Source: Pseudofrankia inefficax (GTDB taxonomy: Bacteria; Actinomycetota; Actinomycetes; Frankiales; Frankiaceae). From it: a stretch of DNA of 64,000 bases. A program made the translations under genes and the position numbers. Below the pieces are notes generated by a model that worked only from the letters and a program-made list of their open reading frames with translations, was not told the origin of the DNA and did not search any database. The stretch is taken from contig NC_014666.1 of assembly GCF_000166135.1 (NCBI RefSeq), forward strand, positions 1 to 64,000. The letters are read 5' to 3'. This document shows, piece by piece, positions 1 to 64,000 of this stretch; positions within the stretch are counted from its first letter, which is position 1; each line of letters begins with the position of its first letter.

Positions 1-151
1 ATGTGGAAACCTTGGCGGCACGCCGGGCCCGATCCTCGTTCCACCACCGTGCCCCGGCCGAAGGAGTCCCGACCGTGACCGCGTCGCGGCTCCGCCGGCC
101 ACCAGCCGAACCGGCCGACATCTCACTGGCCGACGTATCGAGGAGCACCCC

Positions 152-1690
152 GTGACCGACCGCGACACCACCCCCGTCACGGGCTCCCAGCGCCAGCTCC
201 CGCTCGGCGAGGGCGAGGACCCCGACCTGCACGAGGTCTGGCGCCAGGCCGTCGCCGGCGTCGCCGACGGCACGCTGTCCGCGCAGCAGCGCGCCTGGCT
301 GCGGCTGACCCGGCCGCTCGGCCTGGTGCAGGACACCGCGCTGCTCGCCGCGCCGAACGAGTTCACCAAGGACCTGCTCGACTCCCGGCTGCGCCCGTTC
401 CTGTCGACCGCGTTGACCGCCGCCTACGGCCGGGAGATCCGGGTCGCCGTCACCGTCGAGCACCTGCCGGACCCGGAGCCGATGACCGGCCCGATGGTGC
501 TGCCGCAGGCCGCGCTGTCCGGGACGGGGTCGTCGGGTTCCGGGGACGCGGACGACGACGGGCGGGTCGACTCACCGCTGGACGCGCCGACCCCACCCAT
601 CCAGCGGGTGGCCACCGGCCTCGGCCGCGACCCGGAGCCGCGCCCGTCGGAGCCGGCCCGCCTCAACCCGCGGTACGTCTTCGAGACCTTCGTCATCGGC
701 GACAGCAACCGGTTCCCGCACGCGGCGTCGGTCGCCGTCGCCGAGGCGCCGGCGAAGGCCTACAACCCGCTGTTCATCTACGGCGACTCCGGCCTCGGCA
801 AGACCCACCTGCTGCACGCGATCGGGCACTACACGAAGAAGCTCTACCCCGACGCGCAGGTCAAGTACGTCAGCACCGAGGAGTTCACGAACGACTTCAT
901 CAACTCCATCCGCGACGACCGCCAGCAGGCGTTCCAGCGGCGCTACCGGGACATCGACGTGCTGCTCGTCGACGACATCCAGTTCCTGGAGAACAAGGAG
1001 CGCACGCAGGAGGAGTTCTTCCACACGTTCAACGTCCTGCATGACACCGAGAAGCAGCTGGTGATCTCGTCGGACCGCTCACCACGGCAGCTGTCGGCGC
1101 TGGAGGACCGGCTGCGCAGCCGGTTCGAGTGGGGACTGATCACCGACGTCACCCCGCCGGACCTGGAGACCAGGATCGCGATCCTGTCGAAGAAGGCGGC
1201 GATCGAGCGGCTGCCGGTGCCGCCGGACGTGCTCGAGTACATCGCGACGCATATCGAGCGCAACATCCGCGAGCTGGAGGGCGCGCTGATCCGGGTCGCC
1301 GCGTTCGCGAGCCTGAACAAGTCGCATGTCGACCGGACACTGGCCGAGATCGTGCTGCGCGATCTGATTCCGGACGCGACGAACACCGAGATCACGGCGA
1401 CCTCGATCATGAACGCGACGGCGTCGTACTTCGGCGTCTCGATGGAGGACCTGTGCGGGACGTCGCGCAGCCGAGTGCTGGTGACGGCCCGGCAGATCGC
1501 GATGTACCTGTGCCGCGAGCTCACCGACCTGTCGCTGCCCAAGATCGGCCAGCACTTCGGCGGCCGGGACCACACCACCGTCATGCACGCCAACCGGAAG
1601 ATCCGCGGACTGATGGCGGAGCGCCGGGCGATCTACAACCAGGTCACCGAGCTGACGAACCGCATCCGGGCCGAGACGCGCCACCTGTAG
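152..1690 (+). CDS. dnaA: Chromosomal replication initiator DnaA
   Basis: DnaA binds DnaA boxes in oriC as an ATP-bound oligomer, melts the duplex and recruits the helicase. The 512-residue product has a divergent N-terminal domain, a Gly/Asp/Pro-rich linker (about residues 110-170), an AAA+ domain with Walker [10 protein letters not shown] (211-219) and Walker B LLVDD (271-275), and the C-terminal box-recognition signature [10 protein letters not shown] (471-480). Length is normal for actinobacteria. The GTG start is supported by GAGGAG at 140-145, six bases upstream. It is followed by the origin and then dnaN, the classic arrangement. Autoregulation through nearby boxes is expected from the family, but I see no clear box in the 151 bases upstream inside the window. 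Confidence 0.98.
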
Positions 1691-1788
1691 CCCTGGCCAA
1701 CGCCGCCAGCCAGGGCTTGGCGCCGCTGGCCAGGGCCAGTGCCGCCAGCCGGCGCTTGGCCCCGGCTACCACCAACGTCCACCCGTGG

Positions 1789-1869
1789 CCTTGATCGCTG
1801 TTTTCGCCCTCTAGTGGCTACGATCCCGGCCCGGTAACGACCATCAGAGGGCCGAAACGGCGATCAAGG
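1789..1869 (+). repeat. 81-bp dispersed palindromic repeat, copy 1
   Basis: The left end reads CCTTGATCGCTGTTTTCGCC and the right end GAAACGGCGATCAAGG, forming a long imperfect inverted repeat with a variable centre. Copies of the same design occur at 32580-32655 and 62236-62316. All three are intergenic and in the same orientation. A REP/MITE-like role is inferred. Confidence 0.8.
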
Positions 1870-2010
1870 CGACGCCGGAACGGGCGAACCTCGCCGACGG
1901 CGGCAAAGTCCGGCGCGAACTGCCCGAATGCCGGCCGCGCAAGGCCGCAGCGGGCCGGACCAGCTGGGCAGCGTCGGGCCGGGGCGGGGCGGGCCACGCA
2001 GCGCCGGCCG

Positions 2011-2049
2011 GGCAGGGCCGGTTAGGCAGGGCCGGTTAGGCAGGGCCTG
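2011..2049. repeat. 14-bp tandem repeat in oriC region
   Basis: GGCAGGGCCGGTTA occurs twice back to back (2011-2024 and 2025-2038), followed by a partial third copy. The function is unknown. Confidence 0.75.
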
Positions 2050-2114
2050 CTGGGACGGCGTCGATCTTCCGATCACAAGGTCTTGGGTCCCACAACCCCG
2101 GTAATACCCAGGGA

Positions 2115-2124
2115 TTGTCCACAG
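2115..2124 (+). promoter_or_regulatory. DnaA box
   Basis: TTGTCCACAG matches the actinobacterial DnaA-box consensus. It is the most dnaA-proximal clear box. Confidence 0.8.
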
Positions 2125-2359
2125 CCTGTGGGTTCTAGTGGGGATGGGCGGCGCGACCGGTTCCATGCGGTACGTCGTCTGAGTCCTGGTCCACACGTCG
2201 GTCCCGGTCAGGGGCCGCAGATGCCCCCACATGCCTCGGACGAGCACGCGTAGGAGCCGAGCGTGCTCGATCGCAGCCGTGCACTCTTGCAGGCCGTGAT
2301 GGGCTCGCGACGCAGGGCTCAGGCCCGACGAGACCACTTGGGTGGTATTCACCCACAGC

Positions 2360-2381
2360 TTGTGGACAAGGCTGTGGATTA
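2360..2381 (-). promoter_or_regulatory. Pair of DnaA boxes
   Basis: TTGTGGACAA (2360-2369) and CTGTGGATTA (2372-2381) are two minus-strand boxes two bases apart. A weaker plus-strand CCCACAG lies just upstream at about 2352. Confidence 0.8.
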
Positions 2382-2458
2382 CCTGGGGGCAGCCTGGGGG
2401 CAACCGCCCGCGAAGGCCCCGAAGATCGCCTGGGAGCCCGCCCCGAGCCCCCAGATTC

Positions 2459-2468
2459 CTGTGGAGAA
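2459..2468 (-). promoter_or_regulatory. DnaA box (weak)
   Basis: CTGTGGAGAA is the reverse complement of TTCTCCACAG, one or two mismatches from consensus. Confidence 0.55.
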
Positions 2469-2542
2469 CCGGGGGACAGCCTGGGGACGACCTGGGTGTA
2501 ACCGGTGGATGAACGGTGGATGGCGACGGGGGACATCGAGCG

Positions 2543-2552
2543 CTGTGGACAA
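2543..2552 (-). promoter_or_regulatory. DnaA box
   Basis: CTGTGGACAA is the exact reverse complement of TTGTCCACAG. Confidence 0.8.
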
Positions 2553-2627
2553 CCACCGGGGTCACGCACAGGTCAGCCCACACGATCTCCACCGGCCGAT
2601 CTGCGGCCTGACCTGGGAAAACGCGGG

Positions 2628-2646
2628 TTTTCCACAGTTTCCACAG
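2628..2646 (+). promoter_or_regulatory. Tandem DnaA boxes next to the AT-rich region
   Basis: TTTTCCACAG (2628-2637) abuts TTTCCACAG (2638-2646) head to tail. They directly precede the AT-rich stretch, the position expected for boxes that load DnaA onto the unwinding element. Confidence 0.8.
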
Positions 2647-2649
2647 CCC

Positions 2650-2695
2650 CTACTACTACCGCTACCAAGATTTATTTATGAGAGATCAAAAGCTC
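2650..2695. other. Candidate DNA unwinding element
   Basis: The stretch around AAGATTTATTTATGAG is by far the most AT-rich part of the origin region and lies immediately beside the tandem DnaA boxes. It may also carry the dnaN promoter. The unwinding role is inferred from position and composition. Confidence 0.6.
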
Positions 2696-2875
2696 GAAGA
2701 ACTAGGGCCTGGGGATGACGCTCGGGCCGTCGCGCTCGGCCTGCCCCGATCCGGCGCAGTTCACGCCTGGCGGACCCGACGTGACGCTCCGCATCCGGCG
2801 TACCACTGGACCGCTCGCGAACCTGTCGGACGGCTCTGAGATGCTGGACCGCGTTCGTCGCTGAGGGAGGCAGGC

Positions 2876-4039
2876 ATGAAGTTCCGGGTTGAACGGGACG
2901 AGTTCACCGAAGCGGTCGCCTGGACCGCGCGCAGCCTGCCGAGCCGTTCGGCGACAGCGACCAACCAGCAGGTGCTGATGGGCCTGCTGCTGGACGCGAC
3001 CGGGCCGGGCCTGGTGGTGGCCGCCTTCGACTACGAGGTCGCCGCGCAGGCCACGCTGGAGGCGACCGTCCACGAGGAGGGCCGCGCGCTGGCGCCGGGC
3101 CGGATGCTCGCGGACATCACCAAGCAGCTGCCGGCCGCGCCGGTCGAGGTCGAGACCGACGACAACAAGCTGGTCATCACCTGCGGCAACGCCCGCTTCA
3201 CCCTGCAGACGCTGCCCGTCGACGAGTACCCGACGCTTCCCCCGCTGCCGCCGATCACCGGGCACATCGAGGGAGGCGCGTTCGGCGCCGCCGTCGCCCA
3301 GGTCGCGGTGGCCGCGGGCAAGGACGACACGCTGCCCGTGCTGACCGGTGTGCGGCTGGAGATCGAGGGCGACACCCTGACGCTCGCGGCCACCGACCGC
3401 TACCGGCTCGCGGTCCGCACGCTCAAGTGGAGCCCGTCGAGCCCCGACGCCGCCGGGGTCGCGCTCATCCCGGCGCGCACCCTGCTGGACACGGCACGCT
3501 CGCTCGGCGGCGGTACGGCCCAGGTCGCGATCGCGCTTGGTACGGGTCCGTCCGGGGAGGCGCTCGCCGGCTTCGCGGGCAACCACCGCCAGACCACGAC
3601 CCGGCTCGTTGACGGCCAGTTCCCGCCGTACCGCAAGCTGCTGCCCGACTCGTGCCCGCTGACCGCCCAGGCCGAGAAGGGCCCGCTGCTGGAGGCCGTC
3701 AAGCGGGTCGCGCTGGTGGCGCCGAAGACGGCCCCGGTGCGGCTGGCGTTCAGCGCCGACCACCTGCGGCTCGAGGCCGGTAGCCACGGCGGCGAGGCGC
3801 AGGCCTCCGAGACGCTGCCCGCCACCTACGACGGCCCCGACCTGGAGGTCGCGTTCAACCCGGCCTACCTGCAGGACGCGTTGACGGCGGTCGAGTCCGA
3901 CCAGGTCGAGTTCGGCTTCGCCAGCGCCGAGGACGCCGAGGTCGCGGCCAAGAAGCCGGCGATCCTGACGGGTAAGGGCGCCGGCGACGAGCTGCCGGAC
4001 TACCGCTACCTGCTCATGCCGATCCAGCTGAACGGCTGA
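2876..4039 (+). CDS. dnaN: DNA polymerase III beta sliding clamp DnaN
   Basis: DnaN forms the ring-shaped processivity clamp that tethers DNA polymerase III and other repair factors to DNA. The 387-residue product aligns by eye with the whole three-domain clamp fold, from the N-terminal MKFRVERDEF to the conserved C-terminal YLLMPIQLN, the part of the clamp that lines the peptide-binding groove. The ATG is preceded by GGGAGG at an ordinary distance. The gene lies directly after the AT-rich part of oriC, and recF starts nine bases beyond its stop codon, suggesting a dnaN-recF-dciA transcript. Confidence 0.98.
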   Translation: MKFRVERDEFTEAVAWTARSLPSRSATATNQQVLMGLLLDATGPGLVVAAFDYEVAAQATLEATVHEEGRALAPGRMLADITKQLPAAPVEVETDDNKLVITCGNARFTLQTLPVDEYPTLPPLPPITGHIEGGAFGAAVAQVAVAAGKDDTLPVLTGVRLEIEGDTLTLAATDRYRLAVRTLKWSPSSPDAAGVALIPARTLLDTARSLGGGTAQVAIALGTGPSGEALAGFAGNHRQTTTRLVDGQFPPYRKLLPDSCPLTAQAEKGPLLEAVKRVALVAPKTAPVRLAFSADHLRLEAGSHGGEAQASETLPATYDGPDLEVAFNPAYLQDALTAVESDQVEFGFASAEDAEVAAKKPAILTGKGAGDELPDYRYLLMPIQLNG

Positions 4040-4048
4040 CCGGGTGAC

Positions 4049-5173
4049 GTGCACGTCACGCACCTGCAACTGGTCGATTTCCGGTCCTACCCGGCACTTG
4101 AACTGACCCTCCCGGCCGGGGTGGTCACCTTCGTGGGAGCCAACGGCCAAGGCAAGACGAACCTGCTCGAAGCCGTCGGCTACGTCGCCACTCTCGGCAG
4201 TCACCGGGTCTCCGGCGACGCGCCGCTGATCCGCGAGGGCGCCGAGCGCGCGGTGATCCGGTCCCGGATCGTGAACGGTGACCGGGCCGCGCTGGCCGAG
4301 ATCGAGATCGTCACCGGCCGGGCCAACAAGGTCCGGCTGAACCGCCGCCCGCTCAGCCGCCCGCGCGAGCTGCTCGGCCTGCTGTCGGTCGTGCTGTTCG
4401 CGCCGGAGGACCTGGCGATGGTCAAGGGCGACCCGGGCGAGCGCCGGCGGTTCCTCGACGAGCTGCTGGTCGCCAGGACACCGCGGCTTGCCGCCGTGAT
4501 CGCCGACTACGAACGGGTCCTGCGCCAGCGCACCACCCTGCTGCGCGCCCACGGTGACCTGCGGACCCTCGAATCCTGGGACGAGGCACTGGCCCGGCAC
4601 GGTGCCGAGCTGCTCGCCGCCCGGCTGGCGCTGGTCGACGACCTGCGGCCCCGGGTCCAGGCCGCGTACGCAGCGGTGGCCGGCACCGCGGACGAGGACG
4701 CGACCGAGAAGGGCGTCGGCGTCGACTACCGGTGTGGCGTGGAGTTGCCGGAGGGCGCGGACCGGGACGCGATCGCGGCCGCGCTGATCGAGGAGCTCGC
4801 CCGCGTGCGGCCCCGCGAGATCGAGCGGGGGGTGACCCTCGTCGGCCCGCACCGCGATGAGCTGGCGCTGGCGGTCGGTGGCCGCCCGGCCCGCGGCTAC
4901 GCCAGCCACGGCGAGTCGTGGTCGCTGGCGCTCGCGCTGCGGCTGGCGTCCTACGAGTTGCTGGAGGCAGACGACCGGGCGCCGGTGCTGCTGCTTGACG
5001 ACGTGTTCGCGGAACTGGACGCGCATCGCCGGCGCCGGCTCGCCGAGCTCGTCGCGCCGGCCGAGCAGGTGCTGATCACGGCCGCGGTCGGCGCGGACGT
5101 GCCGGCCGAGCTCGGCGGCCCGCGGTTCACCGTCCAGCGGGGGGAGGTGCTCGATGTCGCCGGATCCGGCTGA
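4049..5173 (+). CDS. recF: DNA replication and repair protein RecF
   Basis: RecF is an SMC-like ATPase that helps RecO/RecR load RecA at gaps. The 374-residue product has Walker [10 protein letters not shown] (30-38) in the usual N-terminal position, a central helical arm region, and a C-terminal Walker [12 protein letters not shown] (about 314-324) with the D-loop Asp. I chose the GTG at 4049, which begins [13 protein letters not shown], the standard RecF opening. The gene is nine bases after dnaN and overlaps dciA by 20 bases, implying translational coupling. Confidence 0.97.
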
Positions 5174-5762
5174 GCCCGACCAGAACGGCGCGCCACGGGT
5201 CACGGGCGCGGACCTCGCCCGCCAGGTGCTCGCCGCCGCGAAGGCGGATGCGCGAGCCAGGGCCAGGGGTGGTCGTCCGGGCGGCGGGGGCAGCCCGGGC
5301 CGAGGGGCCGACGCCTCGGCGGCCGGCGCGACGCCGGGGGACGACGACCGGGAGCCGCCGCGCCGGCCCCGCCTGCCCGGGATCGCGGCGCCCGGCCGGG
5401 AGTGGCGCGAGCCGACCAGCTTCGCCGCCTCGATCAACCGGATGCTCGCCGCTAGGGGCTGGCAGACGAAGGCGAAGGACTCCGGCGTTCTGGCCAACTG
5501 GGACGTGATCGTCGGCCCCGAGATCGCCTCGCACGCGACCCCGGTCTCGCTGCGTGACGGCCTGTTGGAGCTGGAGGCGGAGTCCACGGCGTGGGCCACC
5601 CAGCTTCGGCTACTGGCCCCGCGGCTGCTCGGCGTGCTGCGTCGCGAGCTGGGCGAGGGCGTCGTCTCCCGGATCACCGTGCGCGGCCCGTCGGCACCGT
5701 CCTGGCGGCACGGGCCGGCGCAGATGCCGGGCGGCCGCGGGCCCCGGGACACCTACGGCTGA
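5154..5762 (+). CDS. dciA: DciA-like DUF721 protein (putative helicase loader)
   Basis: DUF721 proteins beside recF in actinobacteria are DciA homologues, which help load the replicative helicase DnaB. The product has 202 residues. Residues 1-85 are a disordered Gly/Arg/Ala/Pro-rich segment. The C-terminal half (about 87-190) carries the DUF721 fold with the recognisable [20 protein letters not shown] and an [17 protein letters not shown] helix. The ATG at 5154 overlaps the recF 3' end and is preceded by GGGGAGG. Position between recF and gyrB matches Rv0004 of Mycobacterium. The helicase-loading role is known for the family, not shown here. Confidence 0.9.
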
Positions 5763-8017
<2,255 letters not shown>

Positions 8018-8022
8018 TCGGG

Positions 8023-8055
8023 GTATGGGCTGGTCTGTGACAGATCCGCCCATAC
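8023..8055 (+). terminator. gyrB-gyrA intercistronic hairpin
   Basis: GTATGGGC (8023-8030) pairs with GCCCATAC (8048-8055), and the loop contains a further TCTG/CAGA stem. There is no T tract, so it is more likely an attenuating or RNA-stability element than a strong terminator. Confidence 0.45.
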
Positions 8056-8099
8056 GGCCAGCTTGACCCCACTAGCTCCGAACTGCCTGGAAGGACATC

Positions 8100-10592
<2,493 letters not shown>

Positions 10593-10644
10593 CGCCTGAC
10601 CGCGAGGACGGGCCCATGGCTGGCGGGAAGCTAAGGGGAGACGC

Positions 10645-11925
10645 GTGAGCGAGAAGGACGAGCGGCCGGGTCGGTCCGGCGGCCTCCCGACGGCCGCGGC
10701 CGACAGCGAGTCGGCGGCCGGGAACCCCTTCTTCGAGAAGGTCGGCGGGGCCAAGAAGGACGCCCCGGCCGCGGGCGCGTCCGCCGACGCCGCGGGGGCG
10801 CGGACGGCGACCAAGGAGCCGGTCGAGGACGACGACGACAAGACGGCGGCTGTCCGGCCGCTGTCGTCGCCGGCTCCAGCCCCAGCCCCAGCCCCGGCCG
10901 CGCCCGCGCCGAAGGCCTCGGCCGGGTCCAAGGGGGCCGGCTCGAACCGGGCCGGGGCCGCGACCACCAAGGTCGCCACGCCCGCCGTGAGTTCGCCGCC
11001 CGCGTCCGTTTCTGACCGGTATGCCGCGGCTGGCCGCGGCGCGCCGGCCAAAACGGCCGCGGCGGACCAGCTGGCGCAAGCGCCGCGCGACCCAGACACC
11101 ATGGCCATCGTGCGTACCCCAGCCCGGCCCTCCGGGTCGGACAACGGCCGGGACAGCGGCGCCCGGGACAATGGCGCCCGGGACAGTGGCGCCCGAGACG
11201 ACCGCGGTCGTCCCGGGGCCGCCGACCGTGGCGCCGAGGCGCGGACGGTCGCGGCCGTCGGCGCGGCGTCCGTGGCGGCCGACCCGGACCGGACCGTCGT
11301 CGACCCGGCCGTGAAGCCGAACCTGGCCAAGTCCGGCCGTGGTCCCGCGGTCCCGGCGGAGCGGATGCCGACCCCGGCGCCTGGCGCCCGGACGGCCGCC
11401 CCCGCGCCGGGTGACCGCGGTCGTGAGCAGCGGGAGTGGGCCCGGCCGGGCCGTGGCGCGTCGGAGCCGGCCGCCGGCTACTCCGGCCGGCATGACGCCG
11501 ACCGGCCCGAGTCGGCCCGGGCGGGTGACTACCCGGCCGACTACGGCGACTCGGACGGTTCGCGCACCGGTCGGCGGGCCCGGCTGCGGCTCACCAGGGT
11601 CAGCCCGTTGACCGTGACCCGCCTCGCGTTCGCGTTCTCGCTGTGCCTGTTCCTTGTGATCATGGTCGCGGTCGCGGTGCTCTGGTTCGTGCTGAACTCG
11701 GTCGGTGTGTTCAACAGCATCACGGACGCCGCCGGCACCCTGACCTCGGGCGAGAGCCACAGCGTCAGTTCCTGGCTGTCGTTCGGCCGCGCCATGCAGA
11801 TCAGCCTGCTCGTCGGCGCGATCAACGTGGTCCTGCTGACGCTGCTGGCCACCCTCGGGGCGATGCTCTACAACCTCTGTGCCGACATGATCGGTGGGAT
11901 TGAGGTCACACTCAGCGATCGGTAG
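10645..11925 (+). CDS. DUF3566 transmembrane protein
   Basis: The family sits next to gyrA in most actinobacteria (Rv0007 in Mycobacterium); its molecular role is not settled. The 426-residue product has a long disordered Ala/Pro/Arg-rich N-terminal region (1-310) with a short GARD-type repeat near residues 168-190. Residues about 318-420 form the DUF3566 domain, with two membrane segments: LAFAFSLCLFLVIMVAVAVL and MQISLLVGAINVVLLTLLAT. The GTG start has AAGGGGAG upstream. Only the C-terminal part is conserved; the N-terminal tail is unusually long. Gene order gyrA, DUF3566, tRNA-Ile is typical. Confidence 0.9.
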   Translation: MSEKDERPGRSGGLPTAAADSESAAGNPFFEKVGGAKKDAPAAGASADAAGARTATKEPVEDDDDKTAAVRPLSSPAPAPAPAPAAPAPKASAGSKGAGSNRAGAATTKVATPAVSSPPASVSDRYAAAGRGAPAKTAAADQLAQAPRDPDTMAIVRTPARPSGSDNGRDSGARDNGARDSGARDDRGRPGAADRGAEARTVAAVGAASVAADPDRTVVDPAVKPNLAKSGRGPAVPAERMPTPAPGARTAAPAPGDRGREQREWARPGRGASEPAAGYSGRHDADRPESARAGDYPADYGDSDGSRTGRRARLRLTRVSPLTVTRLAFAFSLCLFLVIMVAVAVLWFVLNSVGVFNSITDAAGTLTSGESHSVSSWLSFGRAMQISLLVGAINVVLLTLLATLGAMLYNLCADMIGGIEVTLSDR

Positions 11926-12024
11926 CGAGGAGCCGGGCGGTGGCCTCCCACCCGGTCGCCGCCGTCCTGTAGTCTTGCTCTCGCGCCCCACAGGGGCCCC
12001 AGCACCATCCGGATCAGTAGCCCG

Positions 12025-12098
12025 GGACCTATAGCTCAGCCGGTTAGAGCGCTTCCCTGATAAGGAAGAGGCCGGTGGTTCAAGTCCACCTAGGTCCA
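12025..12098 (+). tRNA. tRNA-Ile (GAT anticodon)
   Basis: The 74-nt cloverleaf has acceptor arm GGACCTA/TAGGTCC, D arm starting GCTCAGCCGGTTAGAGC, anticodon arm CTTCC-CTGATAA-GGAAG (anticodon GAT), T arm GGTGG-TTCAAGT-CCACC, and discriminator A. CCA is not encoded. Its place after gyrA/DUF3566 is the usual actinobacterial one. Confidence 0.97.
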
Positions 12099-12237
12099 CG
12101 AGCTGGCTCATCGTGTTCGCCGCTTTGTGCGGCTTCCCGGGGGCCGCGATGTCTGCCCGGGGGGCGACCCCCGGACCCCCGGGGTCGGACTTCGTCCGAC
12201 CGGGTCGGTTCTCCGTTTGCGCCGTGAATTCTTCACC

Positions 12238-12277
12238 AAGATCCCTTAGGTGTGCTTTCGCCTAAGGGATCTTTTTT
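12238..12277 (+). terminator. Rho-independent terminator
   Basis: A perfect 12-13-bp stem (AAGATCCCTTAGG with CCTAAGGGATCTT) closes a 10-nt loop and is followed by a T run (CTTTTTTCG). It is the best terminator in the window and ends the replication/tRNA-Ile block. Confidence 0.92.
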
Positions 12278-12612
12278 CGTGTCTGCCGGGGGCTTCGCGA
12301 GGGGTTTCTTGGTGAGTAGTGGGGTGGGTGGCTTGTGGTGAGGATTGGTTGCCTAGGGTGACGATCTGATTTCACACTCAGTGTGATGGGTAGCTACTTG
12401 GCGGATGCGGGCGTTGACGCTTCCGCATGGGGACGGCGAGCTGCCGTCGAGGCGATCGTCTGCGCTGTACCGAATCGTTACGCGCGGACCTCTGGCGTCG
12501 AGAGTGCGGCCGATTTGCAGGAAGATCGGCCAAATTTGTCCTAATGTGCCATCAACGGCGCTGCTCTCGACCGATCGGCGAGAGGGAGCCTCAACCGTGG
12601 GAGGGCGCACCG
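12278..12612 (+). other. Upstream region of the glycosyltransferase cluster
   Basis: This 335-bp stretch separates the terminator from the next gene. It holds a 15-bp palindrome at 12372-12386 and otherwise nothing I can identify. An in-frame upstream extension of the glycosyltransferase (from 12427) does not resemble the family. Confidence 0.5.
12372..12386. promoter_or_regulatory. Palindromic operator candidate
   Basis: TCACACT-C-AGTGTGA is a perfect inverted repeat with a one-base centre, typical of a dimeric repressor site. It lies about 230 bases before the glycosyltransferase start; no cognate regulator is adjacent. Confidence 0.45.
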
Positions 12613-13872
12613 TTGCGGATCGCGTTGCTGTCGTACCGCAGTCTCCCGACTTGTGGGGGCCAGGGCGTGTACGTCCGCCAGCTGTCCAAGGAGCTCATCG
12701 GCCTCGGCCACGAGGTCACGGTGGTCAGCGGACCCCCCTACCCCGTCCTGGACGACGGGGTCGAGCTGCGGGAGCTGCCCAGCCTCGACCTCTGGAGCGA
12801 GCCGAACCCCTTCCGTTGGCCGGCGCCGCGTGAGCTGACGAACGTCGCCTCGATGGCGGAGTTCGTGATGATGCGGTCGGGCCAGTTCTCCGAGCCGCTG
12901 GCGTTCAGCCTGCGGGCGCACAAGGCCCTGCGGCCACGCAAGGGGACTCCGCCACCGTTCGACATCGTGCACGACAACCAGACCCTCGGATACGGGATGC
13001 TCTCGCTCCGGCGGGCGCTGGCACCTCACAAGATCCCGCTGGTCGCCACGCTCCATCACCCGATCACCGTCGACCGCCGGCTGCACCTGGAGGCCACGAC
13101 GGGCCGCCGGGCCCGGTTCGGCGTCCGACGCTGGTATTCGTTCCTGCCGATGCAGGCTCGGGTGGCGCGCGGGCTGGACGGGATCGTGATCCCGTCCGAG
13201 AGCTCGCGGACGGACATCATCTCCGACATGGGCCTGGCGGACGGGCAGATGCACACGGTGCCGCTCGGCACCGACCACGAGGTCTTCTCGCCGGACCCGT
13301 CGATCGCCAAGGTGCCGGGCCGGATCGTCGTCGTCACCAGCGCGGACGTCCCGCTCAAGGGGCTGATGGTGCTGCTGGAGGCGCTCGCGAAGCTGCGGGT
13401 CGAGCGGGAGAACGCCCACGTCGTCTGCGTCGGCAAGGCGCGGCCCGGTGGCGCCGCCGCCCGTCAGGTCATCGAGCTGGGGCTTACCGACGCGGTGACC
13501 TTCCGGTCGAACCTGGAGCAGTCCGACCTGGTCGACCTGCTGCGCTCCGCCGAGGTCGCCGTCGTGCCGTCGCTGTACGAGGGCTTCAGCCTGCCGGCGG
13601 TCGAGGAGATGTCCGTCGGGCTGCCGCTGGTCGCGACCACCGCGGGCGCGCTGCCCGAGGTGACCGGGCCGGACGGCGAGGCCGCGTTGACGGTGCCGCC
13701 GGGTGACTCGGGCGCGATGGCGGTGGCCATCAACCGGCTGCTCGGCGACCCGGAGCTGCGGGCACGGCTCGGTGCCGGTGGACGGTCCCGCGTCGAGGCG
13801 AAGTTCTCCTGGCGAGCCGCGACGGCGGCCACCGCGCGGTGGTACGCCGAGCGGATCGACGCCGTCAGGTAG
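12613..13872 (+). CDS. Family 4 glycosyltransferase
   Basis: This retaining GT-B glycosyltransferase would move a sugar from a nucleotide or lipid donor; the acceptor is unknown. I chose TTG 12613 because it gives the standard opening RIALLSYRSLPTCGGQGVYV and has GGGAGGG about eight bases upstream. The 419-residue product has the N-terminal Rossmann half with the GGQGVYVRQLSKEL acceptor loop, and the C-terminal half with VPLGTDHEVF, the donor-binding EGFSLPAVEEMSVGLPLVAT (E-x7-E type) and a final helical tail. It is followed after three bases by a methyltransferase, implying an operon through 16578. Confidence 0.88.
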   Translation: MRIALLSYRSLPTCGGQGVYVRQLSKELIGLGHEVTVVSGPPYPVLDDGVELRELPSLDLWSEPNPFRWPAPRELTNVASMAEFVMMRSGQFSEPLAFSLRAHKALRPRKGTPPPFDIVHDNQTLGYGMLSLRRALAPHKIPLVATLHHPITVDRRLHLEATTGRRARFGVRRWYSFLPMQARVARGLDGIVIPSESSRTDIISDMGLADGQMHTVPLGTDHEVFSPDPSIAKVPGRIVVVTSADVPLKGLMVLLEALAKLRVERENAHVVCVGKARPGGAAARQVIELGLTDAVTFRSNLEQSDLVDLLRSAEVAVVPSLYEGFSLPAVEEMSVGLPLVATTAGALPEVTGPDGEAALTVPPGDSGAMAVAINRLLGDPELRARLGAGGRSRVEAKFSWRAATAATARWYAERIDAVR

Positions 13873-13875
13873 CCG

Positions 13876-14659
13876 ATGCTGACCGTTGACTTCGACCGTT
13901 TCCCGGTCGGACCTGGCGATCGCGTGCTCGACCTCGGCTGCGGGGGCGGTAGGCACGCCTTCGAGGCCTACCGTCGCGGCGCCGACGTCGTGGGCCTCGA
14001 CTATTCCTTCGACGATGTGGCCGGTGTCGCCCGGATGTTCGGCGCGATGGCGCTGGAGGGCCAGGTCCCGGCCTCCGGGCGGGCCGGCGGGGTGCGCGGC
14101 GACGCCTTCGGGCTGCCGTTCGCGGACGGCACGTTCGACCGGGTCATCGCGTCCGAGATCCTCGAGCACCTGCCGGCGGACGAGAAGGCGATGGCCGAGC
14201 TGGTCCGGGTGCTGCGCCCGGGCGGGCTGGCCGCCGTCACGGTGCCGGCCTGGCTGCCGGAACGGCTGTGCTGGGCGCTCTCCTCCGGCTATCACACGGT
14301 CGAGGGCGGGCACGTGCGCATCTACCGGCGCGACGAGCTGCTGGGCCGGCTCACCGCCGCCGGGCTGGAGTACCTCGGCGGTCACAGCGCGCACGCCCTG
14401 CACGCGCCCTACTGGTGGCTGCGGTGCCTGGTCGGCGTGCACGACGACAACCATCCGGCTACGAAGCTGTACCACCGGATGCTGGTCTGGGACATGATGA
14501 AGCGCCCCCGGACGACCCGGTGGACCGAGCAGCTCCTCAACCCGGTCCTGGGCAAGAGCGTTGTGTTCTACCTGCGCAAGCCCCTGGACGTGCGCCAGCC
14601 GACGGTGGCGGTGCCCGGGCCGGCCACCGCCCAGCGTGAGGCCTTCGCGGAGACTGGCC

Positions 14660-14673
<14 letters not shown>
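13876..14673 (+). CDS. Class I SAM-dependent methyltransferase
   Basis: The 265-residue product has the SAM-binding motif I VLDLGCGGGRHAFEA (about residues 18-32), an acidic residue at the end of strand 2 (VVGLDYSF), and motif EHLPADEKAMAELVRVLRPGG of Methyltransf_11-type enzymes. The ATG lies three bases after the glycosyltransferase stop and the 3' end overlaps the next gene by 14 bases, so translation is probably coupled. The methyl acceptor cannot be inferred; a glycolipid or glycoside intermediate made by the neighbours is a reasonable guess. Confidence 0.87.
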
Positions 14674-16578
<1,905 letters not shown>

Positions 16579-16798
16579 GCCCCGCTCCGGGCCCGCTGGT
16601 GGCTCGGGGCTGACCGGTGGCTCGGCCCGAGGGGTGGCTCGGGCCGTGTGGGTACGCTGCCGGCCGTGGGTGCGCTGGTCGAGCAGCGGGGCCCGGCACT
16701 GCCCGACCCGCGACATGTCCTGGACCACCTGAGGCAGCCCGCCAGCCGCGCGTCCCGTTCCGCGGAACGCGGAGATCGTTTGGCTGCGCGCGTGGTGG

Positions 16799-18517
16799 TC
16801 AGCTGGTGATCGGACCGCCGCGCGGTCGGCCATCCCGGTCCAGCCACACGTAGTTGTCGCCCACCCGGACGCCGCCGAACTCGACCGGAGCGGACGGCAG
16901 CGCGTCGCGGCCGGCGGTGTCGCAGGCGTACGGCCACTCGACGCCGGACCAGCGCGAGCTCCAGGTCGTGCACCAGCCCGTCGCGGGCGTCTCGGCGGAG
17001 ACCGGCCCGCGCCCCAGGTCGAGCACGGTCGTCTCACCCCGGACCCGCAGGACGTAGCGGGTGGCGCCGGCCCGCAGGACGAAGTCGCCGCTCTGTCCTC
17101 GGGCCGCCAGACCCGCCCCGAACGCGTCCGTGAAGACCCAGGCATCCCTGGCGTCCCAGGACCAGGTGGTCTCGCCGGTCTCGAGATCGAAGCCCTCCAG
17201 CGTGACGCCGAAGTTCTCGTAGTCCGCGTTCAGCCCGGAGGTCACGGTGCCGCGGAACACACAGCGCACCGGGTGAGCCGGGTCGAACGCGATCCGGGGA
17301 CAGCCGAGCGTCGCGCCGGGCCGCGTCCAGACCCGCTCACCTGTCGTCGCGCGGATTCCCACAAGAGCGTTCAGGTCCGTCTGGGCGACCGGCGCCAAAC
17401 TGTCGGCGAGCAGCCCGTTGACGGGGCTGCCCACGTACACGTCACCGCGGCGCACGGAGTCCATGCCGATGAACACCACGCCGTCGGCCGTCGCGCCGAA
17501 GACCTTGGTGGCCGGCTCCTGCCAGATCATCGTCCCGTCGTCGGCGACGGCAGCCAGCGTCTCGTCGTTGCCCGACAAGACCAGATCATCGCCGACCTCG
17601 CGGGTATCGCTCCCGATCCTGAGCGGCGCCTCGAGGCGAACCCGACCGCTCCGCGCGTCAAGGACGACCTTGGACAGCGGGCCGGCGTCATCATCAGCCG
17701 CGGCGACCAGGCAGATCGCGGACCCGTTCTCGCAGACTCGCGGGGACGATGCCACCGAGAGATCTTCCCCGTAGCTCCACCGCCGCTCCCCGGTGGCCGC
17801 GTCCGCGGCTACGACCGAGACCGTGTCGTCGGCACCCGCGGGCGTCAGCCACACCACAGTCGCGCCGTTGTCGACCACCAGCGGAGTGAACTGCCCGAGG
17901 TCCCCCTCAATCCGCGAGATGCTCGCCGGGGCCGTCCAACGCGCCCGCCCGGTCGCCGGGTCCAGGGCCGCGATCCTGTCCACGAGATTCTCGTCCGTAG
18001 ACGAAAAGACGAGGACCGACCCACGGGCCGCCACCGGCTTCCCGAGTGCGACCAGGTCGCTCGACCAGGCCTGCCCGACCGTCTCCGGCCCCCGGTCGCG
18101 GGTGGCAACGACGGCGACGCCGATGCCGGTGCCGATCAGGGCCAGCTGGACCACCAGCCCCGCGGTCACGGTCAGGGCCAGCCACGGCCGACGTCCCGAC
18201 CGGCCTGCCGAGTTCGGGAGGTTCGGCGGGTTCGCTCCCCGCGTGGTCCGGGTAGCAGGCGTCGGGTGCGCGGCCTCCGCGGTGGGCGTGGCCTGCGCGG
18301 GTGGCGAAGCCAGGATGGCCTGCGTGGCTGGCGTCGTTGGCGGGGCCTCCGTGGTTGGCGAACCCTGGGCCGCCTGCGTGGTCGGCGAGCCCAGAGCGGC
18401 CTGGACGCGCTGCGCGGCCTCGGCCTGGCCTAACCCCGCGGGTAAGTCAGCCGTGGGCGCGGCCCACGGCTGATCGGCGCCAGGCGCGGCGGCGGTCGCC
18501 GAGAACTCCGCATCCAT
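16799..18517 (-). CDS. Membrane-anchored PQQ-type beta-propeller protein
   Basis: The start is set at ATG 18517 (MDAEFSATAA), which follows GGGGGAAGC; the frame continues to 18673 without support. Of 572 residues, 1-115 are a low-complexity Ala/Pro/Thr cytoplasmic tail with imperfect GSPTTQAAQ-like repeats. One membrane helix follows (LTVTAGLVVQLALIGTGIGV). The rest is an extracytoplasmic beta-propeller with repeated blades of the form ALDPATGRARW, AADAATGERRWSY and GIRATTGERVW (PQQ_2 type). There are no catalytic residues for a quinoprotein dehydrogenase, so a scaffold, sensor or BamB-like assembly role is more likely. It is convergent with the methyltransferase cluster. Confidence 0.82.
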   Translation of the reverse strand: MDAEFSATAAAPGADQPWAAPTADLPAGLGQAEAAQRVQAALGSPTTQAAQGSPTTEAPPTTPATQAILASPPAQATPTAEAAHPTPATRTTRGANPPNLPNSAGRSGRRPWLALTVTAGLVVQLALIGTGIGVAVVATRDRGPETVGQAWSSDLVALGKPVAARGSVLVFSSTDENLVDRIAALDPATGRARWTAPASISRIEGDLGQFTPLVVDNGATVVWLTPAGADDTVSVVAADAATGERRWSYGEDLSVASSPRVCENGSAICLVAAADDDAGPLSKVVLDARSGRVRLEAPLRIGSDTREVGDDLVLSGNDETLAAVADDGTMIWQEPATKVFGATADGVVFIGMDSVRRGDVYVGSPVNGLLADSLAPVAQTDLNALVGIRATTGERVWTRPGATLGCPRIAFDPAHPVRCVFRGTVTSGLNADYENFGVTLEGFDLETGETTWSWDARDAWVFTDAFGAGLAARGQSGDFVLRAGATRYVLRVRGETTVLDLGRGPVSAETPATGWCTTWSSRWSGVEWPYACDTAGRDALPSAPVEFGGVRVGDNYVWLDRDGRPRGGPITS

Positions 18518-18774
18518 GCTTCCCCCGTGATCTTGTGGCTGTCGGGACGGATCGCCATCATCCAGACAATCCCCCGCAGACGCCAGCCAGTACGACAAGC
18601 GGTTGGCCCGTACCGGAAACGCCCCGCGGTCCTCTGACCAGCGCGGCGACCCGCGATCCCGGGCATCGACCAACCCAAGGTCGTCGGTGCTGACGGGTAC
18701 CTGGTGCCTGACCGCTCGGTGCCCGGACGGGGTGACAGGGCCTCATGGCGCGAGATCTGGCGAAGCGATCAAAG

Positions 18775-18789
18775 TGACCGTGATGGTCA
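18775..18789 (-). terminator. Hairpin flanking the left attachment site
   Basis: TGACC/GGTCA closes a five-base loop and is followed on the minus strand by CTTTGATCG. This is the chromosomal counterpart of the tRNA-Ala terminator at 32278-32310, and probably ended the tRNA transcript before the element inserted. Confidence 0.5.
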
Positions 18790-18809
18790 GTAATACCGGC
18801 AGATCAGAA

Positions 18810-18855
18810 GGGTGGAGACGGGGAGACTCGAACTCCCAACCCCTGCCTTGCAAAG
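18810..18855 (-). repeat. attL: attL: 46-bp direct repeat (tRNA-Ala 3' half)
   Basis: From GGGTGGAGACGGGG to CCTTGCAAAG this is identical base for base to 32321-32366. It equals the tRNA-Ala sequence from the anticodon loop to just past the 3' end, without the 5' half, so it is not a functional tRNA. Weaker similarity continues leftward to about 18766. Confidence 0.93.
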
Positions 18856-18896
18856 TCGGTCCGGGGTGTCCACAGACGTCCGTGGACGTCCGGAGA

Positions 18897-18939
18897 CCTC
18901 GGTGGACGATGTACGTGGTTCTGTCGTCGTCCACCGAGG
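18897..18939. repeat. 13-bp inverted repeat near attL
   Basis: CCTCGGTGGACGA (18897-18909) and TCGTCCACCGAGG (18927-18939) are perfect inverted copies 17 bases apart. It may be a protein-binding site or a hairpin terminating leftward transcription. Confidence 0.7.
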
Positions 18940-18960
18940 TCCGTGCTCGTCTGCTGGCTC

Positions 18961-18982
18961 GGCTACACGCTTGGCTACACGC
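18961..18982 (+). promoter_or_regulatory. Candidate left arm-type integrase sites
   Basis: GGCTACACG occurs twice with a 12-base period (18961 and 18973). The same tandem pair, same spacing and orientation, lies inside the right end at 32254-32272. Paired direct sites flanking a core are typical of arm-type binding sites of tyrosine integrases. Confidence 0.6.
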
Positions 18983-19103
18983 ACCGGCATCGACGGAGGG
19001 GTCTCCGATCAACGAACACTGTGGGTGACGTCCGCAATCTTGACCTTGCAGTCTTGACGTAGTGTGACCATTCAGAGGCCAGCAAGATCGATTTGTGGAA
19101 GCT

Positions 19104-19162
19104 CTGTGGATAACCAGCCACAACTTGTTGGTGCCCTGTGGACAGATGACCACAACCTGTGG
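19104..19162 (-). promoter_or_regulatory. Cluster of DnaA-box-like sites in the AICE
   Basis: CTGTGGATAA (19104-19113) is the exact reverse complement of the consensus box TTATCCACAG. CTGTGGACAG (19136-19145) and CCTGTGGG (19156-19163) are near matches, interleaved with CCACAAC motifs at 19118 and 19150. This could be a replication-related site of the element. Confidence 0.5.
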
Positions 19163-19370
19163 GCGAACTACACGAGTGCAACTTCCGCGAAACCGAGTGC
19201 TAGGATTACGCCAGAGCGTGACGAAACCCCGGCGCGGTGCCGGGGTTGGCACTGAACCGGGGTCCCGTCTGCATTTGGCGATGCCAGCGAGACGTTACAG
19301 GAAGAGGTCTGCCCGACGTGGCTGATCCCCTCCTTTGGTTCTGTGCCCAGGGCTCGGAACGGAGGTGATC

Positions 19371-19547
19371 ATGTTGGCGAAGCCTGTTAAGCCGGGTACC
19401 CCGGCGCCGGCGTCCGGCCAGTACCGTCCGAAGGGCGGCGGCGCGGAGGTGACCGTCCCCAAGGGGCACCGTCTGCCTCCCACCCCCCGTCCTGGTCAGG
19501 TGTGGAAGATCGTCGACCGGACGAAGAACGCGAGCGGACGGGGCTAA
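19371..19547 (+). CDS. YjzC-like small protein
   Basis: The ATG at 19371 follows a near-perfect GGAGGTGATC. The 58-residue product has the pattern KPGTPAPASGQYRPKGGG, then VPKGHRLPPTPRPGQVW and a charged tail, which resembles the small YjzC family of Firmicutes and its actinobacterial relatives: Lys-Pro-Gly, Ala-Pro-x-Ser/Asn-Gly-x-Tyr, then a Pro/Trp end. The function of the family is unknown. It is followed by a UUCG hairpin, indicating a monocistronic unit at the element's left end. A longer in-frame start at 19335 lacks a ribosome-binding site. Confidence 0.72.
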   Translation: MLAKPVKPGTPAPASGQYRPKGGGAEVTVPKGHRLPPTPRPGQVWKIVDRTKNASGRG

Positions 19548-19569
19548 AGCACGTCAACTCTGCTAGGAG

Positions 19570-19595
19570 CCGGAGCCTCATTCGTGAGGCTCCGG
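19570..19595 (+). terminator. UUCG-capped hairpin after the YjzC-like gene
   Basis: CCGGAGCCTCA pairs perfectly with TGAGGCTCCGG around a TTCG tetraloop. The T tract is weak (TCTCC), but the stem is very stable. Confidence 0.75.
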
Positions 19596-19810
19596 TCTCC
19601 ATATCGTGCGAGGTAGGGGCTGTTGCTAGCCTTGCAAGGAGTCTTCGCCGACTCCTGTCTGTGCTCTCGTTTGGCCGCTGGTCGAGATCGCTCAACTGGC
19701 ACTGCGGCTGCCCCTACCGCAATTGGTGATTTTGTGGAGGCGCGCGCTCCTTTCTCTGCGCCGTTCAGCCTCCCCACTCTCTTACTGACCTCGACTATAT
19801 GAGAGCGTCA

Positions 19811-20680
19811 ATGGCCATCGAACTCAAGATCTCGCGGGATCGACTCGACGAGCAGCTACAGATTTCGATAGCGAAGGGCTACGATATCGGCAAGTTGCCG
19901 CAAGGCTCGGCCGCCGAACGTCAGTTGCTTCTGCAGTCTTTCCGTAGCTGGGATGAATTCAACGGTAGGCTTCTAGAGCAGGCTTTTGTGCCCGTGTCCT
20001 GGCGCGAGCGGAGCCCGAGAAGCCAATATGCGGATCTTGGTGATATTACCTTCTTGTCGGTCAATGTTCTTGGCCCCGACCAGGCGCCGACATTGATTGA
20101 TCTGATCAGTGAGAAGGTCCGCAAGCTGGAGTCACTAAGAGCTTCTCTCGATCTTTTCGATGAAGGAGTAGGTGTTGTGGCTGCTAGTGCCGTCGGTGGG
20201 CCGAGCGTATCGGCGCCCGCGGCCGTCGTACCTCGGGCAATATTTCTGGTGCATGGCCGGGACAACGCCGCACGTCTGCAGGTACAACGCGTTTTGGAGA
20301 AAGCCACACCGCTGGAGGTGATCGTCCTCGCCGACCAACCGAATAGTGGGCAGACGATCATAGAAAAGCTTGAGGGGCACTTCGAAAATAGTGCGTTCGC
20401 TGTGATTCTGATGACGGCCGACGACGAGGGACGCCTGAAGGGTTCCGCCGACCTGCAGTCGAGGGCTCGCCAGAATGTAATTCTGGAACTCGGTTATGCG
20501 GCGGCCAAGCTGGGGCGTCGAAACGTTGCAATTCTTTTTGAAGATGGCGTCGAGATGCCAAGTGACTTTCACGGAGTTGGCCGCACCCTGTTTGACTCGG
20601 GTAACGGGTGGATCTTGGAGATCCTTGCGGAAATGAAGGTTGCGGGTATCGAGGCCGACCTTAACAAGCTCATGCCGTAA
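19811..20680 (+). CDS. TIR-like (CAP12/Pycsar-type) putative nucleotide-binding defence protein
   Basis: The 289-residue product (ATG 19811; 19799 is an alternative) has an N-terminal domain of unknown family (1-120) and, after an Ala/Val-rich linker, a TIR-like domain of the 'predicted nucleotide-binding protein' group (about 143-275): IFLVHGRDNAARLQVQRVLE, LADQPNSGQTIIEKLE, AFAVILMTADDEG and RARQNVILELGYAAAKLGR with the Glu (E226) in the place of the TIR NADase glutamate. Family members act as NAD-depleting effectors in phage defence; that role here is inferred. Base composition is visibly less GC-rich than the rest of the window, with many A/T-ending codons, so this looks like recently acquired cargo. 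No adjacent nucleotide cyclase is seen. Confidence 0.82.
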   Translation: MAIELKISRDRLDEQLQISIAKGYDIGKLPQGSAAERQLLLQSFRSWDEFNGRLLEQAFVPVSWRERSPRSQYADLGDITFLSVNVLGPDQAPTLIDLISEKVRKLESLRASLDLFDEGVGVVAASAVGGPSVSAPAAVVPRAIFLVHGRDNAARLQVQRVLEKATPLEVIVLADQPNSGQTIIEKLEGHFENSAFAVILMTADDEGRLKGSADLQSRARQNVILELGYAAAKLGRRNVAILFEDGVEMPSDFHGVGRTLFDSGNGWILEILAEMKVAGIEADLNKLMP

Positions 20681-20728
20681 TTGTGTTCTTGGCCCATTGA
20701 CGGCGACGCGCCGGGGAGCACGGCGCTC

Positions 20729-20759
20729 CAGCGCCGCGCGCACCCGTCGCGCGGCGCTG
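20729..20759 (+). terminator. Hairpin after the TIR-like gene
   Basis: CAGCGCCGCGCG and CGCGCGGCGCTG form a perfect 12-bp stem with a seven-base loop, 49 bases past the stop codon. There is no T tract. Confidence 0.6.
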
Positions 20760-20878
20760 GCAACGTCCCTTGATCTCAAAACGAGCAATTCGGCAGCGCA
20801 TCATGGTTGCGCGGCACGCATGCCGATCATCTTGGACCCTGCCGACGAGGGCTTGCCCTCCATTGGCTGTGGCGAGCG

Positions 20879-21034
20879 TGATCCCTTCGGTGTGCCGGCG
20901 GGCTTGTCCCTACCTCCGGGTTCTCGGCCGTGCAAGATCCGCCGTCGAGCCTTGATCCACGAACAGCCGTGCGGATCTTGCACGGTCGGGGTTCCGGTGG
21001 TAGCCCTCGGGCGTCGGCATACCGAAGTGATCAC
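20879..21034. repeat. Long imperfect inverted repeat
   Basis: The inner arms CCGTGCAAGATCCGC (20928-20942) and GCGGATCTTGCACGG (20971-20985) are perfect. The outer arms, around GATCCCTTCGGTGTGCCG (20879-20896) and its near complement ending at about 21034, match with few differences, separated by a diverged stretch. Arms total about 62 bases each around a 28-base centre. It is noncoding and convergent to PhzF. Confidence 0.7.
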
Positions 21035-21124
21035 GCGGACCTGTTCTGTTCCTCCCACCCCTTTGGGAGCCGGCGGGGGGTTCGGGGGGCGAAGCCCCCT
21101 GAGGTCTTCCCGACGGAGCGCCTC

Positions 21125-21799
21125 TCAGAGCTGGCGGGGTGGGTCTTCGGTGACGTGGCCGCCGATGTCGGCGTAGCCGGCTGGGCCTGGGGCGGCGTAG
21201 ATGACAGAGCCTTCGCCATGGTGGATGGTCATGCGGCGGCCGAGTGCGGCGGCGAGGCGCATGGCTCCGGTGCCGCAGGCTTCGTCTTCGGGGATCCCGA
21301 CGCGGGCGGCGTAGGTGCGCATGCGGGCGATGCCGGCGGGTTCGTCGATCCAGGCCCACAGTTGGGTGAAGTCCTGGGTGGGGCTGAGCGGGCCGTCGAG
21401 GTCGTCGACCTCGCGCGGGTCGTCGAGGCGTTCGGCCCACCACGGCGGGGTCATCGACAAGGGTGCGCGGACCCAGACTCCGGCGGAATCGGCCCAGCTT
21501 TCGGCCTCGCGGCCGGTCGTGCGCAGGACGGACGGGTGGTGTCCGGTGAGGCGGGCGATGGTCCAGGCGGCGCCGACCGCGGCGTGTCCGGCGAACGGGA
21601 TCTGGCGCGAGAGGTTGTGGATCGAGATCTCGGCCTTCTCGACGTCGTCGAGGAAGATGGTCTCGCTGTAGCCAAGGGTCTTGGCGATGGCCTGGCGCTC
21701 GTCGGGGCCGAGGTTGCCGGGGTCCTCGATGACGCCGAGCGGGTTGCCGCCGTGGCCGTGCTCGTCGCTGAACACGCGGACGACGTGTGCTGTGACCAC
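21125..21799 (-). CDS. PhzF-family isomerase-like protein
   Basis: PhzF-family enzymes catalyse proton-shift isomerisations on small cyclic substrates. The GTG at 21799 follows GGGGAGG. The 224-residue product has VFSDEHGHGGNPLGV, the catalytic-Glu motif YSETIFL, a GHAAVGAAW loop near residue 70, and the second-half DEACGTGAM motif. It is shorter than typical PhzF proteins (about 260-290), with the middle region reduced. It lies within the element between noncoding repeats and the TPR regulator and is probably cargo; no phenazine genes are nearby, so the substrate is unknown. Confidence 0.85.
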   Translation of the reverse strand: MVTAHVVRVFSDEHGHGGNPLGVIEDPGNLGPDERQAIAKTLGYSETIFLDDVEKAEISIHNLSRQIPFAGHAAVGAAWTIARLTGHHPSVLRTTGREAESWADSAGVWVRAPLSMTPPWWAERLDDPREVDDLDGPLSPTQDFTQLWAWIDEPAGIARMRTYAARVGIPEDEACGTGAMRLAAALGRRMTIHHGEGSVIYAAPGPAGYADIGGHVTEDPPRQL

Positions 21800-21934
21800 T
21801 CGGCGTGCCTCCCCGGGTGTGGCGTTCCGGGGTCCACGATGCCCGCCGCGACGGGCGTTGTCCTGGGACTTGGCGGGTTCGCGGAAGGTTGACGAGCGGT
21901 CATGATCCGCTTGGCCGGCGCGGGCCGGCGCCAG

Positions 21935-23302
21935 TTAGAAGGCGGTGATCTCCTCGCGCAGGTCGGCGGCGAGCGAGATCCCGCGGTAGGGGCCGGTGGC
22001 GAGCAGGGTGGACATGCGGCCGAGGCTGCGGCGGTGCCATTCGACCCGCTGGGGTTCCGGGATCGTCAGGACGGGGCGCAGGGATTCGCGGGCGGCCTCG
22101 ACGTCGCCGAGGTGTAGGCGTGACGTGGCCTGGTAGATGTGGCCGAGCAGCTCGTCGCCGACGTAGCGCTCTTCGGCTGGTCCGGTCTCGAACATCTCGA
22201 TTGCGGTGGTTGCTTCCCGGTCGGAGATGCGGGCGCTGTCGCGGTCGGGGAACCAGATCAGAGCGCTCGTGCCGTAGAAGTGGACCTTCGTTCGGGGGAA
22301 GCCGAACAGGCCGACGGCGAATTCGTCGGGCTGGGCCTGGTCGGTGGCGTGCTTCGCCGCGTCGAGCGCCTTGTGGGTTCCGGCAAGGTTCCCCAGGTTC
22401 GCGTGGCACTGGGCCTGGCCGCAGACGAGACGGGCGAAAGCGGTCCCGGTCGGGCGTAGTTCCATGCCGGCGCTGATGTAGCGGGCGGCCTCGGTGTACC
22501 GGCCGTCCAGGCGGGCGATCAGGCTTTGCGTGCCGCGTGCCCAGACGGCGAGGTCGCGGTGTCCGGCGAGGTCGGCGCACAGCAGGGCCGCGCGGGCGTT
22601 CGTCATCGCGACGTTCGTCCGGCCGACGTCCATGGTGGCGTAGGCGAGGATGCCGGAGAGCTGGCCGGCGATCAGGTGCAGGTCGCGGAGCTGGTCGGGA
22701 CGGTTCGGCCGGTCGATCGCGGCGAACACCCGGGCGCGGAGTGGGACGGCCTGCGACAGGATTGCCTCGGGCGCGGCCGACATGTAGTCGATAGCAAGTC
22801 GGCGGGTGTCGTCGGCGAACTGCTCGACGGTGAGCGGGTCCAGCCTGGCCATGCCGTACCGGTCCAGGAAGGCAAGCGCGTGCGAGGCGGCCGCGGTCCC
22901 CAGATCGACGTCAGCGCTCGCGACGGCCATCGCTCCGGCGGCACCGGCAAGGACGATCCGCCGGTCGGGCTTCGCGGGCTCGTCGAGCACCACGGGCGGG
23001 GCCTGCGCGGCGATGGGGCTTGCTGGCTCGGCGAGTCCGAGCAGGGCGCGCGGGATGTCTAGACCGTTCGCGAACCGCTCGTACATATCCAGGCTGGTGA
23101 CCTGGCGCTTTCCCCGAAGAATGTGCGAGATGTGCGACTGCGGGACCTCGCACAGGGTGGCGATCTGGGTTTGGGTCGCGCCGGTCCACCGCTGGTAGAT
23201 CTTCAGCAGAGCGCCGATATCGCGTCTGGCCAGGGCTTCTGTGACCTCGGGCCGTTGCCAGAAGTCGGGCGGGGTGACGGGGCGCGGGCTGCGTGGGGTC
23301 AT
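21935..23302 (-). CDS. XRE-type regulator with TPR-like C-terminal region
   Basis: The 455-residue product has an N-terminal helix-turn-helix (about 30-85: TGATQTQIATLCEVPQSHIS, then ILRGKRQVTSLDMYERFANG) and a long helical C-terminal region with tetratricopeptide-like repeats (such as ALDAAKHATDQAQPDEFAVG and ATSRLHLGDVEAARESLRPV). This architecture is common in actinobacterial regulators that sense a ligand or peptide. GGAAGG precedes the ATG. It is divergent from the gene at 23500, with about 200 bases between that probably hold both promoters. The regulator's target is not evident; control of element or cargo genes is inferred. Confidence 0.85.
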   Translation of the reverse strand: MTPRSPRPVTPPDFWQRPEVTEALARRDIGALLKIYQRWTGATQTQIATLCEVPQSHISHILRGKRQVTSLDMYERFANGLDIPRALLGLAEPASPIAAQAPPVVLDEPAKPDRRIVLAGAAGAMAVASADVDLGTAAASHALAFLDRYGMARLDPLTVEQFADDTRRLAIDYMSAAPEAILSQAVPLRARVFAAIDRPNRPDQLRDLHLIAGQLSGILAYATMDVGRTNVAMTNARAALLCADLAGHRDLAVWARGTQSLIARLDGRYTEAARYISAGMELRPTGTAFARLVCGQAQCHANLGNLAGTHKALDAAKHATDQAQPDEFAVGLFGFPRTKVHFYGTSALIWFPDRDSARISDREATTAIEMFETGPAEERYVGDELLGHIYQATSRLHLGDVEAARESLRPVLTIPEPQRVEWHRRSLGRMSTLLATGPYRGISLAADLREEITAF

Positions 23303-23499
23303 GTGCGCGGCCTTCCGTGGGAGCGCTTTATCCCTGACATGCCGGTCGTGGCGCTATGCGGGAGTGTAGCCACCCTTCGTATACGCCCATAGCCCTTCCA
23401 ACACGATCTGGTCGCGGAAAGGCTTCGGCCAACCCCGCCGCGGCGGCGCTCGTCGCGGCGGGGCCGGAAATGGCCTGTGAGCAGAACGGAGAGTGTCAG

Positions 23500-24006
23500 A
23501 TGACGCGGGACCTCGTGAAAGGCCTGGCAGAAGTCGCTGAGAACGGCGAACACGGGACCGCGGCCGGCGGTGCGGTGCCCGAACGGCGGGACTCGTCGCC
23601 CGGGGTCGTCGCTACGCCGTGGGACGGCGATGATTGGGCACTCGTCGTCGGATCGGGCTCGGACCTCGCGGAGCTGTACGACGGAATCGCGGGGCTCCCG
23701 ACGGGCCTGGCGTTCGTCGAAGCATTCGGCGATGTCGATCTCGTCCTGGTCTACCGGCCCGCGGGCACGGCGTCGACGTCGGCCGGCCCGCTCGACGCGC
23801 TCGTGGACCAGGCGGTGCGGCACGGCGGCACGCTCGTCGGCTCCGGCGGTCCGAACGGTCTGTCGACCGGCGAGCAGTACCGAACCTCTGCGGAACGGGC
23901 CGCGTTCGCCGCTGGGCAGGCCGACGCGCTCGGCAGGATGCGACGCGCGCTGACGGGAGAGGCCGACGCACGGCCCAACGGCCACGGTGTGCCGATCGCG
24001 TCGTAG
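23500..24006 (+). CDS. AICE protein of unknown function (paired-family member A)
   Basis: I start at ATG 23500 (MTRDLVKGLAEV) behind GGAGAG; the frame extends to 23356 without support. The 168-residue product has a central segment LPTGLAFVEAFGDVDLVLVY that resembles VPAGAVFVEHFNDVEAVLLF of the other small AICE protein at 29741. Each is preceded by a short strand-rich region. No known domain or catalytic motif is recognisable, and there is no membrane segment. It is divergent from the TPR regulator and convergent with the small HTH gene. Confidence 0.68.
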   Translation: MTRDLVKGLAEVAENGEHGTAAGGAVPERRDSSPGVVATPWDGDDWALVVGSGSDLAELYDGIAGLPTGLAFVEAFGDVDLVLVYRPAGTASTSAGPLDALVDQAVRHGGTLVGSGGPNGLSTGEQYRTSAERAAFAAGQADALGRMRRALTGEADARPNGHGVPIAS

Positions 24007-24027
24007 TAACCACATCGGACAGCAGAC

Positions 24028-24067
24028 GGGCCGGACTTCGCGGGCGACTAACCCGCGGGTCCGGCCC
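24028..24067. terminator. Bidirectional hairpin terminator
   Basis: GGGCCGGAC (24028-24036) pairs with GTCCGGCCC (24059-24067), enclosing a second stem CGCGGG/CCCGCG. It lies between the convergent genes at 24006 and 24094, so it can serve both. Confidence 0.75.
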
Positions 24068-24093
24068 TCCGTCGTTCCCGGACCCGGGCCGGG

Positions 24094-24483
24094 TCAGGGC
24101 TCGGTGAAGTGCTTCGAGATCTCCCTGAGGTGCCGCTCGATACGCAGCGTTGAGTCAAAGATCATCTTCACGTAGTCGGACGTCTTGGGATCGGCTTCGG
24201 GCGGCTCGGCGAGCAGGACACGCAGGAGATGGTCATCGCGCCATCCGAGCGCGCGGGAGATCGCGGTCAGCGTCGAGTTCTGGACCCGGCGATCGGTCGA
24301 CCCGCGCTGGAGCGCGCGAACGGTCGAAGCGGAGACCCGGGCGGCGTCCGCCAGCGCCTGCTGACCGATGCGACACGTGGCCATCCGTCGGTTGAGCGTG
24401 CGCGCGACCGCTTCCCAGTCCTCCCCCTCGACCGGCCCGCGGGCGGTGTGTGGACTGATCGGTACGTCGTTTGTCATCCCCAT
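24094..24483 (-). CDS. Small HTH (XRE-type) regulator
   Basis: The 129-residue product has a helix-turn-helix at about residues 36-80 (CRIGQQALADAARVSASTVR, ALQRGSTDRRVQNSTLTAIS) followed by a helical C-terminal tail of the type seen in dimeric repressors. It is transcribed divergently from pra, the replication activator of the element, with 170 bases of relatively AT-rich DNA between them. In pSAM2 a repressor (KorSA) controls pra; KorSA is a GntR protein, so this would be a functional analogue and not a homologue. That regulatory role is inference from position. Confidence 0.8.
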   Translation of the reverse strand: MGMTNDVPISPHTARGPVEGEDWEAVARTLNRRMATCRIGQQALADAARVSASTVRALQRGSTDRRVQNSTLTAISRALGWRDDHLLRVLLAEPPEADPKTSDYVKMIFDSTLRIERHLREISKHFTEP

Positions 24484-24653
24484 AGACCAAAGTGAACCCG
24501 CCTTTTAGCGTGCAAGCAAACAACATCGCTATTTATACGGTCACGTCATACACAGGCGCATAGTAGGTTGGCGAGAGGTTCATGGAGGGCGCATCGTTAG
24601 CACACACCCCAAACGCCCGGATGGTCCGGGTACGGGTACAGGAGGTGTGCACG
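24484..24653. promoter_or_regulatory. Divergent control region between HTH regulator and pra
   Basis: This is an unusually AT-rich stretch for the window (ACAACATCGCTATTTATACG and nearby). It must hold the promoters of both divergent genes. I cannot assign exact -35/-10 pairs. Confidence 0.5.
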
Positions 24654-25067
24654 GTGGCGATTCCTCGTCGTATTCCTATCGCGTTCGCGGATGCGTTCCC
24701 GAACGGTGCCTACGTGCTCGGTGTTGAGCAGTCCAACGACTTCGAGAAGTCCCGGCCCGGGTCGCCCCCGGTCCAGGAGCGCGACCGTGACTCGAACCTC
24801 CCCATGTGGGTCGTGCGGATCATGGACGCGGACCCGACAGCGCGGACCGCGGAACTGAAGGTGAAGATCGCGGCCGAGACAGCGCCGGTCATGCCGGACC
24901 CGATCCCGGGCACGCCGTTCCGGCCGGTCGAGCTGGTGGACGTGCTGGTGATTCCGTGGGTGGACTCGAACGGGTCGCGGCCGAAGCAGATGTTCGCGCT
25001 GCGGGCCTCGGGCCTGCGTCCGGCGCCGCCTGCTGCGGGTCGGCGGAATTCGGGGGCCGCGGCGTGA
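24654..25067 (+). CDS. pra: Pra-like replication, integration and excision activator
   Basis: In pSAM2, Pra switches on rep, xis and int expression, moving the element from the integrated to the replicating state. The GTG at 24654 follows AGGAGGTG, and the 137-residue product matches the family along its length: AIPRRIPIAFADAFPNGAYV at the start, LPMWVVRIMDADP, and PGTPFRPVELVDV in the middle. An in-frame ATG at 24582 is not supported. It is probably the first gene of an operon pra-(25064)-traB-rep-xis, all on the plus strand with overlaps or short gaps. Confidence 0.88.
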   Translation: MAIPRRIPIAFADAFPNGAYVLGVEQSNDFEKSRPGSPPVQERDRDSNLPMWVVRIMDADPTARTAELKVKIAAETAPVMPDPIPGTPFRPVELVDVLVIPWVDSNGSRPKQMFALRASGLRPAPPAAGRRNSGAAA

Positions 25068-25411
25068 GCGGCCGTGCGGTCAAGTCGCGTACCCGGCTGT
25101 CGTCGCACCTGTCGGTGTGTGGCGGGGCGTCGGTTCACCTCAACGTCTACCCGGAGCGGTCCCCGATCCTGACCCTGACCACGGGGGATGTGTCGGTGAC
25201 GATCGCGATGTCGACCACTGACCTGGACGGGACGGCGATGCAGTTCGTCCGTGAGCTCGCGGACGCGGCGGCCCGGTTCGCCGAGGACTGCGCCCGATTC
25301 GCCCTCAACGCCGACCCTGACGCCGGCCCGGCGGCGGGACCGGTCAATCCGCCGACCGGACTGGCCTCGCCCCCGTCGGTGGGTCGTTCTCGGGGTTCAC
25401 GCGCCGCTTAG
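25064..25411 (+). CDS. Small AICE protein of unknown function
   Basis: The GTG at 25064 overlaps the pra stop codon (GTGA), indicating translational coupling. The 115-residue product has a compact strand-rich core (HLSVCGGASVHLNVYPERSP, ILTLTTGDVSVTIAMSTTD), then an amphipathic helix (QFVRELADAAARFAEDCARF) and a Pro-rich tail. I recognise no domain. Genes in this position, between pra and the translocase, are common in AICEs but uncharacterised. Confidence 0.7.
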   Translation: MSGRAVKSRTRLSSHLSVCGGASVHLNVYPERSPILTLTTGDVSVTIAMSTTDLDGTAMQFVRELADAAARFAEDCARFALNADPDAGPAAGPVNPPTGLASPPSVGRSRGSRAA

Positions 25412-25544
25412 GCACGTTTCTTATGGGCGTCCCGGGGCCGCCGGCCTGACATAGGCGTTGGCCGTCCCGGGACCTGCCCCGGCTTTTCTTCTCTTCATTT
25501 CTTGGCCCTGGCTTTGCCCTGCCGTGAAACGGGTGGTATTTGTC

Positions 25545-27242
25545 ATGCGCAGAATCAACGGGGATCGTCGTTTCCCGTCGCTGCCCGCACGTCACGACAA
25601 GATCCGCATTCCCCTGTGGTGGGTCGTCGTCGGCATGCTCGGCCGCCTCGCCGGCCGCTGCCTCCTTGTCGTGCTGCGGCATCCGGTCGCGGTCGGCGCG
25701 CTCGTCATCCTGACGGCGTTCTACCGCCAGACCGGCCTGCTCGGACTGGGCGCGCTCGCCGCCTTCGTCGTGCTCGTCTCGGGAGCCTGGCGGTTGGCGC
25801 ATCGGGCGTCGTTTGACCGGGCGGCCTGGTGGACCTGGGGCCGGCTGCGGCTCGTGGCTGTGTATCGGCGGAAGTGGCGGCCGGCGACGTTACATTGCGG
25901 CCTGGCGATCCAGATCCCCGCGTCCAACGCCGAGACCGTGTCCTTCGACGAGTATTTCCCCCGTATCCGCGGCTTCCGTGCCTCGGTCGCGGTCGAATCG
26001 CTGCGCGTCGAGCTGCTGCCTGGCCAGACCCCGGAGCAGTGGGCGGAGCAGGCCGAGGCGCTGCGGCATGTCTACCGGGCGCGGGCGTGCCGGGTCCGCT
26101 GCGACCAGGTGGGGTTCATCTGGCTGGACTTTTACCGCCGTGACCCGCTCGACCGGCCCGTTCCCCCGGCCGATGTCGACGGACCCGATGGACCTGACGG
26201 TCTCGACCATCTTCCGATCGGCCGGCGTGAAGACGGCGGCCCTTGGCTGCTACCGCTGCGTGGATCTCACGTCCTGGTGGCCGGCGCGACGGGGTCGGGC
26301 AAGGGGTCGGTGCTGTGGTCGCTGATCCGCGCACTCGGCCCCGCCGTCGCCGCCGGGCTCGTCGAGCTGTGGGTGTGCGATCCCAAGGGCGGCATGGAGA
26401 TGGCCGCGGGCGCACGGTTGTTTGCTCGGTTCGCCTACGACCTGCCCTCCATCGCCGACCTCCTCGACGACGCGGTAGCCCGGATGCAGTCCCGCGCGGA
26501 CGGACTACGCGGCGTCGCCCGGCTGCACACACCGACGGTCGGTGACCCGCTGATCGTGGTCCTGGTCGACGAGATCGCCGCCCTGACGGCCTATGTGACG
26601 GACCGCGATCTCAAGCGACGACTCTCCGCGTCCCTCGGGCTGCTCCTGTCCCAAGGACGGGCGCCGGGTGTCGTCGTCGTGGCCGCGGTCCAGGACCCGC
26701 GCAAGGAGACGTTGCCGTTCCGCGACCTGTTCCCGGTCCGGGTCGCGCTGCGCCTGGTGGAAGCCGAGCAGGTCGACCTCGTCCTCGGGGCCGGTGCGCA
26801 CGACAAGGGTGCCCGCTGCCAGGACATCCCGCCGAACCTGCAAGGGACCGGCTACGTCGCCGAAGACGGCGGCGGCGACCCCGTCCGCGTCCGCGCGTCC
26901 TGGCCGGACGATGCGGAGATTCGCCGGACCATCGACCGGTACAGCGCTCCGGCGGCCGGCGCGCTGGCGGTGCTGCGGCCGGTCCCACCACGCCTGGAAC
27001 TGCCCGGACCCACGATCGCACCGGAGATCGCTGACATCCTGCGCGCCCGTGGGATGGGGCATCTCCTGGGCCTCGACGGACCGGCCCGGCGTCGGCGGGT
27101 GGCCTGGCCCTGGCGCAAGGCAGAAGTGCCGCGATCCCGTCCGGGCTGGCCGGCGGCGGGCTGGGTACCCGACACCGATCGACCGGTCGACGGCTGGGTG
27201 CCGGATCTCGCCGAGTACGGCGATCCCTGGGCCGAGAAGTGA
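25545..27242 (+). CDS. traB: TraB/TraSA-like FtsK-domain DNA translocase
   Basis: TraB-type proteins form a membrane-bound hexameric pump that moves double-stranded plasmid DNA between mycelia, so one protein suffices for transfer. I start at ATG 25545, preceded by GGTGG; a frame to 25458 is less likely. Of 565 residues, the N-terminal region has two to three membrane segments (WWVVVGMLGRLAGRCLLVVL, VGALVILTAFY, LLGLGALAAFVVLVSG). The FtsK domain follows, with Walker A AGATGSGKGS (about 247-255) and Walker B LIVVLVDEIAA (about 336-346). The stop overlaps the rep GTG. Confidence 0.9.
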   Translation: MRRINGDRRFPSLPARHDKIRIPLWWVVVGMLGRLAGRCLLVVLRHPVAVGALVILTAFYRQTGLLGLGALAAFVVLVSGAWRLAHRASFDRAAWWTWGRLRLVAVYRRKWRPATLHCGLAIQIPASNAETVSFDEYFPRIRGFRASVAVESLRVELLPGQTPEQWAEQAEALRHVYRARACRVRCDQVGFIWLDFYRRDPLDRPVPPADVDGPDGPDGLDHLPIGRREDGGPWLLPLRGSHVLVAGATGSGKGSVLWSLIRALGPAVAAGLVELWVCDPKGGMEMAAGARLFARFAYDLPSIADLLDDAVARMQSRADGLRGVARLHTPTVGDPLIVVLVDEIAALTAYVTDRDLKRRLSASLGLLLSQGRAPGVVVVAAVQDPRKETLPFRDLFPVRVALRLVEAEQVDLVLGAGAHDKGARCQDIPPNLQGTGYVAEDGGGDPVRVRASWPDDAEIRRTIDRYSAPAAGALAVLRPVPPRLELPGPTIAPEIADILRARGMGHLLGLDGPARRRRVAWPWRKAEVPRSRPGWPAAGWVPDTDRPVDGWVPDLAEYGDPWAEK

Positions 27243-28996
27243 CCGGCGGGGGCCAGTGCGACGCCGACCGCGGATCCGCCGGCACGGGAGGTCTCAGGGA
27301 ACCGCGGCCTGGGTCGCGGGCGGCTCGGATGCGGATGCCGCTGGCGCGTCAGGTGGTGGAGGCGGTCGCGGTCGAGGAGGGCGTGTGCGTGCGGCCGGTC
27401 GCGTTGCGCCGCGTCGACCTCGACACCGGGGAAACCACCATCATCCCGGCCCCCTGTGGCGCGACGTTGGCCTCGAAGTGCCCGCCGTGCGCGGAGCGGG
27501 CGCGTCGGCTGCGGATGGCGCAATGTAAATCCGGCTGGCACCTCGACGACGAACCCCTGCCCCCGCCGGACCCGCCCGACGACGAAGCCAAGCAACTCGG
27601 CCGACTCCGCGCCGACCTCGAAGCGATCCGCACCGAAGCCGAAAAGACCGGCGACACGGCCGGCGTCGCTGATGCCGACGAGATGATCGGCCAAGTCGAC
27701 GAACACCTCGCCGACCTCGGCGTCCGCGGCAAGGCAGCGCCGGACGATCGGGAGCGACCCCGGCGAACGCGGTCGACTCGGCGGCGGCAGGACGCTCCGG
27801 ATCTGCCCCGGCTGCCCGTCGTGAAGCGCACCATCGGCCGGACCTACAACGCACCGGACGGCACCACCTGGCGGCCGTCGATGTTCCTCACGCTGACCTG
27901 TGACACCTACGGCCGCGTGTTCCCGGATGGCACGCCCGTGGACCCGGACACCTACGACTACCGGCGGGCCGCGCGGGACGCGATCCACTTCCCGAAGCTG
28001 GTCGACCGGTTCTGGCAGAACCTGCGCCGCGCGGTCGGCTGGGAGGTGCAGTACTTCGCGGCACTCGAACCACAGCGACGCCTCGCCCCGCATCTGCATG
28101 CGGCGTTCCGCGGAACGGTCCCGCGCGTCGTCCTGCGCCAGGTCGCGGCCGCGACCTACCACCAAGTCTGGTGGCCACCCACCGACCGACCCATCTACCC
28201 GGCCGCCGGACCGGACCTGCCCGTCTGGGACGAGCAGACCGGCGGCTACCTCGACCCGGCGACCGGCGCGGAGTTGGTCTCCTGGGACCAGGCGCTCGAC
28301 GCGATCGGACCCGATGACGAACCGGCACACGTCGTGCGGTTTGGGCCGCAGATCCGCGCGGACGGTGTCACCTCGAACAGCGACACCGCCGGGAAGCTCA
28401 TCGGCTACCTGACCAAGTACCTCACGAAGTCACTCGATGGCTGTCACGCCATCGCGACCGACCGGCAACGTGCCCACGTCGACCGGCTGGCCGCGACGCT
28501 GCGGCACGAACCGTGCTCGCCGAGCTGCGCGAACTGGCTTCTACACGGCATCGCCCCGAAGAACGCCCGGCCCGGCCTCGTACCCGGCCGGTGCAAGGGG
28601 AAAGCCCATCGACGCGAAACGCTCGGGTTCGGCGGCCGGCGCGTCCTTGTCTCCCGGAAGTGGTCCGGCAAGACCCTCGGCGACCACAAAGCCGACCGCG
28701 TCGACTTCGTCCGCGAACAGTTGCAAGCGCTCGGCAAGCACGCCGACCCGAACAGCCCAGCAGCGCGAGCGACCGACGAGACCCGGGCTGCGCCGCGCGT
28801 CGCCTGGGAACTGGTCCGCCCCGGCGACCCGGACGCCCCACGGCGCGAGCACCTGATCCTGCACGCCGTCGCCGAACGGCAACGCTGGCGCACCCAACTC
28901 GCCGACCCCACGGCCACCGGACCGCCACTCGACAGCCCGGCCGACCGCGACAAATCCTCCGATCCGCTGCCCGCTCCTACCGAGGAGGGACCGTGA
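27239..28996 (+). CDS. repSA: RepSA-like HUH replication initiator
   Basis: RepSA-type proteins nick the element's double-strand origin and start rolling-circle replication. The 585-residue frame opens at GTG 27239, overlapping traB by four bases; ATG 27328 (MRMPLARQVVEAV) is an alternative start. Features: a Cys-rich segment ATLASKCPPCAERARRLRMA, an HUH-type HxH in LAPHLHAAF (about 283-291), and a catalytic-Tyr region GYLTKYLTK (about 389-397). The C-terminal third is Arg-rich. The double-strand origin of related elements lies within or near rep; I cannot pinpoint it. xis overlaps its stop codon. Confidence 0.88.
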   Translation: MTGGGQCDADRGSAGTGGLREPRPGSRAARMRMPLARQVVEAVAVEEGVCVRPVALRRVDLDTGETTIIPAPCGATLASKCPPCAERARRLRMAQCKSGWHLDDEPLPPPDPPDDEAKQLGRLRADLEAIRTEAEKTGDTAGVADADEMIGQVDEHLADLGVRGKAAPDDRERPRRTRSTRRRQDAPDLPRLPVVKRTIGRTYNAPDGTTWRPSMFLTLTCDTYGRVFPDGTPVDPDTYDYRRAARDAIHFPKLVDRFWQNLRRAVGWEVQYFAALEPQRRLAPHLHAAFRGTVPRVVLRQVAAATYHQVWWPPTDRPIYPAAGPDLPVWDEQTGGYLDPATGAELVSWDQALDAIGPDDEPAHVVRFGPQIRADGVTSNSDTAGKLIGYLTKYLTKSLDGCHAIATDRQRAHVDRLAATLRHEPCSPSCANWLLHGIAPKNARPGLVPGRCKGKAHRRETLGFGGRRVLVSRKWSGKTLGDHKADRVDFVREQLQALGKHADPNSPAARATDETRAAPRVAWELVRPGDPDAPRREHLILHAVAERQRWRTQLADPTATGPPLDSPADRDKSSDPLPAPTEEGP

Positions 28997-29184
28997 CCAA
29001 GCTCCTTCTGACCCCGGCAGAAGCAGCCGACCAACTCGGCATCGGCCGATCCACCGTCTACGAACTCATGGCCGCCGGCGAGCTGGAATCGCTCTGCATC
29101 GGACGGGCGCGACGCATCCCCTACGACGCACTGGCCGCCTACATCGACCGGCTACGCGGCCAGCAGAACGGAACGGCCGCATGA
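28993..29184 (+). CDS. xis: Excisionase-like MerR-type HTH protein (Xis)
   Basis: This 63-residue protein, LLLTPAEAADQLGIGRSTVY then ELMAAGELESLCIGRARRIP, is a classic excisionase/AlpA-type winged HTH (helix_turn_helix_17). Xis bends DNA at the att arms and directs the integrase toward excision. The GTG start overlaps the rep stop (GTGA) and has GGAGGGA upstream. It is separated from int by about 1.4 kb holding two small genes and a divergent HTH gene, unlike pSAM2 where xis abuts int. Confidence 0.87.
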   Translation: MTKLLLTPAEAADQLGIGRSTVYELMAAGELESLCIGRARRIPYDALAAYIDRLRGQQNGTAA

Positions 29185-29258
29185 AACCCACAGCGCTACA
29201 GCAGACGCGCGGGCCTCCTACCCCGGGATAGGGGCGGCGCCGGTCCATCGAACGCTGC

Positions 29259-29618
29259 CTAGGCCAGCGGGTCGTAGTCGCCGGCAAGCCACCGCAGGAA
29301 CCGGCGCGGACGGTCGACAGAGGTCTGAACCGTCGTCGACGACTTCCCACCGGACACCAGAAGCTGCTCGTACCGCTCCAGCGCCTGCTGGAGATCGTCA
29401 AGGGTCCATCGCTCGGCCTGATCCCTGGCTGGCCTGGGCGCCTTGCGGGCGGCGTTCCATCGCTCGACGTCCTCGGCGCTCCACACCTTCCCCATGCTCA
29501 GCACGGCCACGGGCTCGGGAAACGCGGAGTCGTCGCGAAGGATCTGATGGACCCGCGACGGGCTCACGTCCAGGAGCTGCGCGATCTCCGCGGCACCCAT
29601 GAGTTTGATCGTCGGCAT
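29259..29618 (-). CDS. HTH DNA-binding protein, divergent regulator
   Basis: The 119-residue product starts MPTIKLMGAAEIAQLLDVSP with the recognition region SRVHQILRDDSAFPEPV and SMGKVWSAEDVERWNAA, an AlpA/MerR-like winged HTH. The C-terminal half is helical (DDLQQALERYEQLL), suggesting a dimerisation segment. It is divergent from the gene at 29741. The intervening 120 bases contain a promoter whose -35/-10 spacer carries a 14-bp palindrome, so this protein is a good candidate for a self- and neighbour-repressing regulator. It is not the main xis, which is the upstream gene on the plus strand. Confidence 0.82.
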   Translation of the reverse strand: MPTIKLMGAAEIAQLLDVSPSRVHQILRDDSAFPEPVAVLSMGKVWSAEDVERWNAARKAPRPARDQAERWTLDDLQQALERYEQLLVSGGKSSTTVQTSVDRPRRFLRWLAGDYDPLA

Positions 29619-29632
29619 GGTCGGATCATAGC

Positions 29633-29661
29633 TTGACGAGCCAGTAGCTACTGGCTACTGT
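29633..29661 (+). promoter_or_regulatory. Promoter with palindromic operator
   Basis: TTGACG (29633-29638) and TACTGT (29656-29661) are spaced by exactly 17 bases. The spacer holds the perfect palindrome CCAGTAGCTACTGG (29641-29654), with a half-site echo GGCTACTGTAGCC just downstream. It would drive the small gene at 29741. A dimeric HTH protein is the expected ligand, most simply the divergent gene at 29259-29618. Confidence 0.72.
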
Positions 29662-29740
29662 AGCCGTTAGCGGCCCCGACGGGTGATGGCACACCCGCCG
29701 AGACCTAGGCCCAACCCTGATGGCACAGGAGCTGAGACCC

Positions 29741-30049
29741 ATGCATATCTTCTCGTCCGGCGACCCCGAACTCTGGCGGACCCCCGAAACCGGCCCAGCG
29801 CTCGTCCTGGTCACCCTCCTGCCTACGGGCGAGTGCGAGGTGACGATCCACCCCGGCGCCGACGTCGAAGACGTGACCGCGGCGCTCGCGGTCGTCCCGG
29901 CCGGTGCGGTGTTCGTCGAGCACTTCAACGACGTCGAAGCGGTCCTCCTCTTCCGGCGCAACCCCGCCGGACCGCCGGCTCCCGAGATCGTTCCGTGGGT
30001 ACCGGTGTCCCCGCTGGTCCCGACGGCGGCAGGCGTCTCCCGCCCGTAG
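29741..30049 (+). CDS. AICE small protein (paired-family member B)
   Basis: I start at ATG 29741 (MHIFSSGDPELW), behind AGGAG; a start at 29720 is also possible. The 102-residue product has GECEVTIHPGADVEDVTAAL followed by VPAGAVFVEHFNDVEAVLLF, which matches LPTGLAFVEAFGDVDLVLVY in the AICE protein at 23500. The shared block is short, strand-turn-strand in character. The C terminus is Pro-rich and variable. The two genes are about 6 kb apart in one element, which suggests duplication or a common partner. No known domain is evident. Confidence 0.7.
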   Translation: MHIFSSGDPELWRTPETGPALVLVTLLPTGECEVTIHPGADVEDVTAALAVVPAGAVFVEHFNDVEAVLLFRRNPAGPPAPEIVPWVPVSPLVPTAAGVSRP

Positions 30050-30107
30050 CGGCATCCCTGCCTGCACCACCCCCATTTTTCTTCCGTTCCTCTGGTGGCG
30101 TTCCAAG

Positions 30108-30198
30108 CCGTCGGGGAGTCGGACGTGTCCAGGGTCGACCGAAGGTCGATCGCGCAAGCGACGCGATAGCGCCCTGGACGCGGCCGGCTCCCCGACGG
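30108..30198. other. Nested 91-nt hairpin element
   Basis: Three nested stems align: outer CCGTCGGGGAGTCGG with CCGGCTCCCCGACGG (one mismatch), middle GTCCAGGG with CCCTGGAC, inner ATCGCG with CGCGAT around a seven-base loop. It lies in the 254-bp gap between the small gene at 29741 and the next one. Large imperfect hairpins are typical of single-strand origins of rolling-circle plasmids; a structured RNA is the alternative. I see nothing else in the gap. Confidence 0.65.
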
Positions 30199-30303
30199 AC
30201 CCTCACACGCCAGAGAAACGGAACCCCGAACCTGCGCCCGGCAGCGATAACCGCGCTCGGCGCTTCCCTCCCGTTCTCTTCCGGCAAGGAGCTTGGACCC
30301 GCC

Positions 30304-30567
30304 ATGCCCGAAAACACTCCGGACCCGTCCGCCAGCGACTCGGCGGACTACCACCCGACGCCGGTCGAGTTGGACAGGGCGCTCGCCGAGATGGCCCGCG
30401 TTTCGCTCCAAGGCCATTACGCATACGCCTGCGGCGCTCTGAGGTTCGTCGCGGAGGAACTCGTCACCGGCCGCGCAGACGAACACACCATTGCGGCGGC
30501 CCGTTACGCCCTCGCCCTGGCAGAGGTTGCACGCGGGGCCTCCGACCACCTGCCCGAGGTGGCCTGA
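30304..30567 (+). CDS. Small AICE protein of unknown function upstream of int
   Basis: This 87-residue, largely helical, acidic protein (MPENTPDPSASDSADYHPTP, then ELDRALAEMARVSLQGHYAY) ends LAEVARGASDHLPEVA. It has no membrane span and no recognisable domain. An AAGGAG-like sequence precedes the ATG and its stop overlaps the int start (TGATG), so it is probably translationally coupled to int. It may be a helper of integration or simply a linked gene; I cannot tell. Confidence 0.65.
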   Translation: MPENTPDPSASDSADYHPTPVELDRALAEMARVSLQGHYAYACGALRFVAEELVTGRADEHTIAAARYALALAEVARGASDHLPEVA

Positions 30568-31760
30568 TGGCCGAGCAGAAGAACGAACCGGACGGCGCGG
30601 CGTCGGCGGAAGAGAAGAAGTCTCGACGCGCGCACGGCGAGGGCGGCCTGTACCAGCGGGCGAGTGACAACCGCTGGGTCGGGGTCGTCGACCTCGGCTG
30701 GATCGACGGCAAACGACGCCGTCGGACTGTGTACGGCCGGACGCAGAAGGAAGCGCGCGGCAAGATGAACGCGCTGCGCGAGGCGGCCGGCAAGGGTCAA
30801 GATCTCGCCGCGAAGCCCCAGACGGTCGCGGAGTGGCTGTCGTACTGGCTCGACGAGATCAAAGGGCATGACGGAACGCGGCCGTCGACGCTGAGCCGCT
30901 ACCGATACGCGATCGACGGACACATCGTGCCTGTTCTCGGCAAGATCCGGCTGGACAAGCTGAGCCCGGCCGACGTCCGTAGGCTGCATGCGGCGCGCCG
31001 CGACTCGATGAAGCCAGCGAGCTTGGCCAAGATTCACGCCGTCCTGCGCGTAGCCCTCGCAGATGCGGAGCGCATGGACCTGGTGTCCCGCAACGTCGCG
31101 AAGTCGGTTCAACCGCCCAAGCTCGGCGACTCGGACCCGCGGGACCTGGCGGTCGAAGACGCGCGCCGATTCCTCGAAGTCGCGGCAGGCGATCGCCTCG
31201 AAGCGCTCTTCGTGGTCGCACTCACGATGGGCCTACGCCGCGGCGAGCTGCTCGGCCTGCGCTGGGATGACGTCGACCTCGACGCGGCAACCCTCCGCGT
31301 CGTCCGCTCGGCCCAGCGCGTGTCCGGCACGCTTCGGCTGGTCGACACGAAGACGAGAGGCTCACGGCGCCCGGTGCCGATCCCGGCAATGACGTTGGAA
31401 GCGCTCAAGCGGCACAGGAAGCGGCAGGACCAGGAGCGCGCCGACGCGGGCAAAGCCTGGAAAGAGAACGGCCTCGTCTTCGCGTCCACGGTCGGCACGC
31501 TGATAGAGCCGCGCAACGTCACGCGCCGAGTTCAGCAGCTCCGCGGACGGGTGAACCTGCCGACGCTCCGGCTCCACGACTTCCGCCACGCCTGCGCGAG
31601 CTTCCTCCTGGCGGCCGGCATCGAACCTCGGACCGTAATGGAGATCCTCGGTCACGCCACGATGCGCATGACCATGGAGCGCTACGGCCACGCCCTCCCC
31701 GAACGCCTGCGCGCCGCGTCCGACGCCATGGACAAGCTGATGGGCCAGCGTCTGCCGTGA
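30567..31760 (+). CDS. int: Site-specific tyrosine integrase
   Basis: The integrase joins the element's attP to the tRNA-Ala attB and, with Xis, excises it. The 397-residue product has an AP2-like arm-binding N terminus (GEGGLYQRASDNRWVGVVDL), a SAM-like core-binding domain (WLSYWLDEIKGHDGTRPSTL), and the catalytic domain with Arg in MGLRRGELLGLRW (about 224), Lys in TKTRGSRR, HxxR in LHDFRHAC (about 337-340), His in LGHATMRMT and the nucleophile Tyr in MERYGH (about 372). The catalytic set appears intact. It lies 560 bases from attR, the normal place for an AICE integrase. Confidence 0.94.
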   Translation: MAEQKNEPDGAASAEEKKSRRAHGEGGLYQRASDNRWVGVVDLGWIDGKRRRRTVYGRTQKEARGKMNALREAAGKGQDLAAKPQTVAEWLSYWLDEIKGHDGTRPSTLSRYRYAIDGHIVPVLGKIRLDKLSPADVRRLHAARRDSMKPASLAKIHAVLRVALADAERMDLVSRNVAKSVQPPKLGDSDPRDLAVEDARRFLEVAAGDRLEALFVVALTMGLRRGELLGLRWDDVDLDAATLRVVRSAQRVSGTLRLVDTKTRGSRRPVPIPAMTLEALKRHRKRQDQERADAGKAWKENGLVFASTVGTLIEPRNVTRRVQQLRGRVNLPTLRLHDFRHACASFLLAAGIEPRTVMEILGHATMRMTMERYGHALPERLRAASDAMDKLMGQRLP

Positions 31761-31906
31761 TTACGGATCAACTTCGGGTGTATTTTAGTACCGTCCGCTG
31801 ATGCTGCGCCTTCCCCGGAGGCAGGGCTAGGTATGGGGTGTGAACCCTCGGGACCTGGGACTTAGGGAACCCCCAGCGGACGGATTTGGCGCCGGTCTGG
31901 TTCCGC

Positions 31907-32245
31907 ATGCGCCGGGGAGTGCGGGATCGGAGAACCGTGCCCAGGCACGCCTCGCGGAGTCACACGCTGTCCCTCGTTTTGGTACTCGCGGGACAAGTGA
32001 CCTGCCTCTTGGCGATCATCGTCGTCACCCTGATCGGAAGTTCGACGGCAGCCGCGACAATCGGCGGGACTTGGGCGACGACGTGCGGTGTCCTCACGAT
32101 CTTCTTTCGTACCCATGCGCCCAAGGGCGGAGACTCACGCCCCAGGGATCGGGAGCCGACCAGACGGGGTGGCTCGCGCCCGCGGGATGGGGCTGCGTCC
32201 CAGCAGCCTCGGCGTACCAGCCGGGGCAGCGACGGCGGGAGATGA
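31907..32245 (+). CDS. Possible small membrane protein near attR
   Basis: The 112-residue frame (ATG 31907; TTG 31886 also possible) has two hydrophobic stretches, LSLVLVLAGQVTCLLAIIVV and AAATIGGTWATTCGVLTIFF, followed by an Arg/Gly-rich tail. Small membrane (Spd-like) proteins occur in AICEs, where they help intramycelial spread, but I see no clear family match and no strong ribosome-binding site. Codon third positions are less GC-biased than in neighbours. I regard it as plausible, not certain. Confidence 0.45.
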   Translation: MRRGVRDRRTVPRHASRSHTLSLVLVLAGQVTCLLAIIVVTLIGSSTAAATIGGTWATTCGVLTIFFRTHAPKGGDSRPRDREPTRRGGSRPRDGAASQQPRRTSRGSDGGR

Positions 32246-32253
32246 CGGTGCTG

Positions 32254-32272
32254 GGCTACACGGTTGGCTACA
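32254..32272 (+). promoter_or_regulatory. Candidate right arm-type integrase sites
   Basis: GGCTACACG (32254) and GGCTACA (32266) repeat with a 12-base period, as at 18961-18982, about 50 bases inside the right core repeat. Confidence 0.6.
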
Positions 32273-32277
32273 TAACG

Positions 32278-32310
32278 ATCAAAGCGGGCATCACAGAAAG
32301 TGATACCCGC
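32278..32310 (-). terminator. tRNA-Ala terminator supplied by the AICE
   Basis: On the minus strand GCGGGTATCAC pairs with GTGATGCCCGC (one G-T wobble) around a five-base loop, then TTTGATCG. It lies immediately 3' of the tRNA-Ala on element DNA, so the element restores both the tRNA end and a terminator. Confidence 0.75.
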
Positions 32311-32320
32311 AGATCAGATG

Positions 32321-32366
32321 GGGTGGAGACGGGGAGACTCGAACTCCCAACCCCTGCCTTGCAAAG
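32321..32366 (-). repeat. attR: attR: 46-bp direct repeat within tRNA-Ala
   Basis: This segment is identical to 18810-18855. It covers the tRNA-Ala from the anticodon loop to three bases past the discriminator. The crossover lies somewhere within it. Confidence 0.93.
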
Positions 32367-32396
32367 GCAGTGCTCTGCCAGTTGAGCTACGCCCCC
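32324..32396 (-). tRNA. tRNA-Ala (TGC anticodon)
   Basis: The minus-strand 73-nt cloverleaf has acceptor arm GGGGGCG/CGTCTCC with two G-T pairs, D arm GCTCAACTGGCAGAGC, anticodon arm CTGCC-TTTGCAA-GGCAG (anticodon TGC), T arm GGGAG-TTCGAGT-CTCCC, and discriminator A. CCA is not encoded. The 3' half comes from the integrated element. In many actinobacteria tRNA-Ala follows tRNA-Ile on the same strand; here it is on the opposite strand. Confidence 0.96.
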
Positions 32397-32579
32397 GTGG
32401 GTCGCGCCCGGCGTGACCGCTGGACGGGCGCTGCCGGGTGGGCGGCGCGCCTTCCAACTGTACGGCATCGTGGCGGCTGCGGCGGTGGCGTCTGGCTGGC
32501 GATCCTGCTGTCCAGGAGCCGGTCTGGGTCGCCGTCCCGGCGAGCTGATCTCCGCGGCGCGGGCGCGGGCGGCCCCACC

Positions 32580-32655
32580 ATGATTGCCAGTTCGGCCCTC
32601 TACCGGTTGCGGCGGGACTCCTATTGCAACCAGTCGAGGGCCGAAACGGCGATCA
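32580..32655 (+). repeat. Dispersed palindromic repeat, copy 2 (diverged)
   Basis: TGATTGCCAGTTCGGCCCTC on the left and GAGGGCCGAAACGGCGATCA on the right match the ends of the 81-bp repeats at 1789 and 62236, with a different centre. It sits in the 339-bp gap between tRNA-Ala and the frameshifted gene, which otherwise shows nothing I recognise. Confidence 0.7.
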
Positions 32656-32735
32656 CGTTTGACCGGGGCGGCTGCGGTCGGCCCAGGTCGGGTGTCGTTT
32701 CGCGGTCGGTCCGGCCAGCAGGGGGGAGCTGGGGG

Positions 32736-34095
32736 CTAGCAGCCGCCCATGCGCTTGAGCAGCGTCGCGATGGCGGGGAAGTTCGTCCAGCAGTCGGACT
32801 TGGAGCTGCTGGAGGCGGGCGCCGGGGGAGTTGGGGGCGGCCTGGCTGGTCGGGGCGGTCGGTGCCGCCGCCGCTGGCGGGGTCGGCTGCGGCTGGTGGC
32901 TGGCCGGTGCGTTGGCGCTGGAGCCGCGCGGGCGCGCGTCGGCGCGGCCGACCGACTGTGCCTGTACGGCGTTCAGGCCGGCCTGGGTAGGCGGCGGGGC
33001 GGTCGTCGGCGGCTCGATCACGGCGGGAAAGCTCCCGAAGTCGATCGTCGGAGCCTCGGTGTCGACGAACACGATCGCTTTGCCGGAGCCCGCGGGGGAG
33101 TTGCTGTTGGACAGCAGCAGTCCGGTCAGGCCGAAGAGCGTCAGCACGATGAGCACGATGGCCGCGGCGATCGTCATGCCGGACCGGGAGCGCAGGACGT
33201 ACCCGTGCCGGACGACGTGGATCCACTTCCGCGCGTCTCGCTGCGGGCGCGGCCCGGGGCGGCGGGACGCGGACCCTCCGTCAGCCGCGCCGATGGCGGC
33301 CGCCCGGTCGATCTCGTTGATCTCCGCGGAGTCGTCGATCGGGAGCCGGGGGCTCGGGTCCGGCAAGGCGCCGGGCGCCAGGCCGACCACCGTGGCTTCG
33401 GGGTCGTCCTCGCCTGCGGCTTCGGGATCGCCGCCGCTGTCGAGGTCGTTGGCGTCGAGGCCCGGCTGAGCAGAATCTGACGCGGCCACGGGCGCCTCGG
33501 GGGTCCCGACGGGCGTGTCCGCGGACCGGATCGTCTCGTCGCCGGACGCCGGCGCTTCGAGGTCGCCCGCCGCCAGGGTCTGCTCGCCGTCGCCGTCGCC
33601 GTCGCCGCCGGTGGCCGCGGGCACAGGCGGCTCGGCCACCGCCACGTCGGCGGGGCCGGACCCGGCTGGCCCCGGATCGGCGACCGCAGCGCCTGAGACC
33701 ACCCCTGGCGATGCCTCGGGCTCGGCCACCGCCGGCTTGCCTGCCTTCGTGAGCGAGAGGGCGGCGGGCGCAGGCTTGGTCACGTCAACCGAGGGCGCCT
33801 GGGGTGGCGCGGCAGGCTCGGACGCCGAGGCCGGGCCAACGGTCGGTGTGACCGTATTGTCCGGAATTGGCGAGTCGGTCGGCGTCGTGGTGGCGATGTG
33901 GTGAGTTCCCCGGTGGCTGTTGTCGAGGGTGCCGTCGGGTGCGGCCGGCGGGACCGCCGGCTGGCTGACCTCTTCCGCGCCCTCTGCCGGACCGGGCCGA
34001 AGTGTCTCGTCGGGGTCGACGGCGACGTAGGGGCGTGCCAGCCCGGACGCCGCGTCGGGGGTGTCTTCCCAGTCCCCGGCAGCGATTTCGCTCAT
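32736..34095 (-). CDS. Single-span membrane protein with Cys-terminated tail (apparent frameshift)
   Basis: I start at ATG 34095 (MSEIAAGDWEDTPDAASG). The protein has a long acidic, Pro/Ala/Asp-rich region (1-310), one membrane helix (MTIAAAIVLIVLTLFGLTGL), and a Pro/Ala-rich extracytoplasmic part. The frame that carries these features runs on to 32653, but from about 32830 its third-position GC collapses, while the +1 frame is fully GC-biased and ends SKSDCWTNFPAIATLLKRMG-GC at a TAG (32736-32738). That ending resembles the Cys-terminated end of the neighbouring protein at 34266. The shift falls in C-rich runs (about 32820-32850), so it is a real mutation or a homopolymer sequencing error. 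Function unknown. Confidence 0.6.
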
Positions 34096-34265
34096 CGTGA
34101 CCTGCCCCTGTCGCCTACTTCTCGCACCGGTCCGCGGGGACCACCGCGCCGCGGCGGGGCTGCGAACCACTGGCTTCCGAGGTCCCACGCTTCCACATAG
34201 CGGTAGAGGTCGCCTTGCGGGCGGGTCGACCGGGTGAAGGCCGACAACAGATCACCAATCCACCA

Positions 34266-34802
34266 TCAGCAGGGTAGCGGCAATCCGTGGCGCAGCAGGT
34301 ACTGGGCGATGGGCGAATTCCGGCAGGTGGTCGCCGCGGCAACCGCGTCGTCACGCCCGGCGCCGGTCGTGGCGGTCGGCTTCGGGCCGCCGAACAGTCT
34401 CCGAGTGGTTGGAGCCGCGCTCTGGCGGGTGGCCAGGGCCGCCGACGTGGTGGCCAGCGACGCCGACGCCGCGGCGGGCGTCGGGGCGGGGGTGGCCTCC
34501 TGGGCCGCGACTATCGACGCGGGCGTGGCCAGGCTGGTCTGCGGCTTCCCGGAGGCGACCGTCTGGGTCGTGTCCAGGGCCGGGTTGCGGGCGAACAGGA
34601 TGACCGCCACGACGATGATGACGCCGGTCAACGCGAAGCCGGCCAGTGCGGCCAGCGGGAACCGGCCGGCGGGCCTGGAGGCTGGCGCGTCCACGCGGTG
34701 GCGCCACGTGAACCGGTCCGTGACGTCCTCGGGTAAGCGATCGTGGCTGAGCGGCATCCTGATGGGCATCGCTGTGGCGTCCGCCTTTGCTGTCTCGGTC
34801 AC
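34266..34802 (-). CDS. Single-span membrane protein with Cys-terminated tail
   Basis: The 178-residue product (GTG 34802) has a short basic cytoplasmic N terminus, one membrane helix (LAALAGFALTGVIIVVAVIL), a Thr/Ala/Pro-rich linker, and a conserved-looking tail TTCRNSPIAQYLLRHGLPLP ending in Cys. The tail shares the pattern C-x4-P-x-I/A-x-x-LL-R/K-x-x-G with the downstream protein. It lies 37 bases after the ParA-like gene and 170 bases before the next gene, so the three probably form an operon. No family is recognised; the tail may be a conserved extracytoplasmic element. Confidence 0.7.
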   Translation of the reverse strand: MTETAKADATAMPIRMPLSHDRLPEDVTDRFTWRHRVDAPASRPAGRFPLAALAGFALTGVIIVVAVILFARNPALDTTQTVASGKPQTSLATPASIVAAQEATPAPTPAAASASLATTSAALATRQSAAPTTRRLFGGPKPTATTGAGRDDAVAAATTCRNSPIAQYLLRHGLPLPC

Positions 34803-34839
34803 CTGGGCGTCTGGAGGATCTGTCGGGGCTTGGGCCGCC

Positions 34840-35955
34840 TTACTGTCTCGTTCCGGCGGCGGAGACAGGCAGCCTGGGCAGGGTCGGGTCCAGGTAGCGC
34901 AGCCGCTCGCGGACGTTCACCGCCAGGTCGCGGAACTCCTGATAGCACTTGCGCACGTAGGTCTGCGCACTGCCCAGGGCGCCGTCGCCGGAGCGCAGCT
35001 CGAACATCGGCTTGCGGGCGTCCTGGGCGAGTGGCATGAGGGTCTGGTAGAAGGGCAGGCTCGCGATCTCGAACGACTTGTCGTACGGGTCGGCGCGCTG
35101 CGTGCCGAGCACCGACGTCGCGTAGACCTCGGGAATCCGGTCGAGCCAACGGTCGAAGGCCCGCGCGGGGCGGTCCCGGCCGGAAGCCGGCTGCATGATG
35201 ACGTAGCCGATCGGCATCATCAACGCGCGCGGCGCGGCGATCCGGTCGGGCACCTTCGGCAGCACCATGCCCTGCCAGGTGGACCGCCAGTCCCGCAACG
35301 TTGGACCGAGGTTGCGCAGGCCGCGCAGCGAGAACAGGTCGGCGCCCAGCGGCATGAGCACCGTGTCCGCGGACAGCAGGGCCGCGCGGTTGATCGCGCC
35401 AAGGTTCGGGCCGACGTCGATGAGCACGATCTCAGCCCGTACCGCCTTGCCGCTGTGGTCGACGACGCGGTGCAGCGCGGTCGTGGTCCGCAGCGCGGCG
35501 ACGTCCTTGCCCAGGAAGCTGTTCGGCCAGGCGGCCGACAGCTTGTCCTCGAAGACGCTCAGGTCGACGTCCCCGGGCAGCAGCCACAGGTTGTCGTCGA
35601 CCGAGACAGGCTCGAACAGCGAGACGTCCCCGACGCCTTCCATGATCGGAGCAATGGCGGTGGCGATCGTGCCGGTGCCCTCGACGATCCGGGACCGCCG
35701 GCCGCCGAGGATGTCGTGGCGCGGTGCCGAGGACGCGGTCGAGCCGCGGCCGCTGGTCGAGGCGCCGACGATCTGCTCCCGCCAGAGGGTCGCCAGGTCG
35801 TCCTCGTCGAGGAACTGGGCGGTGAGGTTCGCCTGCGGGTCGAGGTCGACGGCGAGGACCCGATGCCCCTGCCGGGCCAGCATGTGGGCGAGGTGGAAGG
35901 TGAGCGTGGTCTTGCCGACGCCGCCCTTGTTGTTGAACAGTGCCATCGTGATCAA
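34840..35955 (-). CDS. ParA-like ATPase
   Basis: ParA-type ATPases position DNA or protein cargo by ATP-dependent dimerisation on nucleoid or membrane. I start at TTG 35955 (GGGGGGG upstream), giving (M)LITMALFNNKGGVGKTTLTF with the deviant Walker A at residues 8-17; ATG 35946 is an alternative, and the frame to 36216 is unsupported. Other motifs are VLAVDLDPQANLT and IVLIDVGPNLGAI, followed by MPLGADLFSLRGL. At 371 residues it is longer than chromosomal Soj/ParA and has a C-terminal helical extension. No parB is adjacent; two Cys-tail membrane proteins follow. A role in partitioning or membrane positioning is inferred. Confidence 0.85.
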   Translation of the reverse strand: MITMALFNNKGGVGKTTLTFHLAHMLARQGHRVLAVDLDPQANLTAQFLDEDDLATLWREQIVGASTSGRGSTASSAPRHDILGGRRSRIVEGTGTIATAIAPIMEGVGDVSLFEPVSVDDNLWLLPGDVDLSVFEDKLSAAWPNSFLGKDVAALRTTTALHRVVDHSGKAVRAEIVLIDVGPNLGAINRAALLSADTVLMPLGADLFSLRGLRNLGPTLRDWRSTWQGMVLPKVPDRIAAPRALMMPIGYVIMQPASGRDRPARAFDRWLDRIPEVYATSVLGTQRADPYDKSFEIASLPFYQTLMPLAQDARKPMFELRSGDGALGSAQTYVRKCYQEFRDLAVNVRERLRYLDPTLPRLPVSAAGTRQ

Positions 35956-36171
35956 CAGTGGCCCCCCCGCGCCGCGCGGCAGGCTGGGGTCACGTCGGGG
36001 AGGTCGACAACGCGCGACCCGACGTCGCCCCGTCGCCCCTGGTCCCGAGGGCCAGGCAAACCGGTCATACCGGCATGGTGCGCACCCACCGGACCATTGT
36101 CTCCCTATGGCCGGCGACGAGCGCACCGCCACGGCACCAACGTCGTAACCGGGCCGGTGCCGGGCGTTCAG

Positions 36172-36193
36172 ACGCTGCCCAACTAGTGGGCAG
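36172..36193. promoter_or_regulatory. Inverted GCTGCCCA sites upstream of parA
   Basis: CTGCCCA-ACTAG-TGGGCAG (36175-36193) is an inverted pair of the motif that recurs at 36279 and four times at 36341-36403. It lies about 220 bases upstream of the ParA-like start, in the 487-bp noncoding gap 35956-36442. Confidence 0.6.
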
Positions 36194-36336
36194 TGAGGCC
36201 GGACGGATCCCATCAAGGCGCAGCGTGCGCGGCCGGGCTACCGCTTCGGCCCAGGTCTGACGATCACCAGGACCGCTGGTGGGCAGCGTTCCCTACCTAC
36301 GCTCGCCAGGCCGAGAGCGCGGCCGGCGCCGAGCCG

Positions 36337-36405
36337 TGACGCTGCCCATCAGGTGAGGCGCTGCCCATCACGCGACGTTGCCCATCAGGTGACGCTGCCC
36401 ATCGG
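36337..36405 (+). repeat. Iteron-like cluster of G(C/T)TGCCCATC
   Basis: Four copies begin at 36341, 36360, 36377 and 36394, spaced 19, 17 and 17 bases, each preceded by GAC/GGC and most followed by AGG or ACG. Regular spacing suggests a protein-binding array such as a centromere-like or operator site. Confidence 0.72.
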
Positions 36406-36442
36406 CGGACAGCGTGGGAGCCCGTCCCTGGTGGGGGCACCG

Positions 36443-37285
36443 TCATTCCCAGGAGCACAGGTCCGGCCAGCCGCTGGGGGCCGCCGGGCGGGGAAGGCGT
36501 CCGAGCAGCCAACGCAGCGTCTCGGCGGTGGAGGTCCGCACGACGGCCGGCCGCGGGCCGGCGCCGAACGCGCGCGACGACCGATCGCCCGGAGCGAGCA
36601 CGACGCTGACCCCGGGTGGCAACCGTTCCGGCAGCCGGGCGGTCGTCCAGTCCCATTCGGCGTCCACGTAGGGAGCGGGCAGGTCGGCCCAGCCGGGGCC
36701 GCCGCGGTCGGCGAGCCCGAGGTCCACACCGTGGATCTCGACCTCGCGCCAGCGCAGGAACACCAGGTCCGCCAGGGTCACCGGGCCGTCGAGGCGCGAG
36801 CCGGCCGCCGGCTCCAGCCGGCACATCCCAAGACCGGTGCGCCAGACCTCGACATGGGTCGCGTCCCAGGCGCGTTCCAGCCCGGCGATGGCGGCGGCCA
36901 GGTCGTCGCGGAGGCGCTCGGCGGAATCGGTGCCCGGGTGGGCGGTCGGGTCGTCCGCCGCCGGGTCGCTGCTGTTCAGCGCTATCGGGGCGGCACCGGC
37001 ACAGGCCGCCTGGACGAGGCTCGTGTGGCCGCGGGCACCGACGGTGAGATGGCGCAGGAGGTGCCCCACGGTCCAGCCCGGCAGCAGGGAGGGTCGGGCG
37101 ACGGTCGCGTCGTCCAGCGCCGCGGCGAGGGCGAGCAGTCGCCGATGCGATGCCGACACCCCGGCCAGCAGGTCGTGCGGAACCGGGGAGGGAAGGTAGC
37201 CGGCGCCGGCGGGCGTGGTGTGCGTCGCCCGTGCGGACGGAGGCAGGCCTGACTCCCGGACCCCGGCGCGCGTCTCGGTCGCCAT
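36443..37285 (-). CDS. Maleylpyruvate isomerase-family (mycothiol-dependent, DinB-like) protein
   Basis: The 280-residue product from ATG 37285 has the N-terminal MDMPI/DinB-like four-helix domain: DLLAGVSASHRRLLALAAAL, the metal-ligand-type LLPGWTVGHLLRHLTVGARG, and later VFLRWREVEIHGVDLGLADR with the second and third histidine/glutamate ligand region. Family members act on mycothiol-linked substrates or are uncharacterised. The substrate is unknown. Frames longer at the 5' end run into tandem-repeat DNA and are not supported. Confidence 0.82.
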   Translation of the reverse strand: MATETRAGVRESGLPPSARATHTTPAGAGYLPSPVPHDLLAGVSASHRRLLALAAALDDATVARPSLLPGWTVGHLLRHLTVGARGHTSLVQAACAGAAPIALNSSDPAADDPTAHPGTDSAERLRDDLAAAIAGLERAWDATHVEVWRTGLGMCRLEPAAGSRLDGPVTLADLVFLRWREVEIHGVDLGLADRGGPGWADLPAPYVDAEWDWTTARLPERLPPGVSVVLAPGDRSSRAFGAGPRPAVVRTSTAETLRWLLGRLPRPAAPSGWPDLCSWE

Positions 37286-37545
37286 CCGTCCACGATGCGC
37301 CACCGCGTGCCCGCCCGCCAGCCGACCACGCCGTGGGCACGCTGCCCATGGATGGTCTGGCCGGTGACCGGCCGCGAGAGACGGTGCCCACCCGTGGGTA
37401 GCGCAGTGACGATCGCAGCCAGTTAGAAGGGGCAGCGTCTCCGGAGCCCCGGGCCTGGAGTTCCCGGGGCCTGGAATGGAGGCCTGGGGCCGGACCTGGG
37501 CTGGAACCGGATTCGGGTCGGGCGCGGAGCTGGGCCGAGCCAGCA

Positions 37546-37587
37546 TCGCCTGTCGCCTGTCGCCTGTCGCCTGTCGCCTGTCGCCTG
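37546..37587. repeat. Tandem heptamer TCGCCTG x6
   Basis: Six perfect copies of TCGCCTG run head to tail. Such simple repeats can vary in copy number by slippage. Confidence 0.92.
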
Positions 37588-37649
37588 TCGGGAAGCGGAA
37601 GCGAGAAAGCGGTAGGCAGGAAGCGGGCCGAGCGTCGTGCACGGATGAC

Positions 37650-37673
37650 ACGGGTCCCACCCGTGGGACCCGT
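37650..37673. repeat. Perfect hairpin in repeat-rich region
   Basis: ACGGGTCCCAC and GTGGGACCCGT are perfect inverted copies around two bases. GTGGGACCCGT-like words recur at 37734-37745. Confidence 0.75.
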
Positions 37674-37694
37674 CACTCGAAGGCGGCCGGCTCT

Positions 37695-37748
37695 TCGATG
37701 GAACCCGTGCCCTCGATGGAACCCGTGCCCTCAGTGGGACCCGTCGCC
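37695..37748. repeat. 18-bp tandem repeat, about three copies
   Basis: TCGATGGAACCCGTGCCC occurs twice exactly (37695-37712 and 37713-37730), followed by a diverged third copy TCAGTGGGACCCGTCGCC. Confidence 0.88.
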
Positions 37749-38313
37749 TTGAGGGGCAGCCGGCGTGTCGGTGGGACCCAGCCCACCGGTGGAAAGCGGT
37801 GAACGATCTAACGATGACCTTGTGGGGGTCAGCGGCTTCGGCGGCTCGGGGCCGTCCACGAGGGGTGGCGGCCCCCGTCGCGACGGGGACCACCGGGGGC
37901 ACGCGGCTGGGAGGTGCGAGTCGTCCGTATGCAGACGGTGACCATTCAGGGGCGGTGCTGCCCCCGGATGGTCCTGACCTCACCGCTCTGTCCGGCGGGC
38001 CGAGTGACCGAGCATCGACCGTAGGCTGACCACCATTGGGTCAGCGTTGCGCGGCTGACCCGCGTGGAGGGTCTCCGTCCGTGCACGGACGCTTCCCATC
38101 CGCGGGCGGCGGTTCGGTGGCCTACGCCATCGCATCAGTGTCGATGACCCCGCCTCGTGAGTGGATTCCCTAGCGGGCAGGCCGTCCTGGCTCTGATTCG
38201 GCTGGGAAATCGAACCTTTACGTCGGATCCCTTGTCCAGGGCACATGCCGCTGGCAGTCTGACTCGGCATCGGGGCATGACTTCTACGGATTGCCCTGGA
38301 TCTGTCACGAAAC

Positions 38314-39561
38314 ATGGGAAGGCAGGTGCGGGTCTTGGCGGTGACCGCGGACGGGGTGTCGACGTCGGTGCCGGCGGTCAGTACGCCGACGGTGCCCACC
38401 GGTGGAACGGGTGCGGCGGCGCCAGCCATCGAGCTGATCGGCGTCGCGAAGGACTACGCCTCGCGGCGCGGCGCCGTGACGGCCGTGGAGACCGTCGACC
38501 TCCAGATCGCCGAGGGCGAGTTCTTCTCGTTGCTGGGCCCGTCGGGCTGCGGCAAGACGACGACGCTGCGCATGATCGGTGGCTTCGAGGAGCCGAGCCG
38601 CGGCCAGATCCTGCTGCACGGCAGCGACGTGACCGCGACCCCGCCGAACCGGCGGGACGTCAACCTGGTCTTCCAGAGCTACGCGCTCTTCCCACACCTC
38701 GACGTCGCGGGCAACGTCGCCTTCGGCCTGAAGCGCAAGGGCATCCGCGGCCAGGCGATGCGCGACCGGGTGACCAACATGCTCGAGCTGGTCGAGCTCG
38801 GCGCGCTGGCCGACCGCAAGCCCAAGGAGCTCTCCGGCGGCCAGCAGCAGCGGGTCGCGCTGGCCCGGGCACTGGTGAACGAGCCGAGGGCACTGCTGCT
38901 CGACGAGCCGCTCGGCGCGCTCGACCTGAAGCTGCGCGAGACCATGCAGATCGAGCTCAAGCGCATCCAGCGCGAGGTCGGGATCACGTTCGTCTACGTG
39001 ACGCACGACCAGAGCGAGGCGCTCACCATGTCGGACCGCATCGCGGTCATGAACAAGGGCCGCATCGAGCAGCTGGCCGCCCCGCGCGACCTCTACGAGC
39101 GACCGCGTACGCGGTTCGTCGCGGGCTTCATCGGCACGTCCAACGTGCTGCGCCGGACGGTCAAGACGGTGACCACCGACGGGACCGGTCCGGTCGCGAT
39201 CCTGGACGCGGGGATCGACGAGCAGTTGATGGTGCCCCTGCATGACGACCTGGGGTCGGTGACGACGGGCTCCGTGGTCGAGCTGACCGTGCGTCCGGAG
39301 AAGATCGGCATGACGGTCGAGCGGCCGGACGGCGACGTGTGCCTGCTGCGCGGGCGGGTCACCGAGGTCGTCTACCTGGGGACCAACACCACCTACACGG
39401 TGTTCACCCCGGGCGGCGACGAGATCACGGTCTTCTGGCAGAACAGCTCTGACTCCGCCGACATCGCGCGCCGTGGGGACGAGGTCTGGCTCTCCTGGCG
39501 GGAGGACCACTCGTTCGCCCTCGCGCCTGGCGCGGGCAGCTCCACCCCCGCCGCCGCCTGA
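38314..39561 (+). CDS. potA: Spermidine/putrescine-type ABC transporter ATP-binding protein
   Basis: This cytoplasmic ATPase powers import of polyamine-like substrates. The 415-residue product has Walker A GPSGCGKTTTLRM, Q-loop VFQSYALFP, ABC signature LSGGQQQRVALARALV, Walker B ALLLDEPLGALD, H-loop VTHDQSEA, and a C-terminal TOBE-type domain (VRPEKIGMTV) typical of PotA. The true start is uncertain: GTG 38326, TTG 38335 or GTG 38341 follow GGAAGGCAGG better than ATG 38314. It begins an operon with a substrate-binding lipoprotein and two permeases. Confidence 0.9.
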   Translation: MGRQVRVLAVTADGVSTSVPAVSTPTVPTGGTGAAAPAIELIGVAKDYASRRGAVTAVETVDLQIAEGEFFSLLGPSGCGKTTTLRMIGGFEEPSRGQILLHGSDVTATPPNRRDVNLVFQSYALFPHLDVAGNVAFGLKRKGIRGQAMRDRVTNMLELVELGALADRKPKELSGGQQQRVALARALVNEPRALLLDEPLGALDLKLRETMQIELKRIQREVGITFVYVTHDQSEALTMSDRIAVMNKGRIEQLAAPRDLYERPRTRFVAGFIGTSNVLRRTVKTVTTDGTGPVAILDAGIDEQLMVPLHDDLGSVTTGSVVELTVRPEKIGMTVERPDGDVCLLRGRVTEVVYLGTNTTYTVFTPGGDEITVFWQNSSDSADIARRGDEVWLSWREDHSFALAPGAGSSTPAAA

Positions 39562-39682
39562 CGGTGGCCGCGGGCCCGAAGAACATCCTGGCCGGCCCTG
39601 GGCCGACCCGGCCGGCACCGACCCAACAGATCCCTGACAAGAAGCGCGTTCAGCTGACAGCACCTCGCGGAGGACCTCCCAC

Positions 39683-40927
39683 GTGACGACGCACGACAGC
39701 ACGGACCGTCCCGGCGCCCAGTCGCCGCCTCCCGCCGTCGACCCGGCGCTCCTGCGCGGCCTCACCCAGCCCCGCCTCGGCCGCCGGCAGTTCCTGCAGG
39801 CAGGCGGCGCCGCCGGCCTCGCGGCGTTCCTCGCCGCCTGCGGCGTCAAGGGGGAGAAGAAGGCGCCGGCGACCGCCGACGACGTCGCCACGTTCTGGAG
39901 CGACAAGAAGAAGGCTGGCACGCTCGACTTCGCCAACTGGCCGCTCTACATGGACACGGACGACGCCGGAAAGCACCCGTCGCTGGTCCAGTTCGAAAAG
40001 GACACCGGTATCCACGTCAACTACCGGGAGTCGATCCAGGACAACGGCGAGTACTTCGCGAAGGTGCAGCCGCAGCTCGCGGCGCACCAGTCGATCAGCG
40101 CTGACCTGATCGTCATCACCAACGGCGTCTACCTGGACAAGTTCATCGAGCTGGGCTTCCTCGCCCCGCTGGACCAGACGAAGCTGCCTACCTTCGCCAA
40201 GAACGCCGACCCGTCGGTGAAGAACCCTTCCTACGACAAGGGAAACAAGTACACCGTCGCGTGGCAGTCCGGCCTGGTGGGGATCGGGTACGACCCCGAG
40301 AAGACCGGGCGCGAGATCACGAGCTACGAGGACCTGTTCGACCCCGCCTTCAAGGGCCACGTCGGCATGTTCGGCGACAACGAGGACCTGCCGAACTTCT
40401 GCATGGTCGGCATGGGCATCAAGCCGGAGACATCGACCGAGGCTGACTGGAAGAACGCCGCCGCGAAGCTGACGAAGCAGCGCGACGACGGCATCGTCCG
40501 CAAGTACTACGACCAGGGCTACATCGACGCGCTCGCCTCCGGCGACCTGTGGCTGTCGATGGCCTGGTCCGGCGACGTCTACCAGCAGCAGGCCGGCGGC
40601 AAGAACCTCAAGTTCGTCGTCCCGAAGGAGGGTGGCCTCTTCTGGACCGACAACATGTGCATCCCGATCACCGCCGCCCACCCGGTCGACGCGATCACCT
40701 ACATGGACTACGTGTACAAGCCGGACGTCGCGGCGATGCTGACCGACTACATCAACTACATCACCCCGGTTCCGGGCGCGAAGTCGCTGGTCGACCCGGC
40801 GCTTTCCGGATCGCCGCTGATCTTCCCGACCGCGGACGACCTGAAGAAGACCTACCGGTACCGGGACCTCACCGCGGCCGAGGAGAAGACCTGGAACAGC
40901 ATCTTCCAGCCCATCGTCCAGTCGTGA
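39683..40927 (+). CDS. potD: Polyamine ABC transporter substrate-binding lipoprotein
   Basis: The 414-residue product captures spermidine/putrescine-like ligands outside the membrane. Residues about 32-53 form a Tat-like leader, GRRQFLQAGGAAGLAAFLAA, ending in a lipobox Cys (LAAC), so it is probably a Tat-exported lipoprotein. The mature part has SBP_bac_8/PotD features, such as FANWPLYMDTDD, YRESIQDNGEYFAKVQPQL, and LWLSMAWSGDVYQQQAGGKN. It starts at GTG 39683 with GGAGGACC upstream, 121 bases after potA, and is followed after 10 bases by potB. Confidence 0.9.
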   Translation: MTTHDSTDRPGAQSPPPAVDPALLRGLTQPRLGRRQFLQAGGAAGLAAFLAACGVKGEKKAPATADDVATFWSDKKKAGTLDFANWPLYMDTDDAGKHPSLVQFEKDTGIHVNYRESIQDNGEYFAKVQPQLAAHQSISADLIVITNGVYLDKFIELGFLAPLDQTKLPTFAKNADPSVKNPSYDKGNKYTVAWQSGLVGIGYDPEKTGREITSYEDLFDPAFKGHVGMFGDNEDLPNFCMVGMGIKPETSTEADWKNAAAKLTKQRDDGIVRKYYDQGYIDALASGDLWLSMAWSGDVYQQQAGGKNLKFVVPKEGGLFWTDNMCIPITAAHPVDAITYMDYVYKPDVAAMLTDYINYITPVPGAKSLVDPALSGSPLIFPTADDLKKTYRYRDLTAAEEKTWNSIFQPIVQS

Positions 40928-40937
40928 TCGCCGAATC

Positions 40938-41861
40938 ATGACCGAGACTGTGGCCGCCGCCCCGGAGACCGGGGCGGCGGGCGGCCACGGGAAGAAGCCG
41001 AAGCACTGGCGCTCGCCGTGGACCCCCTACCTGCTGTCCACCCCGGGCGGGCTCTACCTCGCGATCTTCTTCGTCGTCCCGATGCTGGTCATGCTGTCGG
41101 TCTCGCTGCAGACCGGGAACGTGACCGACGGCTTCGCCCAGACCTTCAATTTCGGGATCTACCCGCACGCGATCAGCGAGTACTCGACGCAGCTGATCCG
41201 GTCGTTCATCTACGGCGGCGCCTGCACGCTGCTGTCGATCGTGCTGGCGTACCCGATGGCGTACTGGATCGCCTTCCACGGCGGGAAGCGCCGCGCGACC
41301 TACCTTTTCCTGGTCCTGCTGCCGTTCCTCGTGTCGTTCATCATCCGGACTGTCTCGTGGGAGTTCCTGCTCGCCGACGACGGCGTCATCCTGGGGAACC
41401 TCAAGCACATCGGGCTCCTGCCGGACGGCTTCCGGGTCATGGCGACCTCGGCGGCGGTGATCGGCGGCCTGACGTACAACTCGTTCCCGTTCATGCTGCT
41501 GCCGATCTACGTGGCCCTGGAGCGGATGGACCCGCGGCTGCTCGAGGCGGCGGGTGACCTGTACGCCAACAAGGCCGGCGTGTTCGGCCGGGTGGTGCTG
41601 CCGCTGTCCATGCCGGGCGTGTTCGCCGGCGTGCTGCTCACGTTCGTCCCGGCGACCTCGGACTACGTCAACGCGTCGATTCTCGGGGGCACGCACAACA
41701 CCATGATCGGGAACATCATCCAGACGGCGTTCCTGACGAACGCGGACTATCCGCTCGCGTCGGCGCTGTCGTTCATCCTGATGGTGATCCTGCTGGTCGG
41801 CATCCTCATCTACGCCCGGGTTCTCGGCACCCGGGACGTCTTCGAGATGGCGACCCGATGA
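40938..41861 (+). CDS. potB: Polyamine-type ABC transporter permease (PotB-like)
   Basis: The 307-residue integral membrane protein has six predicted spans. The first is LLSTPGGLYLAIFFVVPMLV and the ABC permease EAA-type loop is EAAGDLYANKAGVFGRVVLP. The N terminus is a soluble Ala/Lys-rich stretch. It forms the channel with PotC. The start is ATG 40938, ten bases after potD, and its stop overlaps the potC start by four bases (ATGA), so translation is coupled. Confidence 0.9.
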   Translation: MTETVAAAPETGAAGGHGKKPKHWRSPWTPYLLSTPGGLYLAIFFVVPMLVMLSVSLQTGNVTDGFAQTFNFGIYPHAISEYSTQLIRSFIYGGACTLLSIVLAYPMAYWIAFHGGKRRATYLFLVLLPFLVSFIIRTVSWEFLLADDGVILGNLKHIGLLPDGFRVMATSAAVIGGLTYNSFPFMLLPIYVALERMDPRLLEAAGDLYANKAGVFGRVVLPLSMPGVFAGVLLTFVPATSDYVNASILGGTHNTMIGNIIQTAFLTNADYPLASALSFILMVILLVGILIYARVLGTRDVFEMATR

Positions 41862-42733
41862 GCGCCCCCACCGTGGCGACGACCGCACCGGCACCGGCAG
41901 CGCGACGGCGTCCGCGCGTCCGCTGGGGCGCGCACCTGATGCACGCCTACACCTGGCTGATCCTGCTGTGGCTGGTCGCACCGATCATCTTCATGATCGT
42001 CTTCAGCTTCAACGACACGCACAGCCGGCAGAACACCCACTGGCAGGGCTTCACCTTCAAGTGGTGGGGGCGGCTCGGGGCCTACCCCGACCTCACCAGC
42101 TCCCTGGTGAACTCGTTGACGATCGGCGTGCTGTCGACTTTGATCGCGACGGCTTTCGGCACGATGATCGGCATGGCGATCGGGAAACACTCGTTCCGCG
42201 GCCAGGGCGGCGTCAACCTGCTGCTTTTCGCGAACATCGCCGCGCCCGAGGTGGTGCTGGGCTCGTCGCTGCTCTCGCTGTTCATCACGATGAACATCCC
42301 GCGCGGGTACCTGACAATCCTGATCGCGCACGTCATGTTCAACCTGGCTTATGTCGCGGTGGTCGTCAGCACCCGGCTGGCCAGTTTCGACATGAGCCTC
42401 GAAGAGGCGGCCCGCGACCTGGGCGCCGGCCCCTGGGCGACGTTCCGGCTGGTGACGCTACCGATCATCCTGCCGGGCATCCTGTCCGGCGCGATGCTGG
42501 CGTTCTCGCTGTCGATCGACGAGTACATCATCACGGCGTTCAACGCGGGCGGCACGCTCACGTTCCCGCTGTGGGTCATGGGCGCGACGAAGAACGGTGT
42601 CCCGCCGCAGGTCAACGTGATGGCGACGATCATCTTCGTCGGCGGCATCGTGCTGGCCGTCGGGGGTTTCGTCGTCGGCCGCGGCGCGAAGGCCCGCGCG
42701 CCCGAGGAGGACCTGGGCGTCGTCTCCGCCTGA
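41858..42733 (+). CDS. potC: Polyamine-type ABC transporter permease (PotC-like)
   Basis: The 291-residue product is the second permease, with the six-span fold (WLILLWLVAPIIFMIVFSFN first) and the EAA loop EEAARDLGAGPWATFRLVTL. The conserved SIDEYIITAFNAGGTLTFPL is characteristic of PotC/YdcV-type permeases. It is the last gene of the operon; a strong hairpin follows at 42755-42794. Confidence 0.9.
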   Translation: MSAPTVATTAPAPAARRRPRVRWGAHLMHAYTWLILLWLVAPIIFMIVFSFNDTHSRQNTHWQGFTFKWWGRLGAYPDLTSSLVNSLTIGVLSTLIATAFGTMIGMAIGKHSFRGQGGVNLLLFANIAAPEVVLGSSLLSLFITMNIPRGYLTILIAHVMFNLAYVAVVVSTRLASFDMSLEEAARDLGAGPWATFRLVTLPIILPGILSGAMLAFSLSIDEYIITAFNAGGTLTFPLWVMGATKNGVPPQVNVMATIIFVGGIVLAVGGFVVGRGAKARAPEEDLGVVSA

Positions 42734-42754
42734 GCCGCGCCCTCCGGCGGACCT

Positions 42755-42794
42755 GGGCCGGGATGGCTCCCCTGACGGGGACTCATCCCGGCCC
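42755..42794. terminator. Bidirectional hairpin between potC and DLW-39
   Basis: GGGCCGGGATG and CATCCCGGCCC form an 11-bp stem with an internal TCCCC/GGGGA stem. It lies between convergent genes and can terminate both. Confidence 0.8.
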
Positions 42795-42801
42795 GGCGTG
42801 C

Positions 42802-42933
42802 CTAGTTGCCGCCCTGGTCGGCGGAGGTCGCCTCGTGCCACAGGTCGACCTGCCCGCTTTTATCCTTGCGCCAGCGGGCGGCCAATGCGGCGGCGCTGGC
42901 GACCGCGGCGATCAACGCAAGCCTGCGCATCAT
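42802..42933 (-). CDS. DLW-39 family microprotein
   Basis: This 43-residue gene is easy to miss. ATG 42933 follows AAAGGAGG, and the product begins MMRRLALIAAVASAAALAAR (a single membrane helix or signal-anchor), then WRKDKSGQVDLWHEATSADQ and GGN. The DLW motif and length are diagnostic of the DLW-39 family, a microprotein that in actinobacteria normally lies close to gyrA and the tRNA-Ile/tRNA-Ala pair. Its function is unknown. Here it is about 30 kb from tRNA-Ile on the minus strand. Confidence 0.85.
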   Translation of the reverse strand: MMRRLALIAAVASAAALAARWRKDKSGQVDLWHEATSADQGGN

Positions 42934-43065
42934 CGGACGCCCTCCTTTGCCTGGGTTCCGGTGCCGGGGTGTTCGGCGTCGGGATTCCGGGAAGCCAGCC
43001 TGCGGCCTGCCGGCCGTCGACTCATCCCGTCAACGTATCCCGGTTGGCCTATCGTGGCACGAGCC

Positions 43066-43608
43066 TCAGCGCTGGTAGGTGCCTCGGATGACGGCCCTGG
43101 CCAGCGTGTGGAACGCCAGATTGAAGCCGACGACCGCGGGAGCGACGGCATCGTTGATCTCCAGCTTCGGCACGTCGACGGCGTGCACGACGAAGACGTA
43201 CCGGTGCGGGCGGTCGCCGGCCGGCGGCGCGGCGCCGCCGTAGCTCTTGGCTCCCCAGTCGCAGGCGACGTGGTACGCGCCGGCCGGGAGGCCGGACAGG
43301 TCGCCGGAGGCGGCACCGGTCGCGAGTTCGGTCACGGACGCCGGGATGTCGACGAGCACCCAGTGCCAGAACCCGGAGCCGGTGGGTGCGTCCGGGTCGA
43401 AGCAGGTGACCACGAACGACTGTGTCTCACTGGGGAAGCCCGACCAGGACAGCTGCGGCGACAGGTCGCCGCCGCCGGCGCTGCCGTGCGCGTGCGCCAG
43501 GGGCAGCGGCGCGCCGTCGGCGAAGTCCGTGCTGGTCACGGCGAAGGTCGGCGCGGGCGGGAGCAGGTCGATCGGGTCCGGTGCCGGAGCGCGGTCAGCC
43601 AGCGACAT
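43066..43608 (-). CDS. YbhB/YbcL-family (PEBP, Raf-kinase-inhibitor-like) protein
   Basis: The 180-residue product has the PEBP fold signature: GGGDLSPQLSWSGFPSETQS, then CFDPDAPTGSGFWHWVLVDI and the late HRYVFVVHAVDV. These are small ligand-binding proteins of unclear role in bacteria. There is no signal peptide. It is divergent from the PII gene, with 113 bases between. Confidence 0.9.
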   Translation of the reverse strand: MSLADRAPAPDPIDLLPPAPTFAVTSTDFADGAPLPLAHAHGSAGGGDLSPQLSWSGFPSETQSFVVTCFDPDAPTGSGFWHWVLVDIPASVTELATGAASGDLSGLPAGAYHVACDWGAKSYGGAAPPAGDRPHRYVFVVHAVDVPKLEINDAVAPAVVGFNLAFHTLARAVIRGTYQR

Positions 43609-43721
43609 TTTCGTCGGTCCTCCAGAAGAGCCGGTGTGGGGCGCAGGACCCAGCCATCCGTCGGCTCTACGCTTTGGCGGGACGAAATACCGCAGTCCGA
43701 GCGCATGAGTGGGGCCTGGTC

Positions 43722-44060
43722 GTGAAGCTTGTCACCGCAATTCTCCGCCCGCACCGGGTGGCCGACGTGCGCGCCGCGCTGACCACGTTCGGTATCCATG
43801 GGATGACAATTAGCCAGGCGTCTGGTTACGGAATGGAAGTGTGGCGCACCAGTTCGTACCGGGGGCGGCGCTTCCACGACGAGTCCGTCAGTAATGTCCG
43901 GATGGAGGTCGTCGTCGACGACGCGGACGCCGAGGACATCGTGAACGTGATCCTCAGCTCGGCCGCAAGCACGGCCAGTGGGGCCGGGAAGATCTGGATC
44001 ACCCCGGTCGTCTCGCTGACCAGGGTTAGGACCGGTGAACGAGGCATGGACGCCATCTAA
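43722..44060 (+). CDS. Atypical P-II-like regulatory protein
   Basis: PII proteins signal nitrogen and energy status. The GTG at 43722 opens (M)KLVTAILRPHRVADVRAALT, and the 112-residue product spans the whole PII fold: HGMTISQASGYG, VRMEVVVDDADAEDIVNVIL, and the C-terminal RVRTGERGMDAI. It differs at key points. In the T-loop, YRGRRF carries Phe at position 51 in place of the Tyr that is uridylylated or adenylylated in canonical PII. The B-loop reads TASGAGKIWI instead of TGxIGDGKIWV. No amtB or glnD is nearby. It is probably a specialised PII paralogue; the ligand is unknown. Confidence 0.88.
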   Translation: MKLVTAILRPHRVADVRAALTTFGIHGMTISQASGYGMEVWRTSSYRGRRFHDESVSNVRMEVVVDDADAEDIVNVILSSAASTASGAGKIWITPVVSLTRVRTGERGMDAI

Positions 44061-44145
44061 AGTTCCAGCAGCTGAGCGTCCCGATGTTGTCCGTTGTTCT
44101 TCGGAGTGGCGACAAGACCACGCCGAACCTGTAACGTATGGCTTG

Positions 44146-44251
44146 TCCCGGTCGACGTACCCCTCGAATCCCCCCGTATCGATGGGTACGTCACCGGGAC
44201 TCCTTATTGCCCCGCTTCGTCGCCGACTGGCACGTCGATCGGGGCCTTTTT
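44146..44251 (+). other. Structured leader with terminator-like hairpin
   Basis: TCCCGGTCGACGTACCC (44146-44162) pairs with GGGTACGTCACCGGGA (44184-44199) with one bulged base. It is followed by GCCCCG (44209-44214) pairing with CGGGGC (44240-44245) and then CTTTTTG. It lies in the 330-bp gap between the PII gene and the lipase, about 140 bases before the lipase start. It could terminate PII transcription or attenuate the lipase. Confidence 0.6.
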
Positions 44252-44390
44252 GTTGCCCGGGGACTGTGGCTCGGGACGGTCCGCACACCGGGCCACCGCT
44301 GGCGCGCCGGGGAGACGGTGGTCGGGCGCGGGCCTGCGGCGTGACCCACGTGAAACATCGAGGCGCCAGCCGGGTGAATACGCTCGGAGC

Positions 44391-45620
44391 GTGGTGAGGC
44401 GGGCGAACCTGGGCGCATCGGGCCGAGGTCGGACGTGCCGCCTCCTTGCCTGCCTTGTGGCGGCCCTGGCCCTGGCGGCGCCGTTGGCCGGCTGCTCGGC
44501 CGGCTCGTCCGCGGCGCCGGGCGGGCAGATGGCCCAATCGCTACCTCCGGGCGCTCCCGGCAGTCTGATCACGGCGACGCCGGTGGCCGGCGCACCGGCC
44601 GGCATCGCGGCCTGGCGGGTGATCTACCACACCCGGGACCAGAATGGCGCCGACGTGGCGGCCTCCGGGCTGGTGCTCAGCCCGGCACCGGGGCACGGCG
44701 GCGCGGTGCCGTCCGGTGGCCGGCGGGTGGTCGCCTTCGGCCATGGCACCACGGGCGTCGCGGACGCCTGCGCGCCATCGCTGGCCCAGCCCCCGCTGAC
44801 CGCCGTCGGCAATACGTTCTCGCTGGTGCAGCAGGGTTACGTCGTCGCCGCCGCCGACTACATCGGCCTTGGCACCCCTGGCGACCACGCGATCTACGTG
44901 GCCACGCCAGCGGCCCAGGCCCTGCTCGACGTGGTGCGGGCCGCGCGGGCGCTGCCGGCGGCGCACGCGGGCAGCGAGGTGATCATCTGGGGCTACTCGC
45001 AGGGCGGGCAGGCCGCGCTCGCCGCAGGCGTGATGACCGACGGCTACGCGCCGGAGCTCAAGGTGCGCGGTGTGGTCGCCATGGCGCCACTCGCGGACCT
45101 GCCACGCTCGCTGGCGAGCCTGCGCGACGAGAACGACACGGGGGTCGCCTACATCCTGATGGCGGCCTATGGCGTCTCGGTGGCCTATCCCGGGGTGAAC
45201 CTGGCGGCTGACCTGACCACGCAGGGAAAGCGACTTCTGTCGATCTTGCAGCACAAGTGCGCGGTCGACCTGGTGACGGCCAGTACCGGGCTCACCGACG
45301 CCCAGGTGTTTCTGCGCGACCCGCTGACCATCGAGCCGTTCGTCTCCAGGTTCGCCGCGCAGCGGAAGGCGGTGATCGGCGCCATGCCACCGCTGTTGCT
45401 GCTGCAGGGCGATGCCGACAACGTCATCCGCCAGCCGATCACCGACGGGGTCGTGCGGGACCTGTGTGCCGCCGGGACCGCCGTCGACTACCACCGCTAC
45501 CCGGTCGCCGGCCACAGCACCGTCTTCAGCACGTCGTCCCGTGACATGTACACGTGGATCGCGAACCGGTTCCGCGCCGATCCGGCCCCGATGCACAGCA
45601 TCTGCGGCCCGGCGCTCTGA
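44391..45620 (+). CDS. Secretory lipase-family lipoprotein
   Basis: The GTG at 44391 (after CGGAGC) gives a 409-residue protein with a signal peptide (LLACLVAALALAAPLAG) and a lipobox Cys (LAGC), so it is probably an extracytoplasmic lipoprotein. The alpha/beta hydrolase core matches the secretory-lipase (LIP) family: RVIYHTRDQNGADVAASGLV, GHGTTG, YVVAAADYIGLGTPGDH, the nucleophile elbow GYSQGGQAA, acid region LLLQGDADNVI and His in VAGHSTVF. Substrate class is esters or triglycerides; specificity is not evident. The frame continues upstream to 44094 without a signal peptide. Confidence 0.87.
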   Translation: MVRRANLGASGRGRTCRLLACLVAALALAAPLAGCSAGSSAAPGGQMAQSLPPGAPGSLITATPVAGAPAGIAAWRVIYHTRDQNGADVAASGLVLSPAPGHGGAVPSGGRRVVAFGHGTTGVADACAPSLAQPPLTAVGNTFSLVQQGYVVAAADYIGLGTPGDHAIYVATPAAQALLDVVRAARALPAAHAGSEVIIWGYSQGGQAALAAGVMTDGYAPELKVRGVVAMAPLADLPRSLASLRDENDTGVAYILMAAYGVSVAYPGVNLAADLTTQGKRLLSILQHKCAVDLVTASTGLTDAQVFLRDPLTIEPFVSRFAAQRKAVIGAMPPLLLLQGDADNVIRQPITDGVVRDLCAAGTAVDYHRYPVAGHSTVFSTSSRDMYTWIANRFRADPAPMHSICGPAL

Positions 45621-45646
45621 GGGCGCCGTCGTCGGGCCGAATCGGC

Positions 45647-46213
45647 TCAGCCGGTACGCAGCCCGGCGAGCGCGGCGGTCCAGCGGGCGATCTCGTCGAG
45701 CATCACCTTGGCGGCCGCGTTCATCGCCGCGTCGGCGACGAGCTGTCCGTCCGAGCCGATCTTCTGACCTACCATGGCGAGGGCGATCGCCGGGGTCACC
45801 GGGACCAGGTCGAGCGCCGTGAGCACCGGCTTGATCGCCTGCACCGCGCGGGTACCGGCGGCAATACCGCCATAGCTGGCGAAACCGACCGGCTTGTATC
45901 GCCACTCCGCGGCCAGGAAGTCGATCGCGTTCTTCAACGGCGCGGTGAACGAATGGTTGTACTCAGGCATCACGAAGACGAACGCGTCCGCCGCGGCCAC
46001 GGTCGCGGCCCACTCTTTGGTGTGGTCATGGGCGTAGTCGCCCAACCGAGGGTGCCTCGGCTCGTTGAACATCGGAAGGTCGACCTCGGCGAGGTCGACG
46101 AGCTCCACGTCAAAGGCACCGTGCGCCGTCGCCTGCTCGGCGACCCACGTCCCGATCGAGGGCCCGATCCGGCCGGGACGGGTACTCGCAATGATGATCA
46201 CAAGTTTCGGCAT
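45647..46213 (-). CDS. NAD(P)H-dependent FMN reductase
   Basis: The 188-residue flavodoxin-like protein has the FMN phosphate-binding loop ASTRPGRIGPSIGTWV at the N terminus and the PEYNHSFTAPLKNAIDFL motif that binds the isoalloxazine ring. Such enzymes reduce FMN, quinones or azo compounds using NAD(P)H. It is convergent with the lipase gene, with 26 bases between stops. A GGAG-like sequence precedes the ATG. Confidence 0.9.
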   Translation of the reverse strand: MPKLVIIIASTRPGRIGPSIGTWVAEQATAHGAFDVELVDLAEVDLPMFNEPRHPRLGDYAHDHTKEWAATVAAADAFVFVMPEYNHSFTAPLKNAIDFLAAEWRYKPVGFASYGGIAAGTRAVQAIKPVLTALDLVPVTPAIALAMVGQKIGSDGQLVADAAMNAAAKVMLDEIARWTAALAGLRTG

Positions 46214-46453
46214 GACGAGGGCCTCCGCCTTCTGACGCGCAAAAAGGATTGCGCACGCAACGAAATTCAGGCTAGCGACCGGGTCGCCGGGGAACGGCCG
46301 GCACGGTCATGGGGTTGACCACAGTCCTGCCGTCTGGACCTACTCTTCGGCGGGGCGGTGCTGCCCGGCACCTGTGGGCCCGCGTGGTGGCGGCCGGCAG
46401 GACAACCAGGCCGAACGCTGTTCGGCCCGAGAGCGGAAACGGAGAATGGCGCG

Positions 46454-47548
46454 GTGACTCAGGGCGGCCCTCAGGCCCGCACTCGGCCCCAGCAGGCGCA
46501 GGCCCGCACCCGGCCCCAGGAAGCGCAGGCCCGCATGTGGCCCCAGGAACCGCACGCCCGCACCGGGCCTCAGGAGGTGGAGCCCAGGTCCGGCACGGTC
46601 CTCGGGCTCGACCTCGGCGGCACCTCGATCAAGTGGGTGACGCTGACCGACGGCCAGGTGACCCGCAAGGGCCGGGTCCCGACCCCGCACAGCGGCGTGG
46701 ACGACGTGCTGCGTGCCCTGGCGGACGTCGCCGCTCAGGTGCCAGAGGCGCGCGCGATCGGGGTGGCCGCCGCCGGCGCGCTCGACCCGGTCGCCGGCCG
46801 GCTGCTCGTCGTCCCGAACATCGCGGGCGAGTGGTCGACGCGCGCGGTCGGCCCGGAGCTCGCCGACGCCACGGGCCGGCCGGTGAACCTCGCGAACGAC
46901 GCGCGCGCGTTCGCCTACGGCCAGTTGCGGCACGGTGCCGCGGCTGGGGCCCTTGACGCGATCTTCGTGACCCTGGGGACCGGCATCGGCGGCGCCATCG
47001 CCTCCGACGGGCAGCTTCGGATGGGCCTGGCCCGCCGGGGCGGCGAGATCGGGCACATGCCCATCGAGCCGGTGGACGGCCGCAAGTGCGGCTGTGGCTC
47101 GGTCGGCTGCCTGGAGACGATCGCCGGCGGCCGCGCACTGGCCGAGATGGGCGCGGACCTGGTGCGTACCGGGGCCGCGCCGGCGCTCGCCGCAGCCGTC
47201 GGCGGGCAGCCGGAGGCGGTCGAGCCCGCCGACGTGGTGCGGCTCGCGGCCGTCGATCCCGCGTGCGCCCGGCTGGTCGCGCGCGCCGGGCACGCCCTGG
47301 GCATCGCGCTGGCCGGTCTCACGAACGCGCTCGCACCGGAGGTCATCGTCGTCGGCGGCGGTGTCGCGGCCGGGCTGCCGGCGTTCCGCCCGCACCTCGA
47401 CGAGGTCATGTCGCGGTACACGGTGCTGGTGGAGACGCCGCGCATCGTCACGGCGGTGGACGGGTTCGCCGGCGCCGTCGGCGCCGCCGCCTGGGCGGCT
47501 GAGCCGCCCTCCGGCTACCCGGCGCCGATCCAGCCCAGCGGCCACTGA
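46454..47548 (+). CDS. ROK-family sugar kinase
   Basis: ROK kinases phosphorylate glucose or N-acylated hexosamines. I use GTG 46454 (GGAGA upstream). The product has 364 residues. The first 43 include four copies of a nine-residue repeat (ARTRPQQAQ type) not found in typical ROK proteins. The kinase core follows: ATP loop VLGLDLGGTSIKWV, catalytic Asp in LANDARAF, LGTGIGGAI, and the zinc motif GEIGHMPIEPVDGRKCGCGS followed by VGCLE. Lacking an N-terminal HTH, it is a kinase and not a ROK repressor. The substrate is not resolved. Confidence 0.9.
   Translation: MTQGGPQARTRPQQAQARTRPQEAQARMWPQEPHARTGPQEVEPRSGTVLGLDLGGTSIKWVTLTDGQVTRKGRVPTPHSGVDDVLRALADVAAQVPEARAIGVAAAGALDPVAGRLLVVPNIAGEWSTRAVGPELADATGRPVNLANDARAFAYGQLRHGAAAGALDAIFVTLGTGIGGAIASDGQLRMGLARRGGEIGHMPIEPVDGRKCGCGSVGCLETIAGGRALAEMGADLVRTGAAPALAAAVGGQPEAVEPADVVRLAAVDPACARLVARAGHALGIALAGLTNALAPEVIVVGGGVAAGLPAFRPHLDEVMSRYTVLVETPRIVTAVDGFAGAVGAAAWAAEPPSGYPAPIQPSGH
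46475..46582 (+). repeat. 27-bp in-frame tandem repeat in ROK gene
   Basis: Four copies begin at 46475, 46502, 46529 and 46556, each encoding nine residues around AR-x-x-PQ. The copies differ by a few bases, so the array is not brand new. Confidence 0.85.
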
Positions 47549-47802
47549 CGGTCACCGGCGCCGCCGGTCGCGTTCGGGCGGTCGACCTTCCGTCGGTCGC
47601 GCTGGGTGCGCGGCCCGGCGCACGGGTGGTCGGCTCGGGACCCGGTGTGGGGCGCGTCTTCTTGGTGGGTGACGATCTATCGCGAAGACCGTTGGACCGG
47701 GCGTACGTCCGAAAGGTAACGGTTCAGTCGCCGTGCGCTGTTGTTTACCGTGACTTGACGGATGTTCACCGGTAATAAGCGAGGTGAAGGGCGGTTTGCC
47801 CG

Positions 47803-48576
47803 GTGAGTCGGCGCGATGACCAGGTCGACCGACAGGTTGACGAGCTTCTGACGGCGATGGTCCACGTCTGGGCCGAGGCGCCGCCGACCGTGCGCTGGCG
47901 GGCGCTGCGCGAGCTGTCCGAGAGCCGAGCCAGCCTGCAGGCGATGACCGTTCACCAGCTGCTGCCCGAGACGACCGAGGAGGGCACCCGCCGCGGGGTC
48001 GGCGCGGTAGCCCGCGCACTCGGCGTCACCACCAGCTGGATCAGCCAGCTCGCCGCGATGCCCAGCAAGCACAGCGGCCTGTTCTCCTGGGGGCGGGCGC
48101 TGGCTCTCGCCACCGAGCTCGTCGCCCTGGCGGAGCGGGCGCCCTCGACCCGGCTGTCCGACGAGCTGGCCGGGATCGTCCGGCGCGGCCTGCACGACAC
48201 CAGCCCGCGTCACGACCTGGAGAGCGCCACCAGCCGCTGGGCGATGGCCGCGCGCCGGCAGCGCCGCGGCCCGGAAGCCGACGTCCTGGTCGACCGGATC
48301 GACGCGTTGCTGGTCGACGTCACCCCCAGCCTGGACCTCGACTGGCTCGCCCGTGCCGAGATCGCCATCGGCTACCAGACGGCGCGCGGACCCGTCCCGC
48401 GCGGCGAGGACGTCCCCCGGCCGGCGCTCGCCCCGGCCGGGCCGCCCCGGCCGAGCGCGACGGTCCCGACCGCCCGCCAGGCGGAGCCGGAGGAACCACC
48501 GGCCAGTCAGCCGCGCTCCCGTCGGGGCACGAATGACCCGCTGCCCTGGTCGCGCTACCGCCTCCGCGACCGCTGA
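47803..48576 (+). CDS. Hypothetical protein with HTH-like segment
   Basis: The 257-residue product (GTG 47803) is helical through residue 190, then ends in a disordered Pro/Ala/Arg tail. A segment RRGVGAVARALGVTTSWISQ resembles a helix-turn-helix recognition unit, suggesting DNA binding, but the rest matches no family I know. It is flanked by the ROK kinase (254 bases upstream) and an alpha/beta hydrolase. Codon third positions are strongly GC-biased, supporting coding. Confidence 0.65.
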   Translation: MSRRDDQVDRQVDELLTAMVHVWAEAPPTVRWRALRELSESRASLQAMTVHQLLPETTEEGTRRGVGAVARALGVTTSWISQLAAMPSKHSGLFSWGRALALATELVALAERAPSTRLSDELAGIVRRGLHDTSPRHDLESATSRWAMAARRQRRGPEADVLVDRIDALLVDVTPSLDLDWLARAEIAIGYQTARGPVPRGEDVPRPALAPAGPPRPSATVPTARQAEPEEPPASQPRSRRGTNDPLPWSRYRLRDR

Positions 48577-48672
48577 CCTGACCGACGCGGGCAGGTGGCT
48601 GCGTGTGGGCGGAGACCCACGACCACCGGCTGTCACTCGACGGGCCGAAACACCGGCGGTTAGTGTGCGCGG

Positions 48673-49341
48673 GTGGCTGATTCGGCGCCTGTCGTCCTGG
48701 TTCATGGGTTTGCGTCCTCCAGCGAGCACGGCTGGGGGCCGGCCGGCTGGATCGAGATGCTGCGGGAGGCCGGCCGCGAGGTGATCGCCGTCGACCTGCC
48801 CGGGCACGGCACGGCGGCACGCTCGACCGACCCGGCGGACTACGCCGATGTCGCGGCGACCGTCGCCGCCGCGTTCGCCGACCGGGGCCCCGTCGACGCG
48901 GTGGGCTTCTCCGCCGGCGCCAGGACCCTGCTGGAGATCGCGGCCCGCGGGATCGCGTCGTTCGACCGGCTCGCCCTGATGGGGATCGGCCCGGCCGTGC
49001 TGGAGATCCGCGAGGCGGCGCCGTTCGCGATCGACAACGACGACCCGACGGATGTCCGGGCCCGCCTGTTCCGGGGTCTGGCCAAGAGCGCCGGCAACGA
49101 CCTCGGCCCGCTGGCCGCGTTCGCCCGCCGCCCGGTCGAGTCGCTGACCGCCGTCGAGCTGGCCGCGATCACCTGCGAGGTGCTCGTCGTCACCGGCGAG
49201 CGGGATCAGGCCGGCGACCCGGAGGCGCTCGCGGCCATGCTCCCGAACGCCACCGGTGTCCTCGTCGAGCGGGCGGACCACTTCTCGCTGCAGTCGAACA
49301 TGCGCGCCATGGCGGCCGTCCTCGACTTCCTCGGCGCGTAG
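48673..49341 (+). CDS. Alpha/beta hydrolase
   Basis: The 222-residue product (GTG 48673) is a compact alpha/beta hydrolase: VVLVHGFASSSEHGW oxyanion region, IAVDLPGHGTAAR, nucleophile motif VGFSAGARTLLE, acid in VVTGERDQAGDP and final His in RADHFSL. The lid is minimal. The substrate is unknown; similar small enzymes act on esters or MenH-like substrates. There is no signal peptide, so it is cytoplasmic. Confidence 0.87.
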   Translation: MADSAPVVLVHGFASSSEHGWGPAGWIEMLREAGREVIAVDLPGHGTAARSTDPADYADVAATVAAAFADRGPVDAVGFSAGARTLLEIAARGIASFDRLALMGIGPAVLEIREAAPFAIDNDDPTDVRARLFRGLAKSAGNDLGPLAAFARRPVESLTAVELAAITCEVLVVTGERDQAGDPEALAAMLPNATGVLVERADHFSLQSNMRAMAAVLDFLGA

Positions 49342-49393
49342 CCAGCCAGCCATCGGCCACCCGCCCGGATCAGGGCGAGCCGGCGGCCGCCGG

Positions 49394-50275
49394 TCAGCGG
49401 TCGGCGACGGCCAGGTGGGCGTGCGCGATGGAGGCGCCGCGTGTGCCCGGCAGGCCGAGGCGCTCGGAGATCGCGAGCAGGGACTCGTCGCGTGTCACGG
49501 CGAAGCCATGCGTGGCGAGCAGGGCCGCGAGCTTCGGCGGAGTCCAGGCGGACCGGCGGGGCTCGTCGGCCCAGACGCTGCGCTGGCGGGCGAGCGCGCT
49601 CATCGTGCGGGCGACCAGCACGCCGACGGATGCCCTGGCATTCGGGGTCAGGTAGAGCACGACCAGTCGGCTGCCCGGGGCGGAGAGCTCGCCGGCGGCG
49701 GCCGTCGTCGCGCTGACCTCGGCCGGGGTCAGGTAGGGGACGACGCCCTCCCAGACCCAGGTCGTCGGCTCCGAGGTCTGGAAACCGGCGGCCGCGAGCG
49801 CCTCGGCGAGCTTGTCCCTGGAGAAGTCCACCGGGACGAACGTCAGCGAGCGGGCGAGGGATGGCCGGCCGGCGAGCCGGTCGCGCTTGTCCCGCTGGGA
49901 CGCCGGATGGTCGACCTCGAAGACGTCTGTGCCGGCGAGCTCGGGCATCCGCCAGGCTCTGGCGTCCAGCCCGGCGCCCAGCAGGACCAGCTGCGACGCC
50001 ACGCCACCGGGCCGGTCCCTGATGGCGTCGTCGGCCGCGATCGTGCGCGGCACCATCACCGAGGCGCAGGCCTTCGCCGACTCGTAGGCCATCCGCGCCG
50101 CCACGCCCTTGGGTGGTGTCCCGGCCCGCACCTGCTCGACGACGAGCCGCTCGTCGGGGCGCAGCAGGTCGGCCGCGACGGCGTCGGCGAACCGCCCGGC
50201 GGCGCTGCTCCCGTCGGCGACGGCCCGTCCCTGACAGGTCAGTACCGCCGTCCGGCTTCCGCCCTCGGCCCGCAT
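49394..50275 (-). CDS. SAM-dependent methyltransferase (TIGR00027/LCMT type)
   Basis: ATG 50275 gives a 293-residue product with the class I motif QLVLLGAGLDARAWRMPELA, DVFEVDHPASQRDKRDRL, and TWVWEGVVPYLTPAEV, all diagnostic of the leucine carboxyl methyltransferase-like family abundant in mycobacteria and other actinobacteria. The open frame runs on upstream to 51733 but that part is the antisense of the neighbouring gene. It begins two bases after the stop of the OsmC-methyltransferase gene, so the two are co-transcribed. The substrate is unknown. Confidence 0.9.
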   Translation of the reverse strand: MRAEGGSRTAVLTCQGRAVADGSSAAGRFADAVAADLLRPDERLVVEQVRAGTPPKGVAARMAYESAKACASVMVPRTIAADDAIRDRPGGVASQLVLLGAGLDARAWRMPELAGTDVFEVDHPASQRDKRDRLAGRPSLARSLTFVPVDFSRDKLAEALAAAGFQTSEPTTWVWEGVVPYLTPAEVSATTAAAGELSAPGSRLVVLYLTPNARASVGVLVARTMSALARQRSVWADEPRRSAWTPPKLAALLATHGFAVTRDESLLAISERLGLPGTRGASIAHAHLAVADR

Positions 50276-50277
50276 CT

Positions 50278-51636
50278 CTAGCCGGCCAGGCGGCGGACGG
50301 CCACGCGGCGCATCGTCCAGGTGATGTGACCGTCGTGCTCCGGGCCGGCGGCGAGGGCCGCGAGGTCGGCGGCCAGCCGGTCGAGCTCGGGCTGGCGGTC
50401 GCGGTAGAGGGGGTCGTCGCGCCAGACGGCCAGGTTGAGGCCGAACATCTCCGCCGCGGCCGGGACCGGCGGGCGGACCGGCTCGGTGGCGTTGTACTCG
50501 ACCTCGAAGGACGTCCCCGGGCTGTGCGCGGCGAGGTCGTGCAGGGCGGTGTTCACCAGCCGCCCGGCGTGCAGGGTCGTGCCGCGGGCGGCCAGCAGGT
50601 GGCGGGCGTGGTCGAGGTAGGCCGCGAGTGCCGGCTGGTCGGTGTCGATCGACTCGACCTCGTCGAGCAGGAGCAGGCCGTGCGGGGCGACCTGGGTGAT
50701 CCACCCGCCGATCGCGTCCGTGACGTCGACGAGGTGGGGCAGCAGCAGCCGGGCGTAGACGACGTCGGCCTTGCGTGCCTGGGCCGGGAACGGGAGCCGG
50801 CTGACGTCGTGACGCAGGAAGGCCAGCTCGGTGGCGCCGTCGGCGCTCAGGCCACCGCCTTGTGCGGACACCGGCTCGGTGCCGACGGCGGTGGCGACGA
50901 ACGCCGTGGACGCGTCCAGCCCGACGGTGCGGGCCGCGCCGGTCGCGGCGGCCAGCAGCCGGGTGGTGTGGCCCGGCCCGCAGCCGAGATCGACCGCGAG
51001 CCGGACGTCGGACAGGCCGGCGGCACGGACCCGGTCGTGGATGAAGGCACGGGAGCCGGGATCGAAGACGTCGGAGACCAGCGCGAGCCGGCGGGCCGCC
51101 GTGTCGGTGTCCCGGAACGCGTACGGGGTGAGGATCTCGAACGTCGGGGAGACGTTGACCGGGCAGTTCAGCGACGCGGCGATGAAGCACTGCTCGTGGG
51201 CCAGCTGGGCGAGCCTGCGCAGCCTCTCCTCGGTGGCGTCGGTGACGACGGTGATCCGGGGCCGCAGGGTGATCTCGGTGATCGCGCCGCCGCCCCGGCC
51301 GTCCTCGGTCATCACCGCGGAGCCGGTGTCCTGGTAGTCCCGGACGTCGACCCGGGCCCGCGCGGCAATCGCCAGGAAGGCCAGCAGCTGGCAGGACGCC
51401 GCCGCGAGCACGACCAGCTGCTCGGGGTTGAGCAGCGACGGGTCGCCCCGGAAGGCGGGGTCGGAGGACAGCCGGACCGCCGTGGCCGCAGGGGGTGCGT
51501 GCCCGACGTGCGCCCGGGAGTACCGGTCGTACCCGACCCCGGTCGAGCCCGACCACTCGCAGGTGACGGAGTAGCTGTGCGTCGGCGGCGTGGGACGGAC
51601 GGCTGCGGTCTCGGCTGGAGCGACCATGCCCGCCAT
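50278..51636 (-). CDS. OsmC-methyltransferase fusion protein
   Basis: This 452-residue product joins two normally separate domains. Residues about 20-168 are an OsmC/Ohr-like peroxidase domain with the cysteines in LAAASCQLLAFLAI (C82) and AHEQCFIAASLNCPV (C150/C158). Residues about 180-452 are a class I SAM methyltransferase with AVDLGCGPGHTTRLLAA (214-230), VGLDAS and ADVVYARLLLPHLVD. Both halves look complete. The fusion suggests a thiol- or peroxide-linked substrate that is also methylated, or redox control of the methyltransferase. It is co-transcribed with the downstream methyltransferase. Confidence 0.87.
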   Translation of the reverse strand: MAGMVAPAETAAVRPTPPTHSYSVTCEWSGSTGVGYDRYSRAHVGHAPPAATAVRLSSDPAFRGDPSLLNPEQLVVLAAASCQLLAFLAIAARARVDVRDYQDTGSAVMTEDGRGGGAITEITLRPRITVVTDATEERLRRLAQLAHEQCFIAASLNCPVNVSPTFEILTPYAFRDTDTAARRLALVSDVFDPGSRAFIHDRVRAAGLSDVRLAVDLGCGPGHTTRLLAAATGAARTVGLDASTAFVATAVGTEPVSAQGGGLSADGATELAFLRHDVSRLPFPAQARKADVVYARLLLPHLVDVTDAIGGWITQVAPHGLLLLDEVESIDTDQPALAAYLDHARHLLAARGTTLHAGRLVNTALHDLAAHSPGTSFEVEYNATEPVRPPVPAAAEMFGLNLAVWRDDPLYRDRQPELDRLAADLAALAAGPEHDGHITWTMRRVAVRRLAG

Positions 51637-51822
51637 CCTGTCCCAACGCTCGCGCGTTATTCAGCCGATTTTTTCCTGGTCGGGGCACGACCTGGCGCTT
51701 CGCCCCGGTCCGGATGGCTCCGGACCGGGCCAACCGTCCTGACCCGGAGGTGCCAGGCGTCCGGTCCAGGCTAAGTGGGCACGCTTAGTAGCGACCGAGC
51801 AACAACCTGGAGGTGATGGGAC

Positions 51823-52440
51823 ATGCTCAGGTCGGAATCCACTTCCTTCCTGCTTCGCGGCGCTGTTGCCGTGGCGCTGGGAATTGTCGCCATCGCCTGG
51901 CCTGGGGTCACCGTGAGCGCGCTGATCGTGCTGTTTGCGATCTACGTGTTCTGCGACGCGATCGGCCATTTCCACCGTGCGACCGCAAGTGACCGGTCCG
52001 GCTCGGCCGCGGGCAGCATCGCCCTCGGGGTGCTGGACATCGCGGCCGGTGTGGTGGCGCTCGTCTGGCCCGCGATGACCGTGTTCGTGCTGACCATCTG
52101 GCTGGGGGTCTGGGCGGTGGTCACCGGCGTGGTCGAGGTCGGTGCCGCGTTCACGATGCCCGCCCGGCGCGGCGTGCGCACCGGCATGGTGCTGGTCGGC
52201 CTGGCCAGCATCGTGTTCGGGATCGTCGTCTTCACCCACCCGAGCATCGGCGTGCTCAGCGTGACCCTGCTGTTCGGCCTGTTCCTGCTGGTCTACGGCG
52301 TCGACCTCGTGACGACGGGCGTGCGGATGCGCCGCCGCGGTGCCACGGGCGGGGATGCCCTCGGCGGCGGCTGGACGGACAGCACTCCGTATCCCGGATC
52401 CGCTCGGCGAGCCGACCAGGCAGCCCCGCGCTACCGCTGA
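51823..52440 (+). CDS. HdeD-like (DUF308) membrane protein
   Basis: The 205-residue product (ATG 51823 behind GGAGGTG) has six hydrophobic helices arranged as repeated pairs, such as GAVAVALGIVAIAWPGVTVS, LGVLDIAAGVVALVWPAMTV and LVGLASIVFGIVVFTHPSIG, each ending in a Pro-containing turn. This is the HdeD/DUF308 family, linked in enterobacteria to acid resistance. The role here is unknown. Its tail is disordered and its 3' end overlaps the convergent methyltransferase by 10 bases. Confidence 0.88.
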   Translation: MLRSESTSFLLRGAVAVALGIVAIAWPGVTVSALIVLFAIYVFCDAIGHFHRATASDRSGSAAGSIALGVLDIAAGVVALVWPAMTVFVLTIWLGVWAVVTGVVEVGAAFTMPARRGVRTGMVLVGLASIVFGIVVFTHPSIGVLSVTLLFGLFLLVYGVDLVTTGVRMRRRGATGGDALGGGWTDSTPYPGSARRADQAAPRYR

Positions 52441-53720
52441 CCACGTTCGCCCGAGACTGAGACCGCCGGCAGGTCGCCGGCGGTCTCAGTGCTGTCCGCG
52501 GCCCGTGTGGCGGTGGCCCGCGCGTGAGGCAGGCCGGCCGCGGCGGTCAGCGGGCTGGGCGCCTGGCAGCCGGTCAGGGAAATGCTGCTGCCCAGGGCCG
52601 CGCCCGGCAGGTCGAGCTCGTCCTCCCGCAGCATGACCCGCAGCAGCGTCCGCGCGGGCAGCCGGAGTCCGGCCTTTCCCAACGCGAGCGCGGGATAGCG
52701 CGTGAACGCGCCGTGCCTGCGGTCGTCGACCCAGCCGGCGAAACCGCCGCGCAGCGCGCCGAGCCGGGCGGCGTCGATCGGCTGGCAGTCCACGGGCCCA
52801 CGCTTTCCCAGCAACCTGGTGCCGGCGGTGTGCAGGAGTGGCACCTTCCACGGCTCGGCCGCGGCGAAGCGGCCCGCGGCGGTCAGCACCCGGGCGAACT
52901 GCCGCCCCGCGCGCGCGGTGTCCAGGTGGTGCAGCGTCCCGCCGCAGTAAAGGACGTCCACGCTGCCGGCGGCCAACGGGAGGCCCTCGCCGGTTCCGGC
53001 GACGGGGAGCAGCCGGTCGGCCAGGCCCAGCGCTCGCGCGAAGGCGTCGGCGAGCAGCAGTTCGCCGACGACGGGCGACACGATGACCGCGCGCGCGGCC
53101 CCGGCGAGCAGGAACTTCAGCGCGTGGGTGCCGCTGCCACCGATCTGGACCGCGGTCCCGCCGCGCACCAGCGGCCGGAGGAACTCGTAGCAGCGCAGCT
53201 GGGCTGGCCCGTCGTAGGGCGCGTCCACCCAGGTCTCGTCCAGAACGGTGCCGGACCGTTCGGCCACGGTGGCCAGCGCGCGCAGCTCGGCCAGGGTCGG
53301 GTCGTCCGCGACATCGGCGGCGAGCCGCAGGCTCACCGCCGAGTAGTGGTCGAGCTCGCGGCGCGGAATGCCGGCCGTCGCGCCGAGCGGGCCGGCAGCG
53401 TCGTGCGCGTAATCGGAGAGCAGCAGCGGGATTCCGGCGAGGACCGGGTAGCGGATGCCGGTCGCCGTGCCGAGCCAGTGCTGGGCCGGGTCAGGACGCG
53501 CTGCTCGCGCCGGGCCCGCACCGACGGATTCCGGGGCTCGCCGTGGGGCCGGCGCGAGGCGCGTGGCGAGCGTCCACAGTTCCGGGCTGGGCGCCATCGG
53601 TGCCGGTACCACCGTCAGGGCGCTGGCGGTGTCGGGAGCGCAGAGCAGGTCGAGATCTGGCGTGAGCAAAAGGTGATCGCTTCCTGTCCCAAGCCGGCTT
53701 CGATTACAGGCCGTGAGCAT
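52431..53720 (-). CDS. Methyltransferase-domain protein
   Basis: The 429-residue product (ATG 53720) has a poorly conserved N-terminal third resembling a Trm112-like preamble (GIRYPVLAGIPLLLSDYAHD) and a class I methyltransferase core: AVQIGGSGTHALKFLLAG in place of motif I, ADRLLPVAGTGEGLPLAAGS, and VDVLYCGGTLHHLDTARAGR. The C-terminal third is unfamiliar. The modified motif I (IGGSG for the usual D/ExGxG) may alter SAM binding. It lies upstream of and divergent from the exopolysaccharide operon. Confidence 0.75.
   Translation of the reverse strand: MLTACNRSRLGTGSDHLLLTPDLDLLCAPDTASALTVVPAPMAPSPELWTLATRLAPAPRRAPESVGAGPARAARPDPAQHWLGTATGIRYPVLAGIPLLLSDYAHDAAGPLGATAGIPRRELDHYSAVSLRLAADVADDPTLAELRALATVAERSGTVLDETWVDAPYDGPAQLRCYEFLRPLVRGGTAVQIGGSGTHALKFLLAGAARAVIVSPVVGELLLADAFARALGLADRLLPVAGTGEGLPLAAGSVDVLYCGGTLHHLDTARAGRQFARVLTAAGRFAAAEPWKVPLLHTAGTRLLGKRGPVDCQPIDAARLGALRGGFAGWVDDRRHGAFTRYPALALGKAGLRLPARTLLRVMLREDELDLPGAALGSSISLTGCQAPSPLTAAAGLPHARATATRAADSTETAGDLPAVSVSGERGQR
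52456..52490. terminator. 15-bp hairpin between HdeD and the convergent methyltransferase
   Basis: ACTGAGACCGCCGGC and GCCGGCGGTCTCAGT pair perfectly around AGGTC. It lies just after the HdeD stop, inside the 3' end of the convergent gene. There is no T tract. Confidence 0.7.
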
Positions 53721-53975
53721 AGGTTGTGGCGGGAGCCACTCAAAGCATCGGCGTGACTACCTTCAGTTGCCAGGCGGTGGTGGCGTCGTCGGTTGCCCGG
53801 CATCTCGTGCCGGCGGCCACCTCGGTGGCTGGCCGGCGTCGGCGCGCCTCCACCGTGCGGCGCATCCCGGCCCTACTGTCACTCAACATAGTTGTCCAGA
53901 CACTCTAAGTGATCGACGTTGGTGGTTCGCCTGGCGCTGCCCGGCGGCCACCACAGCGGGGAAGGAAGCGAGCCT

Positions 53976-55667
53976 GTGGAGACGGACAGCGCTGTCGGCG
54001 GTGGCCGGAACCTTGCCGGAGTCCTCGCGCGCCGATGGCACCTGCTGCTTGCCGTGACTGTCGCCTTCGGCGCGGCCGGTGTGCTGCTCTCGTCGCTCCA
54101 GTCGACGCTCTACTCGAGCACGGCCACGATGCTGCTCAACGACCCGGGAAGCACGAGCGTCTTCAGCCAGAACAACCGGGTGATCGTCGACCCGTCGCGG
54201 TACGTGCGCGGCCAGGCGAGTTACCTCACGTCCACCGAGGTGCTGACCGCGGCCACCAAGATCCTGCACAACCGGCTCAGCCTCGACGAGCTGCGTAGCC
54301 GGGTCACCGCGACCTCCTCGGACCAGCTTGAGCAGGTCACGGTGACCGCGACCGAGCCGACGGCCGCCGGCGCGGCCGAAGTGGCGAACGCCGTCTGCCA
54401 GGCCTACCGCGAGACCGTGCGCTCGTCGGCGGCCCAGAACGCCAAGTCGACGACCGACGAGCTGGACCAGACCATCTCGCGGCTGCGCGACAGCATCAGC
54501 GAGCTCGACGGCCAACTGGCGTCGACCAAGGACGGCAGCGCCGACCCGGCGCTGTCCGCCGCGCGCCAGGCCGCGGCCACCCAGCTGCTGACCGTGCAGA
54601 GCCGGGCCGACGAGATCGCCGTCGACACCGCCACGTACGGCGACGGTGTCCAGATGTTCGAGGAGGCCAAGCAGCCGTCCTCGCCGACGCAGCCGAAGCC
54701 GATGGTGGGGGGCGTCGTCGGCGCGTTCGTCGGGCTGCTGCTCGCGGCCACCGTCGTCTGGTGGCGCGCCGAGTACCGCCGCAGGGCCGACGAGAAGCAG
54801 GAACCCGCCACCGTGCTGGGCGTCCCGCTCCTCGGCGAAGTCCCCGAGTTCGTCGCCTCGGCCGGCGGCCGAGCGCTGCCGGCGGCGTACGAGCCGTCGT
54901 CACCGGCCGGGGAGGCCTACAACTTCCTGGTCGAGTCGATCGACTTCGCGGTGGCGGCCACGGCCCGCGCCTGGCCCGAGGGTGGTGCCGGTGGACGGGT
55001 CATCGCCGTCACCAGCCCCCGTCAGGGCGACGGCAAGACGGTCACCACGCTGAACCTGGCGATCGCGATGGCCCGAGACGACCGGCGGGTCGCCGTCGTC
55101 GACGGCGACGAGCGGATGCGCGGACTGACCCGGCTGGCCGAGGTGCCCGACGAGCCCGGCCTGTCCGACCTGGGCGCCGACGTGCCGGTCGACCAGGTGC
55201 TGCGTTCCCTCGACCTGGACAGCACGGAGGGGCTGGACGTGATCGCCGCCGGCGCCCGCCTGGAGGACCCGGCCAGCTTCTTCAGGACCGGCCGGTTCCG
55301 CGGCGCCGTCGGCCGGCTGCGCGGCCACGCCGACATCATCATCGTCGACTCGCCGCCGCTGCTCGCCGTCAGCGACGCCGCCGCGATCGCGGCGCAGGCC
55401 GACGCGGTGGTGCTGATCGTCGGGCGCGGCACGCCGCTGCGGGTGCTGGCCGAGGTCCGCCACCGGCTCGAGTTCGTCGGGACGCCGCTGCTCGGCTACG
55501 TCTTCAACAAGTCCACCGGCTCCAGGCGCAGGTACGGGCACTACGGCTACGGCTACGGCTACGGCCAGCAGCCGGCCCGGACGGCCGCGCTGCCGGCCGG
55601 AACCGCCGGCCGGGTGCCGGACCAGCGGCTCGGCAGCGGTGGCCGCCACGCCGAGGCCAAGCGTTGA
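53976..55667 (+). CDS. Wzz/BY-kinase-type polysaccharide co-polymerase
   Basis: The protein couples chain-length control to tyrosine autophosphorylation. GTG 53976 (GGAAGG upstream) gives 563 residues. The Wzz domain has a first membrane helix (LLLAVTVAFGAAGVLLSSLQ), a periplasmic-type coiled coil (TTDELDQTISRLRDSISELD) and a second helix (VGGVVGAFVGLLLAATVVWW). The CpsD-type kinase follows, with Walker A SPRQGDGKTVTT, Walker A' VAVVDGDERM and Walker B DIIIVDSPP. The C terminus carries a Tyr cluster, YGHYGYGYGYG, the expected autophosphorylation site. It heads an operon running to about 59550. Confidence 0.9.
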   Translation: METDSAVGGGRNLAGVLARRWHLLLAVTVAFGAAGVLLSSLQSTLYSSTATMLLNDPGSTSVFSQNNRVIVDPSRYVRGQASYLTSTEVLTAATKILHNRLSLDELRSRVTATSSDQLEQVTVTATEPTAAGAAEVANAVCQAYRETVRSSAAQNAKSTTDELDQTISRLRDSISELDGQLASTKDGSADPALSAARQAAATQLLTVQSRADEIAVDTATYGDGVQMFEEAKQPSSPTQPKPMVGGVVGAFVGLLLAATVVWWRAEYRRRADEKQEPATVLGVPLLGEVPEFVASAGGRALPAAYEPSSPAGEAYNFLVESIDFAVAATARAWPEGGAGGRVIAVTSPRQGDGKTVTTLNLAIAMARDDRRVAVVDGDERMRGLTRLAEVPDEPGLSDLGADVPVDQVLRSLDLDSTEGLDVIAAGARLEDPASFFRTGRFRGAVGRLRGHADIIIVDSPPLLAVSDAAAIAAQADAVVLIVGRGTPLRVLAEVRHRLEFVGTPLLGYVFNKSTGSRRRYGHYGYGYGYGQQPARTAALPAGTAGRVPDQRLGSGGRHAEAKR

Positions 55668-55779
55668 CGGCCGTCCCGGCGGCGTCGACGGCCGGTCCGG
55701 GGCGGACCTTCGCCGCCGACCGGGCCGGCCGACGCCAGGCCGAGGCCTCCCGCGCCCTGGCCCGGAAGAGAGCGAGCTG

Positions 55780-57180
55780 ATGCGCGTCACGATCGTCAGC
55801 CAGTACTTCTGGCCGGAGCAGTTCCGCGTCAACGACCTGGCCGTGGGCCTGCGCGAGCGTGGCCATCACGTCACGGTGCTGACCGGCCAGCCGAGCTACC
55901 CGCGCCGGGACTCCTTCCCGCGGCGACGACGACCAAGCCGGGAATGGTACGAGGGCGTCGAGGTCGTGCGGGTGCGCCTCGCCTCCCGCGGCAACGGCGA
56001 GCCCTGGCGGCTGGCCCTGAACTACCTGAGCTTCGCGGCCAGCGCCAGCGTCCTGGGGGTGCCGCGGCTGCCACCGTCGGACGTGGTGCTCGTCTACCAG
56101 ATGTCACCGGTGACGACGGCGCTGCCCGCCTTCCTGCTGCGGCGGATCCGCGGTGCCCCGGTGGTGGTGTGGGTCCAGGACCTGTGGCCGCGGACCTTGC
56201 GGGCGACCGGCACGATCCGCTCCGAACGGGTGCTGGGCGTCATCGACCGGGTGGTGCGCGCCGGCTATCGGCGGTGCGCCCGGGTGCTCGGGCAGTCGGA
56301 GGACTTCCTGCCGCTGCTGCGGGCGGCCGGCGTGCCCGCGGAACGGCTGGACTACCTGCCGAACTGGGCCGAGGGCCAGTACCGCCCCGAGCCGCCGGAC
56401 GAGGAGGTCCGCCGCGCCGCCGGTATCCCGGACGGCTTCGTCGCGATGTTCGCCGGCAACCTCGGGGTCGCGCAGGCGCTGGAGACGCTGGTCGGCGCGG
56501 CCGAGCTCACCCGGGACCGGCCGGAGCTGGCCGACATGCACTGGGTTGTCCTGGGCGACGGCCAGCGCGGCGCGTGGCTGGCGGACGAGGTCCGCCGCCG
56601 CGGCCTCACCGGCCGGGTCCACCTGCTCGGCCAGGCCCCGCCGCAGCAGCTGCCGGCGCTGTTCGCGCACGCGGACGTGCTGGTCACGGCCCTGCGCAGG
56701 GACTCGGTGTGGGCGCTCACCGTGCCGAGCCGGGTGCAGTCGTTCCTTGCCTGCGGCCGGCCGGTCGTCTCGTCGGCCGACGGCACCACCGGCCGGGTCG
56801 TGGCCGCGGCCGGCGGGATCGCGGTGCCGGCCGAGGACCCGGCGGCGCTCGCCGACGCGGTCGCCCAGGTCCACGCGCTCGGGCCGACCGAACGCGCCGC
56901 CATGGGCGTCGCGGCGAGGGAGTACTACGTGACGCACTACGAGCGGGCCGCGCTGCTCGACCGGGTCGAGCGGCATCTGCGCGACGCGGCCGGGCTGTCG
57001 GCGGCACCCGTCCGGGTGCCGACGCCCGCGCCGGCTCCTACGCGGCCGACCGCCCATGGCGGCCCGGCGGTTCCCGCGCAGCCCTCGGTGGCGGCCGGCG
57101 CGGCGGGCTCGGGTGGCCCGGCCAAGGCCAAGCCGGCTGGGCCTGAGGTGCCCGCCGCCGACGTGACGGAGACGGCCTGA
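55780..57180 (+). CDS. WbuB/WcaI-like glycosyltransferase
   Basis: ATG 55780 opens MRVTIVSQYFWPEQFRVNDL, the typical start of WcaI/WbuB-type GT4 enzymes that add fucose or N-acetyl-fucosamine-like sugars. The 466-residue product has the two GT-B halves, VVVWVQDLWPRTLRATGTIR, GNLGVAQALETLVGAAEL and the donor-site LTVPSRVQSFLACGRPVVSS. The final 60 residues are a Pro/Ala tail. It is 112 bases after the Wzz/kinase gene, and its TGA overlaps the ATG of the next gene, so translation is coupled. Confidence 0.88.
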   Translation: MRVTIVSQYFWPEQFRVNDLAVGLRERGHHVTVLTGQPSYPRRDSFPRRRRPSREWYEGVEVVRVRLASRGNGEPWRLALNYLSFAASASVLGVPRLPPSDVVLVYQMSPVTTALPAFLLRRIRGAPVVVWVQDLWPRTLRATGTIRSERVLGVIDRVVRAGYRRCARVLGQSEDFLPLLRAAGVPAERLDYLPNWAEGQYRPEPPDEEVRRAAGIPDGFVAMFAGNLGVAQALETLVGAAELTRDRPELADMHWVVLGDGQRGAWLADEVRRRGLTGRVHLLGQAPPQQLPALFAHADVLVTALRRDSVWALTVPSRVQSFLACGRPVVSSADGTTGRVVAAAGGIAVPAEDPAALADAVAQVHALGPTERAAMGVAAREYYVTHYERAALLDRVERHLRDAAGLSAAPVRVPTPAPAPTRPTAHGGPAVPAQPSVAAGAAGSGGPAKAKPAGPEVPAADVTETA

Positions 57181-58106
57181 TGAGAGTGCTCGTGCTCGGT
57201 GGTGCGGGGATGCTCGGACATGAGCTGGCCAGCGCGCTCGCCGGTCGCCACGACGTCGGCGTGACCGTCCACGGGCCCAGGCCACCGCGCCGAAGGGACC
57301 GGTCTGACCCCTGGGCCGGCGCGCTGCCCGCCAACCGGATCTTCGCCGGCCTGGACGTCCGCTGCCAGGACGACCTCGCCGGGCTGCTCGCCGACTTCCG
57401 CCCTGAGGCGGTGGTCAACGCGGTCGGCCTGGTCAAGCAGCGCCCCGAGGGCAGGACGGCGCTGCCCGCTGTCGAGATCAACACCGTGTTCCCGCACCGG
57501 CTGGCCCGGCTGTGCCGGATCGCGGGAGTCCGGATGGTGCACGTCAGCTCCGACTGCGTGTTCTCCGGCCGGCGCGGCCGGTACACCGAGGACGACCAGC
57601 CGGACCCGGTCGACGTGTACGGCATGTCCAAGCTGCTCGGGGAGATCCGCGAGGCGCCGGTGGTGACCCTGCGGACGTCGATCATCGGCCTCGAGCCGGC
57701 CGGCCGAGGGTCGGGCCTGGTGGAGTGGTTCCTCGCCCAGACCGGCCAGGTCTCCGGCTACCGGAGGGCCATCTACACCGGGCTCACCACGATGGAGTTC
57801 GCCCGCGTCGTCGACCGGCTGCTGACCAAGCACGAGGACCTCACCGGGCTGTGGCACGTCGCGACGGCCGAGGCGATCACGAAGCACGAGCTGCTGACCC
57901 GGCTCGCCGACCGGCTGCGCCGCGCCGGCGGTTCCCGCGCGGTTGCCGAGGTCGTCGCCGCGGAGGGGCCGGCCTGCGACCGGAGCCTGCTGGCCGACCG
58001 GTTCGCCGAGGCGACCGGATACACCGCGCCCGGTTGGGACGCGATGCTCGACGAGCTCGTCGAGCGGATCACGCTGCGAGACGACGGAGGTCGCCGTGAT
58101 GGCTGA
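57180..58106 (+). CDS. RmlD-like NAD(P)-dependent sugar-nucleotide reductase
   Basis: The 308-residue SDR protein has the nucleotide-binding LVLGGAGMLGHELASAL, then VNAVGLVKQ, the catalytic region SSDCVFSGRRGRYTE with Tyr and Lys in VYGMSKLLGE, and RTSIIGLEPAGRGSGLVEWF. This pattern belongs to the reductase group that acts beside CapG/FnlC-type epimerases rather than to classical RmlD, so a step in UDP-N-acetyl-6-deoxyhexosamine synthesis is likely. It overlaps the upstream glycosyltransferase (TGATG) and the small frame at 58099. Confidence 0.86.
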   Translation: MRVLVLGGAGMLGHELASALAGRHDVGVTVHGPRPPRRRDRSDPWAGALPANRIFAGLDVRCQDDLAGLLADFRPEAVVNAVGLVKQRPEGRTALPAVEINTVFPHRLARLCRIAGVRMVHVSSDCVFSGRRGRYTEDDQPDPVDVYGMSKLLGEIREAPVVTLRTSIIGLEPAGRGSGLVEWFLAQTGQVSGYRRAIYTGLTTMEFARVVDRLLTKHEDLTGLWHVATAEAITKHELLTRLADRLRRAGGSRAVAEVVAAEGPACDRSLLADRFAEATGYTAPGWDAMLDELVERITLRDDGGRRDG

Positions 58107-58215
58107 CAACGGGTTGGACGGCGCCGCGCGGGTCGGCGAGGAGCCGGGTGGGTCCGGGATGCTCACCGGCCGGCGGGCGCCGACGACCGGCGGCCACCTT
58201 GACCTGCTGCGATAA
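58099..58215 (+). CDS. 38-residue ORF between reductase and epimerase
   Basis: ATG 58099 has GGAGG eight bases upstream and overlaps the reductase stop by eight bases. The product MADNGLDGAARVGEEPGGSG then MLTGRRAPTTGGHLDLLR is short, Gly-rich and matches no family I know; third positions are GC-biased. It could be a coupling peptide, a gene remnant or noise. The epimerase starts 9 bases after its stop. Confidence 0.4.
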   Translation: MADNGLDGAARVGEEPGGSGMLTGRRAPTTGGHLDLLR

Positions 58216-58224
58216 GGAGCCGGT

Positions 58225-59550
58225 ATGCAATCGACCTACCAGTGGCCGGCGCGAGTAGCGCCTACCCGGGTCAAGGTGATGGTCATCGTCGGGACCAGAC
58301 CGGAGGTCATCAAGCTCAGCCGGGTGATCGCCGCGCTGGAGCGGCACGTCGACGTCCGACTGGTCCACTCCGGGCAGAACCACGCCTACGAGCTGGGCCA
58401 GATCTTCTTCGACGAGCTGGGCATCCGCCCGCCCGACCACCACCTGGACGCGGTGCTGCCCGGCGCGACGGCGGCGGACACGATCGGCCAGGTGATCGCC
58501 AGGGTGGACCGGGTGCTGGCGGCCGAACGCCCCGACGCCGTGCTGCTCTACGGCGACACCAACACCTGCCTGGCGGTGATCCCGGCCAAGCGGCGGCACA
58601 TCCCGGTGTTCCACATGGAGGCCGGAAACCGCTGCTTCGACGACCGGGTCCCGGAGGAGATCAACCGCAGGCTCGTCGACCACCTCAGTGACGTGAACCT
58701 GCCGCTCACGGAGCACGCGCGCCGCCATCTGCTGGCCGAGGGCCTGCCCGCGAACCGGGTGTTCGTGACCGGGTCGCCGATGAAAGAGGTCCTCACCCAG
58801 CACTGGGCCCAGATCGAGGGCTCCACGGTCCTTGCCGACCTGGGGCTGACGGTGGGGCGTTTCCTGGTGGTCAGCGCGCATCGCGAGGAGAACGTCGACC
58901 ATCCCGACCTGCTGCGCGCGCTGCTGGCCACTCTGACGGTGCTGGCCGACCGATTCGACATGCCGGTCGTCGTCTCGACGCACCCGCGGACCCGGGCCCG
59001 GCTTGACGAGTTGGGCGCCGACGCGTTCGCGGCCCCCGGCGGCCCCTCGGCGGTCGCCGACCTTGACCCGCGGGTGCGCTTCCTACGGCCGTTCGGGCTG
59101 GCGGACTACGTCGCGCTGCAGCGGGGGGCGCACTGCGTGATCTCCGACAGCGGCACGCTCACCGAGGAGGCCGCCCTGCTCGGCTTCCCGGCCGTCATGA
59201 TCCGAGAGTCGCACGAGCGGCCGGAGGGCTTCGACCACGGTGTGCTGGTGTCCAGCGTGCTGCGGCCGGACCGGGTCCTCGCCGCGGTCGCCGCGGTGAC
59301 CGACCAGCCGACGGGACAGCGCGGCGGCGGGCAGACCCAGCTCGGCCCGTCCGGGCTTGCGGCTGGTAACTCGGGCCGTGGGCTGCCGCCCGACTACGAC
59401 GTCGACGACGTCTCCACGCGGGTCCTGCGGATCATCCTGAGCTATGTCGACCAGGTGAACCGGACCGTCTGGCATCGCTCGCCGGCCCCGGTGGCCGTGC
59501 CGGCGCCGCGCGCCGCGCTGGAACCCGACGTGGCCCTCACCTCCGGGTGA
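58225..59550 (+). CDS. Non-hydrolysing UDP-HexNAc 2-epimerase (CapG/FnlC/WbjD type)
   Basis: The 441-residue product has the epimerase opening VMVIVGTRPEVIKLSRVIAA, LVHSGQNHAYELGQIFFDEL, then FHMEAGNRCFDDRVPEEINR and LTEHARRHLLAEGLPANRVF. The GNRCFD variant of the family's active-site loop is characteristic of the CapG/FnlC/WbjD branch that makes UDP-N-acetyl-fucosamine, and not of WecB (which has GLRT). AAGGAG precedes the ATG. It follows the reductase gene closely. A C-terminal insertion (Gly/Gln-rich, about residues 370-395) is unusual. The first pathway enzyme (CapE/FnlA) is not in this window. Confidence 0.88.
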   Translation: MQSTYQWPARVAPTRVKVMVIVGTRPEVIKLSRVIAALERHVDVRLVHSGQNHAYELGQIFFDELGIRPPDHHLDAVLPGATAADTIGQVIARVDRVLAAERPDAVLLYGDTNTCLAVIPAKRRHIPVFHMEAGNRCFDDRVPEEINRRLVDHLSDVNLPLTEHARRHLLAEGLPANRVFVTGSPMKEVLTQHWAQIEGSTVLADLGLTVGRFLVVSAHREENVDHPDLLRALLATLTVLADRFDMPVVVSTHPRTRARLDELGADAFAAPGGPSAVADLDPRVRFLRPFGLADYVALQRGAHCVISDSGTLTEEAALLGFPAVMIRESHERPEGFDHGVLVSSVLRPDRVLAAVAAVTDQPTGQRGGGQTQLGPSGLAAGNSGRGLPPDYDVDDVSTRVLRIILSYVDQVNRTVWHRSPAPVAVPAPRAALEPDVALTSG

Positions 59551-59566
59551 CCGCCGCCGGAGCGTC

Positions 59567-60472
59567 ATGACGGCCCGATCGACCGCCCGACGGCCCGCTG
59601 ACTCGGCCCCGAAAGGGCCCGCTGTCCGGGTGGCCGGCGATGCCGTGCGGACCGCGCTGCTGCTCGGTCCGGACCATCCGGGTCTGGGTGAGGTCGCCCT
59701 CGGCGGGCTGTCCGTCGAGGGCGACGGCGCTCCGACGATGCTCGGTGCCGCGCTGTCGGCTGGCTGGCGGCCGAAGGCGGTGCCGGCGGTCGAGCCGAAC
59801 GAGGACGGGGCGCTGCTCGCCGTCGGGCCGGCCGGCGCGCTGCTGGCCGTGGCCGACGGCCACAACGGCTCGGCCGCCTCGACCGCCGCGCTGCGGGCCC
59901 TCGCGGCGCGGGCCCCGGTGCTGCTCGCGCACCGGACCGGCGACGAGGCAGAGCTCGCGGCCGCCTTCGCCGCTGCGGCGCACGGCGCCGTCGCCCGCCC
60001 ACCGGCCCCTGGCGGTTCCGAGGCGGGCGCCGAGGGCGAGCCGCGGCCGGCGCGGACGGCGCTGAGCCTGGTCGTCGTGACCGCGGCGGCCTTCGCCGCG
60101 GTCGGCTACGGCGACACGACGGCGGCCGTCGTCCGGCGCGGCCGGCTGCACCTGCTGGACGAGCCGAGCGAGTTTCTCGGGCCCACCTCCCCGGCGGATC
60201 CACTCGCCGGTCACCCGGTGACCCGCCGTCGCCGCGGGCCCGGTGACCTGCTTGTCGTCGTCTCTGACGGTGTCACCGACTACCTGGGCCGCGCCTTCGG
60301 CGCCGCCATCGAGGCGGCCTCGCGGGCCGGCGCCGACGGCGGCCAGCCGGACGCTGCCCGCGCCACCGCCCGATCGCTCATCGCCAGGGCCGGCGCCGCC
60401 GGAGCCGGCGACAACCTCACCGCCGCCGTGTTGCTCGCGGCGCGGCCGCGGCGCACCTTCGGCTGGTTCTGA
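59567..60472 (+). CDS. PP2C-like (PPM) serine/threonine phosphatase
   Basis: The 301-residue product matches the PPM fold in its metal-binding motifs: the acidic NEDGALLAVG, ADGHNGSAAS (replacing the usual DGxGG), SDGVTDYLG and GDNLTAAVLLA near the C terminus. Length is within family range. It probably removes phosphate from Ser/Thr of cytoplasmic targets. The start ATG 59567 lies 17 bases after the epimerase stop, so it may belong to the end of the exopolysaccharide operon. No partner kinase is adjacent. Confidence 0.78.
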   Translation: MTARSTARRPADSAPKGPAVRVAGDAVRTALLLGPDHPGLGEVALGGLSVEGDGAPTMLGAALSAGWRPKAVPAVEPNEDGALLAVGPAGALLAVADGHNGSAASTAALRALAARAPVLLAHRTGDEAELAAAFAAAAHGAVARPPAPGGSEAGAEGEPRPARTALSLVVVTAAAFAAVGYGDTTAAVVRRGRLHLLDEPSEFLGPTSPADPLAGHPVTRRRRGPGDLLVVVSDGVTDYLGRAFGAAIEAASRAGADGGQPDAARATARSLIARAGAAGAGDNLTAAVLLAARPRRTFGWF

Positions 60473-60626
60473 CGCCGCGTGGGCACACTAAGTGACATCT
60501 CAATAGCGGTGTGTCGCGCTTTCCGGTTCGATGGCGGGTGGATACGGTCTTCTGCGTCATCGTGGCCTTGCGCTGCGTCGGAGGTGCGGCGCGAGGTCAG
60601 CCGAACGCCATGTCAAGGAGCCCAAG

Positions 60627-61433
60627 ATGCGGACGGATCGGGTCTGGGCCCCGCCAGCGCACTGGCGGTCGTGCACGGCCGTGGCGCTCGCCGCGTTCGG
60701 CCTGGCCGCGGCCGCCGGGTGCGGGTCGCCGGCGACCGAAGCCGGAACGGCCACCGTCACGGCGAGCCGGTCCGACTACCGGCCCGTGGCCCCCCTTCCC
60801 GCCCGCGTCCTCCCGGCGACCCTTTCGACCGCTGCCGTCGCTTCCGACGCCGTCGCCACTGAGGCCGCCATTCCCGTCGCCGCCTCGGACGAGGCCGCCG
60901 CCGGGGCCCCCAGCGACACAGCGACCGCGGCGGCGGCCGCGTCGCCGTCCGTGGCTCAGACGACCGATCTGTCGCCCCCGGCGGCCGTCGTCGCCGCGGC
61001 GCCGGTCTGTCCGCCACGCGGTCTCACCGGCGCGCTCCGCCACACCGAGGGAACCGCCGGCCACGTCTACAACGACCTGGTCCTGCGCAACAAGGGCTCG
61101 GTCGCCTGCCGGCTGACCGGCTACCCCGACGTCCGGTTCGTCGACGCGGACGGCGCGGTCTTCGGCGCACCGGCGGACGACACAGACGACGGTCCGGCAA
61201 CGGCGGTGCTGCTCCCGGCCGGGGGTACCGCGACCGCCATGCTGCGGATCACCCAGGCAGGCATCCAGCGCGGCTGTACCGCCGCGAGCCAGACGAGGCT
61301 CGCCGCGGCCCTGCGCGTCACGCCGCCGGATGGCGGAGCCGTGACGTTGTCGGTGCCCCTGTCCGGCGGGATCACGGCCTGCGTGTCGTCCAGCGTCCGC
61401 CAGCTCCTCATCGGGCCACTGACCTCGACCTGA
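60627..61433 (+). CDS. DUF4232 lipoprotein
   Basis: ATG 60627 follows AAGGAG. The 268-residue product has a signal peptide (CTAVALAAFGLAAAAG) with a lipobox Cys, then a long Ala/Val/Ser-rich linker, and a C-terminal DUF4232 domain (about 130-268) with four Cys: PVCPPRGLTGALRHTEGTAG, SVACRLTGYPDV, QRGCTAASQ, GGITACVSSS. The paired Cys are likely disulfides, consistent with export. The function is unknown. A CACTAAGTG palindrome lies about 140 bases upstream. Confidence 0.82.
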   Translation: MRTDRVWAPPAHWRSCTAVALAAFGLAAAAGCGSPATEAGTATVTASRSDYRPVAPLPARVLPATLSTAAVASDAVATEAAIPVAASDEAAAGAPSDTATAAAAASPSVAQTTDLSPPAAVVAAAPVCPPRGLTGALRHTEGTAGHVYNDLVLRNKGSVACRLTGYPDVRFVDADGAVFGAPADDTDDGPATAVLLPAGGTATAMLRITQAGIQRGCTAASQTRLAAALRVTPPDGGAVTLSVPLSGGITACVSSSVRQLLIGPLTST

Positions 61434-61562
61434 CCATCGTCCCGCCTGGTGCCTCGGCCGGGACATCGGGCGGCCTATCGAGCCGCGACACGGCCGTGAC
61501 CTGAGCCAACAGTCGCCCCGTTCCGCACCGTGGCGAGACCTAGGGCCCGGTCGTCAGCGACC

Positions 61563-62177
61563 ATGGTGGATGTGGGGCCGCCCAGTCGCGAAGAGCCGGA
61601 CCCGACCGGTTCCGAGCCGGCCGGGCCTGGCATCCAGTCCGCCATGGTCGCGCTCATCCAGGACACCCGTGGCGACGGGTCGGCGGTGGTCCGGTACATC
61701 CAGTGCGACAACTGCGAGGGGCCGACTCCCCACCACGCCGAGGTGCAGATCTTCTCGGCCACCTCGCGGAACCCGACGTTCGTGGCCTCCCCGCCCGAGG
61801 TCGTCTGTGGCGTCTGCGGTTCGGTCCATCCCCGGGTCGTGGGCGACGAGCCGGCCTGTGACACCAGGATCACCTGCGTCGCCCGCCGCGTGCCCCGCCT
61901 CCCGTTGGACCGCCTCGGGCTGGACCGCCTCCGGCTGGACCGCTTGCCGCTGGGCCGGCTACGCGACCGCGCCGGCCTGGACCGGCTGCCATTCGGCCGC
62001 GTCCTGCCCGACGCGGTCCGCCAGCTCCGGTGGCCTGGCGCCTGCGCCCACCGCTTCCTGGTACCGGCGGCGGCGCCCACCGTCATCTGCCCCCGCTGCT
62101 CGAGCACCCAGGCCGGCCCCCCGTACCGCCTCCGCGCCCCCTACCCCGACCAGGAACCCGACCCCAGGAACGCCTGA
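61563..62177 (+). CDS. Cys-rich hypothetical protein with zinc-ribbon-like motifs
   Basis: The 204-residue product (ATG 61563; GTG 61530 possible) carries CxxC pairs at YIQCDNCEGP, VVCGVCGSVH and VICPRCSSTQ, which could bind zinc in ribbon folds. Between them lies a run of Leu/Asp/Arg heptad-like repeats, RLPLDRLGLDRLRLDRLPLG. I recognise no family. Such Leu-rich low-complexity may be a coiled segment or a sign that the middle is not coding; the CxxC-rich ends support a real protein. Confidence 0.55.
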   Translation: MVDVGPPSREEPDPTGSEPAGPGIQSAMVALIQDTRGDGSAVVRYIQCDNCEGPTPHHAEVQIFSATSRNPTFVASPPEVVCGVCGSVHPRVVGDEPACDTRITCVARRVPRLPLDRLGLDRLRLDRLPLGRLRDRAGLDRLPFGRVLPDAVRQLRWPGACAHRFLVPAAAPTVICPRCSSTQAGPPYRLRAPYPDQEPDPRNA

Positions 62178-62235
62178 AGGCGCCCAGCCCCTTGGCAGGC
62201 AGCCTCGGCCCCCGTGTCGCCGGAGCCTCCCGCCG

Positions 62236-62316
62236 CCTTGATCGCCGTTTTCGCCCTCCGGTGGCTATGAAACAGACCCGGCGGCGACCACCAGAGGGCC
62301 GAAACGGCGATCAAGG
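62236..62316 (+). repeat. 81-bp dispersed palindromic repeat, copy 3
   Basis: The ends CCTTGATCGCCGTTTTCGCC and GAAACGGCGATCAAGG and the length are the same as copy 1 at 1789-1869. Inner GGTGG/CCACC extends the stem. It lies in the gap between the Cys-rich gene and glycerate kinase. Confidence 0.82.
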
Positions 62317-62363
62317 GGACTATGGGAACCGTCGCGTGATGAGTTCGCGGCGGGCCTTTGGCT

Positions 62364-63506
62364 CTACGGGCGGTCGCCGAGCTGGTTGGTGGTGGCGGTG
62401 GCGAGGCGGGTGGCGGCCCTGGTGAGCCAATGTTCGGGTTCGGCTACCGCCGGGGCGACGCCGCCCGCGAGGGTAGCCAGGGCCAGCGCGGTGCGGACCC
62501 CGGAGGGGGCGGGTGCGCCTAGCTGGCCGGCGACCAGGAGGACCGGTACGGGGCCGGACGCGCCGGGCCGGGCGGCGGCCAGGCCCAGGACACCGCCGAC
62601 CACCTTCCCGGTCAGGGAGGTCGCGTCGAAGCGGCCCTCGCCGGTGATGACGAGGTCTGCCTCGGCCAGCGCGTCCGGCAGGCCGGCGTGCTCGGCGACC
62701 GTGGCCGCGCCCGGAACCAGCCGAGCGCCCCAGGCGGCGGCCAGACCATAGCCCGTGCCACCCGCCGCTCCCGCTCCCGGCGCGTCGGGAGCGCCGCCGA
62801 GCAGGGCGGCCAGCCGGCGCAGGCCCTCGTCGAGTGCCGGGACGTCGGCCTCGGTGGCGCCCTTCTGCGGGCCGAAGACGGCCGCGGCGCCGCGCGGCCC
62901 GCACAGCGGCGCGTCGACGTCGGTCAGGCAGAGCACTCCGTCGGGCGGCGGCTTGCGCAGGCCGCCCAGGTCGACGCCCGCCAGGCGGACGAGGGAGCCT
63001 CCGCCGGGTGGCAGCGCGGCGCCGGTGGCGTCGAGGAACCGGGCACCCAGCGCCGCGAGCGCGCCGGTGCCGCCGTCGGTCGAGGCGGAGCCGCCGAGGG
63101 TGACGATGATCTGGCGGATCCCGGGGTCGTCGAGGGCGGCGGCGAGGAGCTGGCCGAGGCCGACGGTGTGCGCGGCGCGCGCGTCCCGCCGGTCTCCCAT
63201 CAGCGGCAGCCCGCTGCCCCGGGCCAGCTCGACCACGGCGGTCCCGTCCGGCAGGGCCAGCCATTCGGCGTCGACCAGCTGGCCGCGCGGGCCCGTCACG
63301 GTGGCCGGTCGGCGGCGCGCTCCTGGTACGGCGGCGGCGAAGACGTCGAGCGTGCCCTCGCCGCCGTCCGCGATCGGCAGCCGCACGACCTCGTCCGTCG
63401 GCCGGACCGAGAGCCAGCCCTCGGCCAGGGCCGCCGCGACCCGGTCGGCCGCCAGCGATCCCTTGAACGAGTCCGGCGCGATGACGACCTTCAGCCTGTC
63501 CGCCAC
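62364..63506 (-). CDS. glxK: Glycerate kinase
   Basis: The 380-residue product has the type-2 glycerate kinase signature: VVIAPDSFKGSLAADRVAAA, PIADGGEGTLDVFAA, VTLGGSASTDGGTGALAALG and the C-terminal VITGEGRFDATSLTGKVVGG. It phosphorylates glycerate for entry into lower glycolysis. The start GTG 63506 is preceded by a GGCGGGGTGG stretch. It is followed at its 5' side by the partial adenosine deaminase gene in the same direction. Confidence 0.93.
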   Translation of the reverse strand: MADRLKVVIAPDSFKGSLAADRVAAALAEGWLSVRPTDEVVRLPIADGGEGTLDVFAAAVPGARRRPATVTGPRGQLVDAEWLALPDGTAVVELARGSGLPLMGDRRDARAAHTVGLGQLLAAALDDPGIRQIIVTLGGSASTDGGTGALAALGARFLDATGAALPPGGGSLVRLAGVDLGGLRKPPPDGVLCLTDVDAPLCGPRGAAAVFGPQKGATEADVPALDEGLRRLAALLGGAPDAPGAGAAGGTGYGLAAAWGARLVPGAATVAEHAGLPDALAEADLVITGEGRFDATSLTGKVVGGVLGLAAARPGASGPVPVLLVAGQLGAPAPSGVRTALALATLAGGVAPAVAEPEHWLTRAATRLATATTNQLGDRP

Positions 63507-63572
63507 CCCGCCATCATGGCGTGGCCCGGCCGGCCAGAGTCGATCGGCGTCAGGGTTGATCGGCTCCCGCGG

Positions 63573-64000
63573 TCACCCGGCCGGAGCCGCGAGCCAGGCG
63601 TCGATGCCGGCCAGGGCCGTTGCCTGGACCTCGGCCGGAGCGGCTCCGCCGGTGACGGAGCTGCGGGCGCACGTGGCGAGCAGCTCGTCGTCGAGGCCGA
63701 AGGCGTCTCGGCACAGCTCGTACTCCCGCAGGATGCTCGGCCCGAACAGCAGCGGGTCGTCCGCGTTGATCGAGCAGCGCACGCCGGCGGCCAGCAGCTC
63801 CGGCAGCGGGTGTTCGGCCAGCGACGGGACCACGGAGAGCTGCAGGTTCGAGGTCGGGCAGACGTCCAGCACCGTGCCGCGGGCGGCGAGCACCTCGACC
63901 AGCGCCGGGTCCTCGACGGCACGGATGCCGTGCTGCAGCCGGTCGGCGAGCAGCACGTCGATCGCGCCGCGGACCGAGGCCGGGCCGTCGAGCTCGCCGG
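63573..64000 (-). CDS. add: Adenosine deaminase, C-terminal part (runs off the window)
   Basis: The frame is open to the window edge, so the N terminus lies beyond 64000. The visible part reads GELDGPASVRGAIDVLLADR, LQHGIRAVEDPALVEVLAAR, CPTSNLQLSVV and CSINADDPLLFG. The HGIRAVED, CPTSN and NADDP motifs are typical of adenosine/adenine deaminases, with NADDP providing the zinc ligand Asp. It would deaminate adenosine to inosine. Confidence 0.9.
   Translation of the reverse strand, partial: GELDGPASVRGAIDVLLADRLQHGIRAVEDPALVEVLAARGTVLDVCPTSNLQLSVVPSLAEHPLPELLAAGVRCSINADDPLLFGPSILREYELCRDAFGLDDELLATCARSSVTGGAAPAEVQATALAGIDAWLAAPAG

Follow-up and report, generated by a model that had tools for sequence, protein, structure and literature searches.

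Which partner does a ParA-type ATPase act with when its gene is not accompanied by parB? The question is raised by a locus of Pseudofrankia inefficax, a member of a genus of soil and plant-root bacteria. In the window (the whole 64,000-nt stretch of the P. inefficax genome that was analysed), a parA gene is followed on the same strand by two genes, referred to as gene 2 and gene 3, for proteins with one predicted membrane span each (Table 1). According to a passage of PMC10241942, many ParA/MinD ATPases are termed 'orphans' because their highly diverse partners have not been identified.

Table 1 Features of the parA locus in the window.
Feature	Position	Strand	Remark
tRNA-Ala(TGC)	32322-32396	-	behind the block, adjoining an integrated element to the left
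Gene 3	32653-34095	-	N part long and acidic/Pro-rich; single span; linker of Pro/Ala/Ser; 480 aa as read, lacking the Cys tail
Gene 3 Cys tail CWTNFPAIATLLKRMGGC and stop	32736-32792	-	in another frame than the main ORF
C5 homopolymer	32824-32828	-	G002 has C4; either a frameshift or a sequencing error
Gap ahead of gene 3	34096-34265	-	169-170 nt in 4 loci with intact gene 2
Gene 2	34266-34802	-	one-span membrane protein, 178 aa, C-terminal end CRNSPIAQYLLRHGLPLPC
parA, orphan ParA/MinD-family ATPase	34840-35955	-	368 aa from ATG 35946; TTG 35955 is the start position in relatives
Palindrome 1, CACTGCCCA-CTAGT-TGGGCAGCG	36173-36195	unstranded	
17-bp direct repeat	36336-36403	unstranded	3.9 copies, with extra TGGGCAGCG half-sites
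Palindrome 2	36393-36414	unstranded	
MDMPI_N/DinB_2-type gene	36443-37660	-	upstream of parA
Palindrome 3	37382-37403	unstranded	lies in the longest ORF called at the MDMPI gene, on the 5' side of the Pfam domain
Palindrome 4	38024-38046	unstranded	less strong (E 0.12) in the held-out model

A domain search assigned the ATPase to AAA_31 (E 1e-27), and its NNKGGVGKTT motif, a deviant Walker A with the signature lysine of the family, is intact. The structure model (pLDDT 87.8, pTM 0.87) was closest among solved folds to 3pg5 (E 1e-14) and to Soj (2bek, E 5.5e-12) in Foldseek. 3pg5, the uncharacterised DIP2308 of Corynebacterium diphtheriae, ranks first among solved chains in both sequence and fold, but the identity to ParA in the fold alignment was 22%; the name DIP2308 was not found in the literature searched. 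With a dN/dS of 0.03-0.17 within the genus, parA is under purifying selection. The protein shares fold, deviant Walker A and an origin-near position in the P. inefficax genome with ParA/Soj of chromosomal ParABS systems, but it is about 100 residues longer than solved Soj chains and its locus has no adjacent ParB: as the initial annotation had stated, the two downstream genes were free of ParB domains in the domain search, and the upstream gene encodes MDMPI_N. A canonical parAB pair (ParB_N E 2.2e-36) with 3 parS-like sites is located at 8.80 Mb, approximately 44 kb from the locus if the contig is circular, and no canonical parS was found near parA at ≤3 mismatches, one site being located at 44342. 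The locus has neither of the ParABS features looked for, an adjacent ParB and a nearby canonical parS. Plasmid or phage origin of parA was unsupported (2 of 72,556 plasmid records matched at E≤1e-40, with 34% identity, and 0 of 50,697 phage records at E≤1e-20), and known defence families were matched only across the Walker-A region (best E 1.1e-9, for PDC-M28B).

The ParA falls in a subfamily whose members have Schlafen/AlbA_2 proteins as partners elsewhere. Outside Frankiaceae, where identities to it are 44-63% (best segment) and the partner has an SLFN_AlbA_2 + HATPase_c_4 architecture, an AlbA_2 gene was located ≤1.5 kb upstream of parA on the same strand in 61 of the 63 loci kept. Unlike these, the Pseudofrankia, Frankia (g6) and Parafrankia (g2) loci had no such gene within this distance, and the only match to PF04326 in the P. 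inefficax genome was found at 2.8 Mb. The 22 orphan ParAs of Frankiaceae formed one clade (SH-aLRT 100) among the AlbA_2-coupled ParAs in the tree.

In line with the one-span reading of the two downstream genes, each product has a single hydrophobic segment by hydropathy: 19-residue windows above a mean hydropathy of 1.6 started at residues 45-61 in gene 2 (segment approximately 45-79 of 178) and at residues 300-314 in gene 3. In neither protein is the span placed at the extreme C terminus, as it is in tail-anchored Get3-type clients. Both proteins had also been described as ending in a Cys motif. This is true of gene 2, whose tail reads C-x3-P...L...G...C, but not of gene 3 in its reading frame (34095-32653), since the tail is out of frame because P. 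inefficax carries an extra C compared with two close relatives. The tail stays in frame at each of the six further loci of the genus whose 3' end is complete (L035-L040, of which L040 contains a stretch of N upstream within gene 3) and, therefore, a programmed frameshift is not favoured. Wherever the sequence extends far enough (7/7 genus loci), gene 3 directly follows parA or gene 2, and in the eighth locus its start can be seen; among plasmid records it had no match at E≤1e-4. Gene 2 is present with its tail in four of the eight genus genomes, P. inefficax included, and absent in three; its start lies 19-73 nt behind parA in the 4 loci where it is intact, and R-[FY]-[TA]-W-x-x-R was seen by eye near the N terminus in 5/5 copies. 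The constant-length gap ahead of gene 3 may hold a promoter or leader of its own; a scan for sigma-70-like promoters, ill-suited to a GC-rich genome, found none between 32500 and 36500, and the tRNA was the sole match to a known RNA element at E≤0.1.

The initial annotation had staked its reading on conservation of the tails and on co-occurrence of the membrane genes with parA. Indeed, C, P, L, G and C are common to all 11 aligned tails of genes 2 and 3, but gene 2 of G007 ends ahead of any Cys tail. The tail profile which it had called for (21 positions, built from the 11 tails) matched 11 places in 35 family genomes with E 2e-12 to 1e-6, and all matches with E < 1e-5 were at the parA locus; the best place elsewhere had an E of 0.0058 (among at most 150 first-look candidates scored per genome). 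Among 396 actinobacterial genomes, P. inefficax included, the sole other match at E≤0.005 was partial (model positions 9-19, E 0.0019; at most 22 candidates scored per genome). Since the 11 tails match the profile by construction, the evidence lies in the absence of others and in the agreement of gene 2 with gene 3 tails. Likewise, profiles of the membrane genes gave matches with E < 1e-20 only beside this parA, and weaker ones elsewhere (e.g. gene 3, G034, E 3.5e-5; gene 2, G002:C33:62197, E 0.008, and G003:C376, E 0.02). Co-occurrence does not hold in the reverse direction, however: at the 14 loci of related parA genes with downstream sequence, 12 in Frankia and 2 in Parafrankia, neither gene 2 nor gene 3 was found in the 2.0-7.9 kb behind parA.

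The membrane genes had dN/dS values of 0.27-0.64 (gene 2) and 0.40-0.65 (gene 3, computed within sub-clades and excluding L040). Codon changes in gene 2 tails were 3-4 non-synonymous vs 1-3 synonymous. In gene 3 tails, 3-4 synonymous vs 0-1 non-synonymous changes were counted in five of six comparisons within sub-clades, the sixth pair being identical; L035 and L036 agreed in 18/18 tail residues and in 61-74% of the remainder, depending on region. Across sub-clades, 7/18 (L035/L037) to 14/18 (L037/L040) tail residues were common. In the model of L035 gene 3 (mean pLDDT 42.5), only the span (helix 306-332 of 453) and a short tail helix (436-449) stood out.

We tentatively propose a lineage-specific, membrane-coupled orphan ParA system at the Pseudofrankia locus, a reading that we regard as possible without calling it probable. 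It takes up the gene order, the single hydrophobic segment of each membrane protein, the conserved tails, the single ParA clade and the lack of an AlbA_2 neighbour. An orphan ParA would have become fixed without its Schlafen/AlbA_2 partner before Frankia, Parafrankia and Pseudofrankia diverged from their ancestor, its gene in P. inefficax lying near the origin-proximal canonical parAB, and in Pseudofrankia two one-span membrane proteins would have joined it, a coupling which we infer from gene order. ParA-ATP dimers would bind nearby DNA, and the membrane proteins, with a putative N-in topology, would offer their disordered cytoplasmic N parts as ParA partners that stimulate ATPase activity and release, as partners do elsewhere; in the passage of PMC10241942, ParA partners touch ParA via a charged N-terminal stretch. 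In the extracytoplasmic tails, a Cys-Cys bridge would close a short helix, and the tails may pair the two membrane proteins or dock on the envelope. In this way, either the chromosome region or a membrane complex would be kept or placed at the membrane. The earlier statement that partners of this kind are without precedent among known ParA systems was too broad, since a passage of PMC9178275 names TipN of Caulobacter, a pole protein with two transmembrane domains, among the proteins acting with ParA; TipN is alike in being a membrane protein that acts with a ParA, but both of its spans are N-terminal, it has a coiled coil, and the passage mentions no Cys tail. The locus offers an orphan ParA with a traceable Schlafen-linked origin and its old partner missing, adjoined by lineage-specific membrane genes with unusual tails, so that a change of partners by a positioning ATPase can be put to the test here.

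Several observations were counted against membrane coupling: the retention of parA without gene 2 or 3 behind it in Frankia and Parafrankia, the constant-length gap with its possible promoter, the loss of gene 2 in 3/8 genomes and of its tail in a fourth, the gene 3 frameshift in P. inefficax, the dN/dS of both genes, the non-synonymous changes in gene 2 tails and the divergence of gene 3 tails across sub-clades. Furthermore, adjacency alone is weak evidence because synteny extends over much of the parA block in any case. An MDMPI homologue lies upstream of parA in 7/8 genus, 11/13 Frankia and 1/2 Parafrankia loci. ParA might use an unlinked partner or a palindrome-binding protein, as must be so in Frankia, and genes 2 and 3 might encode independent envelope proteins co-located by vertical inheritance. 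We take this seriously as a possibility, short of an even chance: the 14 parA loci lacking both genes, the gap and a constraint on the membrane genes much weaker than on parA speak for it, but it leaves unaccounted for the short parA-gene 2 distance and the lack of a strong tail match elsewhere in the family genomes.

Clustered upstream of parA are palindromes with the consensus CGCTGMCCA-N4/5-TGGKCAGCG; palindrome 1 is the sole place in the P. inefficax genome with the exact pattern CTGCCCAN5TGGGCAG. These could make the locus a second, ParB-less partition or replication-control locus, in which the array is a centromere-like or operator site of a putative binding protein, ParA the motor and the membrane proteins accessory anchors. 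A model trained only on sites of four other genomes (L037-L040) had, at E≤0.5, 3 of 9 distinct genome-wide matches at the locus in P. inefficax (G000), 3/8 in G001, 2/9 in G002, 1/5 in G012 and 1/7 in G029, which is in line with this, but the training sites were picked with a consensus taken from the P. inefficax window, the top G000 match lay away from the locus (at 477331), and G016, G022, G025, G014, G017 and G009 had no locus match at this threshold. Immediately behind parA, 6/12 Frankia loci with downstream sequence have a tandem of 2-4 DnaA-box sequences, with palindrome-model matches among them in five of these six; Pseudofrankia has no such boxes at the locus, however, and its array is upstream of parA instead of downstream as in Frankia. 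A canonical parAB with parS-like sites is present, and operators of an ordinary regulator would account for the palindromes equally well; we consider a partition locus unlikely. Distinctly unlikely is the fuller version, a ParB-less origin-near positioning system in which the DNA site of an ex-Schlafen ParA would be the palindrome array, private to it. In Pseudofrankia, this ParA would be tethered to the envelope by the two membrane proteins through pairing or docking of their Cys-bracketed extracytoplasmic helices, giving a physical origin-envelope link. A locus in decay, where a Schlafen-ParA conflict module has left an orphaned part next to lineage genes that are degenerating, would fit the missing AlbA_2 partner, the gene 3 frameshift and the patchy gene 2, but is very unlikely given the constraint on parA, the 22 orphan copies in the tree and the in-frame gene 3 tails of the relatives.

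A second lead is the Schlafen/AlbA_2-ParA pair, which occurs across phyla and in some cases within BREX-like operons. Neither the pair nor the locus described here was found among the literature matches listed (for several searches the top 8-10 of many), from a search whose scope left aside subscription journals and most preprints, and the whole word ParA occurs 0 times in the main text of PMC12839542. In Micromonosporaceae, the SLFN_AlbA_2/ParA pairs sit within PglZ-BrxD-helicase operons.

The parA gene of this locus, which has neither a ParB nor an AlbA_2 neighbour (orphan parA), lies in the single 8,815,781-base contig of the genome (G000), and its ATPase is intact as judged by motif and fold. 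In minus-strand order, the MDMPI_N gene is followed by parA, gene 2, gene 3 and then tRNA-Ala. The initial annotation had placed two single-span proteins behind parA and, indeed, one hydrophobic segment was found in each. It also had both proteins ending in a Cys motif, which is true of gene 2 (C terminus CRNSPIAQYLLRHGLPLPC) but not of gene 3 in the window, where Cys is not the last residue of the open frame and the tail is out of frame. In the alignment, the C run at 32824-32828 is one C longer in the window than in two close relatives; the extra C may be an error or a mutation.

Features of the orphan parA locus and of the adjoining element
Feature	Position (window)	Strand	Remark
MDMPI_N gene	36443-37660 (ORF)	minus	Pfam domain at residues 169-314
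Palindrome	about 250 nt upstream of parA		CACTGCCCA-CTAGT-TGGGCAGCG
parA	34840-35955	minus	
Gene 2	34266-34802	minus	
Gene 3	34095-32653	minus	
Gene 3 Cys tail	32736-32792		CWTNFPAIATLLKRMGGC, then stop; frame differs from gene 3 open frame
tRNA-Ala	32322-32396		last of row, behind gene 3
Integrative element	about 18700-32300		actinobacterial, adjoins tRNA-Ala
FtsK/SpoIIIE	25458-27242		integrative element, Pfam
RepSA	27239-28996		integrative element, Pfam
TIR-type effector gene	19799-20680		PF10137 CAP12/Pycsar TIR, E 3.5e-36; possibly part of integrative element

The integrative element also holds an excisionase-like and an integrase-like ORF, recognised by eye.

Elsewhere in the genus, the gene 3 tail is in frame at all six other loci where the 3' end is complete (L035-L040; gene 3 of L040 carries a run of N upstream of the tail). 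At the seventh, L041, the contig stops short of the tail, and the gene 3 start, missed by the profile search, was recognised by reading. Gene 2 with its tail is found at four of the eight genus loci (window, L035, L036, L040), is missing from three (L037-L039) and is present at L041 as a tail-less copy, which was excluded from the tail alignment. C, P, L, G and the final C are common to all 11 aligned tails; the expected conservation in orthologues was thus borne out for these, but not for gene 2 of L041. Within a sub-clade, changes in gene 3 tails are almost all synonymous, whereas those in gene 2 tails are not confined to synonymous ones; between sub-clades, gene 3 tails have 7 to 14 of 18 residues in common (three pairs). 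Selection is strongly purifying on parA and weak overall on gene 2 and gene 3.

Of 35 family genomes, seven gave gene 3 matches below E 1e-20, all Pseudofrankia (genus labels are inferred: g1, Pseudofrankia; g6, Frankia; g2, Parafrankia), and four, all of the same genus, gave gene 2 matches below 1e-20, with at most 40 and 98 candidates scored per genome, respectively. The gene 3 profile also gave a match to the TM region in G034 (E 3.5e-5) and weaker ones, and the tail profile gave nothing comparable away from the locus in these 35 or in 396 actinobacterial genomes. At 13 related Frankia loci, the MDMPI gene is 5' of parA in 11 and tRNA-Ala is 3' of it in 10, on the opposite side in two. The sequence of one, L063, stops 1 base past the parA match; 3' of parA, no Cys-tailed or strongly hydrophobic ORF was found at the 12 Frankia loci whose sequence extends beyond parA or at two Parafrankia loci (all reading frames inspected for L044, L047, L053, L054 and L055). 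The proposed co-occurrence with parA stands in one direction: strong matches to the membrane genes lie only next to this parA, but parA of Frankia and Parafrankia occurs without them.

For the gene 3 protein, disorder is predicted over most of the length, together with one span and a short tail helix of low confidence. A basic stretch read ahead of the span suggests an N-in, C-out topology, in which both tail Cys would lie outside the cell membrane and could pair as a bridge. In known ParA partners, contact with ParA is made through a charged stretch at the N terminus (PMC10241942), and in gene 2 the segment R-[FY]-[TA]-W-x-x-R is conserved close to the N terminus. Since N-in topology is suggested, such partners are known and gene 2 has this segment, a membrane-anchored ParA partner encoded by gene 2 and gene 3 is plausible, if tentative. 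Alternatively, both could be independent envelope genes, with the ParA partner unlinked. The persistence of parA without them in two genera is the strongest evidence against a partner role, and therefore we give both readings equal weight, each being possible but short of an even chance.

Close ParA relatives are sporadic, with a match at E<=1e-40 in 5 of 396 actinobacterial genomes, own genome counted (at most 5 candidates scored per genome). Scanning the GTDB genomes with a pattern yielded at least 566 confirmed relatives, of which the best 80 were retained (17 Frankiaceae, 63 others). Among these best 80, an AlbA_2 protein match lies within 1.5 kb upstream on the same strand at 61 of the 63 non-Frankiaceae loci, the two without one being L149 and L150, both Nocardiopsis; PF04326 and PF13749 were present in both upstream proteins scanned. 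By the same measure, AlbA_2 precedes parA at no Pseudofrankia, Frankia or Parafrankia locus; an upstream match is present in a fourth Frankiaceae genus, at three loci (L056-L058). In a ParA tree of 83 sequences from 94 loci (11 without a full ORF at the motif excluded; quick method, SH-aLRT support only, midpoint root), the 22 orphans group as a single clade (support 100) amid AlbA_2-coupled sequences, and at least 3 changes of neighbour state are needed; apart from this clade, AlbA_2 is lacking at L149 and at L060/L061, the second copies in Parafrankia. At six Micromonosporaceae loci (L112, L115, L116, L117, L122, L123), the Schlafen/AlbA_2-ParA pair stands within a BREX-like row of PglZ, BrxC/D and DEAD helicase genes, assigned by Pfam in L112 and by sequence cluster in the other five. 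Schlafen-family RNases that carry a minimal histidine kinase have been described as BREX-linked (PMC12839542); the word ParA is absent from the main text of that paper. In the Nitrosomonadales locus L161 (2237-8074), the pair is flanked by gyrA and a class-V aminotransferase gene.

Upstream of parA, seven of the nine palindrome sites detected in the 64 kb window with <=3 mismatches lie at 249-2165 nt, within the two gaps flanking the MDMPI domain; two are within the longest MDMPI ORF, yet 5' of the Pfam domain. Among the 8 genus genomes, exact CTGCCCAN5TGGGCAG occurs once each in G000, G001 and G002, always at this locus; G005 has one away from it. The reversed control was found 0, 2, 0 and 1 times in G000, G001, G002 and G005, so that a single match per genome is ordinary, but its position at the parA locus is not. 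Of the eight, only G003 has the N4 form, with two copies that both lie at the parA locus (control 0); the N4 control was found twice in G002. A covariance model trained on 16 sites of L037-L040 only (R2), chosen by the window-derived consensus, gave distinct matches at the parA locus in G000 (3 of 9, the top match lying elsewhere), G001 (3 of 8), G002 (2 of 9), G012 (1 of 5) and G029 (1 of 7), and none there in six other genomes searched, counted at E<=0.5 with rough E-values. The Frankia genome G025 has three model matches within 2.8 kb on a different contig (G025:C266:28136-30947), possibly a second array.

At several Frankia loci, palindrome copies lie 3' of parA with a spacing of about 45 bp and DnaA-box sequences, TTATCCACA or TTGTCCACA, between them. 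Such boxes were found 3' of parA at 6 of 12 Frankia loci (L042, L043, L044, L045, L046 and L048); each of these carries a tandem of two to four in the interval from orphan parA to tRNA-Ala, with a period of about 45 bp when regular, and palindromes are interspersed in five of the six. These tandem boxes are a possible DnaA-titration site.
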